Shown here in pieces: positions 1-64,000 of a DNA stretch of 64,000 nt (positions within the stretch are counted from its first letter, which is position 1; each line of letters starts with the position of its first letter). This DNA is from an uncultured Eubacteriales bacterium (GTDB lineage: Bacteria > Bacillota > Clostridia > Oscillospirales > Oscillospiraceae). A program made the position numbers and the translations under genes. Location of the stretch: positions 124,001-188,000 of the forward strand of contig ONPF01000003.1 in the NCBI GenBank assembly GCA_900319635.1. Direction: 5' to 3'. Below the pieces are notes generated by a model. It saw only the letters and a program-made list of their open reading frames with translations, was not told the origin of the DNA and ran no database searches.

Positions 1-2
1 TG

Positions 3-854
3 CCCCACCTGGCCAAGGATCAGATGCAGAAGACCCTGTCCGAGGGCTTCACCGGCGAGGGTCTGAACATTCTGCTGGGTTCCACCCCCTATGCCGACGA
101 GGGCAAGGATCGGGTAAAGCTGGCGGTCATGAGCATCCTCAACGACATGTACGGCATCACGGAAGAGGACTTCCTCTCCGCAGAGCTGGCTGCCGTCCCC
201 GGCTTTGACGTGTGCGAGGTGGGCCTGGACCGCTCCCTCATCGGCGGCTACGGCCACGACGACCGGGTCTGCGCCTATGCAGAGCTGAAGGCCATCTTCG
301 ACGTGAAGGATCCGGAGAAGACCTGCGTCTGCATCCTGGCCGATAAGGAGGAGACCGGCTCCGACGGCGTCACCGGCATGCAGTCAGCCGCCTTCGACTG
401 CTTCATGGAGGATCTGTGCGTGGAGCAGGGCGTGTCTCTGCGCCGCTGCTTTGAAAACAGCTTCTGCCTCTCCGCCGACGTGTCCAACGCCTTCGATCCC
501 CTGTATCCCGAGGTCTCCGAGAAGCGCAGCGACTCCAAGGTGAACTACGGCATGGCCATCTGCAAGTTCACCGGCTCCCGGGGCAAGGGCGGCACCAGTG
601 ACGCCTCCGCCGAGCTGGTGGCCTACCTGCGCCGCCTGTACGAGCGGGAAGGCGTGGTGTGGCAGATGGCGGAGCTGGGCAAGGTCGACCAGGGCGGCGG
701 CGGCACCATCGCCAAGTTCATGGCCAACCGCAACATCGACACCATCGACGCCGGCGTCCCCGTCCTCAGCATGCACGCCCCCTTCGAGGTGGTAGGCAAG
801 TTCGACTGCTACATGACCTACAAGGGCGTTCTCGCCGCCTACGCGGACAAGTAA
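3..854 (+). CDS. M18 family aminopeptidase, 5'-truncated
   Basis: A zinc-dependent aspartyl aminopeptidase-like enzyme that removes N-terminal residues from peptides in the cytoplasm. The open frame runs in from the window edge, so the N-terminal third is missing. Visible M18 landmarks are GHDDR, DKEETGS, SADVSNAFDP, the glycine-rich GGGGTIAKF stretch and the final SMHAPFEV segment before the C-terminus. Members of the family usually have about 430-460 residues; about 284 codons are visible here. The methionine at 24 is internal and should not be taken as the start. The gene is followed at once by a strong hairpin terminator. The family call is secure; the natural substrate is not shown. Confidence 0.93.
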   Translation, partial: PHLAKDQMQKTLSEGFTGEGLNILLGSTPYADEGKDRVKLAVMSILNDMYGITEEDFLSAELAAVPGFDVCEVGLDRSLIGGYGHDDRVCAYAELKAIFDVKDPEKTCVCILADKEETGSDGVTGMQSAAFDCFMEDLCVEQGVSLRRCFENSFCLSADVSNAFDPLYPEVSEKRSDSKVNYGMAICKFTGSRGKGGTSDASAELVAYLRRLYEREGVVWQMAELGKVDQGGGGTIAKFMANRNIDTIDAGVPVLSMHAPFEVVGKFDCYMTYKGVLAAYADK

Positions 855-869
855 GCTTTCAGTTTTCAG

Positions 870-917
870 AAAAAACGGGTAAATGTGCAAAACCATCGCA
901 CATTTACCCGTTTTTTG
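870..917 (+). terminator. Intrinsic terminator, possibly bidirectional
   Basis: A near-perfect inverted repeat of about 19 bp (870-888 with 898-916) has A residues on its left flank and a T run on its right. It lies between the M18 gene and the end of the convergent membrane-protein gene, so it can serve both strands. Confidence 0.9.
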
Positions 918-922
918 GTTCG

Positions 923-1408
923 CTATGAAGGAAAAATCTCCCGCAGAACGGCCTCGGCCTTGTCGGCCTGCCGTTTGAACAGTATGCGGATCAATGCTTG
1001 CCCGCCGAGAATCATAACCAGCGCAGTGATCACGCCTCTGAAGCCCGAACCCGGGTCGTGCAGAAGGATCAAAAGGAAGATACAGAAGAAAAAAGCGACA
1101 AAGCCGAACCAGACCCGCATAAAGCCCCGCGCAAAGGACTGCAGCTCCATCTTGATTGAAATGTGCGAACCCTGGGTCGCGGGAATGACCTTTCCTTCTA
1201 TGCGGATTGTAGTGGAATAGCCTTGGCTAAAAGTCTCCAGACGGGGGCTGAGCTGAAAGCTGTCCTCTTCCACTGTGCCCCAAAAGAGGCGGGAACTCTC
1301 GCTCTTCCAAGGCTGCAAGGTCTGCTCTGTCATACTGCTGATGGTGTTCATCACCGTCTGGGGATCCTTGTAAGTATCCCAACTCAGCTCACGGTGGGGC
1401 AGAAGCAT
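923..1408 (-). CDS. Small membrane protein of unknown function
   Basis: A 161-residue protein that I do not recognise. The N-terminal two thirds are soluble with many Ser/Thr and Glu residues. Two hydrophobic stretches near residues 100-117 and 126-145 look like a membrane hairpin, followed by a short basic tail. A GTG nine bases further upstream would add three residues, but an AAGGG ribosome-binding site lies about 10 nt before the ATG at 1408 and almost touches the GTG, so the ATG is preferred. It is divergent from tepA across a short gap. The layout resembles YcxB-like membrane proteins, but no defining motif was seen. Confidence 0.7.
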   Translation of the reverse strand: MLLPHRELSWDTYKDPQTVMNTISSMTEQTLQPWKSESSRLFWGTVEEDSFQLSPRLETFSQGYSTTIRIEGKVIPATQGSHISIKMELQSFARGFMRVWFGFVAFFFCIFLLILLHDPGSGFRGVITALVMILGGQALIRILFKRQADKAEAVLREIFPS

Positions 1409-1472
1409 GTTTTTCACACCCTTTTTGTGAATTTGCGGGAAAATCCGGGCACAATAATGCGGAGGTGATTAC

Positions 1473-2096
1473 ATGGACGAAATTAAAGAACTGGGCGCGG
1501 CGAAGCAGGGGAGCATCCACTGCCTCACCATCGTGGGACAGATCGAGGGACACCAGACGCTGCCGGAGGATACCAAATCCACCAAGTACGAGCACATCCT
1601 GCCTCTGATCGCGGCGATCGAGGAGAGCCCGGAGATCCAGGGCCTGCTGATCCTGCTGAACACCATGGGCGGGGACGTGGAGGCGGGACTGGCCATTGCG
1701 GAGATGATCGCCGGCATGACAAAGCCGACGGTATCTCTGGTGCTGGGAGGAGGACACTCCATCGGCGTGCCCCTCGCGGTGGCGGCCAAGTGCAGCATGA
1801 TCGCCCCCTCCGCGGCTATGACGATCCATCCGGTGCGCCTCAACGGCGTGGTGATCGGCGTGCCGCAGACCTATAACTACTTCGCCCGGATCCAGGAGCG
1901 GATCGTCCGTTTCGTGACAGAGCACTCCCACATCTCCCGGGAGGACTACCTGCGCCTCATGACCAATACCGACGAGCTTGCCAACGACGTGGGCAGCGTC
2001 ATCTATGGGGAAGAGGCGGTGGAAAAGGGGCTCATTGACCGGGTGGGCAGCCTCTCGGATGCGCTGAGCTGGCTGCACGAGAAAATCAAATCGTAG
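1473..2096 (+). CDS. tepA: ClpP-family protease TepA
   Basis: A ClpP-like serine protease of the TepA subgroup, reported in Bacillus as a translocation-enhancing protein linked to sporulation and secretion. The 207-residue protein has the ClpP fold signatures: NTMGGDVEAGLAIAE, the nucleophile region GGGHSIGVP (Ser96) and MTIHPVRL with the catalytic His119. The stretch around residues 30-60 (PEDTKSTKYEHI) is typical of TepA rather than ClpP. The start has a GGAGGTG site seven to eight bases upstream. The TAG stop codon lies inside a short intergenic repeat. It is a single gene, convergent with prmA. Confidence 0.9.
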   Translation: MDEIKELGAAKQGSIHCLTIVGQIEGHQTLPEDTKSTKYEHILPLIAAIEESPEIQGLLILLNTMGGDVEAGLAIAEMIAGMTKPTVSLVLGGGHSIGVPLAVAAKCSMIAPSAAMTIHPVRLNGVVIGVPQTYNYFARIQERIVRFVTEHSHISREDYLRLMTNTDELANDVGSVIYGEEAVEKGLIDRVGSLSDALSWLHEKIKS

Positions 2097-2120
2097 GGGC
2101 GACCTTTGGTCGCCTCGTCC
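2092..2120 (+). repeat. Short GTAGGGG-type palindromic repeat
   Basis: A 29-bp palindromic element, GTAGGGG followed by complementary GGCGACC and GGTCGCC arms. It overlaps the tepA stop codon and fills the gap to prmA. Related GTAGGGG elements occur at about 21184 and 39374. It has no T run, so it is not a classical terminator. Confidence 0.6.
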
Positions 2121-2129
2121 GAAAACCGC

Positions 2130-3047
2130 TTACTTTGCCACAAAGCAGTGCCACTCTTCCTCGCAGCGGTGCTCCAGAACGGTAAAGCCCGCCTGCTCGA
2201 TGGCGGCGCGCACCTCGTCCTGCCGCCCCTCGATGATGCCGGAGCTGATCCAGATCCCCTCGGGGCCCAGAAAGTCCCGCACATAGCGGGAGAGGGGGAT
2301 GATCACGTCGGAGACGATATTGGAGAGCACCAGCTGGTAGCCGCCGCCGAATCGCCGCCGCAGGGAGGCGTCGGAAAGGATGTCCCCCGCGCAGGCGGTG
2401 AGCCGCTCGGCGCCGATGCCGTTGAGCGCGGCGTTTGCCCGCACCACGTCCGGCGCCTTGGGGTCGATGTCGCAGCCCAGGCAGCTCTTGGCCCCCAGAA
2501 CCAGCGCCCCGATACCCAGGATCCCGCTGCCGCAGCCCAGATCCAGCACCCGGGTATCCTGGTTTACATAATCTTGTAAGGCGGCCAGGCACATACGGGT
2601 GGTGGGATGGCTGCCGGTGCCGAAAATCAGACCCGGATCCAGGCGCAGGGGAATCCGACCGTCCTCCGGAATGGGCTCCCACTCGGGCACCACCACCAGC
2701 TTCTCGCCCACCTCGATGGGCTTATAGTACTCCCGCCAGTTGTTTTCCCAGTCGCTGTCGTCCACAAAGCTGACGGCGACGTTTCCATAAGCGGCGCGGA
2801 TTTGCCGCAGGGAGTCCTGTCCCGCCTCGTCGTCGGTCAGGTAGCACTTGATGCGGCTGAGACCCTGGTATTTCTGCTCCAGCTCCTCGTCCACATAATC
2901 CCAGTAGGCATGGTTGTTTTCCAGAAAATCCCGGAAATCCTCCTCGTTTTCGATCACAAAGCCGCCTACGCCCATGGCGGTCATCTCCTCGCAGCGGCGG
3001 TCGATTTCCCGGGCGGGTGTGTCGACGATCACTTCCATATAACGCAT
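2130..3047 (-). CDS. prmA: Ribosomal protein L11 methyltransferase
   Basis: An S-adenosylmethionine-dependent enzyme that trimethylates lysines and the N-terminus of ribosomal protein L11. The 305-residue protein has an N-terminal substrate-recognition part and a C-terminal Rossmann methyltransferase domain. This carries GTGSHPTTRMCL, the SAM-binding VLDLGCGSGILGIGA and LSNIVSDVI (the NPPY-like position). The ATG at 3047 has an AAAGGAG site eight bases upstream; a longer in-frame extension lacks a site and family similarity. It lies 38 bp downstream of the pseudouridine synthase gene on the same strand, so both are probably one transcript. Confidence 0.95.
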   Translation of the reverse strand: MRYMEVIVDTPAREIDRRCEEMTAMGVGGFVIENEEDFRDFLENNHAYWDYVDEELEQKYQGLSRIKCYLTDDEAGQDSLRQIRAAYGNVAVSFVDDSDWENNWREYYKPIEVGEKLVVVPEWEPIPEDGRIPLRLDPGLIFGTGSHPTTRMCLAALQDYVNQDTRVLDLGCGSGILGIGALVLGAKSCLGCDIDPKAPDVVRANAALNGIGAERLTACAGDILSDASLRRRFGGGYQLVLSNIVSDVIIPLSRYVRDFLGPEGIWISSGIIEGRQDEVRAAIEQAGFTVLEHRCEEEWHCFVAK

Positions 3048-3085
3048 ATTTTGTTCTCCTTTAGCTTGAATCATTTTCGAAGAGC

Positions 3086-3718
3086 TCAGTGCATCGCATC
3101 GCTGAACAGCGTCCAGGGCCAGGCATCCGGCGCAGACAGCGTAAAGGCAAGCCTTTCCCCGGTGAGGGGATGGGGGAAGCACAGTGCCGCGGAGAAGAGG
3201 GCAAGGCCGCAGTCCCGGAAGGCGCTGCCGTATTTCCGGTCTCCCGCCAGGGGAAAGCCCCGGGAGGCGAACTGCACCCGGATCTGGTGGCTGCGCCCGG
3301 TCTCCAGGCGCACCCGGAGCAGACTCAGCCCCTCCCGCTCCGCAAGCAGCCGGTAGGAGAGCTCCGCCTCCCGCACCCCGCGCCGCATCCGCTGCACCAC
3401 ATAGCTTTTGTTCTTTGCCGCGTCCCGGTACAGCAGATCCCGCAGGGTGCCGGCGGGCTCCGGTTGCCCCTGCACCACGGCAAGGTATTCTTTTTCCAGC
3501 TTCCCCGCTGCAATGGCGGCGGAAAGCCCCGCGGCGGCCTGCTTCGTTTTGGCATAGACCATCAGCCCGCCGGTCTCCCGATCCAAGCGGTGGACACAGC
3601 AGATTTCCTTCGCTCCGGTGGCTTCCCGCAAAAGCTCCGGCATGCCGCCCTCCTCGGAAAGAACACCGGCCGGCTTTTCGCAGACCAGAAGCGAGGAATC
3701 TTCATATAGAATGTGCAT
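3086..3718 (-). CDS. RluA-family pseudouridine synthase
   Basis: An RNA-modifying enzyme that converts uridine to pseudouridine in rRNA or tRNA. The 210-residue protein carries the RluA catalytic motif HRLDRETGGLMV with the nucleophile Asp46, and the later motifs KEYLA, GRSHQIRVQFA and PLAGDRKYG. It is short and has no S4 RNA-binding domain, like the compact RluA-like paralogues of Firmicutes. The target base cannot be told from the sequence. It is the first gene of a two-gene unit with prmA and has a good sigma-A promoter upstream. Confidence 0.92.
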   Translation of the reverse strand: MHILYEDSSLLVCEKPAGVLSEEGGMPELLREATGAKEICCVHRLDRETGGLMVYAKTKQAAAGLSAAIAAGKLEKEYLAVVQGQPEPAGTLRDLLYRDAAKNKSYVVQRMRRGVREAELSYRLLAEREGLSLLRVRLETGRSHQIRVQFASRGFPLAGDRKYGSAFRDCGLALFSAALCFPHPLTGERLAFTLSAPDAWPWTLFSDAMH

Positions 3719-3733
3719 AGCATCACCCGCAAC

Positions 3734-3762
3734 ATTGTACCGCAGAAGAGCGAAAAATGCCA
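3734..3762 (-). promoter_or_regulatory. Putative sigma-A promoter for the pseudouridine synthase/prmA unit
   Basis: Minus-strand TGGCAT (3757-3762) and TACAAT (3734-3739) are separated by 17 bp, placed to start transcription just before the synthase gene. Confidence 0.55.
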
Positions 3763-3868
3763 GAGCTTTTCACGCCGTTCAGAAATCCAGCAACTTATGC
3801 TTGAAATCAGTAGATAATTCTGATAAAGTATAAAATAAGGGAATATAGCGAAAAGGAGCTGCTAATTG

Positions 3869-5623
3869 ATGGGCTTTTCCAATATCCTTGCCCTGCTGGG
3901 GGGCGTTGCGCTTTTCCTCTTCGGTATGAGCCTGATGGGGGACGGTCTCAAGCGTGTGGCCGGCAACCGGATGGAGCTGGTGCTGTACCGGCTTACGGGC
4001 ACGCCTCTGCGGGGCGCGCTGCTGGGTACCGGCGTCACGGCGGTGATCCAATCCTCCTCTGCCACCTCGGTGATGGTGGTGGGCTTCGTGAACTCCGGCA
4101 TGATGAAGCTCAAGCAGGCGGTGCCGGTGATCCAGGGCGCTCTGATCGGCACCAGCATCACGGGCTGGATCATTGCCCTCTCCAGCGTCCAGGGCGGCGG
4201 CATTGCAAGCTTCTTTTCCACCGAGAACCTGGCGGCGTTGGTGGCCGTGGGAGGCATCTGCCTGCGAATGTTTTCCAAGCGGCAGGTGCACCACCATGTG
4301 GGGGACATTCTGCTGGGCTTTGCGGTGCTGATGTTCGGCATGAAGGCCATGAGCGGCGCGGTGGAGCCGCTGAAAAGCGACCCTGCCTTTATCGATATGA
4401 TCACAGCCTTTTCCCATCCGCTGCTGGGTGTGCTGGTCGGCGCGGCCTTTACCGCCGTGCTGCAGAGCGCTTCGGCCGCGGTGGGCATTCTGCAGGCCCT
4501 GTCCCTGACCGGGGCTATCCGCTTCAACACCGCCTATCCGCTGATCCTGGGTATTGCCATCGGATCCGCCGTTCCGGTGCTGCTCTCGGCGCTGGGCGCC
4601 AAGGCGGACGGGCGCAGAGCCGCGTTTTCCTATCTGGTAATCGAGATGATCGGCGCTCTGGTTTTCGGCATACTCTATTATGCGCTGAATGCCTTTGTGG
4701 ATCTGGGGCTCCAGGATCTGCTGATGAACCCGGTGAACATTGCGCTGGTGAATACTCTCTTCCGCGCGGCGACGGCGATGGTGCTGCTGCCGCTGGATGG
4801 ATTGATCATCCGACTGGTGACCCGCCTGGTTCGGGAGCGGGAGGATGAAAAGGCGGCGGAGGGCGAGCTGGATCGCCTGGACGAGCGCTTCCTGCAGCAT
4901 CCTGCCCTGGCGGTGGAGCAGAGCCATCTGACAGTCAACGCCATGGCGCGCACCTCCTTGGAGAATATCAAGCTCGCCATCGGTCTGCTGGATGAGTTCA
5001 GCGAGGCGGGAAAGCGCAAGGTGGAGAAGATCGAGGATCTGGTGGACCGCTACGAGGACAAGCTGGGAACCTACCTGGTGAAGCTCAACACCAACGAGCT
5101 CAACCGGAAACAGAACGAGAGCGTCTCCAAGTATCTGCATACCCTCAGTGATTTCGAGCGTATCAGTGACCATGCCATGAACATCTGCTCCGTGGCGCAG
5201 GAGGTAAAGGAAAAGCAGATCCACTTCTCCGGCGAAGCAAAGAAAGAGCTGGATGTTCTGACCGCCGCGCTGACGGAGATTCTGGATCTGGCCTTCGGCG
5301 CCTTCATCGAGGAGGATGTGGGCAAAGCGCGGATGGTGGAGCCTCTGGAGGAACTGATCGACACCCTTTGCGACGAAATGAAGCTAAGGCACGTGGAGCG
5401 TCTGCAGCAGGGGGTCTGCTCCCTGTCCCAGGGCTTTGTCTTCAACGACATTCTGACCAACTTTGAGCGCGTGGCTGACCACTGCTCCAACCTGGCGGTG
5501 GCGATGATCGAGCTGGAGACCGACGCCTTCGACACCCACGACTACATCATCAACCTCAAGGAGCTGCATTCCCAGCAGTTTGATCAGCTCTATGAGCAGT
5601 ACGCGCAGAAATATCAGATCTAA
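3869..5623 (+). CDS. Na/Pi cotransporter family protein with PhoU-like domain
   Basis: A membrane protein of the NptA/PNaS family, expected to couple Na+ to phosphate or another anion. About 584 residues: the first 300 hold the two Na_Pi_cotrans repeats with the signatures QSSSATSVMVVGFVNSG and LQSASAAVGILQALS and about eight hydrophobic segments. From about residue 340 to 560 there is an alpha-helical PhoU-like domain with repeated acidic, helix-forming stretches such as FERISDHAMNIC and FERVADHCSNLA. An in-frame TTG three bases earlier also fits the AGGAG site (7 versus 10 nt spacing). The gene is flanked by its own terminator and appears monocistronic. Confidence 0.9.
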   Translation: MGFSNILALLGGVALFLFGMSLMGDGLKRVAGNRMELVLYRLTGTPLRGALLGTGVTAVIQSSSATSVMVVGFVNSGMMKLKQAVPVIQGALIGTSITGWIIALSSVQGGGIASFFSTENLAALVAVGGICLRMFSKRQVHHHVGDILLGFAVLMFGMKAMSGAVEPLKSDPAFIDMITAFSHPLLGVLVGAAFTAVLQSASAAVGILQALSLTGAIRFNTAYPLILGIAIGSAVPVLLSALGAKADGRRAAFSYLVIEMIGALVFGILYYALNAFVDLGLQDLLMNPVNIALVNTLFRAATAMVLLPLDGLIIRLVTRLVREREDEKAAEGELDRLDERFLQHPALAVEQSHLTVNAMARTSLENIKLAIGLLDEFSEAGKRKVEKIEDLVDRYEDKLGTYLVKLNTNELNRKQNESVSKYLHTLSDFERISDHAMNICSVAQEVKEKQIHFSGEAKKELDVLTAALTEILDLAFGAFIEEDVGKARMVEPLEELIDTLCDEMKLRHVERLQQGVCSLSQGFVFNDILTNFERVADHCSNLAVAMIELETDAFDTHDYIINLKELHSQQFDQLYEQYAQKYQI

Positions 5624-5624
5624 G

Positions 5625-5665
5625 AGCAAACCCGGAGCTGAATCGGCTCCGGGTTTGCTGTATTC
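5625..5665 (+). terminator. Intrinsic terminator shared by convergent genes
   Basis: A perfect 14-bp stem (5625-5638 with 5646-5659) with a 7-nt loop separates the Na/Pi gene from the end of the dihydrouridine synthase gene. The T-rich tail is weak on the plus strand. Confidence 0.75.
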
Positions 5666-6633
5666 TATTCCGGCAGAGCGCCGGGGAAGGCGGCCTGCGG
5701 ATCAAAGCGCCCCGAGCCGAACATCGCCGCCACGGCGGATTCGTATTCCGAAAGGCTGCGCGCCTTGTTCAGAGCTTTCAGCGGGTGGTCTGCGCCGGGG
5801 AACATGTGGTTAACATAATACCATAGCTCCTTCAGGCGGCCAAGAATGTGGTATTCCTGGAGACCGTCCTCCCGGAGGGCTGCGCACAGGGCGTCCAGAA
5901 AGGCGCGAAGCTCCGCCTCCTCCAGAGGCGCTCCGCCGCGCAGCACACGGAAGAGCGCCGGATTCGTCAGCGCTCCCCGGCCCAGCATGAAGCGATCCAG
6001 CCCGGGGAAGCGGGTGCGCACCGCGTCAAAGGAAGCCGGACTCAGAATGTTCCCGTTGTAGCAGAGGGGGGCGCGGCTCTGCACCGCAGCGAGGGAAAAG
6101 GCGGATAGATCCGGCGTGCTCTTGTACATCCCCGCCCGCGGGCGGGCATGGACAATGAGCTCCGAGAGGGGATAGCGATTGTAAAGCTCCAGAATCGGGG
6201 CAAACTCCTCAGGCTTTTCCAGCCCCAGGCGGGTCTTCACCGAGATCCGCAGCGGGCAGCGGGAAAAGACCTCGGCCAGAAAGTCGTCCAACGAGCGCAG
6301 ATCCGCCAGCATGCCGGCGCCCTTGTGCTTGGGCACCACCGTGCCGGAGGGGCAGCCGGCGTTCAGATTGACCTCCCGGTAACCCATGGCGGCCAGCTCC
6401 CGACTGAGCGCCAGGAAGGCCTCCGGCCGGTTGCAGAGGATCTGGGGAACCAGATCGATCCCCACGTTTCGCTCCGGCTCCAGCTCCCGCAGGGCGGAGC
6501 GCTTCACCTTTCCCTGACCGTCCGGCGCCAGGAAGGGGGCGTAATAGCGGTCGACGCCGGGGAAAAAACGGGCGTGGGTCTGGCGAAAGATGCTGGAGGT
6601 CAGCCCCTCCATGGGGGCGAAGGAAAAGTACAC
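5665..6633 (-). CDS. tRNA-dihydrouridine synthase (Dus family)
   Basis: A flavoenzyme that reduces specific uridines in tRNA to dihydrouridine. The 322-residue protein shows the Dus landmarks: N-terminal FAPMEGLTS, the FMN-contacting NLNAGCPSGTVVPKHKGAGML with its catalytic cysteine, ISVKTRLG, the LIVHARPR segment and YNGNI...GRGALTNPALF. I take the GTG at 6633, because a GGGAGG site lies eight bases upstream and homology begins there; the longer ATG start at 6705 would overlap the promoter. Which uridine is modified cannot be told. Confidence 0.93.
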   Translation of the reverse strand: MYFSFAPMEGLTSSIFRQTHARFFPGVDRYYAPFLAPDGQGKVKRSALRELEPERNVGIDLVPQILCNRPEAFLALSRELAAMGYREVNLNAGCPSGTVVPKHKGAGMLADLRSLDDFLAEVFSRCPLRISVKTRLGLEKPEEFAPILELYNRYPLSELIVHARPRAGMYKSTPDLSAFSLAAVQSRAPLCYNGNILSPASFDAVRTRFPGLDRFMLGRGALTNPALFRVLRGGAPLEEAELRAFLDALCAALREDGLQEYHILGRLKELWYYVNHMFPGADHPLKALNKARSLSEYESAVAAMFGSGRFDPQAAFPGALPE

Positions 6634-6676
6634 GGTACCGTACCTCCCGGTTCCGAATATGTATGACTGCCCAGTA

Positions 6677-6705
6677 AGCATAGCAGAAAAGAAGGCCGCG
6701 GTCAA
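6677..6705 (-). promoter_or_regulatory. Putative sigma-A promoter for the dus gene
   Basis: Minus-strand TTGACC (6700-6705) and TATGCT (6677-6682) with a 17-bp spacer, 44 bp upstream of the GTG start. It also supports the shorter start. Confidence 0.65.
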
Positions 6706-6731
6706 AATTTTTTCCCGTTGCTCACAGATTA

Positions 6732-6762
6732 TTCACCAAATGACGAAAAGAAGCGATATAAT
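6732..6762 (+). promoter_or_regulatory. Putative promoter for the coiled-coil membrane protein gene
   Basis: A consensus TATAAT (6757-6762) is preceded by TTCACC (6732-6737) at a long 19-bp spacing. Transcription would start near 6769, which argues against the in-frame ATG at 6770 and for the TTG at 6809. Confidence 0.5.
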
Positions 6763-6808
6763 AAAATGAATGATTATAGACAGGATACCGTGCTTGGAGG
6801 AACAGACA

Positions 6809-8488
6809 TTGAAGCATCCGGCTTTGACAAGAATATTATCCCTGGTTCTGGCTGTGCTGTGCCTGACCATGTTGTTTGCGGGCCTTGGCAGCATCGCGGG
6901 AGCGATGCGTGACCGGGACAGCGCCATGGCGGACTACGGTCGGCTCACGGGGCGGATCGAGGAATATGAGCAGGTTCTGGGCGAACTGGAGGGACAGACC
7001 AGTTATCGGGAAGCGAATCTCGCCTTTACGGAGGAGCGGGAGCAGCACGACGAGCAGGCAGCCCAGCACCGCATGGATCTGGCGATCTACACCGCCACCC
7101 GGGGCGGCCTCCAGGCGGGCTCCGCGGCCCTGGATCAGGCAGAGGAGGCCTTTAACCAGGGCATGGCACAGTATTATGCCGGCATCGCCCTTTTCGAGGA
7201 GCAGGAGAAGGCCTTCTGGGAGGGCTATGAACAGTTCCAGGAGGGCAAGCGGCAGTTGGCCGAGGCGCGGAAGACCCTGGAGCTGGCGCAGAATGCCCTG
7301 GCAGGGCTGCGCGGGCAGTTGGAGCAGAGCCGCGCCCTTGCCGCGATCCTGGAGAGCGAGGACGAGAACGCCCGGCGGGAGCTCACGGTGGCGGCCTATG
7401 ACGGACTGCTGCAGTCTCTGGATCAGGCGGTGGGACTGTACGAGCAGCTGAAAGAGCGGGGCGGCATCAGTGCAGAAGAGCTGCAGAAGCTGGCTGAGAT
7501 GCTGGCGCAGCAGAGCGATGCGGATCTTGGCGAACTGCTGGATAGCATCGAGTGGCAGGATATTTCTGCGGAGACGCTCAACGATCTGGAAAGCAGGGTC
7601 GTGGAGGCCACGGGCATGAGCGTGCAGGAGATCCGCGCACAGATCCAGCAGCAGCGGGACGCGGCGGCGGACATGGACGCGGATGCGCCCATTTCGGAGG
7701 AACAGTTTGCCCTGCTGCAGGCGGGCTATCAACAGAGCCGCGCTTTGCTGCAGGCGGTTGACGAGGCCATGGAGCAGAAGCTCAGCGAATACGAGGGGAA
7801 GCTCAACGAAGCGCTGGCGCAGCTGGACGCTGCCCAGGCGCAGATCGACGCCATGGAGCCCATGATGGAGCAGGGGAAGACCATGATGGAGCAGGCCCGC
7901 GCCGCGCTGGATACGGCGGGCGGACAGATCTCTGCGGGACGGCAGGGCCTCGCCGACGGACGCCGCCAGATCGACGAGCAGGCAGAGGAGCTTGCCCGCC
8001 AGGAGGAGGAGCTGCGCCGGGAAAAGAACGAACTGGATGAGGAGGCTGCCGTCCTGGAGGAAGAGAGCGATGCGCTGGAGCGGCAGCGGCAGCTGGAGCA
8101 GCGGGAGACGTCCCTGCGGTTGATCCTGCTGGAGCGCGAGGGCATCCAGCAGCGGGTCGATGATGGCATGGAGCTGCTGCCCGCCGCGAAAGACTGCGCC
8201 GAGACGCTGCAGCAGGATTCCGAGCGCATGACCAAGGGACGGCTCTGGGTCAGCGGGCTGATGATCTTCGGCGCGGTCTGCGGCTTTGCCGGGATCCGTG
8301 CGGCTTTTGAGAAGACAAAGAAGCGCTTCTGGCTGCTTGCACCGCCGATCCTCTGCCTGGGCAGCGCTATAGGAGCGGAGTTCATCTGCCGTTCTCTTGG
8401 CAGGGGGGACAGCTATTCTGCTCTGGCCGTGGCGATCTTTGCCGCGCTGCTGCTCTGCGTGGCGGCGCCCAGAAAAAAGAAAGCCTGA
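6809..8488 (+). CDS. Large coiled-coil membrane protein, function unknown
   Basis: A 559-residue protein that I cannot assign. One hydrophobic segment lies at about residues 8-30. A very long Glu/Gln/Ala/Leu-rich region (about 45-465) with strong heptad character follows, and then three hydrophobic segments near the C-terminus (about 475-555) ending in a basic KKKA-like tail. The long coiled coil is thus held between membrane anchors, most likely outside the cell. The TTG at 6809 has a GGAGG site eight bases upstream, while the upstream ATG has none. It is transcribed alone between a promoter and a hairpin terminator. A structural or envelope-spanning role is a guess. Confidence 0.8.
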   Translation: MKHPALTRILSLVLAVLCLTMLFAGLGSIAGAMRDRDSAMADYGRLTGRIEEYEQVLGELEGQTSYREANLAFTEEREQHDEQAAQHRMDLAIYTATRGGLQAGSAALDQAEEAFNQGMAQYYAGIALFEEQEKAFWEGYEQFQEGKRQLAEARKTLELAQNALAGLRGQLEQSRALAAILESEDENARRELTVAAYDGLLQSLDQAVGLYEQLKERGGISAEELQKLAEMLAQQSDADLGELLDSIEWQDISAETLNDLESRVVEATGMSVQEIRAQIQQQRDAAADMDADAPISEEQFALLQAGYQQSRALLQAVDEAMEQKLSEYEGKLNEALAQLDAAQAQIDAMEPMMEQGKTMMEQARAALDTAGGQISAGRQGLADGRRQIDEQAEELARQEEELRREKNELDEEAAVLEEESDALERQRQLEQRETSLRLILLEREGIQQRVDDGMELLPAAKDCAETLQQDSERMTKGRLWVSGLMIFGAVCGFAGIRAAFEKTKKRFWLLAPPILCLGSAIGAEFICRSLGRGDSYSALAVAIFAALLLCVAAPRKKKA

Positions 8489-8498
8489 TCGTAAAAAA

Positions 8499-8537
8499 CA
8501 CACGGGGAGACTTCGATGATCTCCCCGTGTGCTTTTC
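8499..8537 (+). terminator. Intrinsic terminator
   Basis: A perfect 12-bp stem (8499-8510 with 8520-8531) and a following CTTTTCT tail end the coiled-coil gene. Confidence 0.85.
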
Positions 8538-8547
8538 TATTCCATGC

Positions 8548-8715
8548 TTATACTAACACCTAATAGAAATCTTTGAATCTTTCCGGTCAGAATTGCGCCA
8601 ACCTTCGTTGGCTTCCTTGACCATAAATCTCCATTATGCTCTGCGGAAGCCGCCTCGTCTGGCACAATTCTGCCTCGGAAATCCTTCTAAAGCTTTCTAT
8701 CAGGTATTAGTATTA
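8548..8715. repeat. 168-bp long imperfect palindrome (MITE-like or structured intergenic element)
   Basis: The two ends match as inverted repeats: 19 of 22 positions agree between 8548-8569 and the reverse complement of 8694-8715, and pairing continues inward for about 20 more bases (CAGAATTGCGCCA against its partner near 8664). Smaller hairpins lie in the centre (8597-8612 and around 8621-8639). The right end supplies the TAA stop codon of the guanylate-kinase-like gene. No coding potential was seen. Confidence 0.65.
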
Positions 8716-9258
8716 TGCCTCATCCAGCAGGGCGTTCAGCGCATGTACCGCCTGTTCCGGCTCATCGGTGGGTATAACCAGGTCGCAGAAACCGGCTTTT
8801 GCCCGCTGCTTTTCCGCCTGCTCCATCCGTACCGGCGCCTCATAGGGGCTGCGGGCGGCGGACTCATAGCGGGCGCGGAGGATTGCCGGATCGGCGGGCT
8901 CCATGTAGACGCAGACGGCCTCGGGCATGTTGGCCTTTAACTGCGCGGCGCGGTCGATCTCCAGATTCAGCAGCACGTTCTTTCCGGCCTTGAGCTGCTC
9001 TTCCACCAGGCGGCGGGAGGTACCGTAGTCATTCCCGGCAAATTCCGTGGCCTCCAGCAGGTCGCCGGATTCCTTCAGGGCTTGCCAGCCCTCCAGGTCG
9101 TAGAAATAAAAGCCCTGTCCGTTTTCCTCTCCAGCCTTCATCTTCCGGGCGGTGACAGGGATCACATAGCCGATGTCCTGCCGCTGCTCCAGAACCTTGC
9201 CCAGGATCTCCTTGAGACCTGCGCCGGAGGGGCCGGAAACCACAAATACTTTTGCCAT
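8713..9258 (-). CDS. Guanylate-kinase-like protein with altered P-loop
   Basis: A 181-residue protein clearly related to guanylate kinase: the phosphate-binding loop region SGPSGAG at residues 8-14, a TARKMKAGEENG segment in place of the usual TTRxxRxGExxG, FAGNDYGTSRRLVEEQL in the GMP-binding part and VLLNLEIDRAAQLK. The Walker A is abnormal: after GPSGAG comes Leu-Lys-Glu rather than Gly-Lys-Ser/Thr, so the Mg2+-binding Ser/Thr is missing and the lysine is shifted by one. It may be a paralogue with weak or different activity. Start at 9258 from the AGGAAGAGG site and family match; a 77-residue upstream extension is rejected. Confidence 0.82.
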   Translation of the reverse strand: MAKVFVVSGPSGAGLKEILGKVLEQRQDIGYVIPVTARKMKAGEENGQGFYFYDLEGWQALKESGDLLEATEFAGNDYGTSRRLVEEQLKAGKNVLLNLEIDRAAQLKANMPEAVCVYMEPADPAILRARYESAARSPYEAPVRMEQAEKQRAKAGFCDLVIPTDEPEQAVHALNALLDEA

Positions 9259-9291
9259 TTGCCTCTTCCTCTCTGCGTTTTTTCGTCCTTG

Positions 9292-9320
9292 ATTATAGCC
9301 GATCCTGCCGCCGTTTGCAA
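9292..9320 (-). promoter_or_regulatory. Putative sigma-A promoter for the guanylate-kinase-like gene
   Basis: Minus-strand TTGCAA (9315-9320), 17-bp spacer and a consensus TATAAT (9292-9297), 34 bp before the start codon. Confidence 0.7.
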
Positions 9321-9382
9321 GTCCTGCCGGCTCAGACAGCGTAAAAACCCTGGCATTTCCCGGAAAACAGCCGTCGGGAGGC

Positions 9383-9409
9383 TTGCCAGAGCGAATAATG
9401 TGTGATAAA
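9383..9409 (+). promoter_or_regulatory. Putative promoter of the ABC-F leader
   Basis: TTGCCA (9383-9388) and GATAAA (9404-9409) with a 15-bp spacer and a TG upstream of the -10, shortly before the leader-peptide ribosome-binding site. The spacing is short, so the call is tentative. Confidence 0.4.
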
Positions 9410-9442
9410 ATGCAATCAGATAAAGAGAAGGGAGCTGAAAGG

Positions 9443-9463
9443 ATGAACCTGTTTTCCTGCTGA
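9443..9463 (+). CDS. Six-residue leader peptide (MNLFSC) of the ABC-F gene
   Basis: A tiny open frame, ATG to TGA, with a good AAGGGAG ribosome-binding site eight bases upstream. It lies about 200 nt before the ABC-F gene and directly before a set of competing hairpins and a terminator. This is the arrangement used in ribosome-mediated attenuation, where a ribosome stalled by an antibiotic on a short leader frees the downstream gene. Translation is inferred, not shown. Confidence 0.6.
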   Translation: MNLFSC

Positions 9464-9466
9464 TGG

Positions 9467-9623
9467 GACATAACGAAGCCAAGTGGCATAGATGGCGGTA
9501 AGACCGTCTGATTTGTTATGTCTTGATGTGGGAAAGCTGCGGAACCTTCAGCGCCATATGGGACATACCTTTGCCCTTTTTGCCTGGACGCCGTGGGAGC
9601 TTTCCCGCGGCGCGTTTTTTATT
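9467..9623 (+). promoter_or_regulatory. Transcription attenuator of the ABC-F gene (antiterminator and terminator)
   Basis: Mutually exclusive pairings can be drawn. GACATAAC (9467-9474) pairs with GTTATGTC (9515-9522). The latter can instead pair with GACATA near 9562. A GCTG...CAGC hairpin covers 9536-9552. The intrinsic terminator has a 10-bp stem (9589-9598 with 9603-9612) and six T's. GGGAAAGCT (9530-9538) is exactly complementary to AGCTTTCCC (9598-9606), so this antiterminator destroys the terminator stem. Stalling on the leader peptide would favour read-through. Confidence 0.75.
9589..9623 (+). terminator. Leader terminator upstream of the ABC-F gene
   Basis: A 10-bp GC-rich stem with a 4-nt loop followed by TTTTTT (9615-9620), located 40 bp before the ABC-F start codon. 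It belongs to the attenuator, not to an upstream gene. Confidence 0.82.
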
Positions 9624-9664
9624 CCGGGCGGCTGATTTGAGCCGCAAAAAAGGAGGGCATAACA

Positions 9665-11173
9665 ATGTCGCTGATACAAGTATCGCATCTCACTTTTGCC
9701 TATGATGGCAGCTATGACAATGTATTTGAAAACCTGAGCTTTCAGATCGACACGGACTGGAAGCTGGGCTTTACCGGCCGAAACGGACGGGGCAAGACCA
9801 CCTTCCTGCGTCTCTTGATGGGGCAGTATGAATACCGGGGCGAGATTTCCGCCTCGGTGCAGTTTGAATACTTCCCCTGCCAGCCGAAGCACCCGGATTG
9901 GCTTGCCTGGGACGCGCTGGAGGAGCTGGAGCCGGGGCTGGAGCAATGGCGGCTCCTGCGGGAGATGACGCGGCTGGAGCTGGAGGAGGACGTGCTGTAC
10001 CGGCCCTTTGAGACGCTATCCCACGGGGAGCAGACCAAGCTCTTGCTGGCCCTGCTGTTCCTGCGGGAAAACGGCTTTCCCCTCATCGACGAGCCCACCA
10101 ACCACCTGGACGCCCACGGGCGGGAGGTGGTGAGCCGCTATCTCAGCGGGAAAAAGGGTTTTTTGCTGGTGAGCCACGACCGGGCCTTTCTGGACGGCTG
10201 CGTGGATCACATCCTCTCCATCAACAAGGCCAATATTGACATCCAGAAGGGCAATTTCTCCTCTTGGTGGGAGAATAAGCGCCGGCAGGACGCCTTTGAG
10301 CTGGCGGAGAACGACAAGCTCAAAAAGGAGATCGGCAGACTCCGGGAGACCGCTCGGGAGAAAGCCCAGTGGTCGGACGCCGCCGAGAGCCGCAAGACCG
10401 GCATCAGCCGCATCCAGGTGGACAACGTGAAGGGCTGGCGTCCCCTCCAGGGAGCAAAGTCCAAAAAGCAGATGGCCCGTGCCAAGGCCATTGAGACCCG
10501 GCGGGAGGCGGCCATTGAGGAAAAGGAAAAGCTGCTGAAGAATATCGAGCACCAGGCGGCGCTGAAGCTGAGCCAGACGGCCTATCACAGCGAGCGACTG
10601 CTGCAGCTGCGGGATCTGACCGTGGACTACGGCGCGGGGGCGCTCTTCGAGCCGCTGAGCTTCGAACTGCTGCGGGGGGAGAGGCTTGCGCTTCTTGGCC
10701 GCAACGGCAGCGGAAAGAGCAGCATCCTCAAGCTCCTTTGCGGCGAGGAGATCCCCTATACCGGGAGCCTGGAGAAGGGGAGCGGCCTCACGATCTCCTA
10801 CGTCCCCCAGGACGCGGGCGATCTGCGTGGAAGCCTCTCCGACTACGCCCGGGCGTATCAGATCGACGAGAGTCTCTTCAAGGCGATCCTAATCAAGCTG
10901 GATTTTGCCCGCAAGCAGTTTGAAAAGGACATGGCGGACTTCTCCGCAGGCCAAAAGAAAAAGGTGCTCATCGCCCGCTCTCTCTGCGAGCACAGCCATC
11001 TGCACATCTGGGACGAGCCCATGAACTACATCGACGTGATCTCCCGCATGCAGATCGAGGAGCTGATCCTGGAGCATCGGCCCACGCTGCTGCTGGTGGA
11101 GCACGACCGCGCCTTCTGCCGGCGGGTTGCGACCAAGACGGTGGAGCTGACGCGGGAGAGCGTGCAGGGCTGA
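9665..11173 (+). CDS. ABC-F ribosome-protection protein, Lsa/CplR-like
   Basis: A cytoplasmic twin-ATPase that binds the ribosome and expels antibiotics such as lincosamides, pleuromutilins and streptogramin A; it is not a transporter. 502 residues. Domain 1 has Walker A GRNGRGKTT (38-46), signature LSHGEQ and IDEPTNHLD. A basic linker covers about 200-305. Domain 2 has GRNGSGKSS, FSAGQKKK and WDEPMNYID. The signature LSHGEQTKLLLALLFLREN and the C-terminal ISRMQIEELILEHRPTLL are characteristic of the Lsa/CplR group. The AGGAGG site is strong. The attenuated leader fits inducible resistance. The spectrum cannot be read from the sequence. Confidence 0.9.
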   Translation: MSLIQVSHLTFAYDGSYDNVFENLSFQIDTDWKLGFTGRNGRGKTTFLRLLMGQYEYRGEISASVQFEYFPCQPKHPDWLAWDALEELEPGLEQWRLLREMTRLELEEDVLYRPFETLSHGEQTKLLLALLFLRENGFPLIDEPTNHLDAHGREVVSRYLSGKKGFLLVSHDRAFLDGCVDHILSINKANIDIQKGNFSSWWENKRRQDAFELAENDKLKKEIGRLRETAREKAQWSDAAESRKTGISRIQVDNVKGWRPLQGAKSKKQMARAKAIETRREAAIEEKEKLLKNIEHQAALKLSQTAYHSERLLQLRDLTVDYGAGALFEPLSFELLRGERLALLGRNGSGKSSILKLLCGEEIPYTGSLEKGSGLTISYVPQDAGDLRGSLSDYARAYQIDESLFKAILIKLDFARKQFEKDMADFSAGQKKKVLIARSLCEHSHLHIWDEPMNYIDVISRMQIEELILEHRPTLLLVEHDRAFCRRVATKTVELTRESVQG

Positions 11174-11214
11174 GCCAGGCGGCATCCAACAGACACAAGG
11201 AGTTGAACCATTAC

Positions 11215-11232
11215 ACAAAACAGCAGTTTTGT
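11215..11232 (+). terminator. Weak hairpin after the ABC-F gene
   Basis: A 7-bp stem ACAAAAC/GTTTTGT with an AGCA loop, 41 bp after the stop codon and without a T tail. A second hairpin (8 bp, GTGGAAAA/TTTTCCAC) follows near 11268-11292. The rest of the gap to 11353 is AT-rich leader with no clear promoter. Confidence 0.3.
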
Positions 11233-11352
11233 CTAGACTTATAAGAATAAAGTGTGCTATCCTGTAAGTGGAAAAGTGTTATTATTTTCCACTGCGAAAG
11301 TGACTTGGATTGGAACAATTATAGATATAGCCGAATGTGAGGAGGAGTCGGA

Positions 11353-14205
11353 ATGAAACGCAAACGTTTATTCGGGCTTTTGCTGGCTGTCGTGATGCTC
11401 TTTTCCATAGCCCCCGCCCTTGGCAGCACGGCGGAAGCTGAGGTCATCACCGCGGTGACTGCGACCATGACCGGCGATCCGAACGAGATCTGCCAGCTCG
11501 GAAAGCCGATCGCATACCCGAGCTTTTCCACAAGCTCCGGGAATACCGCCGAGGTCGTGAGCGAAAGCGCCACTTGGGAAAGAAACGGCAGCTCGGTGGG
11601 AAGCGGCGTCTTCACCGAGGGCAGCTGGCTGCTCTGGGTGCCGGTCGTTGTCGACGGCGCGGCTCACCCCTCTGACAGCCTGTCCGACTCCGTCACGCTG
11701 ACGGTCAACGGGCAGCCCTGGGTGCTGGATCGCGTTAGCCCCGGCGACGCGGAGGATCCGGACTGGGTGGCCTGGTTCCACGCTCCTGCGCCCATCGTGC
11801 TGTCCAACTCCGAAAACCCGCTGCTTTTCATCAAGGACAGCAGCTGGGACATTCCAACCTCTTATGTCGGGCAGCCCATCGAATCGTTCTCTGTCGTTCC
11901 CGGTGTCAGCGGCGGAACGCCTCCCTATACCTTTTATAAGCTGGGCGGCCCGGACTGGCTGACCGTGAGATCAGACGGTGTCGTCTTCGGAACGCCGACC
12001 AGTGTGGGGATCAACCAGGATCTTGAGATTATGGTGAGAGATAATCTGGGGGAGATGGATACCGTCACGCTGTATGTTGATCCTACGGAATCCTCGTCTC
12101 CAAACCCCATTACGAAGGTTTATGCCAGCTCCGATCTGAATACGGTTTTCGGCACGGGAAAGCCGATCACCGCGCCGAGCATCACGATCACAAACAGTGT
12201 GGTGCCCGCGACGATCAAACTGGAAGAGTCCCAGTGCTTCTGGCTGAAGTACGATGAGGAGGCCCACAAGTGGAATAAGGTGGATTCCGGCGTTTTTGAA
12301 GCCAGCGGGAAATACGTATACCGGATCCGCATTGTCCCGGAAGACCCGGCCTTTGATTTCATAAACGTTTCCCTGGAAGTGGACGGGGTCAAATGGAATC
12401 GGAAGAGCTATTCTGAGAATTATGCCGTATTTGAGTCGGAACCCTTTGTGGCCGGCACGAAGATCGACAAGATCACGGTGGTCAATATCCAGTCGCCCGT
12501 CGTCGGGCTGGGACTGGATCCCTATGGCGGTGTGATCAAGGAAGAGGGCATGTTCCTCAGCGACTACTTCTGGGCGGTGGAGGAAGAAGGCAGCCTTGTG
12601 CCCTGTGGGGATGGGGACGTCTTTGAAGCGGGGAAGACCTACTACATCAACCTCACAGCGGCGGCGGATCCCGAGAAGGGCTTCTCCTTTGCCGATACCG
12701 TGGAGATCAGCGTGAACGGCATCGTAGCGCCCGCGGTGGTCATCACCAGCCAGGATGCAGAGGAAATCAGCTTCTATTGTCCGATCCCCTTCGCCGTTCT
12801 CTCCAGCAATCTCTATGTGGTCACCGCCGGCGCGCTGAACGTGCGGGACGCCGCATCCTACCACTCCGGCCGGATCGGCGGCTATGCCTACGGCAACGTG
12901 ATCCAGGCCCAGGCCGAGTCCGGCCAGTGGGTGCAGGTGGACTATGAGGGGAAGACAGCATGGGTGAACCGGAACTATCTGGCCCTGACCTACACCGAGG
13001 AGACGGCCATCAAGCCGGTCAAGTACAAGATCACCGCCGGCGCGGTGAATGTGCGCGGCGGTCCCCACATGGACTACGAACGCATCGGCGGTCTCACCTA
13101 CGGCAAGGAGGTGCTGGTCACCGGCCTCGTGACCAACACCCAGGGCGAGGAGTGGCTTGTGCTGGACTACGAGGGCGAAGCCGGCCACCAGCTGGGCTTC
13201 GTGATGAAGAAGTACAGTTATTCGGAGTCGGAGGTCCCCGGCGGACAGGATCCGGTGGAGGCCAACAGCAGCTCTGCCGAGGAGGATCAGGAGACCGGGG
13301 AGATCACCGTCAGCACCTGGACCTACCCCACCGTGAGCTTTGCTCCGTATAAGGCGGCCATTGCCGTGGGCGGCAATGTGGAGCTGAACGACGAGAACTA
13401 CGAAAACGCCGGCGACGGCTATCTGATCACCAGCGTCTACCCCGACGACGCCAAAAACTTCGAGAATCTGACCAAAGACAAGGTCAAGCTCCCCACGATC
13501 TTCACAGACAAGGGCCTGGTGGTTCTGGATCTGACGAGGCAGGCCGACGGCCGCATCGATTTGAAGATCGGCCCCGCGGATCCCGTCACCGTTACCTTTG
13601 ATCCCGATAACGGCACGGGAAGCAAAGACGTCGCCGTCAACAAGGGCGCCGCTGTGGATAAGCCCGCGGATCCAGAGAAGGAGGGCTTCACGTTTGAGGG
13701 CTGGTATCTGGGCGAGACGCTCTATGATTTCAGCAGCCCCGTAACGGAGGCTATCACGCTGAAGGCCAGATGGAAGGATAACCGCCCCGTCACCTATACG
13801 GTGATCAGCGGCGGCAACAGCACCTGGGTCAAGGGCAGCGGCAAGACGGTCACCATCACCGTCAAGCGTGACCCGGACGACAGTCTCTGCTTTGGCCAGT
13901 TTACCGGCGTGGAGATCGACGGCACTGCCTTGACAAGCGGCACGGACTTTGACGCCAAGGCAGGCAGCACCGTGGTGACGCTGAAGCCTGCCGCACTGCA
14001 GAAGCTCTCCGTGGGCAGTCATACGATCACCCTGCAGTTCAAGGACGGCACCGTGCAGACCGGCATCACCGTCAAGGCCGCCTCCGGCGCGCCCGGCACG
14101 GGAGACGGGAGCAGACCGGGCCTGTGGCTGGGCCTGGGACTCCTTTCCGCGTTGGGATTGGGCGGTATTGCCCTGAGCGTGAAAAAGCGGCGCAGCGAGA
14201 CCTGA
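11353..14205 (+). CDS. Sortase-type surface protein with Ig-like, SH3b and InlB-repeat domains
   Basis: A 950-residue secreted, cell-wall-attached protein. A basic signal peptide spans residues 1-30. A putative Ig-like (He_PIG-type) domain lies at about 170-245. Two SH3b domains (about 487-548 and 556-623) share the LNVRDAASYHSGRIGG-like pattern and probably bind the cell wall. One InlB/Listeria-Bacteroides repeat ends in TLKARW (about 741-809). The C-terminus is a cell-wall sorting signal: APGTGD at 913-918 (xPxTG type), a hydrophobic segment and KKRRSET. A strong AGGAGG site precedes the start. It is flanked by hairpins and appears monocistronic. Adhesion or wall remodelling is plausible but unproven. 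Confidence 0.85.
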   Translation: MKRKRLFGLLLAVVMLFSIAPALGSTAEAEVITAVTATMTGDPNEICQLGKPIAYPSFSTSSGNTAEVVSESATWERNGSSVGSGVFTEGSWLLWVPVVVDGAAHPSDSLSDSVTLTVNGQPWVLDRVSPGDAEDPDWVAWFHAPAPIVLSNSENPLLFIKDSSWDIPTSYVGQPIESFSVVPGVSGGTPPYTFYKLGGPDWLTVRSDGVVFGTPTSVGINQDLEIMVRDNLGEMDTVTLYVDPTESSSPNPITKVYASSDLNTVFGTGKPITAPSITITNSVVPATIKLEESQCFWLKYDEEAHKWNKVDSGVFEASGKYVYRIRIVPEDPAFDFINVSLEVDGVKWNRKSYSENYAVFESEPFVAGTKIDKITVVNIQSPVVGLGLDPYGGVIKEEGMFLSDYFWAVEEEGSLVPCGDGDVFEAGKTYYINLTAAADPEKGFSFADTVEISVNGIVAPAVVITSQDAEEISFYCPIPFAVLSSNLYVVTAGALNVRDAASYHSGRIGGYAYGNVIQAQAESGQWVQVDYEGKTAWVNRNYLALTYTEETAIKPVKYKITAGAVNVRGGPHMDYERIGGLTYGKEVLVTGLVTNTQGEEWLVLDYEGEAGHQLGFVMKKYSYSESEVPGGQDPVEANSSSAEEDQETGEITVSTWTYPTVSFAPYKAAIAVGGNVELNDENYENAGDGYLITSVYPDDAKNFENLTKDKVKLPTIFTDKGLVVLDLTRQADGRIDLKIGPADPVTVTFDPDNGTGSKDVAVNKGAAVDKPADPEKEGFTFEGWYLGETLYDFSSPVTEAITLKARWKDNRPVTYTVISGGNSTWVKGSGKTVTITVKRDPDDSLCFGQFTGVEIDGTALTSGTDFDAKAGSTVVTLKPAALQKLSVGSHTITLQFKDGTVQTGITVKAASGAPGTGDGSRPGLWLGLGLLSALGLGGIALSVKKRRSET

Positions 14206-14226
14206 GAGAATGGAATTCTGTAAAAA

Positions 14227-14415
14227 GAGCGGATCGAAAGGTCCGCTCAAGCTGTCGACAAAGTGTCGACAGCTTGAAAGCAAGAATGGGAACTTCCGAA
14301 AAAAGTTCCCATTCTTGCGTAGATTGAACGTGAAGGGGGGACTTGCGTGTCGGTACCTTGCCGCATGGGTGAAGGGTTGTCTACAGTCTGAGCGGACCGA
14401 AAGGTCCGCTCTTTT
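14227..14415 (+). repeat. Cluster of four hairpins, the last one a terminator
   Basis: Four inverted repeats follow the surface-protein gene: a 9-bp stem with GAAA loop (14227-14248), a perfect 13-bp stem containing GTCGAC (14248-14276), a perfect 16-bp stem (14280-14318), and a 9-bp stem with GAAA loop and TTTT tail (14390-14415). The first and last differ by one base in the stem. The last is a good terminator. The block looks like a mobile or repeated intergenic palindrome. Confidence 0.7.
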
Positions 14416-14429
14416 CCACGCCGCGCCCC

Positions 14430-14458
14430 TTGCAAACGGACGCTTTATCGGGTAAAAT
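14430..14458 (+). promoter_or_regulatory. Putative sigma-A promoter for the lysoplasmalogenase group
   Basis: TTGCAA (14430-14435), 17-bp spacer, TAAAAT (14453-14458), 50 bp before the next start codon. Confidence 0.65.
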
Positions 14459-14508
14459 AATAAAACAGTGAGACAATCCGAACGAGAAGCGGAAAAAGGA
14501 GACCTGCT

Positions 14509-15222
14509 ATGCTGACCTGTGTTATGCTGTTGGGCTGCGGCGCCGCCATCCTGACCCTGTATCTTGCGGAAAAGCTGCGCCGTTACTCGGTGAAGGCGGT
14601 TCTGCTGAAGGGCCTGTGCTCGGCTCTGTTCGTGAGTCTTGCCGTCTGCGCCTGGTACCAATCCGCCATAGGCGGCCCGCTGCGGCTCCTTGGCCTTTTC
14701 GTGATCCCGGGACTGCTCTTCGGACTGCTGGGGGATATCTGGCTGGATCTGAAATATATCTTTCCGGAGAAGGACGAGCCCTTTACCTACGCGGGCTTTG
14801 CCTCCTTCGGCGTCGGACATGTGCTCTACTGCATGGGGCTCTGCCTGCAGTATGCCCCGGGAGATCGACCGGCATTTGTCTGGCTGCCGCTGCTGCTGGC
14901 GGTGATGGCCGGCCTGGGGACTGCGGCGCTGGAAAAGCCCATGAAGCTCCGGTACGGAAAGTTCAAGCCCGTTGTAGCCGCTTATGGGGTTCTGCTCTTC
15001 TCTACGCTGCTGCTCTCCGGTTCCCTGGCCCTGCTTCACGGCTGGAGGGAGAGCACACTGAACCTCTTCTTTTCCGGGGCTGTGCTCTTTGCGATCTCCG
15101 ATCTGATCCTCAGCGGCACCTATTTCGGTAAGGGGAAAGAGCGTCCGGTGGATTTGCTGCTGAATTATCTGAGCTATTATCCCGCTCAGTTTCTTATCGC
15201 GTTTTCGCTGCTGTATTTGTAA
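14509..15222 (+). CDS. YhhN/TMEM86-family lysoplasmalogenase
   Basis: An integral membrane enzyme of the YhhN family, whose studied members hydrolyse the vinyl-ether bond of lysoplasmalogens. 237 residues with about eight hydrophobic segments. Family landmarks are GLLFGLLGDIWLD, FGVGHVLYCMG and GAVLFAISDLIL, each bringing an acidic or histidine residue into the membrane. A GGAGA site lies close upstream of the ATG. It is followed after 14 bp by a small gene and a nitroreductase gene, so the four genes to 16872 are probably cotranscribed. Plasmalogens are common in anaerobic Clostridia, which fits. Confidence 0.85.
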   Translation: MLTCVMLLGCGAAILTLYLAEKLRRYSVKAVLLKGLCSALFVSLAVCAWYQSAIGGPLRLLGLFVIPGLLFGLLGDIWLDLKYIFPEKDEPFTYAGFASFGVGHVLYCMGLCLQYAPGDRPAFVWLPLLLAVMAGLGTAALEKPMKLRYGKFKPVVAAYGVLLFSTLLLSGSLALLHGWRESTLNLFFSGAVLFAISDLILSGTYFGKGKERPVDLLLNYLSYYPAQFLIAFSLLYL

Positions 15223-15236
15223 AGGAGGAAAAAGCC

Positions 15237-15563
15237 ATGCCGAAATTGACTTGCCTGATCCCCGGTTGGGAACAGGAGGATTTGAAGGAGGATTTCCGCG
15301 CCGCGCGGAAGGTGGAGCAGTACCGCCTGGGTGCCCGGGCGCTGTACCTGCCCCGGGGGCTGAGCTGGGAGTACATCCCGCTTCAGGCGGTGGACAAGGC
15401 GGAGCGCTCCCACCGGGTCATCAGCGCGGGGCACTGTGTCACCGTGCGGGAGGAAAAGCCCGCGGTGGATCTGACCGCGGGGGAAAAGCAGTTTACCCTG
15501 AATCTGGAAAAGCAGGCCAGCGCCCAGTTGATCCTGCAGGCACTGAAAGGAGAAGAGACATGA
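15237..15563 (+). CDS. Small conserved-looking protein, function unknown
   Basis: A 108-residue soluble protein rich in charged residues. A strong AAAGGAGG site precedes the ATG. Its stop codon overlaps the start of the nitroreductase gene (ATGA), which indicates translational coupling. The alternating hydrophobic and charged pattern (YRLGARALYLPRG, WEYIPLQAVDKAER, HRVISAGHCVTVREE) suggests a mostly beta-strand fold, perhaps PH-like. I do not recognise a family. A role linked to the redox enzymes next to it is only suggested by position. Confidence 0.7.
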   Translation: MPKLTCLIPGWEQEDLKEDFRAARKVEQYRLGARALYLPRGLSWEYIPLQAVDKAERSHRVISAGHCVTVREEKPAVDLTAGEKQFTLNLEKQASAQLILQALKGEET

Positions 15564-16225
15564 CCGAACTGGAAGCCATCCGCGCCCGGCACTCTGTGCG
15601 CGCCTATCTGGAAAAGCCCATCCCGGCGGAGCTGCGCAGGCAGCTGAACGATTGCGTGGAAGCCCTGAATCGGGAGAGCGGGCTGCACATCACGATCCAA
15701 TATGACGACCCGGCGGGCTTTGATTCCCGTCTGGCCCACTACGGCAGCTTCCGCAACGTGGCAAACTACATCGTTCTGGCCGGGAAGAAGGAAGGAGACT
15801 TCGACTTCCGCTGCGGCTATTACGGCGAGAAGCTGGTGCTCTTCGCCCAGACCCTGGGACTCAACACCTGCTGGGCGGCGCTGACCTTCAATAAGAAGAA
15901 GGTGCGGGAGCTGATCCCGGAGGGGGAGAGCCTCTGCATGGTCATCGCCCTGGGCTATGGCGAGACCCAGGGCAGGCAGCATAAGAGCAAGGACGCGTCC
16001 AAGGTTCAGGAGCTTGCGGGGGAGGCGCCGGATTGGTTCAAGCAGGGGCTGGAGGCCGCGCTGCTGGCGCCCACGGCGGTGAACCAGCAGAAATTCTGCT
16101 TCTCCATCGAGGCGGGGGAGCCCACGGTGCGTGTGAAGGGCATCGGCAGCTGCACCCGGGTGGATCTGGGCATCGCTGCGCTGCACTTTGAGCTGGGCTC
16201 CGGCAGAAAAGTAAAGGCAAAATAA
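15560..16225 (+). CDS. Nitroreductase-family flavoprotein
   Basis: An FMN-dependent oxidoreductase of the nitroreductase superfamily, 221 residues. The N-terminal RARHSVRAYLEKPIP is the classic FMN-binding opening. Residues 75-115 (YYGEKLVLFAQTLGLNTCWAA) match the central helix, and MVIALGYGE the C-terminal strand. The ATPTAVNQQ-like segment ALLAPTAVNQQKFCF resembles the substrate-side loop and lies near the C-terminus. That order marks the subgroup in which the domain is rearranged, often annotated nitroreductase or TM1586-like. Start chosen at the overlapping ATGA; physiological substrate unknown. Confidence 0.85.
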   Translation: MTELEAIRARHSVRAYLEKPIPAELRRQLNDCVEALNRESGLHITIQYDDPAGFDSRLAHYGSFRNVANYIVLAGKKEGDFDFRCGYYGEKLVLFAQTLGLNTCWAALTFNKKKVRELIPEGESLCMVIALGYGETQGRQHKSKDASKVQELAGEAPDWFKQGLEAALLAPTAVNQQKFCFSIEAGEPTVRVKGIGSCTRVDLGIAALHFELGSGRKVKAK

Positions 16226-16242
16226 AAAAAGGAGAGAGACAG

Positions 16243-16872
16243 ATGGCACATAAGGTATTGGTGATTTGCGGCAGCCCCCGGGCAAAGGGCTGCACGGCTC
16301 GTGCGCTGCAGGAGGTCTGCAGGACGCTGAACGAGGAGGGCGTGGAGACCCAGTGGGTGCAATTGGGGAAGGACGACGCTCACGGCTGCCTTGCCTGCGG
16401 CTTCTGCTCGAAAAACGACCGCTGCGTCTTTGATGACGGGGTGAACCGGGCAGCGAAGCTCCTTGCGGAGGCGGACGGCCTTCTGATCGGCAGCCCTGTC
16501 TACTACGGTTCCCCCAACGGCGCACTTCTGGGCTTCCTGGATCGGCTCTTTTACAGCGCGGACTATTCCCTGCACATGAAGGTGGGCGCCGCGGTGGTTT
16601 CCTGCCGCCGGGGCGGCAACACGGCCAGCTTCGATGTGCTGAACAAGTACTTCACCATCTCCGGCATGCCCGTTGCCTCCAGCACCTACTGGAACCAGGT
16701 GCACGGTTTCTCTGCCGCGGACGTGGAGAAGGATCTGGAGGGACTGCAGACCATGCGCAACCTGGGCCGCAACATGGCCTTCCTCATCAAGGCGATTGCT
16801 GCGCAGAAGGAACAGACCGGTCTTCCTACCGTGGAGCGGGGCTGCTTCACCAGCTTCCCCGACGGGAAATGA
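16243..16872 (+). CDS. Flavodoxin-family NAD(P)H-dependent oxidoreductase
   Basis: A 209-residue flavoprotein of the FMN-reductase/iron-sulphur-flavoprotein type. It opens with VLVICGSPRAKGCTARAL, the FMN phosphate loop, and has a cysteine-rich HGCLACGFCSKNDRC segment at about residues 46-60 that may bind a cluster or act in redox. The flavin-contacting IGSPVYYGSPNGALLGFLDRL follows. A GGAGAG site precedes the ATG. It is the last gene of the group that starts at 14509 and ends at a strong terminator. The partner and substrate are not evident. Confidence 0.86.
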   Translation: MAHKVLVICGSPRAKGCTARALQEVCRTLNEEGVETQWVQLGKDDAHGCLACGFCSKNDRCVFDDGVNRAAKLLAEADGLLIGSPVYYGSPNGALLGFLDRLFYSADYSLHMKVGAAVVSCRRGGNTASFDVLNKYFTISGMPVASSTYWNQVHGFSAADVEKDLEGLQTMRNLGRNMAFLIKAIAAQKEQTGLPTVERGCFTSFPDGK

Positions 16873-16880
16873 GTAGAATA

Positions 16881-16917
16881 CAGCAGCCCGGCTGAATCAC
16901 CCGGCTGCTGTTTTTTT
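16881..16917 (+). terminator. Intrinsic terminator
   Basis: A GC-rich stem (CAGCAGCC with GGCTGCTG) followed by seven T's ends the redox group. Confidence 0.9.
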
Positions 16918-16938
16918 GCGAAAAACGCAAGATTTTCG

Positions 16939-16967
16939 TTGAAGCGCCCGGCATTTCGTGGTAGAAT
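16939..16967 (+). promoter_or_regulatory. Sigma-A-type promoter of the oad operon
   Basis: TTGAAG (16939-16944), 17-bp spacer, TAGAAT (16962-16967), 38 bp before oadA. Confidence 0.72.
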
Positions 16968-17005
16968 ACTCCAGTATGAAAATCCCATAACCAGAGGAGG
17001 CAAGC

Positions 17006-18397
17006 ATGAAGAAAGTACAGTTTACCGAGACTGTTCTGCGCGACGCGAATCAGTCTCTGATTGCAACCCGTTTACCCTATGACAAGTTTGAGCCCATCCT
17101 GGAGACCATTGATCAGGCCGGCTTCTATTCCGCCGAAGTCTGGGGCGGCGCCACCTTTGACGTCTGCCTCCGCTTTTTGAACGAGGATCCCTGGGAGCGG
17201 CTGCGGAAGATCCGCGCCAAGATGCCCAACACCAAGCTGCAGATGCTGCTGCGCGGCCAGAACATCCTGGGCTACAAACACTACAGCGACGATATTGTCC
17301 GCCGTTTTGTCCGCGCTTCCGTGCGCAACGGCATCGACATCATCCGCATTTTCGACGCCTTGAACGACGTGAACAACCTGAAGGTCGCCATCGAGGAGAC
17401 GGTGCAGAGCGGCGCCATCGCTTCCGGCGCCATCTCCTACACCACGAGCCCGGTGCACACCCTGGAGAAGTATGTCCAGATCGTGAAGGAAATGAAGCAG
17501 ATGGGCGTCTCTTCCGTCTGCATCAAGGACATGGCGGGCATCCTGTCCCCCAAGAACGCCTACGACCTGGTCTCCGCCATCAAGGACGCGGTGGATCTGC
17601 CCGTCGTGATGCACACCCACTGCACCACCGGCCTTGCCTTTATGACCTATCTGAAGGCGGTGGAAGCCGGCGCTGACGTGCTGGATACCGCCATTTCCCC
17701 CTTCTCCGGCGGCACCTCCCAGCCCGCCACGGAGACCCTGGCCTTCGCCCTGCGGGAGCTGGGCTATCAAGTCGACCTGGACGACGACAAGCTCTTCCAG
17801 ATTGCCACCTACTTCAAGCCTGTCCGGGCGGAGTTCCTGAAGGCCGGCACGCTGAACCCCATCTCCCTCACCACTGATACCCAGTGTCTGACCTATCAGA
17901 TCCCCGGCGGCATGCTCTCCAACCTGCTCAGCCAGCTCAAGAGCCTGAACGCCCTGGACAAGTTCGACGAGGCCCTGCTGGAGACCCCCCGGGTGCGCAA
18001 GGACATGGGCTACCCGCCCCTGGTCACCCCCACCAGCCAGCTCATCGGCACCCAGGCGGTGCAGAACGTGCTGGCAGGGGAGCGCTACAAGAACGTGGGC
18101 GCTGAGCTCAAGGCCTACTGCCGCGGCGAGTACGGCCGCACTCCTGCCCCCATCGACCCCGAGGTGCGCGCCAAGATCCTGAACGGCGAGCAGCCCATCC
18201 AGGGCCGCTATGCCGATTCTCTGCCTAAGGACATCTATGAGAAGACCGCCGAGAAGCTGGGCGACACGGCTCGCTGCGAGGAGGACGTGCTCTCCTACAT
18301 CGCCTTCCCCCAGGTGGCGGAGAAGTTTTTTGCCGAGCGGAAGGCTCTGGAGGAGAAGAAGGTGCGCTACTCCATCCGGCCCGTTGAGGAGGGTTGA
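17006..18397 (+). CDS. oadA: Oxaloacetate decarboxylase alpha subunit (carboxyltransferase)
   Basis: The carboxyltransferase subunit of a Na+-translocating decarboxylase; it moves CO2 from oxaloacetate to biotin on the carrier subunit. 463 residues with the DRE-TIM/HMGL-like barrel: RDANQSL at 12-18, EVWGGATFDVC, IRIFDALND, the CIKDMAG segment with the likely carboxylated lysine, and the metal-binding MHTHCTTG near 202-209. The conserved PYC/OADA domain follows to the end. There is no biotin domain at the C-terminus; it is encoded separately at 18749. Strong AGAGGAGG site. Methylmalonyl-type decarboxylases use an unrelated alpha subunit, so the oxaloacetate call is firm at family level. Confidence 0.94.
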   Translation: MKKVQFTETVLRDANQSLIATRLPYDKFEPILETIDQAGFYSAEVWGGATFDVCLRFLNEDPWERLRKIRAKMPNTKLQMLLRGQNILGYKHYSDDIVRRFVRASVRNGIDIIRIFDALNDVNNLKVAIEETVQSGAIASGAISYTTSPVHTLEKYVQIVKEMKQMGVSSVCIKDMAGILSPKNAYDLVSAIKDAVDLPVVMHTHCTTGLAFMTYLKAVEAGADVLDTAISPFSGGTSQPATETLAFALRELGYQVDLDDDKLFQIATYFKPVRAEFLKAGTLNPISLTTDTQCLTYQIPGGMLSNLLSQLKSLNALDKFDEALLETPRVRKDMGYPPLVTPTSQLIGTQAVQNVLAGERYKNVGAELKAYCRGEYGRTPAPIDPEVRAKILNGEQPIQGRYADSLPKDIYEKTAEKLGDTARCEEDVLSYIAFPQVAEKFFAERKALEEKKVRYSIRPVEEG

Positions 18398-18399
18398 GC

Positions 18400-18747
18400 A
18401 TGAAGGGCTTCATTCCCATCCCCACTGCGGCGGGCACCGCGCTGCTGGGCTATCTGGTGGTGTTCTTCGGCCTGGTGCTGCTGATGGTGGTGCTGCTCGT
18501 CATGGGCGCCATCTTCAAGAGAAAAAAGGCCAGGGCGGAGGCAGCCAACGCCATCCCCGCGCCGGACAAGGCTGCGCCTGTGCTGGCGCTGGACAACACC
18601 CTGCCCAAGGCCAGCGGCACCGCCGGCGAGCTCAAGCTCTACGATACCGATCCGCGGGACGCCGCCATGATCATGGCCATCGTGGCCGACAGTCTGGGCA
18701 AGCCCCTCAACGAACTGCGCTTTATTTCCATTCGGGAGGTCAAATAG
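18400..18747 (+). CDS. oadG: Decarboxylase gamma subunit (OadG-like)
   Basis: The small membrane subunit that holds the alpha and beta subunits of the sodium pump together. 115 residues: one hydrophobic segment at about 15-40, a basic KRKKAR cytoplasmic turn, an Ala/Pro linker and a compact C-terminal part (DPRDAAMIMAIVADSLGKPLNELRF). The ATG at 18400 has a GGAGGG site six bases upstream and lies two bases after the oadA stop. An in-frame TTG at 18394 is less likely. It ends one base before the carrier gene. Confidence 0.85.
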   Translation: MKGFIPIPTAAGTALLGYLVVFFGLVLLMVVLLVMGAIFKRKKARAEAANAIPAPDKAAPVLALDNTLPKASGTAGELKLYDTDPRDAAMIMAIVADSLGKPLNELRFISIREVK

Positions 18748-18748
18748 G

Positions 18749-19153
18749 ATGAAATACAGAGTCACACTGGGAAACCGTGTTTATGAAGTCGAGGTGGAGC
18801 AGGGCGAGGCCATGCTGGTGGACGAGTACGAGCTGGCGGCTCCCGCCGCTGCCGCCCCTGCCGCGCCTGCAGCTGCCGCCCCTGTGCCCGCTGCTGCTCC
18901 CGCGGCGGCGCCCGCCGCCCCCGCCGCCGGCCTTGCCGCCGGAGACGTGGTCAAGAGCCCCATGCCCGGCAACGTGCTGAAAATCAACGTCACCCAGGGC
19001 CAGCAGGTCAAGGAGGGCGAGGTGCTGCTGATCCTGGAGGCCATGAAGATGGAGAACGAGATCGTCTCCACCAAGGCCGGCACCGTGGCGCAGATCGTGG
19101 TCAGCAAGGGCGCCGTCGTGGAGACGGGAGCTCCTCTGGTCGTGATCGCATAA
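18749..19153 (+). CDS. Biotin carboxyl carrier subunit of the sodium-pump decarboxylase
   Basis: Carries biotin between the carboxyltransferase and the membrane subunit. 134 residues: a short N-terminal strand region, a long flexible Ala/Pro linker (about 30-62) and a biotinyl domain ending the protein. The biotin is attached to Lys100 in the motif EAMKMEN. The linker is typical of the swinging-arm carriers of Na+ pumps. GGGAGGT precedes the ATG. Its place between oadG and oadB matches known oxaloacetate and glutaconyl-CoA decarboxylase operons. Confidence 0.93.
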
Positions 19154-19163
19154 GGAGGACGCT

Positions 19164-20384
19164 ATGGATATAACTGGTGTCCTGCAAAAGCTGGCAAGCG
19201 AGTCCGGCTTTGCTGCCTTCTTCCTCACCGAGGGCGGCTGGAAGAACCTCGTGATGATCCTGATCGCCTTTGCGCTGCTGTATCTGGGCATCGTCAAGAA
19301 ATTCGAGCCGCTGCTGCTCTGCGGCATCGCCTTCGGCTGTCTGCTGTCCAACCTGAGCTATTTTATCGGCATGGGCGACAACGCCCTGTACCATCCGGAG
19401 CTCTGGGCGGCCTTCCTGGATGAAACCAGCCCTGCCTACCATAGCTATGGCGCGATCATGCGCGAGGCTGGTCTGCTGGACTTCTTCTATATCGGCGTGA
19501 AGGCCGGTATATACCCCTCGCTGATCTTCCTGGGCGTGGGCGCCATGACGGATTTTGGACCCCTGCTTGCCAATCCCAAGAGCCTGCTGCTGGGCGCGGC
19601 GGCGCAGCTTGGTGTGTTTGTGGCCTTCTTCGGCGCGGTGCTGCTGGGCTTCACCGGCCCTCAGGCCGCCTCCATCGGCATCATCGGCGGCGCGGACGGC
19701 CCCACTGCTATCTTCCTCACCACCAAGCTGGCGCCGGAGCTCCTTGGCCCCATCGCCATCGCGGCCTACTCCTATATGGCGCTGATCCCCATGATCCAGC
19801 CGCCTATCATGAAGGCCATGACCACCGACAAGATGCGCAAGGTCAGAATGGTACAGAGCCGCGCGGTCTCCAAGACCGAGAAGATCATCTTCCCCATCGT
19901 GGTCGCCACCTTCGTGATCCTGCTCCTGCCCTCCACCGCGCCTCTGATCGGCTGCCTGATGCTGGGCAATCTGTTCCGTGAGTGCGGCGTGACGGATCGT
20001 CTCTCCGACACCGCCCAGAACGCCCTGATGAACATCGTGACCATCTTCCTGGCCACCTCTGTGGGCGCAACTATGGTCGCCCAGAACTTCCTGAACTGGG
20101 ATACCATCAAGATCGTGGTGCTGGGTCTGGTTGCCTTTGGCATCTCCACCGTGGGCGGCCTTCTCGGCGGCATCATCATGTACAAGACCTCCGGCGGCAA
20201 GATCAACCCCCTCATCGGCTCTGCCGGCGTCTCTGCGGTTCCCATGGCCGCCCGTGTCTCCCAGGACGTGGGACGGAAGTACAATAAGAACAATTACCTC
20301 CTGATGCACGCCATGGGCCCCAACGTGGCCGGCGTCATCGGCTCCGCCATCGCGGCGGGCTTCCTGCTCTCCGTCTTCGGCTGA
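19164..20384 (+). CDS. oadB: Sodium ion-translocating decarboxylase beta subunit
   Basis: The membrane subunit that decarboxylates carboxybiotin and exports Na+, turning decarboxylation into a sodium gradient. 406 residues with about nine to eleven hydrophobic segments. The conserved catalytic region [10 protein letters not shown] (around residues 175-185), the FGPLLANPK segment and the C-terminal [10 protein letters not shown] are characteristic of OadB/GcdB/MmdB. AAGGAGG site with good spacing. It is the last gene of the four-gene operon and is followed by a strong terminator. Confidence 0.95.
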
Positions 20385-20425
20385 GCGGGGGAGAAGTTCA
20401 AGCGAAAAACGGAATATCCAACTGC

Positions 20426-20458
20426 AAAAGCGGCTCCCGCCCGGGAGCCGCTTTTCCT
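20426..20458 (+). terminator. Intrinsic terminator of the oad operon
   Basis: A perfect 14-bp stem (20426-20439 with 20442-20455) with flanking A and T runs. The following 190 bp to the next gene is AT-richer, and I see no convincing promoter in it. Confidence 0.9.
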
Positions 20459-20850
20459 ATGCTATTGAAATCCGGATACTTTCATCGAAGCTCTGCAAAC
20501 TGCAATTTCATTGCGTTTCCTGTTCCCTACGTCCAGAATCTCCCCAAGAATTCTCTGGACAAGGGAGCTTGCATATGATACACTTATATTGGAAATGTAT
20601 AAACAAAAATGTCATAAATTGCCAATACGCAGAGGAGGATACGAGCATGAAAACCACCAAACGAGCATGCAGCCTGCTGCTGGCGCTGCTGATGATGGTC
20701 AGCCTGCTGCCGGCGCCCGCCCTGGCCGAACCCGCCCCGGCCTTCACCCAGCAGCCGGAGAGCGGCAGCCACGTCCCGGGGGAGAGCTATCTTCTCACCT
20801 GGGAGCTGAACCAGACCCCGGATCGGCTGGAGCTTGTCCGGGAAGAAAAT

Positions 20851-20916
20851 GTCATCCTGAGCGAAGCGAAGGATCTCGGTGGAGATTCTTCGTCGCCTGC
20901 GGCTCCTCAGAATGAC
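20851..20916 (+). repeat. 66-bp intergenic-type palindrome read in frame inside a coding region
   Basis: Ends GTCATCCTGAG and CTCAGAATGAC are inverted repeats, with an inner stem GAAGGATCTC/GAGATTCTTC. The element is exactly 22 codons long and encodes part of the acidic linker. I recognise the pattern as a type common between genes in gut-bacterial genomes. Confidence 0.6.
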
Positions 20917-21075
20917 AGCGGCGAGGACGAACCGGTTCTTATCCCGGTACAGGAGCTGGAACCGGAGGCCACCAGCCTGGAGCTCACCGCGCCCGAGGAG
21001 GAGACGGTGTTCCATCTCCGCGCCGCCTACGGGGAAGAGGAGCTTTTGAGCGAGCCCTTCACCGTGACGGAGGAT

Positions 21076-21213
21076 TTGCCTCCCCTGGAAGGGGAGGGGT
21101 CTGCCTCCCCGGAAAGGGGAGGTGCCGAGCAAAGCGAGGAGGAGCCGACAGCTCCCCTTGCAGGAGAGCCCGCGGATAGCCCTGTAGGGGCCGACGTCCT
21201 CGACGTCCCGTCT
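21076..21213 (+). repeat. Further intergenic-type repeats inside the linker coding region
   Basis: Within the same linker lie CCTCCCCT...AGGGGAGG palindromes (21078-21124) and a GTAGGGGCCGACGTC... element (21184-21213) of the class seen between genes at 2092 and 39374. All are read through in frame. Confidence 0.5.
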
Positions 21214-21300
21214 GATGACCCCGAAGAGCCTGTTGAGGCAGACGAGCCGGAGGCCATGCCGACGGAGCCCGTTGCCGACGATCCGAACAGCGTGTTCCAA

Positions 21301-22095
21301 TTCACCACCCAGCCCCAGAACGGCAGCTACAGCGGCTCCACGCTGAAATACCACTGCACCTGGGTCACTAACTTCACGCCGAAGCGGGTGGAGATCCGCC
21401 ATTACACGGGCACATACTCTGCCGAAACGACTGACGAAATCACCGGTTTTACCGACGGAAACGGCAGCTATGACTTCCCGGCGACCTCCGGAGAGCAGCG
21501 GTATTACATCAAGGCTTACTACGGCACGGGAACGGGCGACTATGTGTATAGTGACACCATCACCGTCACGCCGGAAAACCTGAAGTTCACCACCCAGCCC
21601 CAGGACGGCAGCTATTCCACATCCACGCTGAAAGCCATTACACGGGCGCATACACTGCCGAAACGACTGACGAGATCACCAGCGGCTTGAGCAGCAACGG
21701 TAGCTATGACTTTCCGGCGACCGCCGGAGAGCAGCGATATTACCTCAAGGCTTACTACGGCACGGGGTCGGGCGACTATGTGTATAGTGACACCATCACC
21801 GTCACGCCGGAAAACCTGAAGTTCACCGCCCAGCCCCAGAGCGGCAGCTATGACCCTGGCTCTCTGAGCTATATCGCTACCTGGCAGTTGACTTTCACGC
21901 CGCTGCTGGTGGAGATCCGTCATTACACGGGCGCATACTCTGCCGAAACATATGACCTGATCACCAACGACCTGAGCAGCACCGGCAGCTATGAGTTTCC
22001 TGCGGTCGCCGGAGAGCAGCGGTATTACATCAAGGCTTACTACGGCACGGGGTCGGGCGACTATGTGTATAGCGACACCATCACTGTCTCCGATC
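21301..22095 (+). repeat. Three tandem repeat units, the middle one 49 bp short
   Basis: Units begin at 21301, 21586 and 21822. Unit 1 is 285 bp and unit 2 is 236 bp, a difference of exactly 49. Parts are near-identical at the DNA level (for example the segment coding GEQRYYIKAYYGTG), which implies recent duplication or gene conversion. The deletion removes bases between the codons for TLK and HYTG. Confidence 0.85.
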
Positions 22096-25000
22096 ATGAC
22101 GTGGTCACCTCCGGCTCCTGCGGCACGAACCTGACCTGGAGCTATGCAAACCACACCCTGACGATCTCCGGCTCCGGCGCCATGACGAGTTACAGCTCTG
22201 CCTCCGCCGTGCCCTGGAACCATCTGCGCTCCCAGATCACCGCCGTGGTGGTGGAGGAGGGCGTTCAGAACGTGGGCGCCTATGCTTTCCGGAACTGCCT
22301 CGTTCTGGAGACGGTCAACCTGCCCTCCACCGTGGTCAGGATCGGCGACTACGCTTTCGACAACTGCCCGGAGCTGACAGACGTCTGGATGAACATGGGC
22401 GAGGCGGATTTCTCCGGCGTCACATGGACGACCTCCAGAAACATCAGCATGGCCAACGCCGCCATCCACTTCGCCTATCGCGCCAAGGGTATCTGCGGCG
22501 GGAACCTGACCTGGAAGCTGGTGGATTCCACTCTGATCATCGAGGGCTCCGGGACGATGTCTAACTTCTCCGAGTCCTCCCGCCCCGGCTGGTTCAGCTA
22601 CCGGGACGAGATCACGGCGATCCAGCTCAGCGGCGCTGCCTCCATCGGCAACTACGCCTTTGCCTACTTCACCAAGCTGGAGAGCGTGACGATCCCCTCG
22701 ACGGTCACCCAGCTGGGAACCTACGCCTTCAGCGGGTGCACAAAGCTGAAAAGCGTCAGCATCCAGAACGCAAATGTGAACATCCCAAACTATGGCTTCT
22801 ATAACTGCTCGTCGCTGAAGTCCATCACCATCCCCAAGAACGCAAGCACCATCGGCACCGCCGCTTTCTATGGCTGCAGCGCCCTGACGACGGTCAGCTT
22901 CCCCAGCGGCAGCGCCCTGACGACGATTGGCAGCTACGCCTTCCAGAACTGCACGTCCCTCAGCTCCGTCGTACTGCCCAACAGCCTTACCACCATCAAT
23001 TCCTCTGCGTTCAAAGGCTGCACCGCGCTTACCAAGGTGATCGCCTACAGCGGCACCCAGCTTCAAACCATCGGGGACTCCGCCTTTGAGGGCTGCCGGA
23101 AGCTCAACACCTTCACCATGGCCAGCGGCATCACCAGCATCGGCGCCCGGGCATTCTATAATTGCGTCAGTCTTCCGGAGATCAAGCTGCCCGACGGGCT
23201 CACCAGCCTTGGAAACTACAGCTTCTACGGCTGCACCGGCGCAACCGGCACCATCACCATCCCCGCCGGCGTCACCTCCATTCCCACGGGCTGCTTCCAG
23301 AACTGCAGTGGCGTCTATCAGGTGAGCTTCGGTACCCAGATGCAGACCATCTACTCCATGGCCTTTATCGGCTGCACCAAGCTCAAATACGTCTCCTATG
23401 ACGGCTTCAAGTCCCAGTATCAGCTCATCAGCATCGACAACACCAACACCCCGCTGCTCAATGCCTCCATCCACTATCTTTATATCAGCGGCACGATCCC
23501 CAATACCAACATCTACTACGAGATCAACGGCGCTACCGGCGAGCTCTATATCACCGGCTGGGATGAGATGCCCGGCGGCCAGACCCCCTGGTACGAGTAC
23601 GGCCAGTACATTACCGAGGTGGAGATCTCCGGCGGCATCACCGCCATCGGCTATGAGAACTTCCGGGGCTGCCCCAACATCACCACCGTGCGCCTGCCCG
23701 GTTCTCTCCGGACCGTGGACGACCGGGCTTTCCTGGAATGCACCCGGCTCACCGACGTGTACTATGATGGTCTGGCGTCTGACTGGGAGGACATCGACTT
23801 CACCACCGGCAACGACCCGCTGCTGAACGCCACGCTCCACACCGGCACCGTGGGCGGGCTCGTGGATGGCACTGACATCTACTGGTCCCTGGACGACGAG
23901 GGCACCCTGACCCTCTACTTCGACATGGACTGCGGCTATACCGACATGCCCGACTTCCAGGACAATCGGGCACAGCCCTGGTATGAATACGCCGATCAGA
24001 TTGTTCGTGTCCGCATCAGCGAGGGCGTGACGAGCATCGGTGACGAGAACTTCACCTACCTGACCCGGCTGGAGGAGGTGGAGATCCCCAGCAGCGTCAC
24101 CCGGATCGGGATCGCTTTCCCGTATTGCTACAGTCTGGAGACCATTGTTCTGCCCGACACGGTGGAGACCCTGGACGGCGGCGTCTTCTGGAACTGCGGC
24201 AATCTGGAGACGGTGACTCTGCCCGCCGGCCTCACGGCGATCCCCGGCAGTCTCTTCTACGGCTGCGGCACGCTCTCCAATGTCTACATGCCCTCCACCG
24301 TCACCAGCATCGGCAACAACGCCTTCCCCGGCGGCACGGACTTTGCCTCCGTCGGCGACCTGTACTTTGACGGAACCTCCGCCCAGTGGGCCGCCATCAC
24401 CAAGGGCAGCGGCAACGACGCCCTCAACACCTGCCGCATCCACTTCAACCCGCCGGAGCTGGCCATAGACGAAACCAACTTCCCCGATCCCAACTTCCGC
24501 GGCTATGTGGCTACGAACCTGGATACGGATCACAGCGGCTGGCTCACCGACGAGGAGCGCCTGGCCGTGACCGCGATCAACTGCGGTGCGGAGAGCATTA
24601 CATCTCTGCAGGGCATCCAATTCTTCCCGGAGCTGCTCTATCTGGGCTGCTCTGACAACTTGCTTGACGGCGAGCTGGATCTCACCGGCAACCTGAAGCT
24701 GCAGACCGTGATCTGCAGCTACAACACCGAGCTGGATGATCTGAACGTGGAGGGGCTGACGGAGCTGGAGATCCTGTACTGCCTGGGCAACGAGAACATG
24801 AGCGAGCCGGATCTGAGCACAAACATTGCCCTGAGCTACCTGGACGTGACCGGCTGCCAGCTCAGTTCTCTGGATCTCAGCGCCAACACAGAGCTGCAGG
24901 AGCTCTACTGCGCCGACAACCTGCTGACCGAGCTGGATCTCAGCAAAAATCCGCTGCTGACGCAGCTGAGCTGCTACAACAACGAGCTCACCGCTCTGGA

Positions 25001-26942
25001 TCTGAGCATCCTCCCCGCGCTGCAGTATGTGGACTGCTCCGACAACTATCTGACAGAACTGACGCTGGGACAGCTTCCCAGCTTGAAGCGGCTCTATTGC
25101 CAGGAAAACCGGCTGTATAACCTGGATCTGATCGGCTGCCCCTGGCTGCTGGAATGCGCCTTGAGCGAGGAGCATACGGTGACGGAGATGGGCGCCAGCA
25201 TCTCCTACAGGATGGGCTCCAACGAGCTGCAGGTGGATACTGAAGTGCTGCTCATTACCGACCACGACGGCATTCCCGTGGATGCCGCGCATTTCCCCGA
25301 TCCAGCCTTCCGCGCCTACGTGGCGGAGAACCTGGATCTGAACCGCAACGGCTACCTCAAGGGCGACGAGATCGAAGCTGCTACCGCCATCTACTGCCAG
25401 GAGCAGGGTGTTGCTTCCCTGACCGGCATCGCATACTTCCCCAATTTGACGGCGCTGGATTGCGGCTACAACGCGCTCACCGGCTCCCTGGATCTGACCA
25501 CCAACCCAAAGCTCAAAACGATTGGGCTGGACTGCAACGAGCTGGATGAGCTGAACGTAGACGGCCTCACAGAGCTGGAAAGCCTCTCCGTCATGGGCAA
25601 CCTCAATCTGGGCAGCTTGGATCTAAGCAGCAACATGGCCCTCCAGATACTGGACTGCGGCGAGTGCGGTCTGACCGCGCTGGATCTCAGCGCCAATACC
25701 GAGCTGGTGGAGCTGTACTGCCACGGAAACGAGCTGACCGCCCTGGATCTCAGCGCTCAGTCGAAGCTGCAGCATCTGGAGTGCTATGAAAACCAGCTTC
25801 AGAGCCTGGATCTCAGCAACAATCCGCTGCTGACCTTTGTTGATTGCTACAGCAACCAGCTCCAGACCCTGAACCTGGGCGTGCAGACTGCCCTCTTGGA
25901 GCTCTACTGCGACAGCAACCAGCTGACCAGCCTGGATCTGACGCGCTGCCCCTGGCTGCTGGACTGTGTGGTCAATGAGGAAGCTAACAAGGACGACGGG
26001 GGCACCTATTATGACTACTACATTGGCAGTGCCGTCCTCCGGGCGGATAAGACCGTGGTCATCGTCACCGAACACGACGGTATCCCGGTGGACGAGGCGC
26101 ATTTCCCGGACGCGGCCTTCCGCGCCTATGTGGCAGCCAACAGCGACACGGATCACGACGGCTGGCTGACCGATGCGGAGCGGGAAGCCGTCACCGTCCT
26201 GTACCTTGGCAACAAGGGGATAGCCTCTCTTCAGGGGATCCAGTATTTCACGGAGCTGGATTATCTGGAGTGCTACAGAAACAATCTGAGCGAGCTGGAT
26301 CTGAGCGCCAACACCAAGCTCAGCTACCTCTGCGCCTACGGCAACCCCCTCACTGAGCTGGACCTGACGGCCAACACCGTGCTGAACATGCTGGAGATGT
26401 CCGATACTCCCAGTCTCACCACCCTGCACGTGGCTGGATTGCCGTATCTGGATTACATTGACGTGTCCCGCTGCGGCCTGACAGAGCTGGACGTCACCGG
26501 CTGCCCGCTGTATTATCTGGAGTGCGAGTATAATCCCCTTACGTCCCTGACTCTGGGAGAAAAGCCCGATCTGACCTATCTGGAATGCCATCATGCTTCT
26601 CTGACGGAACTGGACATCAGCCAATGCCCCATGCTGAAGGACGCCTACCTGAACGGGACACGGAGTGACGACGAGGACTACGTTTCCTACGACAGCGGCG
26701 ATGCCTGGCTTGCCATTGACGAGGGCGTGAACGTCACTGCCACAACCTACGTCCCCGGCGACATCAATGGCGACGGGAAGGTGAACTTGATCGACGCTCA
26801 GCAACTGATGCGCTACGTCAAGTATCACGACGTTACGGTTGTGGAATCAAACCTGGATATCACAGGCGACGGCAGGGTGAACCTGATCGATGCTCAGCAG
26901 CTGATGCGCTATATCAAGTACCACGATGTGGTGATCCATTGA
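21687..26942 (+). CDS. Main part of the giant BspA-like LRR surface protein with C-terminal dockerin
   Basis: About 1750 codons continuing the frameshifted gene above. In order: the remainder of the second and the third tandem units (1-135); BspA-type leucine-rich repeats with the recurrent pattern IGxYAFxxCxxL (about 143-925); three internalin-like modules starting near 928, 1195 and 1466, each opening with an EF-hand-like DTDHSGWLTDEE segment and followed by LDLSxNxxLxxLxC repeats; and a type I dockerin with two calcium loops, GDINGDGKVNLIDAQQ and ITGDGRVNLIDAQQ (about 1690-1750). The nominal start is a TTG without a ribosome-binding site, so independent translation is unlikely. The dockerin would bind a cohesin; none is encoded in the window. 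Role: probably extracellular adhesion or scaffold attachment. Confidence 0.85.
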   Translation: MSSNGSYDFPATAGEQRYYLKAYYGTGSGDYVYSDTITVTPENLKFTAQPQSGSYDPGSLSYIATWQLTFTPLLVEIRHYTGAYSAETYDLITNDLSSTGSYEFPAVAGEQRYYIKAYYGTGSGDYVYSDTITVSDHDVVTSGSCGTNLTWSYANHTLTISGSGAMTSYSSASAVPWNHLRSQITAVVVEEGVQNVGAYAFRNCLVLETVNLPSTVVRIGDYAFDNCPELTDVWMNMGEADFSGVTWTTSRNISMANAAIHFAYRAKGICGGNLTWKLVDSTLIIEGSGTMSNFSESSRPGWFSYRDEITAIQLSGAASIGNYAFAYFTKLESVTIPSTVTQLGTYAFSGCTKLKSVSIQNANVNIPNYGFYNCSSLKSITIPKNASTIGTAAFYGCSALTTVSFPSGSALTTIGSYAFQNCTSLSSVVLPNSLTTINSSAFKGCTALTKVIAYSGTQLQTIGDSAFEGCRKLNTFTMASGITSIGARAFYNCVSLPEIKLPDGLTSLGNYSFYGCTGATGTITIPAGVTSIPTGCFQNCSGVYQVSFGTQMQTIYSMAFIGCTKLKYVSYDGFKSQYQLISIDNTNTPLLNASIHYLYISGTIPNTNIYYEINGATGELYITGWDEMPGGQTPWYEYGQYITEVEISGGITAIGYENFRGCPNITTVRLPGSLRTVDDRAFLECTRLTDVYYDGLASDWEDIDFTTGNDPLLNATLHTGTVGGLVDGTDIYWSLDDEGTLTLYFDMDCGYTDMPDFQDNRAQPWYEYADQIVRVRISEGVTSIGDENFTYLTRLEEVEIPSSVTRIGIAFPYCYSLETIVLPDTVETLDGGVFWNCGNLETVTLPAGLTAIPGSLFYGCGTLSNVYMPSTVTSIGNNAFPGGTDFASVGDLYFDGTSAQWAAITKGSGNDALNTCRIHFNPPELAIDETNFPDPNFRGYVATNLDTDHSGWLTDEERLAVTAINCGAESITSLQGIQFFPELLYLGCSDNLLDGELDLTGNLKLQTVICSYNTELDDLNVEGLTELEILYCLGNENMSEPDLSTNIALSYLDVTGCQLSSLDLSANTELQELYCADNLLTELDLSKNPLLTQLSCYNNELTALDLSILPALQYVDCSDNYLTELTLGQLPSLKRLYCQENRLYNLDLIGCPWLLECALSEEHTVTEMGASISYRMGSNELQVDTEVLLITDHDGIPVDAAHFPDPAFRAYVAENLDLNRNGYLKGDEIEAATAIYCQEQGVASLTGIAYFPNLTALDCGYNALTGSLDLTTNPKLKTIGLDCNELDELNVDGLTELESLSVMGNLNLGSLDLSSNMALQILDCGECGLTALDLSANTELVELYCHGNELTALDLSAQSKLQHLECYENQLQSLDLSNNPLLTFVDCYSNQLQTLNLGVQTALLELYCDSNQLTSLDLTRCPWLLDCVVNEEANKDDGGTYYDYYIGSAVLRADKTVVIVTEHDGIPVDEAHFPDAAFRAYVAANSDTDHDGWLTDAEREAVTVLYLGNKGIASLQGIQYFTELDYLECYRNNLSELDLSANTKLSYLCAYGNPLTELDLTANTVLNMLEMSDTPSLTTLHVAGLPYLDYIDVSRCGLTELDVTGCPLYYLECEYNPLTSLTLGEKPDLTYLECHHASLTELDISQCPMLKDAYLNGTRSDDEDYVSYDSGDAWLAIDEGVNVTATTYVPGDINGDGKVNLIDAQQLMRYVKYHDVTVVESNLDITGDGRVNLIDAQQLMRYIKYHDVVIH

Positions 26943-27006
26943 CTCGGAGAAATACAAAGGGCGCGTTGATTATTTCAAAATAGAAGGGAAACATGGATCG
27001 AACGTA

Positions 27007-27029
27007 AGGGAGGGCCTTGGGCCCTCCCT
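27007..27029 (+). terminator. GC-rich hairpin after the LRR/dockerin gene
   Basis: A 9-10-bp stem GGGAGGGCC/GGCCCTCCC with a 3-nt loop and no T tail; may stabilise the 3' end. Confidence 0.45.
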
Positions 27030-27049
27030 CTGGAAGCCGGTATATAGCA

Positions 27050-27096
27050 AAACGTTCGGCGCATTCGCATCATATGCGAATGCGCCGAACATTTTC
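27050..27096. terminator. Strong bidirectional terminator
   Basis: A perfect 17-bp stem (27054-27070 with 27074-27090), AAAA on the left and ATTTTCTTC on the right. It separates the plus-strand LRR gene from the minus-strand serine operon. The remaining sequence to 27207 holds another small GGGAGG/CCTCCC hairpin and nothing else recognised. Confidence 0.9.
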
Positions 27097-27207
27097 TTCG
27101 AGAATGTAATCTGTGCTGCCGGGAGGGCAAAACCTCCCGTGCAGCGGTAAACAGGCTGTGCACTTTTACAGCGCACCCATTGTAAATGATAGGGGATAGG
27201 GCACTGC

Positions 27208-28452
27208 TCAGCGGATCTTGCGGCCTTCCAGGTAGTAGCGCTTCTCCCGGCTGTGACCCATGGAGAAGGTCTTGCGGGGCAGAGCGCCGTCCCGAATCAC
27301 GCCGCGGAAGAGCTGGCTCTTTTCCATGGCGGGGAGCAGGAAGCCGATGGCCTTGTCCTGCTTGGCCAGAGCAATCAGCGCATCATCGTCATGGATATAG
27401 TCGATCTCGCCGGGGTTCTCCTTCAGGTAGTTGTCCAGGAAGCCCTGCAGCACGCCCACGGCCAGCTCGCTCCTGGCGGGATCCAGGGTAACAGTGCCGC
27501 AGGCTTCGCCGCTGTACCACTTGACCTCGTAGCCTTCCGGTGCGCAGTAGTCTTGCAGCGCGGCCAGCAGCTTCTCCGGCTCGGTGTTCACGATGACCCG
27601 GTGGATGGGCTCGAAGACCTGGGCCTCGTCGTGGATGTTTTCCAGCTCCACCAGCGCCCAGCGGGCGGGATGATTGCTCAGATCCTCGCCGGGGTGGGCG
27701 GCCTTCAGCTCCTCGTAGCAGCTCTTGGCAGTGGCAAGGGAGTGGTTCCCATCGCCAACGGCAAAGACCATGGGCACGCCGGGGAGACCCTCGTACTTTT
27801 CCGCCACATGGGCGCAGTACTCCGCAAGGGCGGCGTCGAAGGCTCTGGCGTCCTCATCGGCCACCAGCCAGCCACGAATATGTCCGCCGTCCTCCATCAG
27901 ATCGAAGTCGTAGAGCTTCTGCATGCGGTCCTTCTTGGCGGCAACCGGCTCGATGAGCTTCTTCTCATGATCGTCACAAAGCATGAGAATGTGGGGCAGC
28001 TCGATGGGAGCGTTGCGGCGCACACGCTGACGGGGCGGGATGCGCTCGGTCACGGTCTTCTCCGTGGCGCGGATGGCGGAGGTGGAGCCGGGACGGTAGT
28101 CATAGGCGTCCAGATCCAGCTTGCCGATGAGGCCCTTGCGGATCGTGCCGTTTTCCAGCGTGCGCTCCACATAGACATAGCTCTCGGGATAGGCGGCAAA
28201 CACACCCTGTTCCATGTAATCCTGCATGGTGCGGTTGATCTGGGCGATGTGCGCAGCCTCACCCGCGGAGCCCAGCTCGGCCTCGGGCAGGATCAGGTGG
28301 ATGGTGGAGGGGGCGTCGCCGGCCTTCTCCCGAACCCGATCCCAGTAGGCCTGATCCGAGGTGAACTGGTCGCAGGCGATGACCGCCCACTTTTCCATAT
28401 CGGCATCTTTGGGGAGCAGGATCTCGGCGGGCTGAAAAATATTCTTGTTCAT
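27208..28452 (-). CDS. DUF1015 family protein, third gene of the serine operon
   Basis: A 414-residue cytoplasmic protein of the DUF1015 family, long known as a conserved neighbour of serine biosynthesis genes. Landmarks: KWAVIACDQFTSDQAYWD near the N-terminus, RPGSTSAIRATEKTVTERIPPR (about 120-141), and FAVGDGNHSLATAK with a likely catalytic or metal-binding GDGNHS. A GGGAG site lies seven bases before the ATG at 28452; a TTG six codons earlier lacks one. It lies 21 bp after serA. The reaction is not known to me; the operon suggests a role in serine/phosphoserine metabolism. Confidence 0.88.
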   Translation of the reverse strand: MNKNIFQPAEILLPKDADMEKWAVIACDQFTSDQAYWDRVREKAGDAPSTIHLILPEAELGSAGEAAHIAQINRTMQDYMEQGVFAAYPESYVYVERTLENGTIRKGLIGKLDLDAYDYRPGSTSAIRATEKTVTERIPPRQRVRRNAPIELPHILMLCDDHEKKLIEPVAAKKDRMQKLYDFDLMEDGGHIRGWLVADEDARAFDAALAEYCAHVAEKYEGLPGVPMVFAVGDGNHSLATAKSCYEELKAAHPGEDLSNHPARWALVELENIHDEAQVFEPIHRVIVNTEPEKLLAALQDYCAPEGYEVKWYSGEACGTVTLDPARSELAVGVLQGFLDNYLKENPGEIDYIHDDDALIALAKQDKAIGFLLPAMEKSQLFRGVIRDGALPRKTFSMGHSREKRYYLEGRKIR

Positions 28453-28473
28453 GGTCGATCTCCCGCGCAAGGC

Positions 28474-29382
28474 TTACTTGCTGTATTCCTTGATGATCTC
28501 TACGATCTCCTGACCGATGCGGGCCTGGGCCTCAACGGTGGCGGCGCCGATGTGCGGCGTGCAGGAGACATGGGGGTGAGAGTACAGGGCGGAGTTGGAG
28601 GTGGGCTCGCTTGCCCAGACGTCCAGACCGGCAGCGCGAACCTTGCCGGACTCCAGCGCGGCCAGCAGAGCGTCCTCGTCCACGTTGCCGCCGCGGGAGG
28701 TGTTGATGATGACAACGCCGTCCTTCATCTTGGCGATGGACTCGGCATTGACGATGGGGGACTCGGCAAAGGGCGCGTGGACGGAGATGAAATCGGACTT
28801 TTCCAGCAGCTCGTCCAGGGAGACGTAGGGCACGCCGTCACGGGCGACTGTGCCCGGCTCATGGTGCACGCCGTAGGCCATGATTTTCATGCCGATGGCC
28901 TTGGCGATGCGGCCCAGGGTGGCGCCGATGCGGCCGTAGCCGATGATGCCCAGGGTCTTGCCGTTGAGCTCAAAGCCCTTGCCGTAGGACTTCTTCTCCC
29001 AGAGGCCGCTGCGCATGGTGTAGCCGGCGTGGGAGATGTAGCGGGCGCAGGAGAGCATGTGTGCCAGAGCCAGCTCCGCCACGGACTCGGAAGAGGCCAG
29101 GGGTGTGTTGCGCACGGCGATCTCGCAGTCCGCCGCGTGACCGACGTCGATGTTGTCCACGCCGACACCGCCGCGGATGATGAGCTTCAGGCGGCCCTTG
29201 GCGGCCTCGTCAATCTGAGCGGCGCGAACCTTGGTCTTGGAGCGGACGACAACAGCGTCAAAGTCCCGCAGGGCGGCGCCCAACTGATCGGGCTCATAGA
29301 ACTGCTCCACAACCTCATGACCCATCTCGCGCAGCTGCGCAAGGGCCTTCTTATCCATACCGTCGGTAACCAGAATACGCAT
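28474..29382 (-). CDS. serA: D-3-phosphoglycerate dehydrogenase, short form
   Basis: Oxidises 3-phosphoglycerate to 3-phosphohydroxypyruvate with NAD, the first step of serine synthesis. 302 residues, without the C-terminal ACT or ASB domains of longer SerA proteins, so serine feedback by an ACT domain is not expected. NAD-binding loop GYGRIG with the preceding strand LGIIG; catalytic residues lie in the INTSRGGNVDEDAL (Arg), DVWASEP (Glu) and TPHIGA (His) motifs. AGGAGG site before the ATG. It lies 46 bp after serC. Confidence 0.94.
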   Translation of the reverse strand: MRILVTDGMDKKALAQLREMGHEVVEQFYEPDQLGAALRDFDAVVVRSKTKVRAAQIDEAAKGRLKLIIRGGVGVDNIDVGHAADCEIAVRNTPLASSESVAELALAHMLSCARYISHAGYTMRSGLWEKKSYGKGFELNGKTLGIIGYGRIGATLGRIAKAIGMKIMAYGVHHEPGTVARDGVPYVSLDELLEKSDFISVHAPFAESPIVNAESIAKMKDGVVIINTSRGGNVDEDALLAALESGKVRAAGLDVWASEPTSNSALYSHPHVSCTPHIGAATVEAQARIGQEIVEIIKEYSK

Positions 29383-29428
29383 AATGATAAACCTCCTGTT
29401 TTATGATGTGATGAGAATACAGATTACT

Positions 29429-30517
29429 TTACTGGCGCTCGGCCTCGAACTTCTTCAGGAACTCGACCAGGGCGACCACGCCTTCCTTGGGCATGGCGTT
29501 GTAGATGCTGGCGCGCAGGCCGCCAACGCTCTTGTGGCCCTTCAGATTGTCGTAGCCGGCGGCCTTGGTGGCCTTCACGACCTCGGCGTCCAGATCGGCG
29601 CTCTCGGTGACGAAGGGGACGTTCATCAGGCTGCGGAACTCCTTGTCCACAGTGCCGCGGAACATCTTGGACTCGTCCAGGAAGTCGTAAAGGATCTTGG
29701 CCTTCTCCTCGTTGCGGCGGGCCATCTCTTCCAGACCGCCGATGCTCTTGAGGTACTTGAAGACCTTGCCGCAGCAGTAGATCGCCCAGCAGTTTGGGGT
29801 GTTGTACATGGAACCGTTCTTGTCCTGAATGTCGTAGCGCATGTAGACAGGAACCTTGGGATCCAGATCCTCGCGGATCAGATCCTCGCGGATGATGACC
29901 ACGCTCATGCCGGCGGGGCCCACATTCTTCTGCACGCCGGCGTAGATGAGACCGTAGTCGGCCACGTTGCAGGGCTTGGAGAGGAACATGGAGCTCTGGT
30001 CGGAGACCAGGATGTGGCCCTTGGTGTTGGGAAGCTGCTGGTAGGTCAGGCCGTGGATGGTCTCGTTCTCGCAGATATAGACGTAGTCGGTATCCTCGGG
30101 AATGTCCAGATCGGAGCAGTCGGGGATATAGCTGAAGTTGCGGTCCTTGGAGCTGGCGGCGACGATGACTTCGCCGTACTTCTTGGCCTCGGCGATAGCC
30201 TTCTTGGACCAGGCACCGGTCTCGATATAGACGGCCTTGCCGTTCTTCATCAGGTTCAGGGGAATGGCTGCAAACTGCAGCGTGGCGCCTCCCTGCAGGA
30301 ACAGAATCCGATAGTTATCGGGGATGTGCATCAGGTCGCGCAGATCCTGTACGGCCTCGTCCACGATCTGCTGGAAGACCTTGGAGCGGTGAGACATTTC
30401 CATGACGCACATGCCGCTGCCGCGGTAGTTCATCATCTCATCCCGGATCTCCTCCAGGACAGGCTCCGGCATCATGGCGGGGCCGGCGGAAAAGTTATAG
30501 GTTCTGCCGTAATTCAT
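29429..30517 (-). CDS. serC: Phosphoserine aminotransferase
   Basis: A PLP enzyme that transfers an amino group from glutamate to 3-phosphohydroxypyruvate, making phosphoserine. 362 residues. It opens with YNFSAGPAMMPEPVLEEI, the SerC hallmark, has LFLQGGATLQFAAIPLNL, and DQSSMFLSKP around the PLP-bearing region with YAGVQKNVGPAGM (catalytic Lys in QKN). GGVR-like GGLRASIYNAMP binds the substrate phosphate near the end. AGGAGG site eight bases before the ATG. First gene of serC-serA-DUF1015, controlled by a glycine riboswitch upstream. Confidence 0.96.
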   Translation of the reverse strand: MNYGRTYNFSAGPAMMPEPVLEEIRDEMMNYRGSGMCVMEMSHRSKVFQQIVDEAVQDLRDLMHIPDNYRILFLQGGATLQFAAIPLNLMKNGKAVYIETGAWSKKAIAEAKKYGEVIVAASSKDRNFSYIPDCSDLDIPEDTDYVYICENETIHGLTYQQLPNTKGHILVSDQSSMFLSKPCNVADYGLIYAGVQKNVGPAGMSVVIIREDLIREDLDPKVPVYMRYDIQDKNGSMYNTPNCWAIYCCGKVFKYLKSIGGLEEMARRNEEKAKILYDFLDESKMFRGTVDKEFRSLMNVPFVTESADLDAEVVKATKAAGYDNLKGHKSVGGLRASIYNAMPKEGVVALVEFLKKFEAERQ

Positions 30518-30616
30518 GGGTGTTCCTCCTGTAAAAAATAATAAGGTACTGATTTATCTGCACGGCGCGTCGCGCCGAAGCATACAGAGAAGGGGAGAGA
30601 CTGCAGCCGGGCAAAC

Positions 30617-30655
30617 AAAAAAAGAGACAAAAAGACCCCTTGATCCTTTTGCCTC
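30617..30655 (-). terminator. Riboswitch-controlled terminator before serC
   Basis: On the minus strand GAGGCAAAAGGATC (30642-30655) can pair with GGTCTTTTTGTCTC (30624-30637) over 14 positions, three of them G-U, with an AAGG loop and seven U's after it. The left arm is the 3' side of the second glycine aptamer, so the two structures exclude each other. Confidence 0.78.
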
Positions 30656-30820
30656 CGTCCTGACCTGAGAGATTCCCTTCCGCCCGCAGGCTTCCGGTTG
30701 CCCCTTTGGTGTGCAGACTGACCCGCACTTTCCGAAGTGTCGTCCGGATCCGATCCTTTTGCCTGAGAGTTTTTGCATTCCCCTTCGGCGCCGCCCGAGG
30801 CGGTCTCTCTCGGAATCCTT
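30642..30820 (-). promoter_or_regulatory. Tandem glycine riboswitch (gcvT type)
   Basis: Two aptamers in series on the minus strand. Aptamer 1 has GAGAGA, GCGCCGAAGGGG and AACTCTCAGGCAAAAGGA (about 30820 to 30750). Aptamer 2 has CACTTCGGAAAGTG, ACCAAAGGGGCAA and TCTCTCAGG...GGCAAAAGGA (about 30747 to 30645). These are the conserved blocks of the glycine riboswitch class. The overlap with the terminator suggests that glycine binding keeps the left arm in the aptamer and turns expression on. Confidence 0.9.
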
Positions 30821-30910
30821 CAACCGACCATAATTCTGTTTCCGCCCAGCATAATAAGTGCAACTGAACCAAAAAATGCAGAATTCTCTCTTTGGATTTC
30901 GTACAAAAAG

Positions 30911-30939
30911 AGTATAGCATTGCCGTCAGCCAAAGTCAA
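30911..30939 (-). promoter_or_regulatory. Sigma-A promoter of the serC operon
   Basis: Minus-strand TTGACT (30934-30939), 17-bp spacer, TATACT (30911-30916). It sits about 85 bp upstream of the first aptamer and is divergent from the promoter at 30997. Confidence 0.8.
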
Positions 30940-30996
30940 GTGAAACCGCCTGTCGCATGGTGTTTTTCCGAAATAGACCTTCAGCGCCGGTTTCTC

Positions 30997-31025
30997 TTGT
31001 GAAACAGGGAAAAGTGTGGTATATT
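30997..31025 (+). promoter_or_regulatory. Sigma-A promoter of the HPr-kinase-like/PqqD operon
   Basis: TTGTGA (30997-31002), 17-bp spacer with an extended TGG, TATATT (31020-31025), 31 bp before the first start codon. Confidence 0.72.
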
Positions 31026-31056
31026 ACAAAACAGCGAAAAGAAGGGGGGCAGATGG

Positions 31057-31797
31057 ATGTCTCAGGTATATGAAATGTCAATCGCGGGGCAGCCGCTTCG
31101 ATATACCTTTCTTTACCCGGAGACGCGCTTCTTCCTCCGTCCGCTGCCGCGCAGAGTGGAGGGAGAGGACTGCGACATCGCTGTGACGCCGGAAAAAATT
31201 GATCTGGGGCGAAACTTTCTTGAGCCCGGTTCGTCAGACGCCTATGTGGAGTATCGCTGCTTGATCGAGCTCACAGCGCGGCGGCTGCTGCGCAGTGGCG
31301 GGTGCATTTTTCATGCGGTGGCCTTCTTCTGGAAGGAGCGCGCTTGGCTGCTGACTGCGCCCAGCGGAGTTGGAAAAACCACCCAGCTTCTCAATTGGCA
31401 GCGTCTGCACCCGGAGGAGGTCACGGTGATCTCCGGCGACATGCCCGCCCTTGAGCCCAGGGAGGACGGCGCGGTCTGGGTGCATCCCAGCTCCTGGAAC
31501 GGGAAGGAGAACCTGTCTTCCCGCATTTCCGCGCCTCTCGGCGGCATCGTGCTGCTTGAGCAGGGGAAAGAGAATTGCATTGCCCCGCTTTTGCCGCGGG
31601 ATGGCATGCTGCCGCTTCTGCAGCAGTTTATGGCGCTGCCCGAGACGGAAGAGGAGCTGCTGGCGATGGCTGCGCTGCTGGAGCGAATGCTGCGGACGGC
31701 TCCGGCCTGGAAGCTGGTTAACCTGGGAGACGACGCCTCCACAGAGCTGCTTCGCAATACGCTGCTGGCCGATTTGAAGGAAAGGGGAGAGGCTTGA
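31057..31797 (+). CDS. HPr kinase-like P-loop protein
   Basis: A 246-residue protein with the fold signature of HPr kinase/phosphorylase-related kinases found with PqqD proteins. It has a P-loop APSGVGKTT at 101-109 after a FHAVAFFW strand, a possible catalytic Asp128 in VISGDMP, and a later VHPSSWNGKENL segment. It is shorter than true HprK (about 310 residues) and lacks the N-terminal HprK domain. In lasso-peptide clusters such proteins phosphorylate a serine of the peptide. Here it is the first gene of an operon; its stop overlaps the PqqD start (TGATG). The substrate is unknown. Confidence 0.78.
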   Translation: MSQVYEMSIAGQPLRYTFLYPETRFFLRPLPRRVEGEDCDIAVTPEKIDLGRNFLEPGSSDAYVEYRCLIELTARRLLRSGGCIFHAVAFFWKERAWLLTAPSGVGKTTQLLNWQRLHPEEVTVISGDMPALEPREDGAVWVHPSSWNGKENLSSRISAPLGGIVLLEQGKENCIAPLLPRDGMLPLLQQFMALPETEEELLAMAALLERMLRTAPAWKLVNLGDDASTELLRNTLLADLKERGEA

Positions 31798-32096
31798 TGG
31801 ATCGCTATGTGACAAGGCCCGGTGTGGTGCTGACCTCGATCTGCGACGAGTATATGCTCCTTGCGGCGAAGGCCGCCCGGGAGCATTGTCCCTACATGAC
31901 CCAGCTCAATGAGAGCTCCGCCTTTTTATGGAGACGCCTGGAGCAGGGAGCGGATCCTGATGCACTGGAGCAAGCCGTTTCAGAGGAATATGAGCTGGCG
32001 GATCCCGCGGATGCGCGGGAGGCGATTCACGGCTTTTTAGATCAAATGCTGCAGCTTGGCTATTTGCTGCGGGAAGGAGAAGAACATGAAGAATAA
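31797..32096 (+). CDS. PqqD-like peptide-binding protein
   Basis: A 99-residue protein of the PqqD type, a winged-helix RiPP recognition element that binds leader peptides and presents them to modifying enzymes. The N-terminal RPGVVLTSICDEYMLL forms the beta part, LNESSAFLWRRLEQGADPDALEQAV the helices, and the final LQLGYLLREGEE strand completes the fold. Translationally coupled to the kinase gene by a one-base overlap. Its last codons hold the ribosome-binding site of the next gene. Presence beside a kinase and a nucleotidyltransferase argues for a peptide or protein substrate. Confidence 0.82.
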   Translation: MDRYVTRPGVVLTSICDEYMLLAAKAAREHCPYMTQLNESSAFLWRRLEQGADPDALEQAVSEEYELADPADAREAIHGFLDQMLQLGYLLREGEEHEE

Positions 32097-32370
32097 GAAG
32101 ATGCTGTTGATCTGCGGAGCAGCCCTGCTGGTGCTGGTAGTCGTGCTGCTGATCGTTTTCCTTGGCGGCTCCGGTGACAAGGAGGAGCCCGGTGAGGAGG
32201 AAGCAACTGCGCATGTGGAGGACACCCAGCCAACGGAATCTGCGCAGGATGGGGAAAAGGAGCTCACCGAAGAGCCTGAGGAGGAAAGCACCGAATCGGC
32301 CCAGCTCATCGAGAGCGAGGGCGACCTGATCATCACCATCCCCGATGACGAGGAATCCGACGGATTCTGA
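32086..32370 (+). CDS. Small acidic membrane-anchored peptide, unknown function
   Basis: A 94-residue protein. A basic MKNKK start and one hydrophobic helix (about 6-28) are followed by an extremely acidic Glu/Ser/Thr-rich tail, which would lie outside the cell, ending in TIPDDEESDGF. AAGGAG lies six to seven bases before the ATG, and the gene overlaps the PqqD gene by 11 bp. No family recognised. The Ser/Thr-rich tail could be a substrate of the neighbouring kinase, but if it is exported the kinase would have to act before export. This is speculation from position. Confidence 0.72.
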   Translation: MKNKKMLLICGAALLVLVVVLLIVFLGGSGDKEEPGEEEATAHVEDTQPTESAQDGEKELTEEPEEESTESAQLIESEGDLIITIPDDEESDGF

Positions 32371-32377
32371 TTGCCGG

Positions 32378-33586
32378 ATGGACAGCACGGAAAGGCTTTT
32401 TTTAGAGGCGCTGCGCTGCGGCGTCGCCGGACAGCCAGTCCCCTGGACGGAGGAGCCGGACGGAGCCACGCAAATCGCCCTCGTCCGCCTGGCAAGAGCC
32501 CAGGCGCTGCAGCCGGTGATCGCGCATGCGATTTCCGGCTGCCCTGCCATGGAAGGCTCCCGGGCGCTTGCTGCCTTGAAACGCGAGGCGCGGGCGGTTA
32601 CCATCCGCCAAGCGACCCGCACGGCGGAATTTTTGCTGCTGCTGCGGGAGCTGAACGCGCGTGGACTGCGCCCCGCGGTGTTCAAAGGCGCCGTATGCCG
32701 GAGCCTGTACCCGGAGCCGGAGCAGCGCCCCTCTTCGGACGAGGATATCCTCATCGCGGCGGAGGATTTTCCGGCATATCACAAGGCGCTGCTGGACTGT
32801 GGCCTGCAACTCCTGCGCACGGAGGAGCCTTTGACGGATCCTGACGAGGTCACCTATGTGGATCCGGATCGGGATCTGTATCTGGAGCTGCACCTGCGGC
32901 TTTTCCCGTCGGACTCCGCCGCCTATGGGGACTGCAACCGCTTCCTGGAGGGGGCCCTGTCCCGCAGGGTGCGGGTGAGCGTTTACGGGCAGACGCTGGA
33001 GACCCTTCATCCCACGGATCATCTGCTGTTTCTGCTCTGCCACGCCTATAAGCACATTCTGCACGGCGGCGTCGGGATCCGGCAGATCTGCGATCTCTGC
33101 CTCTTCGCCCGGCGGTATGCGGCGGAGATCGACTGGAGCCGCGTGCGCCGCGCCGCAGAGGAGCTGAGGATCGAGACCCTGTCTGCTGCCTTCTTCCGCA
33201 TTGGAGAGCGGCATCTGGGGATTCCCGGGCCGATGGCCTTTGCGGATCTGTCGCCGGAGGAGGAGCCGCTTTTGCATGATTGCCTGACCGGCGGCCTTTA
33301 CGGTGCGGACGATCCCGATCGCCTCCACAGCAGCAATCTGACTCTGGAGGCGATAGCGGCGGAGAAGCAGGGGAGACGTCAGCTCGGTCTCGCCAAGGCG
33401 CTGTTCCCCTCCGCGGCCACGCTGTCCGGGCGCTTTCCCTATCTATATAAGCGCCCCTGGCTGCTTCCGGTGGCCTGGACGCAGCGCATTTGGGGCTACC
33501 TGCGTGAAAGGCGTGCTCCTTCCAAAACCCTGCAGATCGGGCAGGAACGCATCAAGCTTCTACGGCGGTACCGACTGCTGGACTGA
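32378..33586 (+). CDS. Nucleotidyltransferase family protein (NTP_transf_5-like)
   Basis: A 402-residue protein of the uncharacterised nucleotidyltransferase family often seen with PqqD and HprK-like genes. The core is VFKGAVCRSLYPEPEQRPSSDEDILI at 101-126, with the metal-binding Asp121 and Asp123 and the strand around YLELHLRLF carrying a further acidic residue. A helical domain follows (TDHLLFLLCHAYKHILHGGVGIRQICDL), ending in a basic tail. In lasso clusters this family modifies the phosphorylated peptide further. No good ribosome-binding site was seen at 32378; an in-frame ATG at 32345 overlaps the upstream gene, so coupling is likely. Confidence 0.8.
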   Translation: MDSTERLFLEALRCGVAGQPVPWTEEPDGATQIALVRLARAQALQPVIAHAISGCPAMEGSRALAALKREARAVTIRQATRTAEFLLLLRELNARGLRPAVFKGAVCRSLYPEPEQRPSSDEDILIAAEDFPAYHKALLDCGLQLLRTEEPLTDPDEVTYVDPDRDLYLELHLRLFPSDSAAYGDCNRFLEGALSRRVRVSVYGQTLETLHPTDHLLFLLCHAYKHILHGGVGIRQICDLCLFARRYAAEIDWSRVRRAAEELRIETLSAAFFRIGERHLGIPGPMAFADLSPEEEPLLHDCLTGGLYGADDPDRLHSSNLTLEAIAAEKQGRRQLGLAKALFPSAATLSGRFPYLYKRPWLLPVAWTQRIWGYLRERRAPSKTLQIGQERIKLLRRYRLLD

Positions 33587-33630
33587 TTGTGGAGTAAGGG
33601 TGCAATTCCATTTGAATTGACATTTTCTAG

Positions 33631-33650
33631 CGCAATGCGCTCATTTTTTG
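33631..33650 (+). terminator. Weak terminator after the nucleotidyltransferase gene
   Basis: A short AGCGCA/TGCGCT stem followed by CATTTTTTG. The rest of the 297-bp gap holds three AATTGACA boxes (33615, 33682 and 33744) and the promoter and 5' hairpins of the next gene. Confidence 0.45.
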
Positions 33651-33745
33651 AACGAGCCGTTGCGCTTGCTTTGCGATGACGAATTGACAGCCCTTGAAGC
33701 GTGATATTTTGGATAAAAAGGCGATGCTAACTACGAAAAATACAA

Positions 33746-33773
33746 TTGACATCTTGAAAAAAGTGTGTAAAAT
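33746..33773 (+). promoter_or_regulatory. Promoter of the 1702-residue surface-protein gene
   Basis: Consensus TTGACA (33746-33751), 16-bp spacer, TAAAAT (33768-33773). Two 5'-leader hairpins follow, including GGTGGAGTA/TACTCCGCC near 33792-33815. Confidence 0.7.
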
Positions 33774-33883
33774 ATAAAGTGTATGAGTATAGGTGGAGTA
33801 GTGTGTACTCCGCCCTGTCGACTACATATTGTATTCCGTAATCAAGTGGGTGCACAAGCGCCCGTTTCAAGGAGGTAGCAAGC

Positions 33884-36800
33884 ATGAGCAAGAGAATGAC
33901 GAAAGTTCTCTCGATGATCCTCACGCTGGTGATGTTCCTGTCCGTGTCCACCCCGGCTTTCGCCTGGGGCAATATCGGCATTGGAGAGGGCTGGGATCGT
34001 GACATCGGCGAGGACGAAGTGCGTGACTTTGACGTCGACGTCGAAGAAGAGAAAGAGGAGTATGACTACTTCTCGACCTTTGACGAGGAGACCGGCATCA
34101 ATGTGACGGTTGAGGCGCCAATGGGCGCGCTGCCTTTGCTGGCAGAGGTTCGCGTGGAGCCCGTGGATCCGGAAGCTGTCCGCGAAGCGGTCGACAGCGT
34201 GACGGAGGGCGAGCGCGAGATCCTGCTGGCCATGGACATTTCCTTCTGGCTGGAGGATGACGAGATCGAGCCGGAGGAGCCTGTGCGCGTGCGGATCGCT
34301 GCCCCCGAGCTGGAGGGCAGAAGCGACCTGACCGTGGTGCATATTCCCGACGAGGAAGAGCCCGAGTCCATCGACCTCATCACCGATGAGAACGACCTGA
34401 AGTTCGAGCTTGGCACCAACGAGATCTGCTTCGAGTCCGGCGACTTCTCCATCTACGCGGTGGTGGGGGACGACGTGATCTCCGATTCTTCCCGTCTTAC
34501 TGTCAACTTCATCCGCAAGATCGGCGATAAGGAGACCGTCATCACTACGGTCTATGTCAAGAACAGCGATAAGTATCTGGCGAAAGAGGAAGACAGAGTA
34601 GAGGGCGAGTCCTATATCAACGATATCGTGTTCGACCCCGGTCTGGGCGATGGCTACCAGCTTGGCACCAACATGTTCCGTGGTTGGACCATCGACGCGG
34701 CGGACGCCAACCCCCAGCCTCAGGCGACGGACGAGGATCCGAACCCCGATCCGATCCCCTATGGCGCCGGCTATAACCGGGACACGAAGGTCTATACGGT
34801 TGACGATATCAACAAGTTCCTTTCCGAGAAGCGTCTGGGGCACATTTCCGAGGGTGATGTGCTGAATGTCTACGCCATGATCTTCCAGACCTACACGATC
34901 TCCTACTTCGGCGCCAGCACGGACGTGTCCATGGGCATGCACACCGTGTTTGCTCCGCTGAACGAGAACGCCCAGGCTCCGTATACCATCGACATGACCT
35001 ATACCCCCGAGGATAACCAGCACTTCTTCGAGGGCTGGATGATCATGTCCGGCAAGGAGAACATCGTCAGCGCGGTGGATCCGGATGGGAATCCCATCAA
35101 CGGCCCCTATGTTGACATCAACGATGCGGCGGTCGCCAATCCTCCCGTAACGGCGACCGTCTTCCCCAACGGCTCCAAGCTGGTTGTCACCGGCAACGTG
35201 CAGTTCTCCGTTTCTCAGCCGGCCGGACACTGGCTGATCTTCAAGGAGAACGGCAAGGGCGCCACCTATAACGCGCCTCAGTTTGTCAAGAACGGGGAGA
35301 AGACCTTCCTGCCCACCAATGCGACCACGACGAACATGGTCCGCAACGGCTATGAATTCCTGGGCTGGTACGAGGTTGAGACGACCTTCGATGAGAACGG
35401 CCGTGCGCAGCCTGTGGTTGATGCAACGACCGGCGAATATGTCTTCAAGAGCAACTCCAAGTATGTGTTTGATCGCCCCCTGACGGTGGAGACCATCATC
35501 GCGGCCAAGTGGCAAGTGTCCAGCAGTGCGCAGTACACTGTCGTGATTTGGCGTCAGAACGTGGCCTGCACCGGCTATGACTTCGCGGAGAGCATTACCC
35601 TCTCCGGCACGCCCAACACGGAGATTCCCACTTCGAAAGTGAACTACAGTGGTACTCTGGGAGATAAAGACGCCTATCTGCTCATCAACAACAATGGGAC
35701 GCCTTACAGGGGCACGGACGGTGCTTATGAGAAGAATCCCAGTACGGCTAACCCCTACTGTGGCTTCCATCTCCAGAACATTACCTATGGTCCCAACGGC
35801 AAAAACATCAACCCCGAGGGAAACACCATTGTCAACGTCTATTACGACCGCAACGAGTATGAACTGCAATTCCAGATTGTGGGGTATGTATATACTGCTA
35901 CGACCAGCAACAACGGAACGCAGTACGGCCTGGTTGACGGTGAGTATGTGCAGCTGACCCGGCATGGATGGAATAATTATTATTGGACATATGGAGACAC
36001 GTGGCCAAGTGAGGGAACAAGATATACCGGAACACGGTATACTCGCTCCAACGGCTGGGTTTCGATCAAGACCATTACCGCTAAGTTTGGCCAGGATATC
36101 TCCGGCAATTTCGACATTGTAGGCAGCAACGGCGTAACCTATGACAACGGTGAGCGCTGGGATCCTCAGACGAATGATGCGGGATGGGAACAGGTAATGG
36201 TCTACATCGACACCATGCCTTCCTGCAATGTGGAATTCCATTTGGATGAGGCAAATCGCCCGCTCAAAACCATCAACTACTATGTGGAGGCTCTGCCCGA
36301 CGACGAAAACCAGGTTTCCGCGCCTGCTACTCTGTATAGCACCAGCAACAGTCCTGTGACCACCGACAAGTCCTTTGTCCTGTATCATAGTGTGAATGCG
36401 CGCTACAACGGCGTCACCATTGAGGACATTGTCTCGCTTCCTGGCTTTAGCGTGATCGGCATGGACAGCACGTACAGCGCGGTAAGTGGAGTAAATTACT
36501 GGATTTGGGATCAAAATGCTAACGGAACGCTGAACGTGTACTATTCCCGTGACCTTTTTGTCATCAACTATGAGGACGGCATTTATGTTGATGGCAACAA
36601 TAACCCCATTGATGAGCAGAAGCTGAGCGGCTTCGGTCAAAGCTCGGCGCTGATGTACGGCTCTGATATCAGTTCGTATAACAAAGGCGGTGCCAACTAC
36701 AAACAGCCTACCAGAAACGGATACGTGTTCGAGGGCTGGTATCTGGACGACAGCGGCACCTCTGCCGCGACCTTCACCACGATGCCCCGGGGCGGTATAA

Positions 36801-38992
36801 CGGTCTATGCCAAGTGGCGCCAGGTCCAGTACCGTGTCTTCCTGCACCCCAATGTGCCCAAAGACGACGAGACCCTGTTCTGGGGCTCTGACGACCAGTC
36901 CATGAACTTCCGTATCGCCCAGGGCGACTACGTGAGTACGCCCACCGGCACTCGCACCGGCTATGTCTTCGTCGGCTGGTATCTTGACGAGGACTTCGAT
37001 GAAGTCTTTGACGCGGAAAGAGTCCCCCTGACCGACGACAACGTCACCGCCGAGTATGACAAGACGGCGACAGAGAACATGACGGATAATGAGCAGACCT
37101 GGACCAATCCCAAGACCGGCAAGGTGGAAAACAGACCCATCAACAAATGGGGCCTCCTGGAGCCGAACGATCCCGGCATCAATAAGGACGTGAACCGTTT
37201 CTGGATCACCAACAAGCTGGATCTCTACGCCAAGTGGAAAGCGGTCCTGGACGGCGCGAAAGGCATCAGCGTCATTTATGACGAAGTTCCCAAGGGAGCC
37301 GATACCACGGAAAGCGGCCACGGCGTCGCCGGCTCCGCGCCTGCAGACGGCAACCGCCTCTATGAGGATAAATCCAAGGCCATCGCCCAGCCTGCATCTA
37401 CCGCTCTGGCAGAGGATGAGCACTTCCTGTACTGGGTCGTGCAGACGTGGGATAAGACGGCAAACAATGGCGAGGGCGCTTATGTTGACGTCAAGGTGGA
37501 CGGCGATATCATCAAGGTCTATCCCGGCGACAACTTCATGGTGAGAGCCGACTACGCCAGGATCACGCCCGATCCCGATCACGCGGGTAAGAACTTCTAC
37601 ACGGTGCAGCTCCGCGCGGCCTACGGCAAGAAGGACGGCCCCGAGCCCACGCACATCAAATGGTACTCCAATATCTACGATGTTGCCGGCAACAAGTTTA
37701 TCGACACTGAGACCAAGGGCGACATGAATCACCCCACCAACGCGACCTGGAACGAAAACGGCGGCTGGTACATCAAGCAGGAGGATGTTCAGATCAACAA
37801 AGCGGTTCCCATCCCCGCGCCTCCCTACAGTATGGAAGGCTACACCTTCCTGGGCTGGGGCCGCGTCTGTGACCCGGACAGCGTTCCCGAGGGCGGCAAG
37901 GCTTACGTCACCGATCCCTCCACGCTGACCGAGGAGGATCTGTACATCAAGTGGGTCCCCGCGGCGAATAACATTCCTGCCCACTACGAGGCCATGCTGC
38001 CTGCCGCAGCAGCCTCCGGCAATGTAGTTCCCGGCAATACCAGAGCCGACGGAGAGGAGCTCACCTGGCAGACGGTTCAGTATGTGGCGGCGGACGAACA
38101 GAAGCCTTACCACGACATGTACGCCATCTGGGGCGGCGAGTTCAAGGTTTACCACTCCGGTATCGAGGGCGGCGCTGTTGAGACCTATTCCCTCAGCAGA
38201 GACAACAAGACCTTCGATTTGACTCGCTACTACACCAATACCAGAGCCGGCGGAGATGAACATACCGGCGAGTACAAGAATAAAGGCTTCCTCTACGGCG
38301 GCTATTATCTGGAAGGTGGCTTCAAGCCTGCGGCTTACACGGAGAAAACGGTTGGTGAAGGAGATGCCCAGAAGACCATCTATATTCCCACCAGTACCTG
38401 CGCGGCTTACGACGGCGCCAACTGGACCTGGACCACGCCTGTGACGGATCAGCCCGGTAACGCGATCACCCCGAAGGGCGGCGTGACCTACTACATCAAG
38501 GAGGTCCCGGCCGACAAGTACCTGCAGCCTTACTTCCACTACACCTACAAGAAGGGGATTGAGGGCGAGCCCATCGTCACCGCCTGGCTGATCTCCGACC
38601 TGGACGACCAGAATTACACCGAGTCCGGCTTCGTGATCGTAGACGCCAAGGGGAAGGCCAAGATTTGCTCGTCTCTGACAGTGCAGAACGCGGTGGGCGG
38701 CAACACCATCAAGCTCACGGCCAAGCGCATCTTCGGTGCTGACGGCTCCGGACTGCTGACCTATCGTCGTGTCATCGAGAACTATGCCGGAATCAATGGA
38801 TTTGGCGACGGCGCCAAGATCCTGCAGTATTGGGTTACCCCTGATGGTCTGATCGTCACCGGCACCACGTCTCGTGTCTATACCGGCACTGCGGGCAAGA
38901 CGGGCATTTCCTGCACGCCCACTCCCGTCAGCTCCACCATCGCCCTGTTTGGGAATAACTCTCTTCCCGTGCCCGACCCGGACAAGTATTGA
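33884..38992 (+). CDS. Giant secreted InlB-repeat surface protein
   Basis: A 1702-residue exported protein. Signal peptide 1-27 (AWG follows the AFA cleavage site). Very acidic segment at 40-60. A conserved N-terminal beta domain at about 65-200 resembles the ZU5-like region before repeats in clostridial adhesins. InlB/Listeria-Bacteroides-type repeats with the pattern GY.FxGWY...TxYAKW lie near 380, 486-538, 945-975, 1024-1114 and 1319-1356. The C-terminus is plain (PVPDPDKY) with no sortase motif, membrane anchor or dockerin, so attachment is unexplained. It has its own promoter inside the PqqD/kinase locus and a strong AAGGAGG site. Possible substrate or structural partner of the neighbouring modification enzymes. 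Confidence 0.85.
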   Translation: MSKRMTKVLSMILTLVMFLSVSTPAFAWGNIGIGEGWDRDIGEDEVRDFDVDVEEEKEEYDYFSTFDEETGINVTVEAPMGALPLLAEVRVEPVDPEAVREAVDSVTEGEREILLAMDISFWLEDDEIEPEEPVRVRIAAPELEGRSDLTVVHIPDEEEPESIDLITDENDLKFELGTNEICFESGDFSIYAVVGDDVISDSSRLTVNFIRKIGDKETVITTVYVKNSDKYLAKEEDRVEGESYINDIVFDPGLGDGYQLGTNMFRGWTIDAADANPQPQATDEDPNPDPIPYGAGYNRDTKVYTVDDINKFLSEKRLGHISEGDVLNVYAMIFQTYTISYFGASTDVSMGMHTVFAPLNENAQAPYTIDMTYTPEDNQHFFEGWMIMSGKENIVSAVDPDGNPINGPYVDINDAAVANPPVTATVFPNGSKLVVTGNVQFSVSQPAGHWLIFKENGKGATYNAPQFVKNGEKTFLPTNATTTNMVRNGYEFLGWYEVETTFDENGRAQPVVDATTGEYVFKSNSKYVFDRPLTVETIIAAKWQVSSSAQYTVVIWRQNVACTGYDFAESITLSGTPNTEIPTSKVNYSGTLGDKDAYLLINNNGTPYRGTDGAYEKNPSTANPYCGFHLQNITYGPNGKNINPEGNTIVNVYYDRNEYELQFQIVGYVYTATTSNNGTQYGLVDGEYVQLTRHGWNNYYWTYGDTWPSEGTRYTGTRYTRSNGWVSIKTITAKFGQDISGNFDIVGSNGVTYDNGERWDPQTNDAGWEQVMVYIDTMPSCNVEFHLDEANRPLKTINYYVEALPDDENQVSAPATLYSTSNSPVTTDKSFVLYHSVNARYNGVTIEDIVSLPGFSVIGMDSTYSAVSGVNYWIWDQNANGTLNVYYSRDLFVINYEDGIYVDGNNNPIDEQKLSGFGQSSALMYGSDISSYNKGGANYKQPTRNGYVFEGWYLDDSGTSAATFTTMPRGGITVYAKWRQVQYRVFLHPNVPKDDETLFWGSDDQSMNFRIAQGDYVSTPTGTRTGYVFVGWYLDEDFDEVFDAERVPLTDDNVTAEYDKTATENMTDNEQTWTNPKTGKVENRPINKWGLLEPNDPGINKDVNRFWITNKLDLYAKWKAVLDGAKGISVIYDEVPKGADTTESGHGVAGSAPADGNRLYEDKSKAIAQPASTALAEDEHFLYWVVQTWDKTANNGEGAYVDVKVDGDIIKVYPGDNFMVRADYARITPDPDHAGKNFYTVQLRAAYGKKDGPEPTHIKWYSNIYDVAGNKFIDTETKGDMNHPTNATWNENGGWYIKQEDVQINKAVPIPAPPYSMEGYTFLGWGRVCDPDSVPEGGKAYVTDPSTLTEEDLYIKWVPAANNIPAHYEAMLPAAAASGNVVPGNTRADGEELTWQTVQYVAADEQKPYHDMYAIWGGEFKVYHSGIEGGAVETYSLSRDNKTFDLTRYYTNTRAGGDEHTGEYKNKGFLYGGYYLEGGFKPAAYTEKTVGEGDAQKTIYIPTSTCAAYDGANWTWTTPVTDQPGNAITPKGGVTYYIKEVPADKYLQPYFHYTYKKGIEGEPIVTAWLISDLDDQNYTESGFVIVDAKGKAKICSSLTVQNAVGGNTIKLTAKRIFGADGSGLLTYRRVIENYAGINGFGDGAKILQYWVTPDGLIVTGTTSRVYTGTAGKTGISCTPTPVSSTIALFGNNSLPVPDPDKY

Positions 38993-39022
38993 TCGGTCAA
39001 CAAAAGAAAGAGGTGAATGACA

Positions 39023-39316
39023 ATGGCGAAAAGAATAGGATTTAGTCCCCTCATCCTTTTGGGTGACACGCCCCGCGATGACACCGTGATCGGCGGTGGC
39101 ACCGGCCAGGGCGGTTTGAATCCGGAAGTAGTGCGGCCGAGCTATGAAAGTTGGCTAAACTCCGACTTGGCGGATGATTACTATCCCGCCGGAGTAGGCA
39201 TAAACATTGATGACTATGCTTGTTGGTGGCTGGATCAAGGCTTTACTGCTGAAGAATTTGAGGCAGCGAATCCTGGCCGCAGTTGGAACAGTGCGTGGTA
39301 CACCATGTTTGACTAA
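39023..39316 (+). CDS. Unrecognised 97-residue protein after the giant gene
   Basis: A small protein with a basic start (MAKRIGFSPLILLGD), a Gly-rich stretch (VIGGGTGQGG), an acidic and aromatic middle (SDLADDYYPAG, DDYACWWLDQ) and an aromatic C-terminus ending WYTMFD. AAAGAGGTG lies seven bases before the ATG at 39023, so the ATG at 39017 is less likely. It is 30 bp after the giant gene and followed by a strong terminator, so it is cotranscribed with it. No signal peptide or membrane helix is evident. It could be a precursor recognised by the PqqD-like protein, or a chaperone for the giant protein; neither is shown. Confidence 0.7.
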   Translation: MAKRIGFSPLILLGDTPRDDTVIGGGTGQGGLNPEVVRPSYESWLNSDLADDYYPAGVGINIDDYACWWLDQGFTAEEFEAANPGRSWNSAWYTMFD

Positions 39317-39333
39317 ATCTGCTAAACTGCAAA

Positions 39334-39366
39334 AACAGCGCGGAGAGCGATCTCCGCGCTGTTTTC
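39334..39366 (+). terminator. Intrinsic terminator after the 97-residue gene
   Basis: A perfect 13-bp stem (39334-39346 with 39351-39363), GCGA tetraloop and TTTTCC tail. Confidence 0.9.
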
Positions 39367-39373
39367 CTATCTG

Positions 39374-39451
39374 TAGGGGAGGAGCTTGCCACTCCCGCGG
39401 ATCCTCTGAACGCCTTTGTGCATCGTAGGAGTCGGCGCTCTCGACGACTCG
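39374..39451 (+). repeat. GTAGGGG-type intergenic repeats
   Basis: A GTAGGGG...CACTCCCGCGG element (39374-39402) and a degenerate second copy starting CGTAGGAGTCGGCG (39424-39451). Same class as at 2092 and within the coding repeat at 21184. Confidence 0.45.
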
Positions 39452-39469
39452 TGTTTTCGCAGCATTTCC

Positions 39470-39541
39470 CGCAGATTTCCCGAAAAGTGCACCCGCAGAT
39501 TTCCCGAAAAGTGCACCCGCAGATTTCCCGAAAAGTGCTTG
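39470..39541 (+). repeat. Three tandem 24-bp repeats overlapping the ABC exporter promoter
   Basis: Unit CGCAGATTTCCCGAAAAGTGC plus ACC, at 39470, 39494 and 39518. The first two copies are identical; the third differs only in its last three bases. The array ends inside the -35 box of the exporter promoter, a position fit for an operator. The repeat count and lack of spacers exclude a CRISPR array. Confidence 0.85.
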
Positions 39542-39567
39542 TGCTTTTAAACCGATAATGCTATAAT
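39539..39567 (+). promoter_or_regulatory. Promoter of the ABC exporter/exopolysaccharide control operon
   Basis: TTGTGC (39539-39544), 17-bp spacer and a consensus TATAAT (39562-39567), 36 bp before the exporter start. Confidence 0.7.
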
Positions 39568-39603
39568 CTATAGTTGATGTGGTATGTATTTCAGGGAGGC
39601 AGT

Positions 39604-41388
39604 ATGCAGCAATCGGAAGAGGAAAAACGGGCGTTTTTCGGATCGCTCCATACACTGCGCCAGCGCATCAAAGAGGGCACCTTTGGAGAAATCCTGGACG
39701 ACTGGCGCTGGATCCTTGGCTACAGCAAGCGCCATAAAATGGCCGTGATCTTTTACACGCTCCTCGGCATTTTCAGCACCAGCTTTGCCCTGGCAGCCAG
39801 CGTGGCAGGGAAATACCTGATCGATATTATCACCGGCTATGAGACCAGCAAGCTCGGCCTTCTGATCGCAATTTTGCTGGGCAGCGCCGCGTTCAGTCTG
39901 TTTTTTTCCAATCTGATCAACCGCATCTCCGCAAAGCTCTCTATTGACATCAATAATGATATCCAGGCGGACATCTTCGACCAGATCATAGATGTGGACT
40001 GGAAGGCCATCAACGGCTATTCCAGCGGTGATCTTCTGAACCGCTTTAACAGCGATGTGAACACAGTCAGCAAAAACGCCATCTCCTGGCTGCCCTCTAT
40101 CATCATCTCCGTTTACAACTTTATCGTCACCTTTGCGCTGATCTGGCACTATAACAAGGTCATGTCCCTGCTTGCCTTCGCTAGTGCGCCGGTCATGCTG
40201 CTCATGTCCCGGTTCCTGATCCGCAAACAGCGGGACTATGCCCGTAAGGTCAAGGAGACCGGCAGCGAGATGATGGGCTTCGAGGTGGAAACCTTTTATA
40301 ATTTTGACACCATCAAGTCCTTCGGCGTGATGGAAAACTACGGGAAAAAGCTCCGCCGCTGGCAGCAAAAGCTGAAAAAAATCAGCCTGGACTATAACAT
40401 GTTTACCATCAAGACTAACGTGTTTCTTTCTGTTCTGGGCATGATCGTCCAGTATGCGGCCTTTGGATATTGCCTGTTTCTTCTATGGGGACATCAGATC
40501 ACTTACGGCACCATGACCCTGTTTCTGGAGCAGCGGGTGCGGCTGGCAAATGCATTCAACAGCGTGATCGGCATTGTGCCCAGCTTCCTGACCAGCTCTG
40601 TCTCCGCCCACCGCATCCGGGAGCTGATCGAGCTGCCGCGGGAGCGTCATCTGCCGGAGACCCGGGAGCTGGAGCCCCTGGCTGACGGCGGCTTGGAAGT
40701 GCGAATGGAAGGCCTGAGCTTCTCCTATGTGGAGGAGAAACGGGTCATTACCGGCTCCGGCTTTCGTGCCGCTCCGGGAGAGATCGTGGCGCTGGTCGGC
40801 CCCTCCGGCGAGGGGAAGACAACCATGATCCGCTTGATCCTTGGCCTTGTTCAGCCCGATTCGGGCATCGCCGTATTACGCAGCCGCGATGGGACAGAGG
40901 TTCCCATGAATGCGGAATCCCGCTGCTTCTTCTCGTATGTCCCTCAAGGCAACGCGATACTTTCCGGCACGGTGGCGGAAAACCTGCGCATGGTACGGGA
41001 GGACGCCACGGATGAGGATATCATTGAGGCGCTGAAGCTGGCTTGTGCTTGGGATTTCGTCTCCAAGCTGCCCGATGGCATCAACAGCAAAGTAGGAGAG
41101 CGCGGCCGCGGTTTTTCCGAGGGTCAGGCACAGCGCATTGCCATCGCCCGCGCGATCCTGCGGGATGCACCGATCCTGCTGCTGGACGAGGCGACCTCCG
41201 CACTGGATGTTGCGACGGAACGCCAGGTGCTGCGCAATATCATTCGCCAGCGGCCCAACAAAACCTGTATTGTTACAACGCATCGCCCTACAGTTCTGAA
41301 TCTCTGCCAACGGGTCTACCGTGTCATGGATACCCGTGTGACGGAATTAAGCGAGGAAGAATCCAGCCGCATGTCGATGGATTTCTGA
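39604..41388 (+). CDS. MsbA-like ABC exporter (fused permease and ATPase)
   Basis: A 594-residue half-transporter that works as a dimer. An unusually long N-terminal cytoplasmic stretch (about 40 residues) is followed by six membrane helices (about 45-320) and an ATPase domain: Walker A VGPSGEGKTT, Q-loop PQGN, signature in the degenerate form FSEGQAQRIAIARAIL, Walker B LLLDEATSALD and H-loop THRP. There is no C39 peptidase domain, so it would not cleave a leader. GGGAGG lies five bases before the ATG at 39604; a longer start at 39574 would overlap the promoter. Position suggests export of the modified peptide or of a glycan precursor; the cargo is unknown. Confidence 0.88.
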   Translation: MQQSEEEKRAFFGSLHTLRQRIKEGTFGEILDDWRWILGYSKRHKMAVIFYTLLGIFSTSFALAASVAGKYLIDIITGYETSKLGLLIAILLGSAAFSLFFSNLINRISAKLSIDINNDIQADIFDQIIDVDWKAINGYSSGDLLNRFNSDVNTVSKNAISWLPSIIISVYNFIVTFALIWHYNKVMSLLAFASAPVMLLMSRFLIRKQRDYARKVKETGSEMMGFEVETFYNFDTIKSFGVMENYGKKLRRWQQKLKKISLDYNMFTIKTNVFLSVLGMIVQYAAFGYCLFLLWGHQITYGTMTLFLEQRVRLANAFNSVIGIVPSFLTSSVSAHRIRELIELPRERHLPETRELEPLADGGLEVRMEGLSFSYVEEKRVITGSGFRAAPGEIVALVGPSGEGKTTMIRLILGLVQPDSGIAVLRSRDGTEVPMNAESRCFFSYVPQGNAILSGTVAENLRMVREDATDEDIIEALKLACAWDFVSKLPDGINSKVGERGRGFSEGQAQRIAIARAILRDAPILLLDEATSALDVATERQVLRNIIRQRPNKTCIVTTHRPTVLNLCQRVYRVMDTRVTELSEEESSRMSMDF

Positions 41389-41398
41389 GTTTTTGCCT

Positions 41399-42148
41399 AT
41401 GATTGATATTCATACCCACGTACTGCCTGGTGTGGATGATGGCTCCCAGAGCATGGAGGAGTCGCTGGAGATGCTGGCTTTGGCCGCGGACAGCGGCGTG
41501 AAGACACTGGTCGCTACGCCACACTGCAATATTCCCGATGAGTTTGATAATTATGCCGGACCTGAGCTGGAGGCGCTGTTTGTCCGGCTGGATGAGGAAC
41601 GGAAAAAGGCAGGGATCCCACTTCGCCTTTGTCGGGGAATGGAGGTTTTTGCCACAGAAGAGCTGCCCGAGCTGCTGCAGAACGGGCGCGTTTGGACGCT
41701 GAACGGCACCCGATATTTCCTGATAGAATTTGCTTTTCATGAGGATCCGGACTTTTGTGACAATGTGCTTCGGCGCTGCCGCGAGCTTGATTATCTGCCG
41801 ATCATCGCCCACCCGGAGCGCTATTATTTCGTGCAGGATGATCCGGGTATCGCCTATGAGTGGTGCCGACAGGGCTATGGCCTGCAGCTGAATAAGGGGA
41901 GCATTCTGGGGCGATTTGGGGAACGGCCTTGGCGCACGGCAGAGCTTTTGCTGCAGCACGGTTTGGCCGCCTGTGTCGCCAGCGACGCCCACAGCCCGTA
42001 TCAGCGCAGCACGCATATGGGAGAGTTACGGGAATATTTGACCGACGAGCTGGGAGAGTCCTATATGCGATTGCTCCTGGAGGAAAACCCGGCACGTATC
42101 CTCGATGGTCGAGAACTGCTGGGATATGAGCCGATCCCGTTTCGATAA
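41399..42148 (+). CDS. CpsB/CapC-like PHP-domain tyrosine-protein phosphatase
   Basis: A manganese-dependent phosphatase that removes phosphate from the tyrosine cluster of the BY-kinases encoded downstream, thus controlling polysaccharide synthesis. About 249 residues with PHP motifs in order: IDIHTHVLPGVDDGSQSM (residues 2-19), TPHCNIP, FEFA-like IEFAFHE, PIIAHPERY, and ASDAHS near the end. It starts 10 bp after the ABC gene without an obvious ribosome-binding site, so translational coupling is likely. Role assignment is by family and by the adjacent kinase genes. Confidence 0.9.
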   Translation: MIDIHTHVLPGVDDGSQSMEESLEMLALAADSGVKTLVATPHCNIPDEFDNYAGPELEALFVRLDEERKKAGIPLRLCRGMEVFATEELPELLQNGRVWTLNGTRYFLIEFAFHEDPDFCDNVLRRCRELDYLPIIAHPERYYFVQDDPGIAYEWCRQGYGLQLNKGSILGRFGERPWRTAELLLQHGLAACVASDAHSPYQRSTHMGELREYLTDELGESYMRLLLEENPARILDGRELLGYEPIPFR

Positions 42149-42174
42149 TCTTGCAAACAGGAGGACATTCGCTT

Positions 42175-43065
42175 GTGAGAAGATTAAGGTTATTGCTGCT
42201 GGTATTTTTTCTGGCAGTATTTGCTGTCTTTATGGCGTCCAATATCCGGGAGTATTTGACATCGGACTATGTGGCGCCGGAAATTCATGCGAACGAGGAT
42301 TCCATGCAGGTCAGTGTGACCGTAAGCGACGAAGAGCTGCTTGCCGGGATGACCGCAAATGATAATCTTGACGGGGATGTTACGGAAAGCCTTGTGGTGG
42401 TGTCCAAGTCTAAGTTTATTGCCAGGAATACCCGAAATGTGAACTATGCGGCCTTTGACCAGAATAATAATGTTGGTACCTACACCCGGAAAATCGTGTA
42501 TACAGACTATTATTCCCCACGTTTTTTGATGACGGAACCCCTTCGCTTTGTGGAGGGCAACTCCAGCTACGATTATCTGAAACACATACGGGCTGAGGAT
42601 TGCCTGGACGGTAATATCACGACCCAGATCAAGATCACGTTTGGTGAAAAGGAGATGGCCGGCGAGGCCTACAGCACCCAAAATATCAATCTGCAGGTCA
42701 CAAACAGCGCTGGTGATTCTTCCGTGTTGGAGTTAACGGCGACGTTTGAAGACTATGACAGTTATTCAAAGGCTTCTCCGGCGCTGAATGATTACATCGT
42801 TTATGTGAAAAAAGGGGACAAGCCCAATTATCGCGCGAATCTTACAGGAATCTGGACCGCGGGAAATCAGCGCAGGTTCTCTGATTTGGGCTTCGATCCG
42901 GATCAGGATGTGAGCATCGACGACAGCGGAGTTGATTATCATACTCCTGGTGTATATAGGGTCACATATAAGCTCACCCGAGCCACTCAGAACGCCACAG
43001 GCGGCACTTATCGGACTGACTTTGGAACAGCGACGCTGATTGTCGTTGTGGAGGATACGCCATGA
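42175..43065 (+). CDS. Membrane-anchored protein with DUF5011/Ig-like domains, polysaccharide locus
   Basis: A 296-residue protein. A basic start and one hydrophobic helix (about 5-24) anchor it, and the rest lies outside. Two or three beta-sandwich segments with the DUF5011-like pattern NLDGDVTESLVV and CLDGNITTQIKI at about 63-75 and 146-157 follow, and a third near the end. GTG start at 42175 with GGAGG ten bases upstream; a longer ATG-less frame is less likely. It overlaps the first BY-kinase gene by ATGA. Likely an extracytoplasmic partner of the polysaccharide machinery; exact role unknown. Confidence 0.75.
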   Translation: MRRLRLLLLVFFLAVFAVFMASNIREYLTSDYVAPEIHANEDSMQVSVTVSDEELLAGMTANDNLDGDVTESLVVVSKSKFIARNTRNVNYAAFDQNNNVGTYTRKIVYTDYYSPRFLMTEPLRFVEGNSSYDYLKHIRAEDCLDGNITTQIKITFGEKEMAGEAYSTQNINLQVTNSAGDSSVLELTATFEDYDSYSKASPALNDYIVYVKKGDKPNYRANLTGIWTAGNQRRFSDLGFDPDQDVSIDDSGVDYHTPGVYRVTYKLTRATQNATGGTYRTDFGTATLIVVVEDTP

Positions 43066-44537
43066 ACGAGAACAGACAGGATTATTCCTCTCTGCTGGAA
43101 AAACTTGATCTTTACAGTATTTTGCGGGATATTGTACGGAATCTCTGGGCGATCGTTTTAGGCGCTATCGCCGTTGCCATGATCGTCAATATGTCTGTCC
43201 GGGCGGATTTCCGTAATTCCTATTCTACTTCAGCCACATTTGTGGTGACCTCCAAGACCTCCAGCAACTATGCGTACAGCAATCTGTCTGCTGCGTCTAC
43301 CATGGCCAACAGCTTTACCAATATCCTCAACAGCAATCTAATGAAGAAAAAGGTCTGTGAGGATCTGGGAACGGATACCTTCCGCGCGACCGCCAGCGCC
43401 AGAGTGATTACCGGAACCAATCTGATGACCCTGAACGTGACCTCGGACACGCCGGAGAATACCTATCGTATCATCCGCTCCATCATGTATAACATGAACG
43501 ATCTGACACAGTTCGTATCCGAGGACATGGTGATGGATATTCTGCAGGATCCGGCTGTCCCTACCAAAGCAGATACGGCTTTTTCTGCTCGTTCTCAAAC
43601 CAAAAAAGCCTTCGTGCTGAGTTTTGCGGTCTTCGCCCTTGCCTTTGTGTACCTCTCTTATCGGAAGGAGACGGTGAAAGGCGAGAAGGATCTGGAGGAC
43701 AAGCTGGATGCGAAGTCGCTGGGGATGCTCTATTATGAGGAGAAGTTCAAATCGCCCGCGGACTGGCTGCGACACAAGAGGAGAAAGTATCTGGTTACGG
43801 AGCTCTCTGCGAAATTCGAATTCGTAGAGCGGTATAAGAAGATCGCTGCCCATCTCTCCGCCCAGGCACATAAAGCCGGCGCTAAGACGATCCTGGTCAC
43901 CAGCGTACAGGAACATGAAGGAAAGTCCACGGTTGCCGCAAATCTGGCGCTGACGCTGGTGCATCAGAATTATAAGGTGCTGCTGATCGACGGAGATATG
44001 CGGCGCCCTACTCAAAACTCTCTGTTCCTGAAGCCGGATGAAAAGCTGAAGGCAAGCCTGGGTTCCCTTTTGATGGGACAGGCAAACCTGAGTGACGCCA
44101 TCGTAAACGATGAGGAACATGGGCTGCATCTGCTGCTCAATAAGCGCAATTACACAAACTCTACGGACATCGTCTCGTCTGACTATATGACGCGGCTGAT
44201 TACGGTCGTCCGCAATTACTATGATTTTGTGATCATTGATTCTCCGCCCATGTCTCTCATGGCGGATGCGGAGGTTCTGGCGGATCTGTCCGATATGAGC
44301 TTGCTGGTCGTCAAATATGATACCGTGCTTGCCCGGGATTTGAACGATGCCATCGACTCTCTACGGGATGCCCGCGCAGAGTTTGCAGGCTGCATTCTGA
44401 ACCAGGTTCACACGCTGCCGGGATCCAGGAGAACCGTCGGCGGCTACGGCGGGTATGGGCGCTACGGCCGTTACGGCCGGTATGGCTATTATGGCCGCTA
44501 CGGCGAGTATGGCCATTACGGGAAGACGGAGAAGTGA
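43062..44537 (+). CDS. Wzz/BY-kinase fusion (first copy)
   Basis: A tyrosine autokinase that controls chain length and assembly of exopolysaccharide. 491 residues: N-terminal Wzz-like membrane domain with two helices (about 28-48 and 183-200) around an extracellular domain, then a cytoplasmic ATPase with Walker A SVQEHEGKST, Walker A' VLLIDGDMRRP and Walker B FVIIDSPP. The C-terminus is a tyrosine cluster, with repeated GRYGRYG-type units, that is the autophosphorylation site. Overlaps the upstream gene by four bases. In many Firmicutes adaptor and kinase are separate genes; here they are fused. Confidence 0.92.
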   Translation: MNENRQDYSSLLEKLDLYSILRDIVRNLWAIVLGAIAVAMIVNMSVRADFRNSYSTSATFVVTSKTSSNYAYSNLSAASTMANSFTNILNSNLMKKKVCEDLGTDTFRATASARVITGTNLMTLNVTSDTPENTYRIIRSIMYNMNDLTQFVSEDMVMDILQDPAVPTKADTAFSARSQTKKAFVLSFAVFALAFVYLSYRKETVKGEKDLEDKLDAKSLGMLYYEEKFKSPADWLRHKRRKYLVTELSAKFEFVERYKKIAAHLSAQAHKAGAKTILVTSVQEHEGKSTVAANLALTLVHQNYKVLLIDGDMRRPTQNSLFLKPDEKLKASLGSLLMGQANLSDAIVNDEEHGLHLLLNKRNYTNSTDIVSSDYMTRLITVVRNYYDFVIIDSPPMSLMADAEVLADLSDMSLLVVKYDTVLARDLNDAIDSLRDARAEFAGCILNQVHTLPGSRRTVGGYGGYGRYGRYGRYGYYGRYGEYGHYGKTEK

Positions 44538-44546
44538 GGTGCTGCC

Positions 44547-46109
44547 ATGAGTGAAAACGCGACGAAAAACAGCGAAGAATTCGAGAAGATAGACGTTTTT
44601 TCCTTTATCAACGATTATTTTCATCGTTTACGCCGTTTTTGGCTGCTTGTGCTGATCTTGACAGTGGCGAGTACCGCCCTGTTCTATTACCGCACCAGTA
44701 CCCACTACTCTGCCACCTTTGTGGCGGAGGCGACGGTTTCTGTTGAGATTGTAAACGGCGGAACCTATGCCAATAAAAACACGGCGGAGCAAATGAGCAT
44801 GATCTTTCCCGTTATCCTGAACAGCGTGCTCTCCGACGTGATTGCAGAGGATCTTGGTACCTCCAGCGTTCCCGGCACCATCAATGTCACCTGCATCAAA
44901 GGCACAAACCTGTTGACCATTACGGTCACTTCCTGGGATGCAAATCTGGCTTACAATACGCTTCAGTCGGTCTTGAACAACTATTCTTCTGTCGCACAGT
45001 CCGTTGTCGGCCAGACAGAGTTAATGGTGATCGACGACAGTGGAATCCCTGTTGACACGGGAAGAGAGTCGGTCATCCGCGGCTCGATCAAGAGAGGCGC
45101 CTTGCTTGGTCTTGCTCTTGGGCTTGGGCTTGTTGCGCTACATGTGTTGACCTTCCGCACAGTGCGAAATGAGAACGAGCTGCGTAGCCTGCTGAACATC
45201 CCCTGTCTCGGCACACTGCCCTTCTACCGCAAAAAGGAACGCCGCAACTCGACCAGAACGGAGATCAATATTCTTGTAGAAGGGGAGAGCTCCGACTACG
45301 TGGAGTCCATCCGTCTGGTGCGCACCCGTCTGGAGCGTCAGATGGAGGGGAAGAAAGTGCTGATGGTTACCAGCTCCATTTCCGGTGAGGGTAAATCCAC
45401 TGTTGCAGCGAACCTGGCCATCTCCATGGCGCGCAAGGGAAAACGCGTTGTGTTGGTAGACTGCGATCTTCGCAATCCCACAGTCAGCAGGATCTTTGGC
45501 CTGACAGAGGAGTACCCGGGCCTGGTGTCCGTCCTGCGTGGGCAAAGTCAGATTCAGGATACTCTGGTTAGCGTTTCGGATCATGGCAACCCCATTGGGC
45601 TCACCCTGCTTCCGGGCGGCGAGCGGGAGCCGCGCCTGGTGGAAATCCTCAGTGGGGACGCGATGAAAAACGTGATCGAAACGCTGCGTAACCATGCTGA
45701 CGTGGTCATTCTGGACACGCCGCCCTCCGCTATGCTGGTGGATGCCATGATGCTGGTGCGGTATGTGGACGCGGTGGCCTACGTCGTCATGAGTGATTAT
45801 GCCCGCCGCCGCTATATCTTCGAGGGCGTGGAGGAATTGACCGCTTCCGGCGCCCCGATCGTGGGCTGCATCCTCAATGGCGGCAGAACCAGAGGTGGTC
45901 GCTACGGCTATTATGGCTATTACAGCTACCGCGGGAAATACGGCTACAACAGCTATGGCTACGGTGCAAAGGCGAGCAGCGCCAAAGCCTACGGGGAAGG
46001 AAAAAAGAGCTCCCATTCGGAACGCAGCTCTTCCAAATCAGGGCACAAGTCTTCGCATAAGACCAGTGCAAAGGAGGAACGAGAGAATCGTTCTGACACG
46101 CAGGCCTGA
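44547..46109 (+). CDS. Wzz/BY-kinase fusion (second copy)
   Basis: A paralogue of the preceding gene, 520 residues, with the same layout: two membrane helices (about 32-50 and 185-205), Walker A SSISGEGKST, A' VVLVDCDLRNP and Walker B VVILDTPPSA. Before its end lies a Tyr cluster (GRYGYYGYYSYRG-like, about 450-475), followed by a Ser/Lys/His-rich basic tail of about 45 residues that the first copy lacks. GAGGTG lies before the ATG, 9 bp after the first copy. Two fused kinases in a row suggest division of labour or hetero-oligomers. Last gene of the operon. Confidence 0.92.
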   Translation: MSENATKNSEEFEKIDVFSFINDYFHRLRRFWLLVLILTVASTALFYYRTSTHYSATFVAEATVSVEIVNGGTYANKNTAEQMSMIFPVILNSVLSDVIAEDLGTSSVPGTINVTCIKGTNLLTITVTSWDANLAYNTLQSVLNNYSSVAQSVVGQTELMVIDDSGIPVDTGRESVIRGSIKRGALLGLALGLGLVALHVLTFRTVRNENELRSLLNIPCLGTLPFYRKKERRNSTRTEINILVEGESSDYVESIRLVRTRLERQMEGKKVLMVTSSISGEGKSTVAANLAISMARKGKRVVLVDCDLRNPTVSRIFGLTEEYPGLVSVLRGQSQIQDTLVSVSDHGNPIGLTLLPGGEREPRLVEILSGDAMKNVIETLRNHADVVILDTPPSAMLVDAMMLVRYVDAVAYVVMSDYARRRYIFEGVEELTASGAPIVGCILNGGRTRGGRYGYYGYYSYRGKYGYNSYGYGAKASSAKAYGEGKKSSHSERSSSKSGHKSSHKTSAKEERENRSDTQA

Positions 46110-46121
46110 AACTATAAAAGG

Positions 46122-46200
46122 AAACAGCACCCCATTTGTTAGACAGGATAGATGACCTGTTTGACAGATGGGGTGCTGTTCATCTTGCAAGATGATTTTT
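46122..46200 (+). terminator. Terminator region between convergent polysaccharide operons
   Basis: A perfect 13-bp outer stem (46122-46134 with 46167-46179) with inner pairing (ACAGG/CCTGT), then a CATCTTG/CAAGATG palindrome followed by ATTTTTG. Both operons end here. Confidence 0.8.
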
Positions 46201-46208
46201 GCTTGCTC

Positions 46209-47477
46209 CTACTTATGACTGTAGATCGTCTCGTACATATTCAGGAGATTACGCGCATTTATATCACGGTTGTAGGTGTGCGCCGCATGGTTGTGGCCCT
46301 TTTCTGAAAAGCGTTTTGCTAATTCATCGCTTTCAAAAATTTTGCAAACTGCGGCTGCTAATAAATAAGGCTCGTTAAACGGATAAAGGAGACCATCCTC
46401 TCCATGGTTTATCATCTCAAGCATCGCGCCAACACAAGACGCCACGGCGGGGACGCCCAAAAGCATTGCTTCACCGAGTGCGGTGGACTGATTTTCAATT
46501 GCTGCAGGTGATATGAACACATTGGATCGTAGAAGTAACTCTTTTACCTGGAGTTCAGTTTGCTGCCCCATAAAGCGAAGACAATGCCCAACACCTAATT
46601 CTTCAATTTGCTTTTGGATGATCCAATCATAATCCGGCGCGGCATTAAGGATTCTCTTCTTCAGGCCGGAATAATTGCGAGTTTGTAATTTGTTAGCAAT
46701 TACGTTTACTTTCGTATCAGGATATTCATGGAGAATCATAGGCAAGGCTTCCAGAAACTTATGAAAACCTTTAATTGGATAGGAATATAAAATGTAAATA
46801 CTGTGAGGCTCGCATGATGCTAACGACCAGTGTTCGCCATTGTAAAAAGAATCTCGAAGGATTAGTTTACAATCAAAGGTAACGACATTCGGATTAATAG
46901 ATTTTGCGACTGCATTCCCCCAATCGCTACCTCCGTTAACATATTTTAGATGGTTAATTACAAGCGCTTCATACTGCATGCGCTTAGCAAAAGAAAGACG
47001 CTGCAATTCAATGCTTTTCCCGCCCTTGTGTATTTTGCGGAGGAATTTGTGCAGAAATGTATCGCGGCAGAGAGATTCTGACAGTCCAGCATAGACAGCG
47101 CGCTCATAATACTTCAGTGCCCCCTGAATTGTTACTACGGTACGTTCGACATCCGCACATTTTGCCAGCGCCCAGGAGTGTGCAAACTCTGTACCGTAGA
47201 TATGGACGATGTCCGGCTGTTCTTCTCGTAGGATCACACGGAAATGTGCCTCCATCGAATCAACAGTACCGTTAGGGACAAGATAGTATCCCACGCTGCC
47301 TATTGTTTCGTGAAGAACATCTGCGCGTCGCTCCGTGGTACAGATAATTAGATCATGGCCGCTTTCAAGCACGGCATTCATGGCGCCGGTCAGCCAGCCG
47401 CCGAACACTGAGGGATTTCGCCCAAGGTGCTCCGCCAGCTCCGGCATCACGATGTTTACAAGCCAAAGTATTTTCAT
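46209..47477 (-). CDS. Glycosyltransferase family 4 protein
   Basis: A GT-B fold sugar transferase that adds a sugar from a nucleotide donor to a lipid-linked glycan at the inner membrane face. 422 residues. The N-terminal acceptor domain begins MKILWLVNIVMPELAEHLG with a glycine-rich FGGWLTGAM loop. The donor domain has the EX7E-type motif ENQSTALGE and GVPAVAS. It overlaps the formyltransferase gene by ATGA. The gene is AT-richer than the flanking operon genes. Last gene of the long minus-strand operon. Sugar specificity cannot be told. Confidence 0.85.
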   Translation of the reverse strand: MKILWLVNIVMPELAEHLGRNPSVFGGWLTGAMNAVLESGHDLIICTTERRADVLHETIGSVGYYLVPNGTVDSMEAHFRVILREEQPDIVHIYGTEFAHSWALAKCADVERTVVTIQGALKYYERAVYAGLSESLCRDTFLHKFLRKIHKGGKSIELQRLSFAKRMQYEALVINHLKYVNGGSDWGNAVAKSINPNVVTFDCKLILRDSFYNGEHWSLASCEPHSIYILYSYPIKGFHKFLEALPMILHEYPDTKVNVIANKLQTRNYSGLKKRILNAAPDYDWIIQKQIEELGVGHCLRFMGQQTELQVKELLLRSNVFISPAAIENQSTALGEAMLLGVPAVASCVGAMLEMINHGEDGLLYPFNEPYLLAAAVCKIFESDELAKRFSEKGHNHAAHTYNRDINARNLLNMYETIYSHK

Positions 47478-48199
47478 TGCTCTTTCTCCAACCTGATGCT
47501 GACATAGATCCTCTTGCCTTCTGTGTCGAGGAAATAGGCGTTTTTATAAGGCTCGTGCGTCATCGCGCGCAGAAAGTCAATGACCTCGCCGTAGGTGGCG
47601 GGCTTGTCTAAGTCGATTTGCCGCAGCGCCTCAAAGTCTTCCTTGTAGTTGATATTCCCTTCTCCCGGCATAGGGGTAAGGGTGTAGTTCCCGGTCAGAA
47701 TATCTTCCAGATGCTCCTCCATGAGCGCCATTTCTGTGGCGAGGATACGCTCATATACCTCCTTGGAGGTCTCCTCCGCGCCGAGCGTCAGTTCCCGCTG
47801 ATACAGGATCGGTCCATGGTCGAGCTCCGTATCCATCTTGTGAATGGTCACGCCGATGGGCATGTGGTTCATGATGCCGAACACCTGCGGGAACCAGCCG
47901 CGATTGTACGGATTCAGCCCGGGATGGACATTGATGCAGACGTGCTCGTTGACCATTTTGTCAGGGAACAGCTGCTTGCAGTGGAGCGAGATAAAGAGAT
48001 CGTAGGCATTGAAGAAATCGTCCCCCTGATCGCGTAGCTTGATCGGGCGCATTCCGCCGTTCTCCCCGAACTTTTCACGGAAGGCGTGGTTCCACGTTGC
48101 GTAGTAGAAGTCAAACTCCGCCTCCTGCGGCTTGCGCCGAAGCAGATCGACGAAATGTTCATAGATATATAAGTTGTCGGTGATGATGCAAACTTTCAT
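47474..48199 (-). CDS. Sugar N-formyltransferase (dTDP-4-amino-dideoxyhexose type)
   Basis: Transfers a formyl group from N10-formyltetrahydrofolate to an amino sugar nucleotide. 241 residues with the formyltransferase core: INVHPGLNPYNRGWFPQVFGI (the Asn-x-His pair of the active site), GVTIHKMDTELDHGPIL (with the catalytic Asp) and a C-terminal accessory region. This matches WbtJ/QdtF-like enzymes rather than Met-tRNA formyltransferase. The ATG at 48199 is preferred over one two codons earlier from the GAGGA site. It implies a 4-formamido-4,6-dideoxyhexose or similar in the polymer. Confidence 0.85.
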   Translation of the reverse strand: MKVCIITDNLYIYEHFVDLLRRKPQEAEFDFYYATWNHAFREKFGENGGMRPIKLRDQGDDFFNAYDLFISLHCKQLFPDKMVNEHVCINVHPGLNPYNRGWFPQVFGIMNHMPIGVTIHKMDTELDHGPILYQRELTLGAEETSKEVYERILATEMALMEEHLEDILTGNYTLTPMPGEGNINYKEDFEALRQIDLDKPATYGEVIDFLRAMTHEPYKNAYFLDTEGKRIYVSIRLEKEQ

Positions 48200-48216
48200 T
48201 ATCATTCCTCAGTTGC

Positions 48217-48381
48217 CTATTCCGAAACGAGCTGATCAGTGATTTGAGAAGGAAGGCGAATGCTGCCCCACATGTTATGATTCCACGGGATCTTATTGGT
48301 GTGATCCGCCGCGCCAAGCTTGATCTGTCTGTTTTCCGGCACTTCGATCGGAAGTATGTTCGGAAAAAAGCACAACGAAAT
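48217..48381 (-). pseudogene. Orphan tail of a Wzt carbohydrate-binding domain
   Basis: About 54 codons ending in TAG, with an in-frame stop at 48382-48384 and no start signal. The encoded tail has DHTNKIPWNHNMWGSIRLPS, which aligns with the last part of the intact Wzt at 49301 (DHSSMIPWKHSVYGSVRL). It is therefore a remnant of a second Wzt C-terminal domain, left 17 bp before the formyltransferase gene. Best explained by replacement of the wzt 3' half by incoming DNA. Confidence 0.7.
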
Positions 48382-48430
48382 TGATCAATCTCCACGTTGT
48401 TTATCTACCGAACAAAATTGCCAATCTACT

Positions 48431-49300
48431 TCAGCTCGAATTCTTCCTTAAAACTCTTCCTATTTTATGAAAAACACGGTAGAACAGGCGAAACACCACA
48501 TATGGCAGTCGGCAATCCTTTTGGTAAATTGCTTTGCTAAAAAACTGGCGGTATCGTATCTGCGTTGGCCCCATTATTCCTAATTCAGAAAAATCGGCAG
48601 TTATTCCATTATCGCGAAACAGCTTTTTGTTCTTCCAAAGCCATTTTCCCCAGTTGATGCCGTATCCCAAGTCTGTTCCGACAACGTAAGGAACAATCAG
48701 TTGGCTGATAAACCGATCTCCATAAGGATTCTGATACCACAGGAACTGATAGGGGGTATCAACAATACGTTTCGTGCCTTTCGCTTCAAATTCCCACGGA
48801 GACTCTGATTCATCAATGTAGCTCAGAAGTACAGTTCGATTCCACAGCGCAAACTGTGTTTCCAGTCGAAAGTCAACATCAGGACCCGCCAAATAGAAAT
48901 CGGGAATGACTTCCGCTCCTAATACCTGATCAGGATTTGAACTGTTTTTCAACCGACAAACTGCCACTTCAGCATGCTTAAGCATATACTCATAGCATGT
49001 TTCAATTCGATCGTGCTTCACTCTCGCCTGTAGGAAAAAGTCCTCCAACGAAAAAATAATGTAATCCGTCGAAATCTTTGTCAGGCAATCTTTCAGCCGC
49101 TGGCTCCAAGTCCACCCCTTGATACTGTTCACCGTTGTAATGTTCATACCGGGAAAACTGTATTTCATCGTTTCCGTGGACAGCACGATTCTCTCAGGAT
49201 GTTCCGGCCAATACTTGTTCAGAAGCTGAAAATACGGATCCCAGGCTGTATGATATTTGTCACAGCTCATGATAAGAAGCGTGCAGTTATCGTTAAGCAT
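48431..49300 (-). CDS. Glycosyltransferase-like protein (SCDKY family), first copy
   Basis: A 289-residue protein of a family I do not know by name, homologous to the one at 53722. Both begin with a strand followed by (M/S)SCDKYxxAWxPxF, then WS(Q/E)R(L/M)K, YI(I/F)xxLEDFF with acidic residues where a GT-A enzyme would bind metal and nucleotide sugar, and end with GYGI(N/S)xGKWLxKNKxLF. Probably a GT-A-type sugar transferase. The gene is AT-rich compared with its neighbours and starts directly at the wzt stop. Confidence 0.65.
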   Translation of the reverse strand: MLNDNCTLLIMSCDKYHTAWDPYFQLLNKYWPEHPERIVLSTETMKYSFPGMNITTVNSIKGWTWSQRLKDCLTKISTDYIIFSLEDFFLQARVKHDRIETCYEYMLKHAEVAVCRLKNSSNPDQVLGAEVIPDFYLAGPDVDFRLETQFALWNRTVLLSYIDESESPWEFEAKGTKRIVDTPYQFLWYQNPYGDRFISQLIVPYVVGTDLGYGINWGKWLWKNKKLFRDNGITADFSELGIMGPTQIRYRQFFSKAIYQKDCRLPYVVFRLFYRVFHKIGRVLRKNSS

Positions 49301-50614
49301 TCAAATCTTCTCTCTTCTTTCTTTAATAATACTGGAATAAAGGCGAACACTTCCATAGACAGAATGCTTCCACGGTATCATCGAAGAATGGTCAGAATGA
49401 ACCTCTGCTTTTTGCTGTTGATTTTTTTCGATACTGATCGTTGTCACCTGTTCGCAACTATCATTCCACACATCGCTTCCATCCGCATTGACTTCGTTCA
49501 TGTCGAAGGTCAAATAATAGCTGCCAGGCACAATGCCGCTTAACGATATTATCACCTGATTATAATGCTCTTCGTTCGGCCCACTGTTTCCAAGTCCGAC
49601 CGTTGTAAACGCAGCAACCGCACCACTTTGATGATAAAATGTGCATCGAAGCACCAGGTCACGAATGACTGCGTCTGCAGAAGTTTTCCAGAACAAATCG
49701 AAAATCAAATCTGAATCCTGAAGATAGACGCAATTGTTTTTTCCAACTAAATTCATCTGCGTCATTTGGATCGATTTCGTTACCCATTGATTTCTTTCAA
49801 ACGCAGACATGTCAACACAGTTTCCTTCACCGCCGCCATGTCTCAGATACAGTCCGATTGCTTCGTCAACGTTCCCGTCAAAAATAAGTTTTCCATGGTC
49901 TAAAACGATACAGCGATCGCAAAGCCGCTGGATCGTTCCCATGTTGTGACTCACATATAGGATCGTTTTTCCAGAATTATGAGCCTCGTCGCTCATCTTG
50001 CTGAGGCACTTGCTCTGGAACTTGGCGTCGCCTACGGCGAGCACCTCGTCCATAATCATGATCTCGCTGTCCAGATGCGCGGCGACGGAGAAGGCGAGCT
50101 TGACATACATGCCGGAGGAATAGCGCTTGACAGGCGTGTCGATAAACTTTTCCATCTCGGCAAACTCGACGATTTGATCAAACTTCCGGTCGATTTCCGC
50201 CTTCGTCATGCCGAGGATTGCGCCGTTCATATAGACATTCTCGCGGCCGGTCAGCTCCGGGTGGAAGCCGGTGCCGACCTCCAGCATGGACGCCACGCGC
50301 CCCCGCAGGCGGATCTCTCCGCTGCTGGGAGCTGTAACGCGGGAAATGAGCTTCAAAAGCGTGGATTTCCCTGCGCCATTGTGCCCGATAATCCCGACCG
50401 CTTCGCCGGGCTGAACAGTAAAGCTCACCCCATCGAGCGCCAAAAAGCGCTCGTTCTTTTCGTGCTGTCTTGCGCCGATCTTGCTGTTTGGATCCTCTTT
50501 GCCCCGCAGCTTGGCTATTTTCGTCTGAAGCTCCGCGGTCAAAGTGGTGCCGCCAATGGCGCCGAGACGGTATTCCTTGGAGATGTTGTCTATTTCGATC
50601 ATAGGGTATGCCAT
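49301..50614 (-). CDS. wzt: Polysaccharide export ABC ATPase with carbohydrate-binding C-domain
   Basis: Drives export of a finished glycan through Wzm. 437 residues: Walker A GHNGAGKST (77-85), the signature variant KRYSSGMYVKLAFSVA, Walker B IMIMDEVLAVGD, then a C-terminal beta-sandwich Wzt_C domain (about 285-430) that recognises the non-reducing end of the polymer. GGAG lies ten bases before the ATG. Base composition changes near 49980: the 5' half is GC-rich like the chromosome, the 3' half clearly AT-richer, so the C-domain looks exchanged. Partner of wzm at 51698. Confidence 0.93.
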   Translation of the reverse strand: MAYPMIEIDNISKEYRLGAIGGTTLTAELQTKIAKLRGKEDPNSKIGARQHEKNERFLALDGVSFTVQPGEAVGIIGHNGAGKSTLLKLISRVTAPSSGEIRLRGRVASMLEVGTGFHPELTGRENVYMNGAILGMTKAEIDRKFDQIVEFAEMEKFIDTPVKRYSSGMYVKLAFSVAAHLDSEIMIMDEVLAVGDAKFQSKCLSKMSDEAHNSGKTILYVSHNMGTIQRLCDRCIVLDHGKLIFDGNVDEAIGLYLRHGGGEGNCVDMSAFERNQWVTKSIQMTQMNLVGKNNCVYLQDSDLIFDLFWKTSADAVIRDLVLRCTFYHQSGAVAAFTTVGLGNSGPNEEHYNQVIISLSGIVPGSYYLTFDMNEVNADGSDVWNDSCEQVTTISIEKNQQQKAEVHSDHSSMIPWKHSVYGSVRLYSSIIKERREKI

Positions 50615-50625
50615 GCTGAAAACTC

Positions 50626-51696
50626 CTATCGTACATAACCGCGAAGCCGCTCATCCGGGCGGATTCCGGTCAATTTGCTTTTCACGCGCTGGGCGGTGTA
50701 TGCTGCAAGCAGCGCCATCAGTCCCTTTTTCTCTTCCGGAAGCAAATGCTGCCGCAGGAAAGATACTTCCACATTTCGCTTGCCTCTCTGTGCAAGGTAC
50801 AGCACTTCGGCCAGCAGTTCTTTCCGCTGCGCCAACGGGATATCCTCCCGCACGCGGTTCAGTTCCGCTTCGTCCTGCGCGCTGACAGCTTGCTCCAGCA
50901 GGCGAAAGCGATCCCGGCGAATCAGCGGGGAAAGATCATATTTTCCCTGATAAAACCGTTCTACCGTCTGAGCAATAGAAATGCTGTCCCGGCGACGCTT
51001 GGCCAATGACGTAATGGAATTATAATTCGTTCCTCCTGCAGACGATCTGGAGCGATAAACACCGTATACCGCATTCAGCACATACACCGGGCCGAAGTCC
51101 TGTGTGATAAACATGTCCTGAAAATCCAGCACATTGCGGGACGCCCAAAATAACGCGTGATATTTGCTCCCGCACTTTTTGTAATAATTCCGAAAGACGG
51201 AACCGAAATCAGAATAATTCTCTCCTGCAAGAAAGTTCTCAATGGTGAAAGACTTGCCCAGAACGGACTCTGGGATGTCATAGCCTTTGTCAGTGCCGTT
51301 TTCATCGATCACCTTACGGCGGTGACTGACACGGGAGTATTCCGGGTGCGCATCCAGAAAGTCTGCCAGCGTTTGAAGGCGATCCTCGCCCAGCCAGTAG
51401 TCGTCGCCCTCCAGATAAGAGAGATACTCGCCGCGAAACAGCCCGGCATCAATGCAGTTTGTCAGCTTGCGGCAGCCGCCGATGTTTTCAGGCGTGAAAT
51501 AGGGGATAATCATATCCGGATAGCGCTTTTGGTAATCCAGAATGATCTCCTGCGTCCGGTCGGTGGAGCAGTCGTCCGCTGCGATGATCTCAAAGGGGAA
51601 ATCCGTTTTCTGCATCAGGATACTGTCCAGCGCCTGCGCGACATAGGGCTCCTGATTATATGTGCTGAGCCAGACGGTTACTTTGACGTTTTCCAT
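50626..51696 (-). CDS. Glycosyltransferase family 2 protein
   Basis: A GT-A inverting glycosyltransferase, 356 residues. It has the family opening KVTVWLSTYNQEPYVAQALDSIL, the donor-site AADDCSTDRTQEII, YLEGDDYW with the DxD-like metal site at about 90-96, and a C-terminal helical region with many Arg/Lys. The real start is the ATG at 51696, overlapping the end of wzm; the longer frame reads through wzm. Being between wzm and wzt suggests it acts on the same exported polymer. Confidence 0.88.
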   Translation of the reverse strand: MENVKVTVWLSTYNQEPYVAQALDSILMQKTDFPFEIIAADDCSTDRTQEIILDYQKRYPDMIIPYFTPENIGGCRKLTNCIDAGLFRGEYLSYLEGDDYWLGEDRLQTLADFLDAHPEYSRVSHRRKVIDENGTDKGYDIPESVLGKSFTIENFLAGENYSDFGSVFRNYYKKCGSKYHALFWASRNVLDFQDMFITQDFGPVYVLNAVYGVYRSRSSAGGTNYNSITSLAKRRRDSISIAQTVERFYQGKYDLSPLIRRDRFRLLEQAVSAQDEAELNRVREDIPLAQRKELLAEVLYLAQRGKRNVEVSFLRQHLLPEEKKGLMALLAAYTAQRVKSKLTGIRPDERLRGYVR

Positions 51697-51697
51697 A

Positions 51698-52558
51698 TCA
51701 CACCGTATCCATAAAGGTCTTTTCCACGCGGCTGAACAGAACGATGCCAAGAAAGAGAACGACTAGCGTCACGATCCAACTGATCCCATAATAGAACCAG
51801 TCGATGCTGCCAATTCCAAGATAGGCATAGCGGAACATGTTGACGATCGGCGTCACGGGGTTACACATGATGATGCCGTAGTATTTCCCGCCGGGCGCAA
51901 AGCCGGCAATGGAGAACATATCATAGGCAACAGGGGTACCGTACATCCAAAGCTGCACGCCGAAGGAGACCAGCATCCGCAGGTCGCGGTATTTGGTCGT
52001 AGCGGCGGAGATGATCACGCCGACGCCGAGACTCAGCATCGCCAGCTGCAGCAGCAGAACCGGCGTCATGAGAATAAACCAGTTTGGGTGTACGCCGCTG
52101 TCGGTCAGCCAGAAGTAAATGACAAAAATGACCATGAAAGCGTACTGGATCGCAAAGTCGATCAGCTTGGAGAGCACGGTGGAAATCGGCATTACGAGGC
52201 GCGGGAAATACACTTTACCGAGAATGCTGCTGTTGGCTATAAAGGTATTTGACGTTGTCGTCAGGCAGCTGGAAAAATAAGCCCAAATGACGTTAGCGGT
52301 CAGATAGAAGATGAAGGACGGCACACCGTCGGCGGCGAGGCCTGCGATGCTGCCAAACACGAGGGAAAACACCACGGTCGTGAGCAAAGGCTGGATCACT
52401 GCCCAGGCAGGGCCGAGGATCGTCTGCTTGTACATTGAAACGAAGTTCCGCTTGACAAACAGAAAGATCAGGTCTTTATAGCGCACCAGTTCCCTCAAAT
52501 TCAAGTCAAACCAACCGCTCCGGGGTTTTATAATGGTTAGGTATCTGTTTTCGTCCAT
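51698..52558 (-). CDS. wzm: Polysaccharide export ABC permease
   Basis: The membrane half of the Wzm/Wzt exporter, 286 residues with six hydrophobic helices. Landmarks: LRELVRYKDLIFLFVKRNFVSMYKQTILGPAW (the amphipathic entry helix and first membrane segment, positions 16-47), SSILGKVYFPRLVMP in the cytoplasmic loop, and the late GKYYGIIMCNPVTPIVNMFRYAYLG. GGAGAAATAGC precedes the ATG at 52558, which overlaps the stop of the upstream gene. Pairs with wzt. Confidence 0.93.
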   Translation of the reverse strand: MDENRYLTIIKPRSGWFDLNLRELVRYKDLIFLFVKRNFVSMYKQTILGPAWAVIQPLLTTVVFSLVFGSIAGLAADGVPSFIFYLTANVIWAYFSSCLTTTSNTFIANSSILGKVYFPRLVMPISTVLSKLIDFAIQYAFMVIFVIYFWLTDSGVHPNWFILMTPVLLLQLAMLSLGVGVIISAATTKYRDLRMLVSFGVQLWMYGTPVAYDMFSIAGFAPGGKYYGIIMCNPVTPIVNMFRYAYLGIGSIDWFYYGISWIVTLVVLFLGIVLFSRVEKTFMDTV

Positions 52559-52559
52559 G

Positions 52560-53711
52560 CTATTTCTCCAGGCATTCCAAGATCTTTTGCGCGATGTATT
52601 GAGGGGTGCAGTCGGCATACTCGGACTCAATGTAAGAGCGCTCGACCGTTTTGCCGTTGTTTTCCTCGCAGAAACGGATAAAGCGCTCAGTAACCGCGTC
52701 TAAGTCTTTTTCTTCCTCAAACAGGTTCAGTGCAAGTGGATATCGTTCTGTATAGTACAGTGTCGGACAATCTTCCAGCTTGTAGAAGTTGACCATAGGC
52801 TTGCCGGTGTTGATGTATTCCAAGGTTTTTGACGGCATATGCACCGGGACGCTGTTGCCGATGTTGATGAGCACGTCCGCATCCGCCATGGCCTGCAGGG
52901 CAACATCATAGGGCTGATTCGGCATGGTAATGAGTTTGGCTTTGGTCTCAATAGGGAAGCGCTCCTGCAGCAGCTCGCACTCCTTGCCCATGAAGGTCAC
53001 CTCAAAGCGCTCATCCAGGCGAGAGACGATATCGAGGAAATAGCGCGGCGAGCGAATGTCGGAATAAAGCCAGCCGCAGAATAGCAGGCGGATTTTTGCG
53101 TCCGCTTTCTGTTTCCTGTTGGGCGCGTTCTCCATGATCATCGGGAAACCGACGGAAATCATTTTTGAATCAAATCGACGGGAGTAGATTTTGCTTATTT
53201 CCTTCGCAACGAACGGCGTCGTCAACACTTGCGTGTAATTATGCAGAATAGTCTTTAGGTATCTGTTCCGATACCGATATTGATACTTTTTTAATACCAG
53301 CGCAGGAGGATCCATTAAGAACACAGTCTTATAAAGCCTGTCGGAAAGTCTGGAAGCAGCAATTGCCGCGCTGTATGGTTCGCTCGAGGACAGTACAGTG
53401 TCGATGGCAAGTTCATGGATCAGTTCTGAAGCTTTCCTAAACAGCGCCTGACTCGTAACACCGTCGCCAAGACCGCTTCGATCAATTACATGAGCATACA
53501 CAAAGTTTTGTATTCCTATTTTATTAACTTTAGCCCAAAAAACAGGAATACCAAATAGTGTTTTGGGCAAGGCTGTGACGTCTTTTTCTGTGGAAAACGA
53601 AAGAATGAAAACCTGATTGTTCTGTGATAAGTGCGGAATCAGCTTACTCAACAAATTTGCATTGTTGCCGACCGCTGGATGCAGTGGACCTGTAATGATT
53701 AGTATTTTCAT
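52560..53711 (-). CDS. Glycosyltransferase, GT4-like
   Basis: A 383-residue GT-B type sugar transferase. N-terminal MKILIITGPLHPAVGNNANLLSKLIPHL with the glycine/asparagine loop typical of GT4, a central SSSEPYSAAIAAS segment, and a C-terminal donor domain with VLINIGNSVPVHMPSKTLEYINTGKP in place of the usual EX7E pattern (Lys/Glu retained in SKTLEY). Composition shifts near 53160: the 5' half is AT-rich, the 3' half GC-rich, suggesting a hybrid gene. AAGG lies eight bases before the ATG. Confidence 0.82.
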   Translation of the reverse strand: MKILIITGPLHPAVGNNANLLSKLIPHLSQNNQVFILSFSTEKDVTALPKTLFGIPVFWAKVNKIGIQNFVYAHVIDRSGLGDGVTSQALFRKASELIHELAIDTVLSSSEPYSAAIAASRLSDRLYKTVFLMDPPALVLKKYQYRYRNRYLKTILHNYTQVLTTPFVAKEISKIYSRRFDSKMISVGFPMIMENAPNRKQKADAKIRLLFCGWLYSDIRSPRYFLDIVSRLDERFEVTFMGKECELLQERFPIETKAKLITMPNQPYDVALQAMADADVLINIGNSVPVHMPSKTLEYINTGKPMVNFYKLEDCPTLYYTERYPLALNLFEEEKDLDAVTERFIRFCEENNGKTVERSYIESEYADCTPQYIAQKILECLEK

Positions 53712-53721
53712 CTATCAAACC

Positions 53722-54567
53722 TTATTTCAGGGATTTTCTTGCTTTTATCTTATTCTTGTAATGATAGAGAATTCTCATTGCAAAGCCCCATGGTGTTTTA
53801 CTGGAATGGTATGGATTGTTATTATTGTCAGGGAGAAATTTCCAGCCCAGGGATTCATAGTCTGTCTCTGAATATCCAAGATTATCGAAATTAACAATTA
53901 TTCCGTATTTCTCGAATAATGCCTTATTCTTTGGCAGCCATTTCCCCTGACTAATTCCGTAGCCTTCGTTAAGAGCAATTTCATAATCATAGATCCGAGG
54001 AAACTTTTCACTGTATTGCATGACTCTTTCTGGATAATGCTTCGCTCTTTTGCCGACATACCATTCAAAATCCCAAATACTTTCATGTTTTCTGAGCAAC
54101 TTCAAGAGATAATCTTTGCGCCAAATTACAGCAGTTACTGTAATATTCAAATCCTCAAAGGTTCTTTCGAAGAACATCTCATCCGGAATCTCCTTAAACC
54201 GGCTGTTCGGCGTGGTATGAATGACTCCAACCTCCGGATGCTTTCGAAAATAGTCCATTAGAATATTAAAATATTCAAGGTTAAACGGCGATTGAATAAA
54301 AAAATCTTCTAGCAACAGAAAAATATAGTCACTCTCTATTTGTTCCAAAACAGATTTCATTCGCTCGCTCCAGGTCATTTTACCTGGCGTGTTGATGGTT
54401 CGAACCTGCATGAAGTCGCAGGTATACTGTTTGGATTCCGTGTTTAAGATTGCCGGGTTGGATGTTGCCTGATCGGCTCCCATGATATGGAAGAGGCGGA
54501 AGAACGGCTCCCATGCATCTTCATATTTATCGCAGCTGCTTACCAGAAATGTGACATCTTCGTTCAA
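53722..54567 (-). CDS. Glycosyltransferase-like protein (SCDKY family), second copy
   Basis: A 281-residue paralogue of the protein at 48431, with SSCDKYEDAWEPFFRLF, WSERMKSVLEQI, FLLLEDFFIQ and GYGISQGKWLPKNKALF. I start it at the TTG at 54567, which has AGGAG seven bases upstream and matches the start of the other copy; the seven-codon longer TTG start lies within the upstream gene. AT-rich like the other copy. Probably a sugar transferase of the GT-A type; donor unknown. Confidence 0.65.
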   Translation of the reverse strand: MNEDVTFLVSSCDKYEDAWEPFFRLFHIMGADQATSNPAILNTESKQYTCDFMQVRTINTPGKMTWSERMKSVLEQIESDYIFLLLEDFFIQSPFNLEYFNILMDYFRKHPEVGVIHTTPNSRFKEIPDEMFFERTFEDLNITVTAVIWRKDYLLKLLRKHESIWDFEWYVGKRAKHYPERVMQYSEKFPRIYDYEIALNEGYGISQGKWLPKNKALFEKYGIIVNFDNLGYSETDYESLGWKFLPDNNNNPYHSSKTPWGFAMRILYHYKNKIKARKSLK

Positions 54568-54569
54568 GC

Positions 54570-55676
54570 TTATTCTCCTCTCAGCCAATCCGCCACAGGC
54601 TTCATGGTCATACTCATATCGCTACGCGCTTCCGCATAAGCGCGGATCTCCTTCGCGACTGCGTTGCAGTCTTTTCCGTCGTAGACGGAGTGATAAAACC
54701 GCACAACCGCTTCTATATCCACAGGGCTGTCATCATACGGCGCGAGAAACTGATATGGGGAATCCTTCGGCAAAAAATCGATCGGCGAGGACGTGATCAT
54801 CGGGATGCCGTAAGCGCAGTATTCTCTGGACTTCAGCGAGCTGCTGACGGGGTAATCCTTGCGGTGCCCGCCAAGAACGTCGATGCCAAGGAAACTCTGC
54901 TGCAAAAGCGCTTTCAGCGGCTCGCCGGACTGCATACCATGAAATATCACGTGATCTTCCAGATGGTGATCCTGCACAAACTTCTTGTGCTCCGGAATGA
55001 CGCTGCCCACATAGTGGTAGACGATGTTCTCCGTCCCGCCGTTCTCGTAATACGCGGCAAGCCCAGCAAGAAAACGGTCATAGCCATGCCAAAACGCTGT
55101 AAGGGCAACGGAAATCACATGGATAGCGTCCGTCCTCTCGCGCCGCGGCAGTTCAACTGCAGAAAAAGCATATCCGTTGATCAGATCAATGCACGGTATA
55201 CCCCAGATCTCTTTTTGACCATAGAACGTAACGATCTTGTCTATATATTTCGATGCGGCTTTGCGAGCCGTGCGCTCCTTGAGGACAAACGCAGCATTGG
55301 ACGCAGAAAGATGCGTCTCTGTGTCATAGGGATAGGTCGGGATTTCATATAGGATTTTGATTTTTGGGTTCTGCTTTTTTATCGCGTGAAGATAACGTAC
55401 AAAGGAATAGTCATGGTAGACCTGCCGGATATACAGGAAATCGGCATCGTTGAATTCGCCCTTATACTCCCACTTGCGCCAGGCTGCGGTAAACGGGAGG
55501 CGGCGGATGATTTTCTCCGCCACGCTGCCGGTATATTCCGCAGGGGGGAGAATGACAAGCTCACAGTCCAAATACTGGCACAGCGCTTTATGCTGGGCGC
55601 GCACCTTGCGCTCAACGCCCGAATCCGGGCCAACATTTCCCGGCTCTACCGGCGCAAACAGATAGTAGCCTTTCAT
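54570..55676 (-). CDS. Glycosyltransferase, GT4-like
   Basis: A 368-residue sugar transferase. N-terminal part with GYYLFAPVEPGNVGPDSGVERKVRAQ, a middle ILYEIPTYPYDTET segment as in several EPS transferases, and a donor domain with HYVGSVIPEH, FHGMQSGEPLKALLQQSFLGIDVLGGHRKD and SLKSREYCAYGIPMI, where SREYCAYG replaces the usual EX7E. GGAG lies six bases before the ATG at 55676; the stop of the dehydrogenase gene overlaps this start (ATGA). Specificity unknown. Confidence 0.82.
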   Translation of the reverse strand: MKGYYLFAPVEPGNVGPDSGVERKVRAQHKALCQYLDCELVILPPAEYTGSVAEKIIRRLPFTAAWRKWEYKGEFNDADFLYIRQVYHDYSFVRYLHAIKKQNPKIKILYEIPTYPYDTETHLSASNAAFVLKERTARKAASKYIDKIVTFYGQKEIWGIPCIDLINGYAFSAVELPRRERTDAIHVISVALTAFWHGYDRFLAGLAAYYENGGTENIVYHYVGSVIPEHKKFVQDHHLEDHVIFHGMQSGEPLKALLQQSFLGIDVLGGHRKDYPVSSSLKSREYCAYGIPMITSSPIDFLPKDSPYQFLAPYDDSPVDIEAVVRFYHSVYDGKDCNAVAKEIRAYAEARSDMSMTMKPVADWLRGE

Positions 55677-56998
55677 CACAGTCTCCAATAGCGGTAGCCC
55701 GCAGCTTCGATTTCTGCTTTGTTCAGAACGCTCTTCACGTCGATCAGAACCTTTTCGCTGTTTACCATGGGAGCATACATAGCGTCGATTTCCTCAAGCG
55801 TCAGAGCCTTAAACTCCCGATGCGCTACGGCCAGGATCACGCAGTCGGCGCCGGATACAGACTCCAAAGGCACCAGAGCGGTTGGGCATTCTTTCTTTGC
55901 CCCTTCGGGATCGGCCTGGGGATCGACCAGCAGGGGAGTGATACCGTACTCGTTCAGGCGGCGGATGATGTCATGCACCTTGCTGTTGCGGGTGTCCGGG
56001 CAGTCCTCTTTAAAGGTGACGCCCAAAATGACAACCTTGGCGTCCCGGACGCGCTTTCCGGCCAGAATCATCTGTTTGATCGTAGCATCCGCCACAAACT
56101 GCCCCATACCGTCGTTGACTTTGCGGCCGGAGAGGATGATCTGACTGTGGTAGCCCAGCTTCTCCGCCTCATAGGTGAAGTAGTAGGGATCAACGCCTAT
56201 GCAGTGGCCGCCCACGAGACCGGGGTAGAAGTTCAGGGCGTTCCACTTGGTCTTCATGCCCTGGATGACTTCGACGGTGTCGATGCCCATACGATCAAAG
56301 ACCATGGCCAGCTCGTTCATGAAGGCGATGTTAATGTCGCGCTGGCTGTTCTCCACCACCTTGATCGCCTCCGCTGTCTTGATGTTGGAGACGGGATAGG
56401 TGCCCACTTCAATGACAATGTTGTAGATATTCTGAATCTCTTCCAACGACTCCGGATCCATGCCGGAGACGATTTTTTTGATGTTCTCCAGGCGGTGCAC
56501 CTTGTCGCCGGGATTGATGCGCTCGGGAGAGTAGCCCACCTTAAAGTCTACGCCGCATTTGAGCCCGGACTCCCGCTCCAGAATGGGCACGCACACATCC
56601 TCCGTCACCCCGGGGTAGACGGTAGACTCGTACACAACGATGGAGCCTTTGGTAAGATTGCGGCCAACGATGCGGCTGGCGTTTTCGACCGGCTCCAGAT
56701 CGGGGGTGTGATCCTGGTTGATCGGCGTCGGCACGGCGACAATGTGAAAGCTTGCCTCGCGCAGGCGGGTCTCGTCCGCCGTGAAATCCACGGTCGTTTT
56801 TGCAATTACCTCATTACCGACCTCGTGGGTAGGGTCGATGCCCGCCTGATAGAGATCGATTCGATGCTGATTGCGATTGAAGCCGATGACCTTTACGCCT
56901 TTGGCGGCGAAGGCGACGGCAAGAGGCATACCGACATAGCCGAGCCCTACCAGGGAGATCGCAGCCTTCCCGGATTTGATTCTTTCATATAGAGACAT
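55676..56998 (-). CDS. UDP-sugar 6-dehydrogenase (WecC/TviB/WbpA type)
   Basis: Oxidises a UDP-N-acetylhexosamine (or UDP-glucose) twice to the uronic acid, giving an acidic sugar for the polymer. 440 residues: NAD-binding VGLGYVGMPLA near 17-27, AVPTPINQDHTPDL, YESTVYPGVTED, SPERINPGDKVH, the catalytic-cysteine motif GGHCIGVDPYYFT, and the C-terminal ILGVTFKEDCPDTRNSKV. The sequence style is that of TviB/WbpA enzymes, which use UDP-GlcNAc. Coupled to the next gene by ATGA. Confidence 0.92.
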   Translation of the reverse strand: MSLYERIKSGKAAISLVGLGYVGMPLAVAFAAKGVKVIGFNRNQHRIDLYQAGIDPTHEVGNEVIAKTTVDFTADETRLREASFHIVAVPTPINQDHTPDLEPVENASRIVGRNLTKGSIVVYESTVYPGVTEDVCVPILERESGLKCGVDFKVGYSPERINPGDKVHRLENIKKIVSGMDPESLEEIQNIYNIVIEVGTYPVSNIKTAEAIKVVENSQRDINIAFMNELAMVFDRMGIDTVEVIQGMKTKWNALNFYPGLVGGHCIGVDPYYFTYEAEKLGYHSQIILSGRKVNDGMGQFVADATIKQMILAGKRVRDAKVVILGVTFKEDCPDTRNSKVHDIIRRLNEYGITPLLVDPQADPEGAKKECPTALVPLESVSGADCVILAVAHREFKALTLEEIDAMYAPMVNSEKVLIDVKSVLNKAEIEAAGYRYWRL

Positions 56999-57016
56999 TT
57001 CTGTAATCCCACTCCA

Positions 57017-58189
57017 TTATCTCATAAAACTTTGTATGATCGACAGAGAGTCCTCAGGCTTCTCGACCTGAAAATAAAAATGATATGGATAAATCGTTGC
57101 ATCATTCATTGTGCTATTTAGGAATCTCCAGATCGCGAAGGCACAAAACAGATAAGGCCCATAGTTTCGGATCAAATACAAGGTTTGGGTTTCCAAATAC
57201 TGGCGCTTTGCCTGCACGTTCTCGAATACCAGAGGGATAAACACGATGGAGAACTGAAAGTAATAATCCGCAAGCCGCTCGAAAATGTTTCCGTATGCCG
57301 CAAAGGTCTGCAGCACCGTTGCGATACCCATCAAAGCCAGCAACGAGCAGTATACCCGATCGGAGGGGTGGGGCGGACGGATGACCAGCGCGGCTACAAT
57401 AATTACCAGCATCACGATAACTTTGTTCATAAAGAACCGTGTATCTGTTGTTACCGCGTGGCCGGAATCCTCGCCATAGTACGCATCGGCCATAAATTCC
57501 ACAATGCGGTCGCGGAACAGAAAGACCAGCGCCAATAACAAGGACAGCAGGAAGATATAGTTTCGGCCCAGCTTCATATTGCCGATCCAGTACGCCGGAA
57601 GAAAAACCAAAGAAGGATAATGGAAAATGGATGCAAGGACGAGCAAGATCAGAAATTTTACGGGTCTCCGGTCAACGATGGCGTCGAAGGAATACAGAAT
57701 AAAAGTCATGGCAACGCTCTGCTTCAGAGCGTTGAAATGGAACGTAAAGTACAACAGCCCCAAAAAATACAGGACAGATTGCAGAGGAGCCGGCGAGTAT
57801 TTTTTGACTAAATGGGCGTTGGCAAGGATCACGAAAAAGGAGATCAGCGTGATAAATACTTGATAGTCTCCATCGGTCAGATCATAGACGAGCTTCATCA
57901 CATATGGTAATCCGGCGTTCTTATCATCTCTTCCCGTCTGCGCTTCCAGATCCTGAACCCAGTCAAAAGGCCCGCCCAGATCGCTCCATTCCTTGCCCTC
58001 CATGCGCTGAAACTGATGCAAATACGAGGATGAAGAGTCGTTCCCAATGCTATACGCGTCTCGCAAACCGAGCACACAGAACAGGAGTATGGCGGAGATC
58101 AATATGAATTTGTAGTTTCCGTTTCGCTGGCCACGCATAAACAGACCGCATAGCAAAATCAGCACAACCAGCCAATGATAGACGCTCAA
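57017..58189 (-). CDS. EpsG-family polysaccharide polymerase-like membrane protein
   Basis: A 390-residue integral membrane protein with ten or more hydrophobic helices. It has the EpsG pattern GLRDAYSIGNDSSSSYLHQF after the second helix and NALKQSVAMTFILYS in the middle, the region with conserved charged residues, plus FHYPSLVFLPAY. EpsG-like proteins are taken as Wzy-type polymerases. Starts at TTG with GGAG seven bases upstream; the upstream stop overlaps it (TTGA). Its presence with Wzm/Wzt is notable because Wzy polymerases normally go with flippases. Confidence 0.8.
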   Translation of the reverse strand: MSVYHWLVVLILLCGLFMRGQRNGNYKFILISAILLFCVLGLRDAYSIGNDSSSSYLHQFQRMEGKEWSDLGGPFDWVQDLEAQTGRDDKNAGLPYVMKLVYDLTDGDYQVFITLISFFVILANAHLVKKYSPAPLQSVLYFLGLLYFTFHFNALKQSVAMTFILYSFDAIVDRRPVKFLILLVLASIFHYPSLVFLPAYWIGNMKLGRNYIFLLSLLLALVFLFRDRIVEFMADAYYGEDSGHAVTTDTRFFMNKVIVMLVIIVAALVIRPPHPSDRVYCSLLALMGIATVLQTFAAYGNIFERLADYYFQFSIVFIPLVFENVQAKRQYLETQTLYLIRNYGPYLFCAFAIWRFLNSTMNDATIYPYHFYFQVEKPEDSLSIIQSFMR

Positions 58190-59301
58190 TGTGATTCTCC
58201 TGTCAATTCTTCAAAGAAATCTTCCGTTTTCCTAGTAAGCTGTTCCGCAGAGAAATCCCGTCCTCGGGTGATTGCGTTCTCTGAAAACTTATTCCGGAGT
58301 TCGCGCTCAGTCAGCATACGCTTCATGCCCTGATAAAACGCTTCATCGTCATTCTCAACGATCAACCCATATTCTGAGTCTCCAAGCAGCTCGCGCATAC
58401 CGGAGACGTCAGTTGTCACGATGGGCTTTCCGAGGATAAGGCCCTCGGTCATGAAGGTACTGTAGCCCTCATAGATTGAGGAACATGCCAGCAGATCCGC
58501 TTCGCGCATGAAAGGGTAGGGGTTTTCGATATAGCCCGGCATCCAGACGGAATCCTGCAGGCCATTTTCTGCTACATACTGTTCCAGCATCGGACGTTCT
58601 GAACCCTCGCCGAGGATCCACAGATCATGCTGTAGCCCTTCATCCAGCAGACGCTTGTGTGCCTGCAACAGACGCATGAAATTTTTGGGGGCGGAAAACC
58701 GGCCAGCGGTAAGCACGGTGAATCTCCGCTTTTTTACACCGTCCGGGAGCGGCAATGTTGCCTTCTCGCGGATTGCCGCATCGTCTATGACATTGTACAA
58801 AACCGTGGAGTTAAAGCGGCCTTCAAACAGTTCGTCAAAGCTCTCCTTTACATTCTGCGAAACACAGACGATCCGGTCGAATTTTGCGTACCAGGCTGCG
58901 GTCTTGGCGGCGAATGCCTGCGGATCACCGACCGCTTTTGTAAGATCGCAATGAACCCAAGCGAGCTTTTTCGCCTTTTTGTTCGTGGAGGCGGACAGCA
59001 CCTTCGTCGGCCCCATCTCCAGATAGGCGCACTCAATATCATAGTCGTCCTTGATGTGCAGCCGGTAGGCCAGGCCACTCTCTGCTTCTACCCGATAGCG
59101 CAGGTGATTGGCCTTGCTCTCGGTGGAGTACATGGACTTGTAGCGGATACCGGATACCAGATATTTGGAGGCGTCGCAGGGCCAGACCGTCTGCACCGTG
59201 ACGTCAAACTTCGTCTGATCCATATGGTTGACGAGGTCGATCATTACCTTCTCAGCGCCGCCGGCTTTTAGAGTCTCGATAAAAAACAGGATTTTGATCA
59301 T
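58186..59301 (-). CDS. Glycosyltransferase family 4 protein
   Basis: A 371-residue GT-B retaining transferase. Opening MIKILFFIETLKAGGAEKVMIDLVNHM is the standard acceptor-domain glycine loop. The donor domain has TAGRFSAPKNFMRLLQAH, ILGEGSERPMLEQY, and the EX7E motif EGYSTFMTE followed by GKPIVTTDVSGMREL. Coupled at both ends by four-base overlaps. Sugar unknown. Confidence 0.9.
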   Translation of the reverse strand: MIKILFFIETLKAGGAEKVMIDLVNHMDQTKFDVTVQTVWPCDASKYLVSGIRYKSMYSTESKANHLRYRVEAESGLAYRLHIKDDYDIECAYLEMGPTKVLSASTNKKAKKLAWVHCDLTKAVGDPQAFAAKTAAWYAKFDRIVCVSQNVKESFDELFEGRFNSTVLYNVIDDAAIREKATLPLPDGVKKRRFTVLTAGRFSAPKNFMRLLQAHKRLLDEGLQHDLWILGEGSERPMLEQYVAENGLQDSVWMPGYIENPYPFMREADLLACSSIYEGYSTFMTEGLILGKPIVTTDVSGMRELLGDSEYGLIVENDDEAFYQGMKRMLTERELRNKFSENAITRGRDFSAEQLTRKTEDFFEELTGESH

Positions 59302-60455
59302 TTGCTCATGCTCTCTAAGTATAGATTACAGATCTTGTTTGCAAAAACTTTGGAATCAAAGCCGTATTTCTCAATGGCGTCCACAACAACGGATTTCTTT
59401 GCCCTACCTTTTTTTACGGCTCTTTCGATTGCGTCTGCCCATGCGGAAGCGCCGTCATTAAGATTCAGCCAGTCCACTGTTCCAAGACCAAAATCCACCT
59501 CGTGTGAATAGGTATCCGCCGTCACGCAGGGAAGACCGGACGCCTGCGCCTCGATGAGCACAAGGGGCATGCCCTCATAGAGCGAGGGCAGCAGAAACGC
59601 GGCAGATTTGCGCATGAGGACGTCGATATCCTTGCGGACGCCGAGCAGCAGCATGTGCTCTCCCAACCCGTATTCCTTGATCTTCGCTGCAACGGCATTT
59701 TCATAATCGCCGCCCATATTTCCGGCGCAAAGGATTCGTATCCGTTTCCCGCGTGCCTTCAGTTCTTTGGCGATCTCCACCGTAAACAGCTGATTCTTCA
59801 CCGGCGTGAACCGGCCGACTTGCAGAACGTTGATCCAGCCGTCATCACAGAATTCACCGGACTCCTGCTGATCATATTTCTCAATGAACTTGGAAGTATC
59901 AACCGAATTGAACACCAAGTGATAGTTGGGCTTTTTCGTGACTTTTTCGCCGTAGAGGAACTTTCCGGCCAGCGTGGAGCAGGCAATAAAGTTTGTGGCG
60001 TTCCACTGGATCAGCCGCTGCATCACATGGTTATATACCCGTCGCTTCAAACCTTTTTTCGCCTTGGGATTATCGCCCTCCATCCAGTTGTGCGCATGGA
60101 CGAAACGGTGATGCACCCCGGCAAGGCGCGCGGTCAGCAACACCATCCCGCTGTGAAAAAGCTCATGAGAATGGACAATGTCATATTGTCCCTCCCGCAT
60201 AACGCGATAGATCTCCCGACAATATCTTAGAAAATGCTTGCCACCCGTCCCGCGGATGTGAATACAGCGGGAATTGAGACTTTCTATCTCGTCCTGATAA
60301 AACGGATGCTCTGCCGTTGTCGTAAAGTCAAACTGAAACGTACTTTTATCTGCTTGACGAAGAAGGTGCATCAATTGGTTCTCAATGCCCCCGACGTTCA
60401 TAGCGCCTGTCAGAATCAGGACTTTTATTTTTGGCTCTTCATGTCTCGTTTGCAT
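59298..60455 (-). CDS. Glycosyltransferase family 4 protein, EpsF-like
   Basis: A 385-residue sugar transferase similar in style to EpsF/CapM proteins: VLILTGAMNVGGIENQLMHLLR at the start, HSHELFHSGMVLLTARLAGVHHRFVHAHN for the acceptor side, QVGRFTPVKNQ and EGMPLVLIEAQASGLP with the EX7E motif in the donor domain. GAGGG lies seven bases before the ATG. It begins 92 bp after the next upstream gene, and I saw no promoter in that gap. Confidence 0.9.
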   Translation of the reverse strand: MQTRHEEPKIKVLILTGAMNVGGIENQLMHLLRQADKSTFQFDFTTTAEHPFYQDEIESLNSRCIHIRGTGGKHFLRYCREIYRVMREGQYDIVHSHELFHSGMVLLTARLAGVHHRFVHAHNWMEGDNPKAKKGLKRRVYNHVMQRLIQWNATNFIACSTLAGKFLYGEKVTKKPNYHLVFNSVDTSKFIEKYDQQESGEFCDDGWINVLQVGRFTPVKNQLFTVEIAKELKARGKRIRILCAGNMGGDYENAVAAKIKEYGLGEHMLLLGVRKDIDVLMRKSAAFLLPSLYEGMPLVLIEAQASGLPCVTADTYSHEVDFGLGTVDWLNLNDGASAWADAIERAVKKGRAKKSVVVDAIEKYGFDSKVFANKICNLYLESMSK

Positions 60456-60547
60456 GAGAAAACCCTCAATTCCGGTTATGTACCATATTCCTTTTCCGTG
60501 TTGCCGATCAAAAGCGCTGATTGATAACCGGTAACATCAATATGACA

Positions 60548-61426
60548 TCAACAATCTTTCTTGCTCCAGTAGCGGAGAAGAAGTCTTCCGGCTGGTGCGC
60601 AAAGGAGTGCCAGCCAGGGAGATCGGCATTCTCGAATCAAGTCTTTGAATGGGATACCGGCACATTTCCCGTAACAATTATACAACAATCCGTTTTTTAT
60701 ACGATCCTTTGCGAAGTTGCTTCGATCCATACGAAGATCGGAGGTAAACATGCCGCCGTGGGGATTCTGAAGGCGGAGCTTCCTTCCGGATTTTGTTAAG
60801 CCGCCCTCCAGATATTCGCAGATATAGATCACAGAGTTGATATACACACATTTGTGCGTAAAGCTGACGCGATCCCAAAGAGCGCTTTCCGCAAGAAAGC
60901 GTTCTCGCTCAAACACGGGAAACGGGTATTTCTTGAAAAGCTCCGTACGGATCACTTCGCAGCAATCGGAGCTTGCGTATCGAATCCGCCGATAGTGCAT
61001 GATTTCCACAGGAACCTGATAATCAGCAACGCCGCAGAGGGGGTGTGTTACATCAGTGCCTTTCAGGAACGTGACGATTCCAACCTGCGGATCCTTTTCA
61101 TATTTCTCCCAAGCGAATGAAACCTCTTTTACAGCGGTTTCAGTCAAATAATCGTCGCTGTCCAAGATCAAGACATATTTCCCGTGGATAAATTCATGCG
61201 CTGCGTTGAGAGCGGTATGCTTCCCGCCGTTGGTTTTCTTTTTATAAATAATGGGAAAATGATCGGATGAAAAGGTTGAAACAACTTCAGTGGTGCTGTC
61301 TGTGCTGCCGTCATCCACAATGATCCATTCAAAATCGAAGCTCGTCTGTTTTTGGAGGGATTTATAGCAGCGAGAAAGGCATGCTGCACGATTAAACGTG
61401 GGAGTAATGATCGATAGCATAATCAT
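60548..61426 (-). CDS. Glycosyltransferase family 2 protein
   Basis: A 292-residue GT-A transferase. LSIITPTFNRAACLSRCYKSL opens the nucleotide-binding fold, WIIVDDGSTDST holds the first conserved aspartates, GKHTALNAA the ribose contact, and LILDSDDYL the DxD-type metal site. The C-terminal third is basic. Start at 61426 from the GGAG site; the eight-codon longer frame overlaps the upstream gene. Acceptor and donor are unknown. Confidence 0.88.
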   Translation of the reverse strand: MIMLSIITPTFNRAACLSRCYKSLQKQTSFDFEWIIVDDGSTDSTTEVVSTFSSDHFPIIYKKKTNGGKHTALNAAHEFIHGKYVLILDSDDYLTETAVKEVSFAWEKYEKDPQVGIVTFLKGTDVTHPLCGVADYQVPVEIMHYRRIRYASSDCCEVIRTELFKKYPFPVFERERFLAESALWDRVSFTHKCVYINSVIYICEYLEGGLTKSGRKLRLQNPHGGMFTSDLRMDRSNFAKDRIKNGLLYNCYGKCAGIPFKDLIRECRSPWLALLCAPAGRLLLRYWSKKDC

Positions 61427-61449
61427 ACCGGTACACTCCTTGCGAGTCA

Positions 61450-62556
61450 TTACTTCTGCCAGTGATTCAAATAGAATTCCTGCAGCTCGGTGGCGTTTTC
61501 CCAGATATCAAATCCGTTTGACTTTATTTGAAAAGAAGTGTCGTACCTTTCGATTTGGGCAACGCTCAGAATTTGCTCTGCCCAGCGCTCAACGCCAGCT
61601 TCCAATGGGAGAAAGGTCACCAAGCCCTGCGTTTTCTCACATTCCCGAGGAATACGGTCGGAGACGACGCACGGAAGACCGGCGGCTTGCGCCTCTACCG
61701 CGACAATCCCAAGCCCCTCAAAGAGCGAAGGAAAGGCAAATACATCCATAGCCTGCATCAGGGCGTTAACATCAGAACGAATCCCCACGAAAATAATGCG
61801 ATCAGACAAGTCAAGAGCCTCTACCTTGTCACGGATTGCTTGCTCCAGATCGCCCTGCCCCACCAATAGTAACTTGCTTTCAGGACGCAGTTTCACCAGC
61901 TCGGAAAAGATGTCTACCAGAAAAACATGGTTTTTGATGGGATGAAATCGACCAACATGCCCAAGTAACAGGGTGCTTTGATCTACGCCGAGCGCATCAC
62001 GATACTTTTCTCTGATTACCGGATTGAATGCAAAGGCGTTCGTATCTATGGCATTGTTCAGAACAGCATAATCATGCCCTCCAAACATCCAACGCCCGGC
62101 ATCTTCTCCGCATGCGTAAAGATGAGTTGCATATTTTGGAATACACCGTTTGTAAAGCAGTTTTATCGGGTATTTTGCGCTTTTGGCCTCATTGCTGCTA
62201 TGTGCATGAGCAATGCGGACAGGGACACCGTTCTTTTTTGCATATTGAAGAGGGATACCGGACATGCAGTCTAAATGAACATGTACGATCCGATACTCCG
62301 GGTGTTCTGCGAAAAAACGATCCAGAGCCTTGCGATATCCGGGACTCAAAGGATTCAACCGGGGCAAACGGTGGATCTTCCCGCCTAATTCCATAATCTC
62401 TCGGTCATAATCCGTCACAGCGTCCCGATGCTCCAAAAAATCAAACTGAACCAAGCTGCGGTCAATGTGGCGGTCATAGTTCATCAGCATGGTTTCGAGC
62501 CCGCCGCGAGTCATTTGCGTGACAACCTGAAGAACACGAATCGGCTTTTCAGACAT
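61450..62556 (-). CDS. Glycosyltransferase family 4 protein
   Basis: A 368-residue GT-B transferase: RVLQVVTQMTRGGLETMLMNY (acceptor loop), HVHLDCMSGIPLQYAKKNGVPVRIAHAHS, LGHVGRFHPIKNHVFLVDIF, LLLVGQGDLEQAI, and EGLGIVAVEAQAAGLPCV with the EX7E motif. The ATG at 62556 lies ten bases after AAGGGG; one three codons earlier is too close to it. Overlaps the upstream gene by eight bases. Confidence 0.9.
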   Translation of the reverse strand: MSEKPIRVLQVVTQMTRGGLETMLMNYDRHIDRSLVQFDFLEHRDAVTDYDREIMELGGKIHRLPRLNPLSPGYRKALDRFFAEHPEYRIVHVHLDCMSGIPLQYAKKNGVPVRIAHAHSSNEAKSAKYPIKLLYKRCIPKYATHLYACGEDAGRWMFGGHDYAVLNNAIDTNAFAFNPVIREKYRDALGVDQSTLLLGHVGRFHPIKNHVFLVDIFSELVKLRPESKLLLVGQGDLEQAIRDKVEALDLSDRIIFVGIRSDVNALMQAMDVFAFPSLFEGLGIVAVEAQAAGLPCVVSDRIPRECEKTQGLVTFLPLEAGVERWAEQILSVAQIERYDTSFQIKSNGFDIWENATELQEFYLNHWQK

Positions 62557-63685
62557 TTTCGTCATGCCCCTTTTGTGTTGATGTACTATATAGTTCTAAA
62601 ATCTGCCGCACGATCTTTGCCTCATCAAATTCCTGGAGTGCTTCAGCATCGTTTCGTTCCGGTTTTTTTTCGACTGCTTTTCGGATCCCCTCCGCCATGG
62701 CTTCGTCATCATTCAGCTTTACAAGCGCGCCGAAGCCGCTCTGCTTTACCACGTCAGCATTTCCGCGGACGTCGGTGGCGATGATGTATCGTCCGCTGGC
62801 GGCGGCCTCGATCAAATTCATGGGCAGACCCTCCTGGCGGCTGGAGGAAATCACACAGTCGCACGCGGCCAGGAGCCTGTCAATATCCCGCCGGTAACCC
62901 ATGAGCTGCACCATGCCGGAGATCCCAAGTTGATCGCACAGCTTTTCGTATTCCTCTTTCAGGATCGGCTGCCCGGGCAGCAGCGCAAGCAGGTTCGGGC
63001 ATTCGTCCTTGATGCGGGCCATAGCACGGAAAATCATCGGCTGATTCTTGCGGTAGGAGAGATCAGCCGCGCAGAGCATTACAAACTGCTCCGGCTTGAT
63101 GCCCAGCGCTTCGCGCGCCGCCCGCTTCTCTTCTTCCGACGCCACATGGAACTTGGTCAGATCCACGCCCACGCCGTTGACCTTGACCACCTTGCCGGCT
63201 TTGAAATGCTTCCTGGCCAGGTCATAGTCCTCCTGGTTGATCGTGATGAGTACGTCCGTGTCCTTCGCAAGGAGCTTCTCCACCGGGTAGAACATCGCCC
63301 AATACTTTTTCGGCGCGCCCTTGTAGAAGTGGAAACCGTGGGCGGTGTAGAACACCTTGGTTCCGCGCTTGCGGGCGTCTCGGGCGGCGATCCGCGTCAT
63401 GACGCCCCCGACAGGGGTATGACAGTGAATGATGACATAGTTGCCTTCGTCGATGATCTTTTTGAGGATCTTGCAGGCCTTGATGTTTTGCGGACTGTAG
63501 GGACTGCGCTCAAATGGCACCTCAAACACCTTGTCCAGCATCGAAAGGTCAAGCCCCGGCTTATCGTCCGAATTGTCATGATAGGCCGCATGGACTTCGT
63601 GCCCCGCCGCCTTCAAGGCATTGATCACCGGAACATGAAATTGCCCGATATGAGAACGCACCGTTGCGCAGTACAGAATCTTCAT
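62549..63685 (-). CDS. Glycosyltransferase family 4 protein, first gene of the operon
   Basis: A 378-residue GT-B transferase, GC-rich like the core genome. MKILYCATVRSHIGQFHVPVINAL, IHCHTPVGGVMTRIAARDARKRGTKVFYTAHGFHFYKGAP (the HGFHFY segment is typical of CapM/EpsD-like enzymes), CAADLSYRKNQPMIFRAMARI, and QEGLPMNLIEAAASGRYIIATDVRG with EX7E. EpsD-like proteins often add the second sugar. First gene after the promoter at 63769. Confidence 0.9.
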   Translation of the reverse strand: MKILYCATVRSHIGQFHVPVINALKAAGHEVHAAYHDNSDDKPGLDLSMLDKVFEVPFERSPYSPQNIKACKILKKIIDEGNYVIIHCHTPVGGVMTRIAARDARKRGTKVFYTAHGFHFYKGAPKKYWAMFYPVEKLLAKDTDVLITINQEDYDLARKHFKAGKVVKVNGVGVDLTKFHVASEEEKRAAREALGIKPEQFVMLCAADLSYRKNQPMIFRAMARIKDECPNLLALLPGQPILKEEYEKLCDQLGISGMVQLMGYRRDIDRLLAACDCVISSSRQEGLPMNLIEAAASGRYIIATDVRGNADVVKQSGFGALVKLNDDEAMAEGIRKAVEKKPERNDAEALQEFDEAKIVRQILELYSTSTQKGHDENV

Positions 63686-63768
63686 TTCACTCGTTTCCGT
63701 TTCTATGTAGTAGAGCCCGCTTGCGGCTGAAAGAAGTCAATTGATCGATTCGCAAATTCAATCAGTTT

Positions 63769-63797
63769 ATTTTACTACAAAACAACTCTTAAAACAA
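63769..63797 (-). promoter_or_regulatory. Promoter of the minus-strand glycan operon
   Basis: Minus-strand TTGTTT (63792-63797), 17-bp spacer, TAAAAT (63769-63774), 84 bp before the first gene. Probably drives the genes down to 46209, about 17 kb. Confidence 0.62.
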
Positions 63798-63854
63798 TAG
63801 CTGTTTTCATAAAAAGGCTATTTATCTTCTATGCACATGGCGCTGCCTTTTCCC

Positions 63855-63883
63855 TTGCGAAAAGCGACGTCCTGTGCTATCAT
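63855..63883 (+). promoter_or_regulatory. Promoter of the divergent dehydratase gene
   Basis: TTGCGA (63855-63860), 17-bp spacer with extended TGC, TATCAT (63878-63883), 39 bp before the start codon. Back to back with the promoter at 63769. Confidence 0.62.
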
Positions 63884-63921
63884 TTACTATAGACAATTAT
63901 GAATTGAGAAAGGCGATTATC

Positions 63922-64000
63922 ATGTCAGAAGCATCTTTTTCCGGCAAAACACTCCTTATCACCGGGGGAACGGGCTCTTTCGGCAACGCGGTGCTGAACC
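63922..64000 (+). CDS. Nucleotide-sugar 4,6-dehydratase/epimerase, 3'-truncated
   Basis: Only the first 26 codons are in the window. After MSEASFSGK comes LLITGGTGSFGNAVL, the NAD-binding loop of short-chain dehydrogenases in the form typical of CapE/WbjB/PseB-like UDP-GlcNAc 4,6-dehydratases. AAGG lies upstream of the ATG. Placed divergently at the head of the glycan locus, it would supply a deoxy-amino sugar precursor. The exact enzyme cannot be fixed from this length. Confidence 0.7.
   Translation, partial: MSEASFSGKTLLITGGTGSFGNAVLN

Follow-up and report, generated by a model that had tools for sequence, protein, structure and literature searches.

A cassette of genes in the window, the 64,000-nucleotide stretch of Oscillospiraceae DNA analysed here, probably encodes a clostridial type of RRE-guided, HprK-kinase peptide-modification system resembling that of the Linear Polyphosphorylated Peptides (LPP), with no SpI leader peptidase adjoining it and with a partnership between a small precursor (SMALL) and a giant secreted protein (GIANT). 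This model is based on gene content, recurrence in other genomes, the predicted fold of the kinase and coupling between PqqD and leader sequences across relatives. Phosphorylation and capping chemistry are suggested by analogy with LPP, paeninodin and pseudomycoidin.

All of the genes lie on the forward strand. Four are tightly packed at 31057-33586: the kinase KIN (31057..31797, 246 aa, P-loop APSGVGKTT), the stand-alone RRE PqqD (31797..32096, 99 aa, PF05402 E 5.5e-12), the TM-anchored acidic peptide ACID (32086..32370, 94 aa, C-terminal end IITIPDDEESDGF), whose ORF overlaps that of PqqD, and the NTP_transf_5 nucleotidyltransferase NTP5 (32378..33586, 402 aa, PF14907 E 1.8e-46; 413 aa from an alternative start at 32345). 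A promoter-like site (33746..33773, 11/12 match), one of 12 found against 4.8 expected in a scan of the region, precedes GIANT (33884..38992, 1702 aa), a secreted InlB-repeat protein (PF09479 E 2.1e-24, PF18998) with a conserved C-terminal domain delimited by alignment at about 38150-38989. SMALL follows (39023..39316, 97 aa), a putative RRE-guided precursor with leader MAKRIGFSPLIL and candidate acceptor Ser40, and a hairpin at 39332..39365 (15-pair stem, z -6.4; absent from the terminator scan output) closes the GIANT-SMALL unit. The exporter gene ABC (39604..41388; PF00664, PF00005) is MsbA-like, its top NCBIfam models MsbA_rel and MsbA both scoring under their cut-offs. It stands directly ahead of the start of a capsule operon (41393..46109) encoding CpsB/CapC (PF19567 E 5.5e-57), an Ig-like membrane protein (PF16403), a Wzz protein (PF02706, 43062-44537) and a second capsule-type AAA_31 protein (PF13614, 44547-46109). 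These ORFs and domain matches confirm the layout given in the initial annotation: a four-gene pack followed by an InlB-repeat protein, a 97-residue protein, an exporter and polysaccharide genes.

KIN had been labelled HPr-kinase-like, a relationship invisible to Pfam, where it had no Hpr_kinase match and only AAA_22 appeared, below cut-off. By sequence, HprK 1jb1 was found in the PDB at E 0.02, ranking under several ABC and P-loop matches. Because this search was not decisive, we turned to structure prediction. The resulting model (pLDDT 96.5) had HprK/P 1kkm as the best of 382 PDB matches (E 1.5e-6, prob 1.00, TM 0.38/0.51), and His86, Lys107, Thr109 and Asp128 were invariant in 31 sequences. 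As judged from its predicted structure, which bears out the label, KIN is a member of the HprK-fold kinases (HprK/PEPCK-type P-loop fold). It shares fold and P-loop with HPr kinase/phosphorylase (1kkm and relatives) but differs in lacking a Pfam Hpr_kinase match and in adjoining an RRE; since it stands beside an RRE, HPr would not be its expected substrate.

The gene set is more than a chance grouping, as it recurs in other genomes. A search for it in related gut and rumen Clostridia found its parts, usually in the order GIANT-SMALL-kinase-PqqD-ACID-NTP5, with the small genes usually travelling with the enzymes. Under a strict rule, 16/23 cassette-type kinases have an upstream giant followed by a small ORF within 150 nt; at loci L067 and L071 the ORF right behind the giant is ACID and SMALL comes next. 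The GIANT C-terminal domain was present in 8/300 family genomes, and 8/8 of these also carry KIN and NTP5, against backgrounds of 64/300 and 39/300 (p 3e-6 and p 4e-8, respectively). Eleven of the 12 exporter genomes fall among the 19 NTP5 genomes (300 genomes, with thresholds set after the tables had been seen). At L066 the exporter is fused to an Rce1-like protease domain and NTP5 to a GT2 domain. Loci L057, L064 and L037 showed no ACID. The source genome holds a second SMALL copy 43% identical to that of the window. Among the papers listed by literature searches, none was recognized as a description of such a cassette together with a giant protein.

We found no Pfam or NCBIfam family above cut-off for SMALL, and its profile gave at most weak matches to PDB sequences (best E 0.059). 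Small ORFs near PqqD are enriched in aromatic-xxP starts (37/120 vs 18/414 elsewhere). The PqqD column corresponding to LppB Asp70, a residue in contact with the tyrosine of the leader in the LPP structure described in the main text of PMC13381572, is Asp with 22/25 Tyr leaders and with 0/10 Phe/Trp leaders (p 1.6e-6), and ranks top among all PqqD columns for coupling to the leader (0/300 permutations). Loci retrieved after the rule had been noticed gave Asp with 9/9 Tyr leaders and 0/2 Phe/Trp leaders. Exceptions to the rule as a whole are L037, L072, L051 and L287. A retest at class level retrieved 60 of the matches, yielding 32 PqqD genes and only three motif pairs, among which L273 fits, L287 does not, and L252 is the same as L074, from an organism already counted. 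On well supported branches of the tree the coupling has only two independent comparisons (p 0.5), and shared ancestry may therefore account for it. PqqD itself had LppB 9x8z as its best PDB sequence match, a weak one (E 0.11), and in the window carries Asn38 at the place of LppB Asn33 and Ala76 at that of Asp70. Many relatives have a leader of the [Y/W]xxPx[hydrophobic] type, often with Phe. The SMALL of the window departs from the strict motif, with Phe at Pro-2 instead of Pro-3; in a subclass of SMALL (L067, L069, L071, L076, L167, L202) the xxP motif is lacking, except in L067, where it is present. The leader enrichment and the coupling suggest that PqqD binds the small proteins as precursors, and they support the earlier proposal that the 97-residue protein is a guided substrate.

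The 94-residue ACID carries no YxxP-type leader, and none of the ACID examples examined has an aromatic-xxP start. By a simple pattern, 11 of 21 listed counterparts have a lipobox and 10 a TM segment. ACID appears to be a partner anchored in the membrane and not the guided substrate. Neither NTP5 nor GIANT matched PDB sequences. The GIANT C-terminal domain was modelled as all beta (pLDDT 62.6) and had no PDB structure match at E <= 0.001. Among the pairs listed, GIANT-type proteins have neither LPxTG nor a C-terminal TM segment.

The enzyme set is already known, and the cassette is probably a clostridial variant of the LPP kind. LPP, as presented in the main text of Popov et al. 2026 (PMC13381572), combine the same enzymes with an SpI peptidase in Bacilli capsule loci. 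An HprK-like kinase, a discrete RRE, an NTP transferase and an MsbA-like exporter are all found in the window, which also shares the capsule-locus setting. An aromatic-xxP precursor leader is found in many relatives, whereas the SMALL of the window has its Phe one residue off. In contrast to the LPP described there, cassettes of this type occur in Clostridia, and that of the window has no leader peptidase of the SpI-like (archaeal) type beside it. Their leaders may have Phe or Trp, paired with RREs without Asp70, as well as Tyr, and they are usually accompanied by a giant protein that is secreted and by an acidic peptide in the membrane. SpI, identified with queries that resemble TIGR02228 below its cut-off, adjoins 1/23 cassette-type kinases vs 55/139 other kinases. 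The words secreted, surface, adhesin and phenylalanine are absent from the main text of the LPP paper. The initial annotation had proposed a PqqD-guided phosphorylation and transfer system lacking a lasso cyclase; such a system is supported by our analysis, but its enzymes are not new, and because LPP had been described with them the proposal stands only in part as something outside known clusters.

In the model that we favor, PqqD would bind the N-terminus of SMALL, KIN would phosphorylate a Ser, Ser40 being the best candidate, and NTP5 would extend this phosphate with a hexose or a nucleotide. The NTP5 step is tentative, as LppN was inactive in the host used in the main text of PMC13381572. 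The MsbA-like exporter would carry modified SMALL out. SMALL and GIANT would be made from one transcript, GIANT being secreted without a recognizable anchor of its own, and the two may pair up extracellularly, ACID being a third component tethered to the membrane; we infer this partnership, the export step and the Ser40 acceptor. Points that speak against the model include the lack of an SpI beside the cassette to remove the leader, the departure of the window's SMALL from the strict motif, the exceptions to the leader-RRE rule, the SMALL subclass described above and the loci that showed no ACID.

A rather unlikely alternative is a plain LPP or bacteriocin-like RiPP cluster in which cleavage of SMALL releases a modified peptide that diffuses away, GIANT being a mere neighbor in a surface-polysaccharide region. 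The enzymes and capsule-locus setting shared with LPP would fit this, as would the 37-50-aa leader peptide that replaces SMALL at L042, L064 and L072, and the lone SpI-like gene of the source genome, located away from the cassette, could act in trans. However, giant-small adjacency recurs across genera with giants of differing domains, the source genome has a second GIANT-SMALL pair with no enzymes adjoining, and in G217 GIANT-ACID-SMALL and the enzymes are on different contigs. Such pairs without adjoining enzymes would fit an unmodified SMALL that helps GIANT, for instance as a Ca-binding chaperone, with the enzymes acting on something else, ACID for example; an EF-hand-like loop in 7/14 SMALL sequences and the overlap of ACID with PqqD would also agree. 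We consider this improbable, given the leader-RRE coupling and the missing aromatic-xxP start in the ACID examples examined.

A degenerate paeninodin-type lasso-peptide cluster is far less credible still. In the portions available of the reports on paeninodin-like lasso peptides and pseudomycoidin (PMC9266682, PMC7533575), a kinase phosphorylates a Ser and an NTP_transf-type protein is linked to hexoses on the phosphate, and kinase, PqqD, NTP transferase and ABC gene types are common to those clusters and the window. However, the source genome (92% complete) has no Transglut_core3 (the lasso B2 peptidase), and the lasso cyclase model PF00733 (Asn_synthase) matched it only in two short stretches (37 and 60 of 354 model positions). 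A lasso system was rejected for this genome on these grounds, in agreement with the initial annotation, which had noted both genes as missing. In addition, paeninodin RREs have Gly where the PqqD of the window has Asn38, and annotated relatives keep an intact cassette without these lasso genes.

The putative precursor gene lies right behind the gene for a giant secreted protein at many of the loci examined and with varied giants, which suggests a function open to direct test, namely that the peptide, once modified, works for a protein of the cell surface. This pairing gives a first hint of what the phosphorylated peptides of a newly reported family might do. Leaders with Phe, paired with RREs that lack the Asp, form a natural class that extends the Tyr/Trp leader code as the solved contact predicts, and the cassette shows that an RRE and a kinase can occur together without an SpI peptidase of their own. 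Gene position perhaps points to a link with the exopolysaccharide. Modified SMALL might even be an attachment piece holding the unanchored GIANT to the envelope via ACID and perhaps via the capsule, though we regard this as unlikely. SMALL would then be exported, phosphorylated and capped; in several relatives it has a Ca-binding-type loop. If true, attachment of this kind would display proteins on the surface with neither sortase nor a C-terminal TM anchor, and would be shared in principle with other pairs of giants (GH20, VWA and others) and leader peptides beside HprK/PqqD genes.

ORF calls and family searches agreed with the coordinates and gene content that the initial annotation had given for the cassette. 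The genes for the HprK-fold P-loop kinase (KIN), the stand-alone RRE PqqD, the 94-residue acidic membrane peptide (ACID) and the NTP_transf_5 nucleotidyltransferase (NTP5) nearly touch or overlap at 31057-33586. A promoter-like site (33746-33773, 11 of 12 match) lies 5' of the gene for GIANT, the 1702-residue secreted InlB-repeat protein, and a 30 nt gap separates GIANT from SMALL, the 97-residue putative RRE-guided precursor, which is followed by a hairpin (39332-39365, z -6.4). This short gap, with the promoter-like site upstream and the hairpin downstream, suggests cotranscription of GIANT and SMALL. Next come an MsbA-like exporter and a capsule operon encoding CpsB/CapC, an Ig-like membrane protein, a Wzz protein and a second AAA_31-domain protein. 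Between SMALL and the exporter, a 24-nt unit occurs in three perfect head-to-tail copies (39468-39538). The window also contains a tandem glycine riboswitch (30653-30822, minus strand; RF00504 matched twice, at 60.5 and 33.2 bits), upstream of minus-strand genes that from their sequence appear serC- and serA-like (29429-30517 and 28474-29382), and a 1751-residue leucine-rich-repeat protein of the BspA type with a type I dockerin at its C-terminus (21687-26942, plus strand; PF13306, E 5.7e-119; PF00404, E 1.3e-12).

A KIN-profile scan of named species genomes gave at least 234 relatives, of which 79 loci were kept; the first 20 of these (L053-L072) were annotated, as was a further set of loci. 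The gene set recurs in these loci, usually in the order GIANT-SMALL-KIN-PqqD-ACID-NTP5, with the exporter and CpsB downstream in L035, L057 and L061 and divergent in L053, L054, L069 and L071. We defined a giant-small pair strictly, as an ORF of at least 800 aa followed within 150 nt by an ORF of 28-185 aa, upstream of KIN. Such pairs accompanied 16 of 23 cassette-type kinases (E <= 1e-33 to the window's KIN), including L067 and L071, where ACID is the ORF directly behind the giant and SMALL lies one further; L076, with an E value just over this threshold, also has a pair. The rule missed the window itself (all parts there, in a different order), L036 (gap of 337 nt), L058 (a 36-aa piece is the sole call), L059 and L040 (close to a contig end), L039 (no pair at the locus; giant-acid-small lies on a separate contig, L202, of the same genome, G217) and L065 (no pair). 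The GIANT C-terminal domain was found in 8 of 300 sampled genomes of the window's family, all 8 of which also have KIN (p 3e-6) and NTP5 (p 4e-8) at the thresholds used; at the same thresholds, KIN, this domain, NTP5 and the exporter were absent from G109, G224 and G264, other genomes of the genus. The window's own genome holds a second GIANT-SMALL pair, its SMALL 43% identical to the window's, with no kinase called beside the pair. A conserved hydrophobic protein of 221-222 residues lies after NTP5, or between NTP5 and the exporter, in three loci (L061 12877-13542, L067 7787-8452, L071 12079-12747); the L071 copy matched no NCBIfam family.

Pfam recognises only the P-loop of KIN. The kinase fold is predicted: a structural model (pLDDT 96.5) matched HprK/P (1kkm) first and PEPCKs next among PDB structures (prob 1.00, E about 1e-6), with moderate TM-scores of 0.38-0.55 by query length. 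His86, Lys107, Thr109 and Asp128, which we take to be the counterparts of the HprK catalytic residues, are invariant among 31 sequences.

The best PDB sequence match of the window's PqqD, a weak one (E 0.11), is LppB (9x8z) from the Linear Polyphosphorylated Peptides (LPP). In the LPP complex, a leader Tyr is reported to be hydrogen-bonded by RRE Asp70, and binding to be weaker in D70A (PMC13381572). If SMALL proteins are RRE-bound precursors, the Asp70-equivalent residue should track the leader residue. Of 96 PqqD proteins, 35 had, no more than 3 kb away on the same strand, a small ORF that begins with an aromatic-xxP motif, and Asp occupied the Asp70 place with 22/25 Tyr leaders versus 0/10 Phe/Trp leaders (Fisher p 1.6e-6). 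This column ranked best in the PqqD alignment (runner-up 2.8e-3), and 0/300 permutations matched it. The coupling was also observed in loci added once the rule had been recognised (37 PqqD, 11 motif pairs), where Asp accompanied 9/9 Tyr and 0/2 Phe/Trp leaders. Exceptions were L037, L072 and L051 (in L051 alone, a fitting Phe peptide is present but further away), and L287 in the class-level set. Aromatic-xxP starts occurred in 37/120 small ORFs near PqqD versus 18/414 elsewhere. The 12 giant-type PqqD proteins among those compared form one supported clade (100/99) with both leader types inside, and L060 carries two cassettes, a Trp leader with Thr and a Tyr leader with Asp at the Asp70 place; supported branches give only two independent comparisons, so that ancestry keeps some chance of being the cause of the coupling. 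In the window's SMALL the Phe lies at Pro-2, not Pro-3, and the window's PqqD has Ala at the Asp70 place, a pair whose sequences suit the Phe class without a strict motif match. Many class-level PqqD proteins have Gly at this place (e.g. L283, L285, L288, L292, L294), and for these the pattern found no leader ORF.

Among 21 ACID examples chosen by eye, a lipobox-like pattern is present in 11 and absent in 10; the tails are acidic, and 20/21 (exception L042) have a permissive Gly-rich end pattern. This exchange of anchor type while the tail is kept suggests that the function resides in the outer tail. ACID was not called in the annotation of L057, L064 and L037. An EF-hand-like loop pattern occurs in 7/14 SMALL sequences, which the window's does not fit. 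Ser-[Phe/Tyr]-x-x-Trp recurs in 10/14, including the window's, making its Ser40 the best acceptor candidate. A SMALL subclass, e.g. in L069, L071, L076, L167 and L202, has no xxP start.

LPP loci, first seen inside Bacilli capsule loci, are defined by the leader peptidase SpI, an RRE, an HprK-like kinase, an NTP transferase and an MsbA-like exporter (Popov et al. 2026, PMC13381572). The same source describes polyphosphorylation of core Ser3 by LppK, leader removal by LppS, and an lppN deletion without effect in the host used. In pseudomycoidin, PsmK is reported to phosphorylate the C-terminal Ser, and hexoses to need PsmN (PMC9266682). By analogy, the window's cassette should work like these enzymes. 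However, SpI, one of the defining LPP features, is missing beside it, and an SpI-like gene lies near 1/23 cassette-type kinases versus 55/139 other kinases. The SpI-like genes used as queries match the model for archaeal-type signal peptidase I (TIGR02228) at scores under its cut-off. Exactly one such gene was found in the window's own genome, within a second KIN-PqqD-SpI-like-ABC cluster (L034 9346-12508, C32), and it could serve the cassette in trans. In one cassette (L066 4525-9806), two fusions occur, of the exporter with an Rce1-like protease domain and of NTP5 with a glycosyltransferase 2 (GT2) domain, hinting at another route for removing the leader and at transfer of a sugar.

Other HprK/PqqD clusters also have a giant directly 5' of a leader-bearing peptide, for example L151 (a GH20 giant beside genes for a radical SAM protein and a metallophosphoesterase) and L072 (a giant in a cluster with SpI). 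Neither LPxTG nor a strongly hydrophobic end was seen among the giants listed. A related class (L151 1645-11519, L155 1774-11403, L159 6389-13578) has the order giant, Cys-containing peptide of 79-82 residues starting MKK[TR]YCKP, kinase, radical SAM protein and PqqD; the radical SAM domain PF04055 and NTP5 are present in L151 and L155, and the metallophosphoesterase in L151. The most unexpected result was that, in the fetched kinase loci, the leader motif is carried by 31/45 small ORFs that immediately follow an ORF of at least 800 aa, which is no genome-wide rate since the loci were picked for having a kinase.

The analysis shows the gene set, its recurrence, a predicted fold for KIN and, in relatives, the coupling of leader to RRE. 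Beyond this, we propose that PqqD would bind SMALL, KIN would phosphorylate it, NTP5 would cap the phosphorylated product and the ABC protein would export it, and that SMALL may then act together with GIANT and ACID outside the cell. A bolder reading than any other, in which SMALL would anchor GIANT to the envelope, is less likely but keeps some chance. The adjacency count and the motif-less SMALL subclass are the weaker points that keep our confidence from being higher; taken as a whole, the best explanation is probably that SMALL is a guided, phosphorylated, capped and exported partner of GIANT and ACID.
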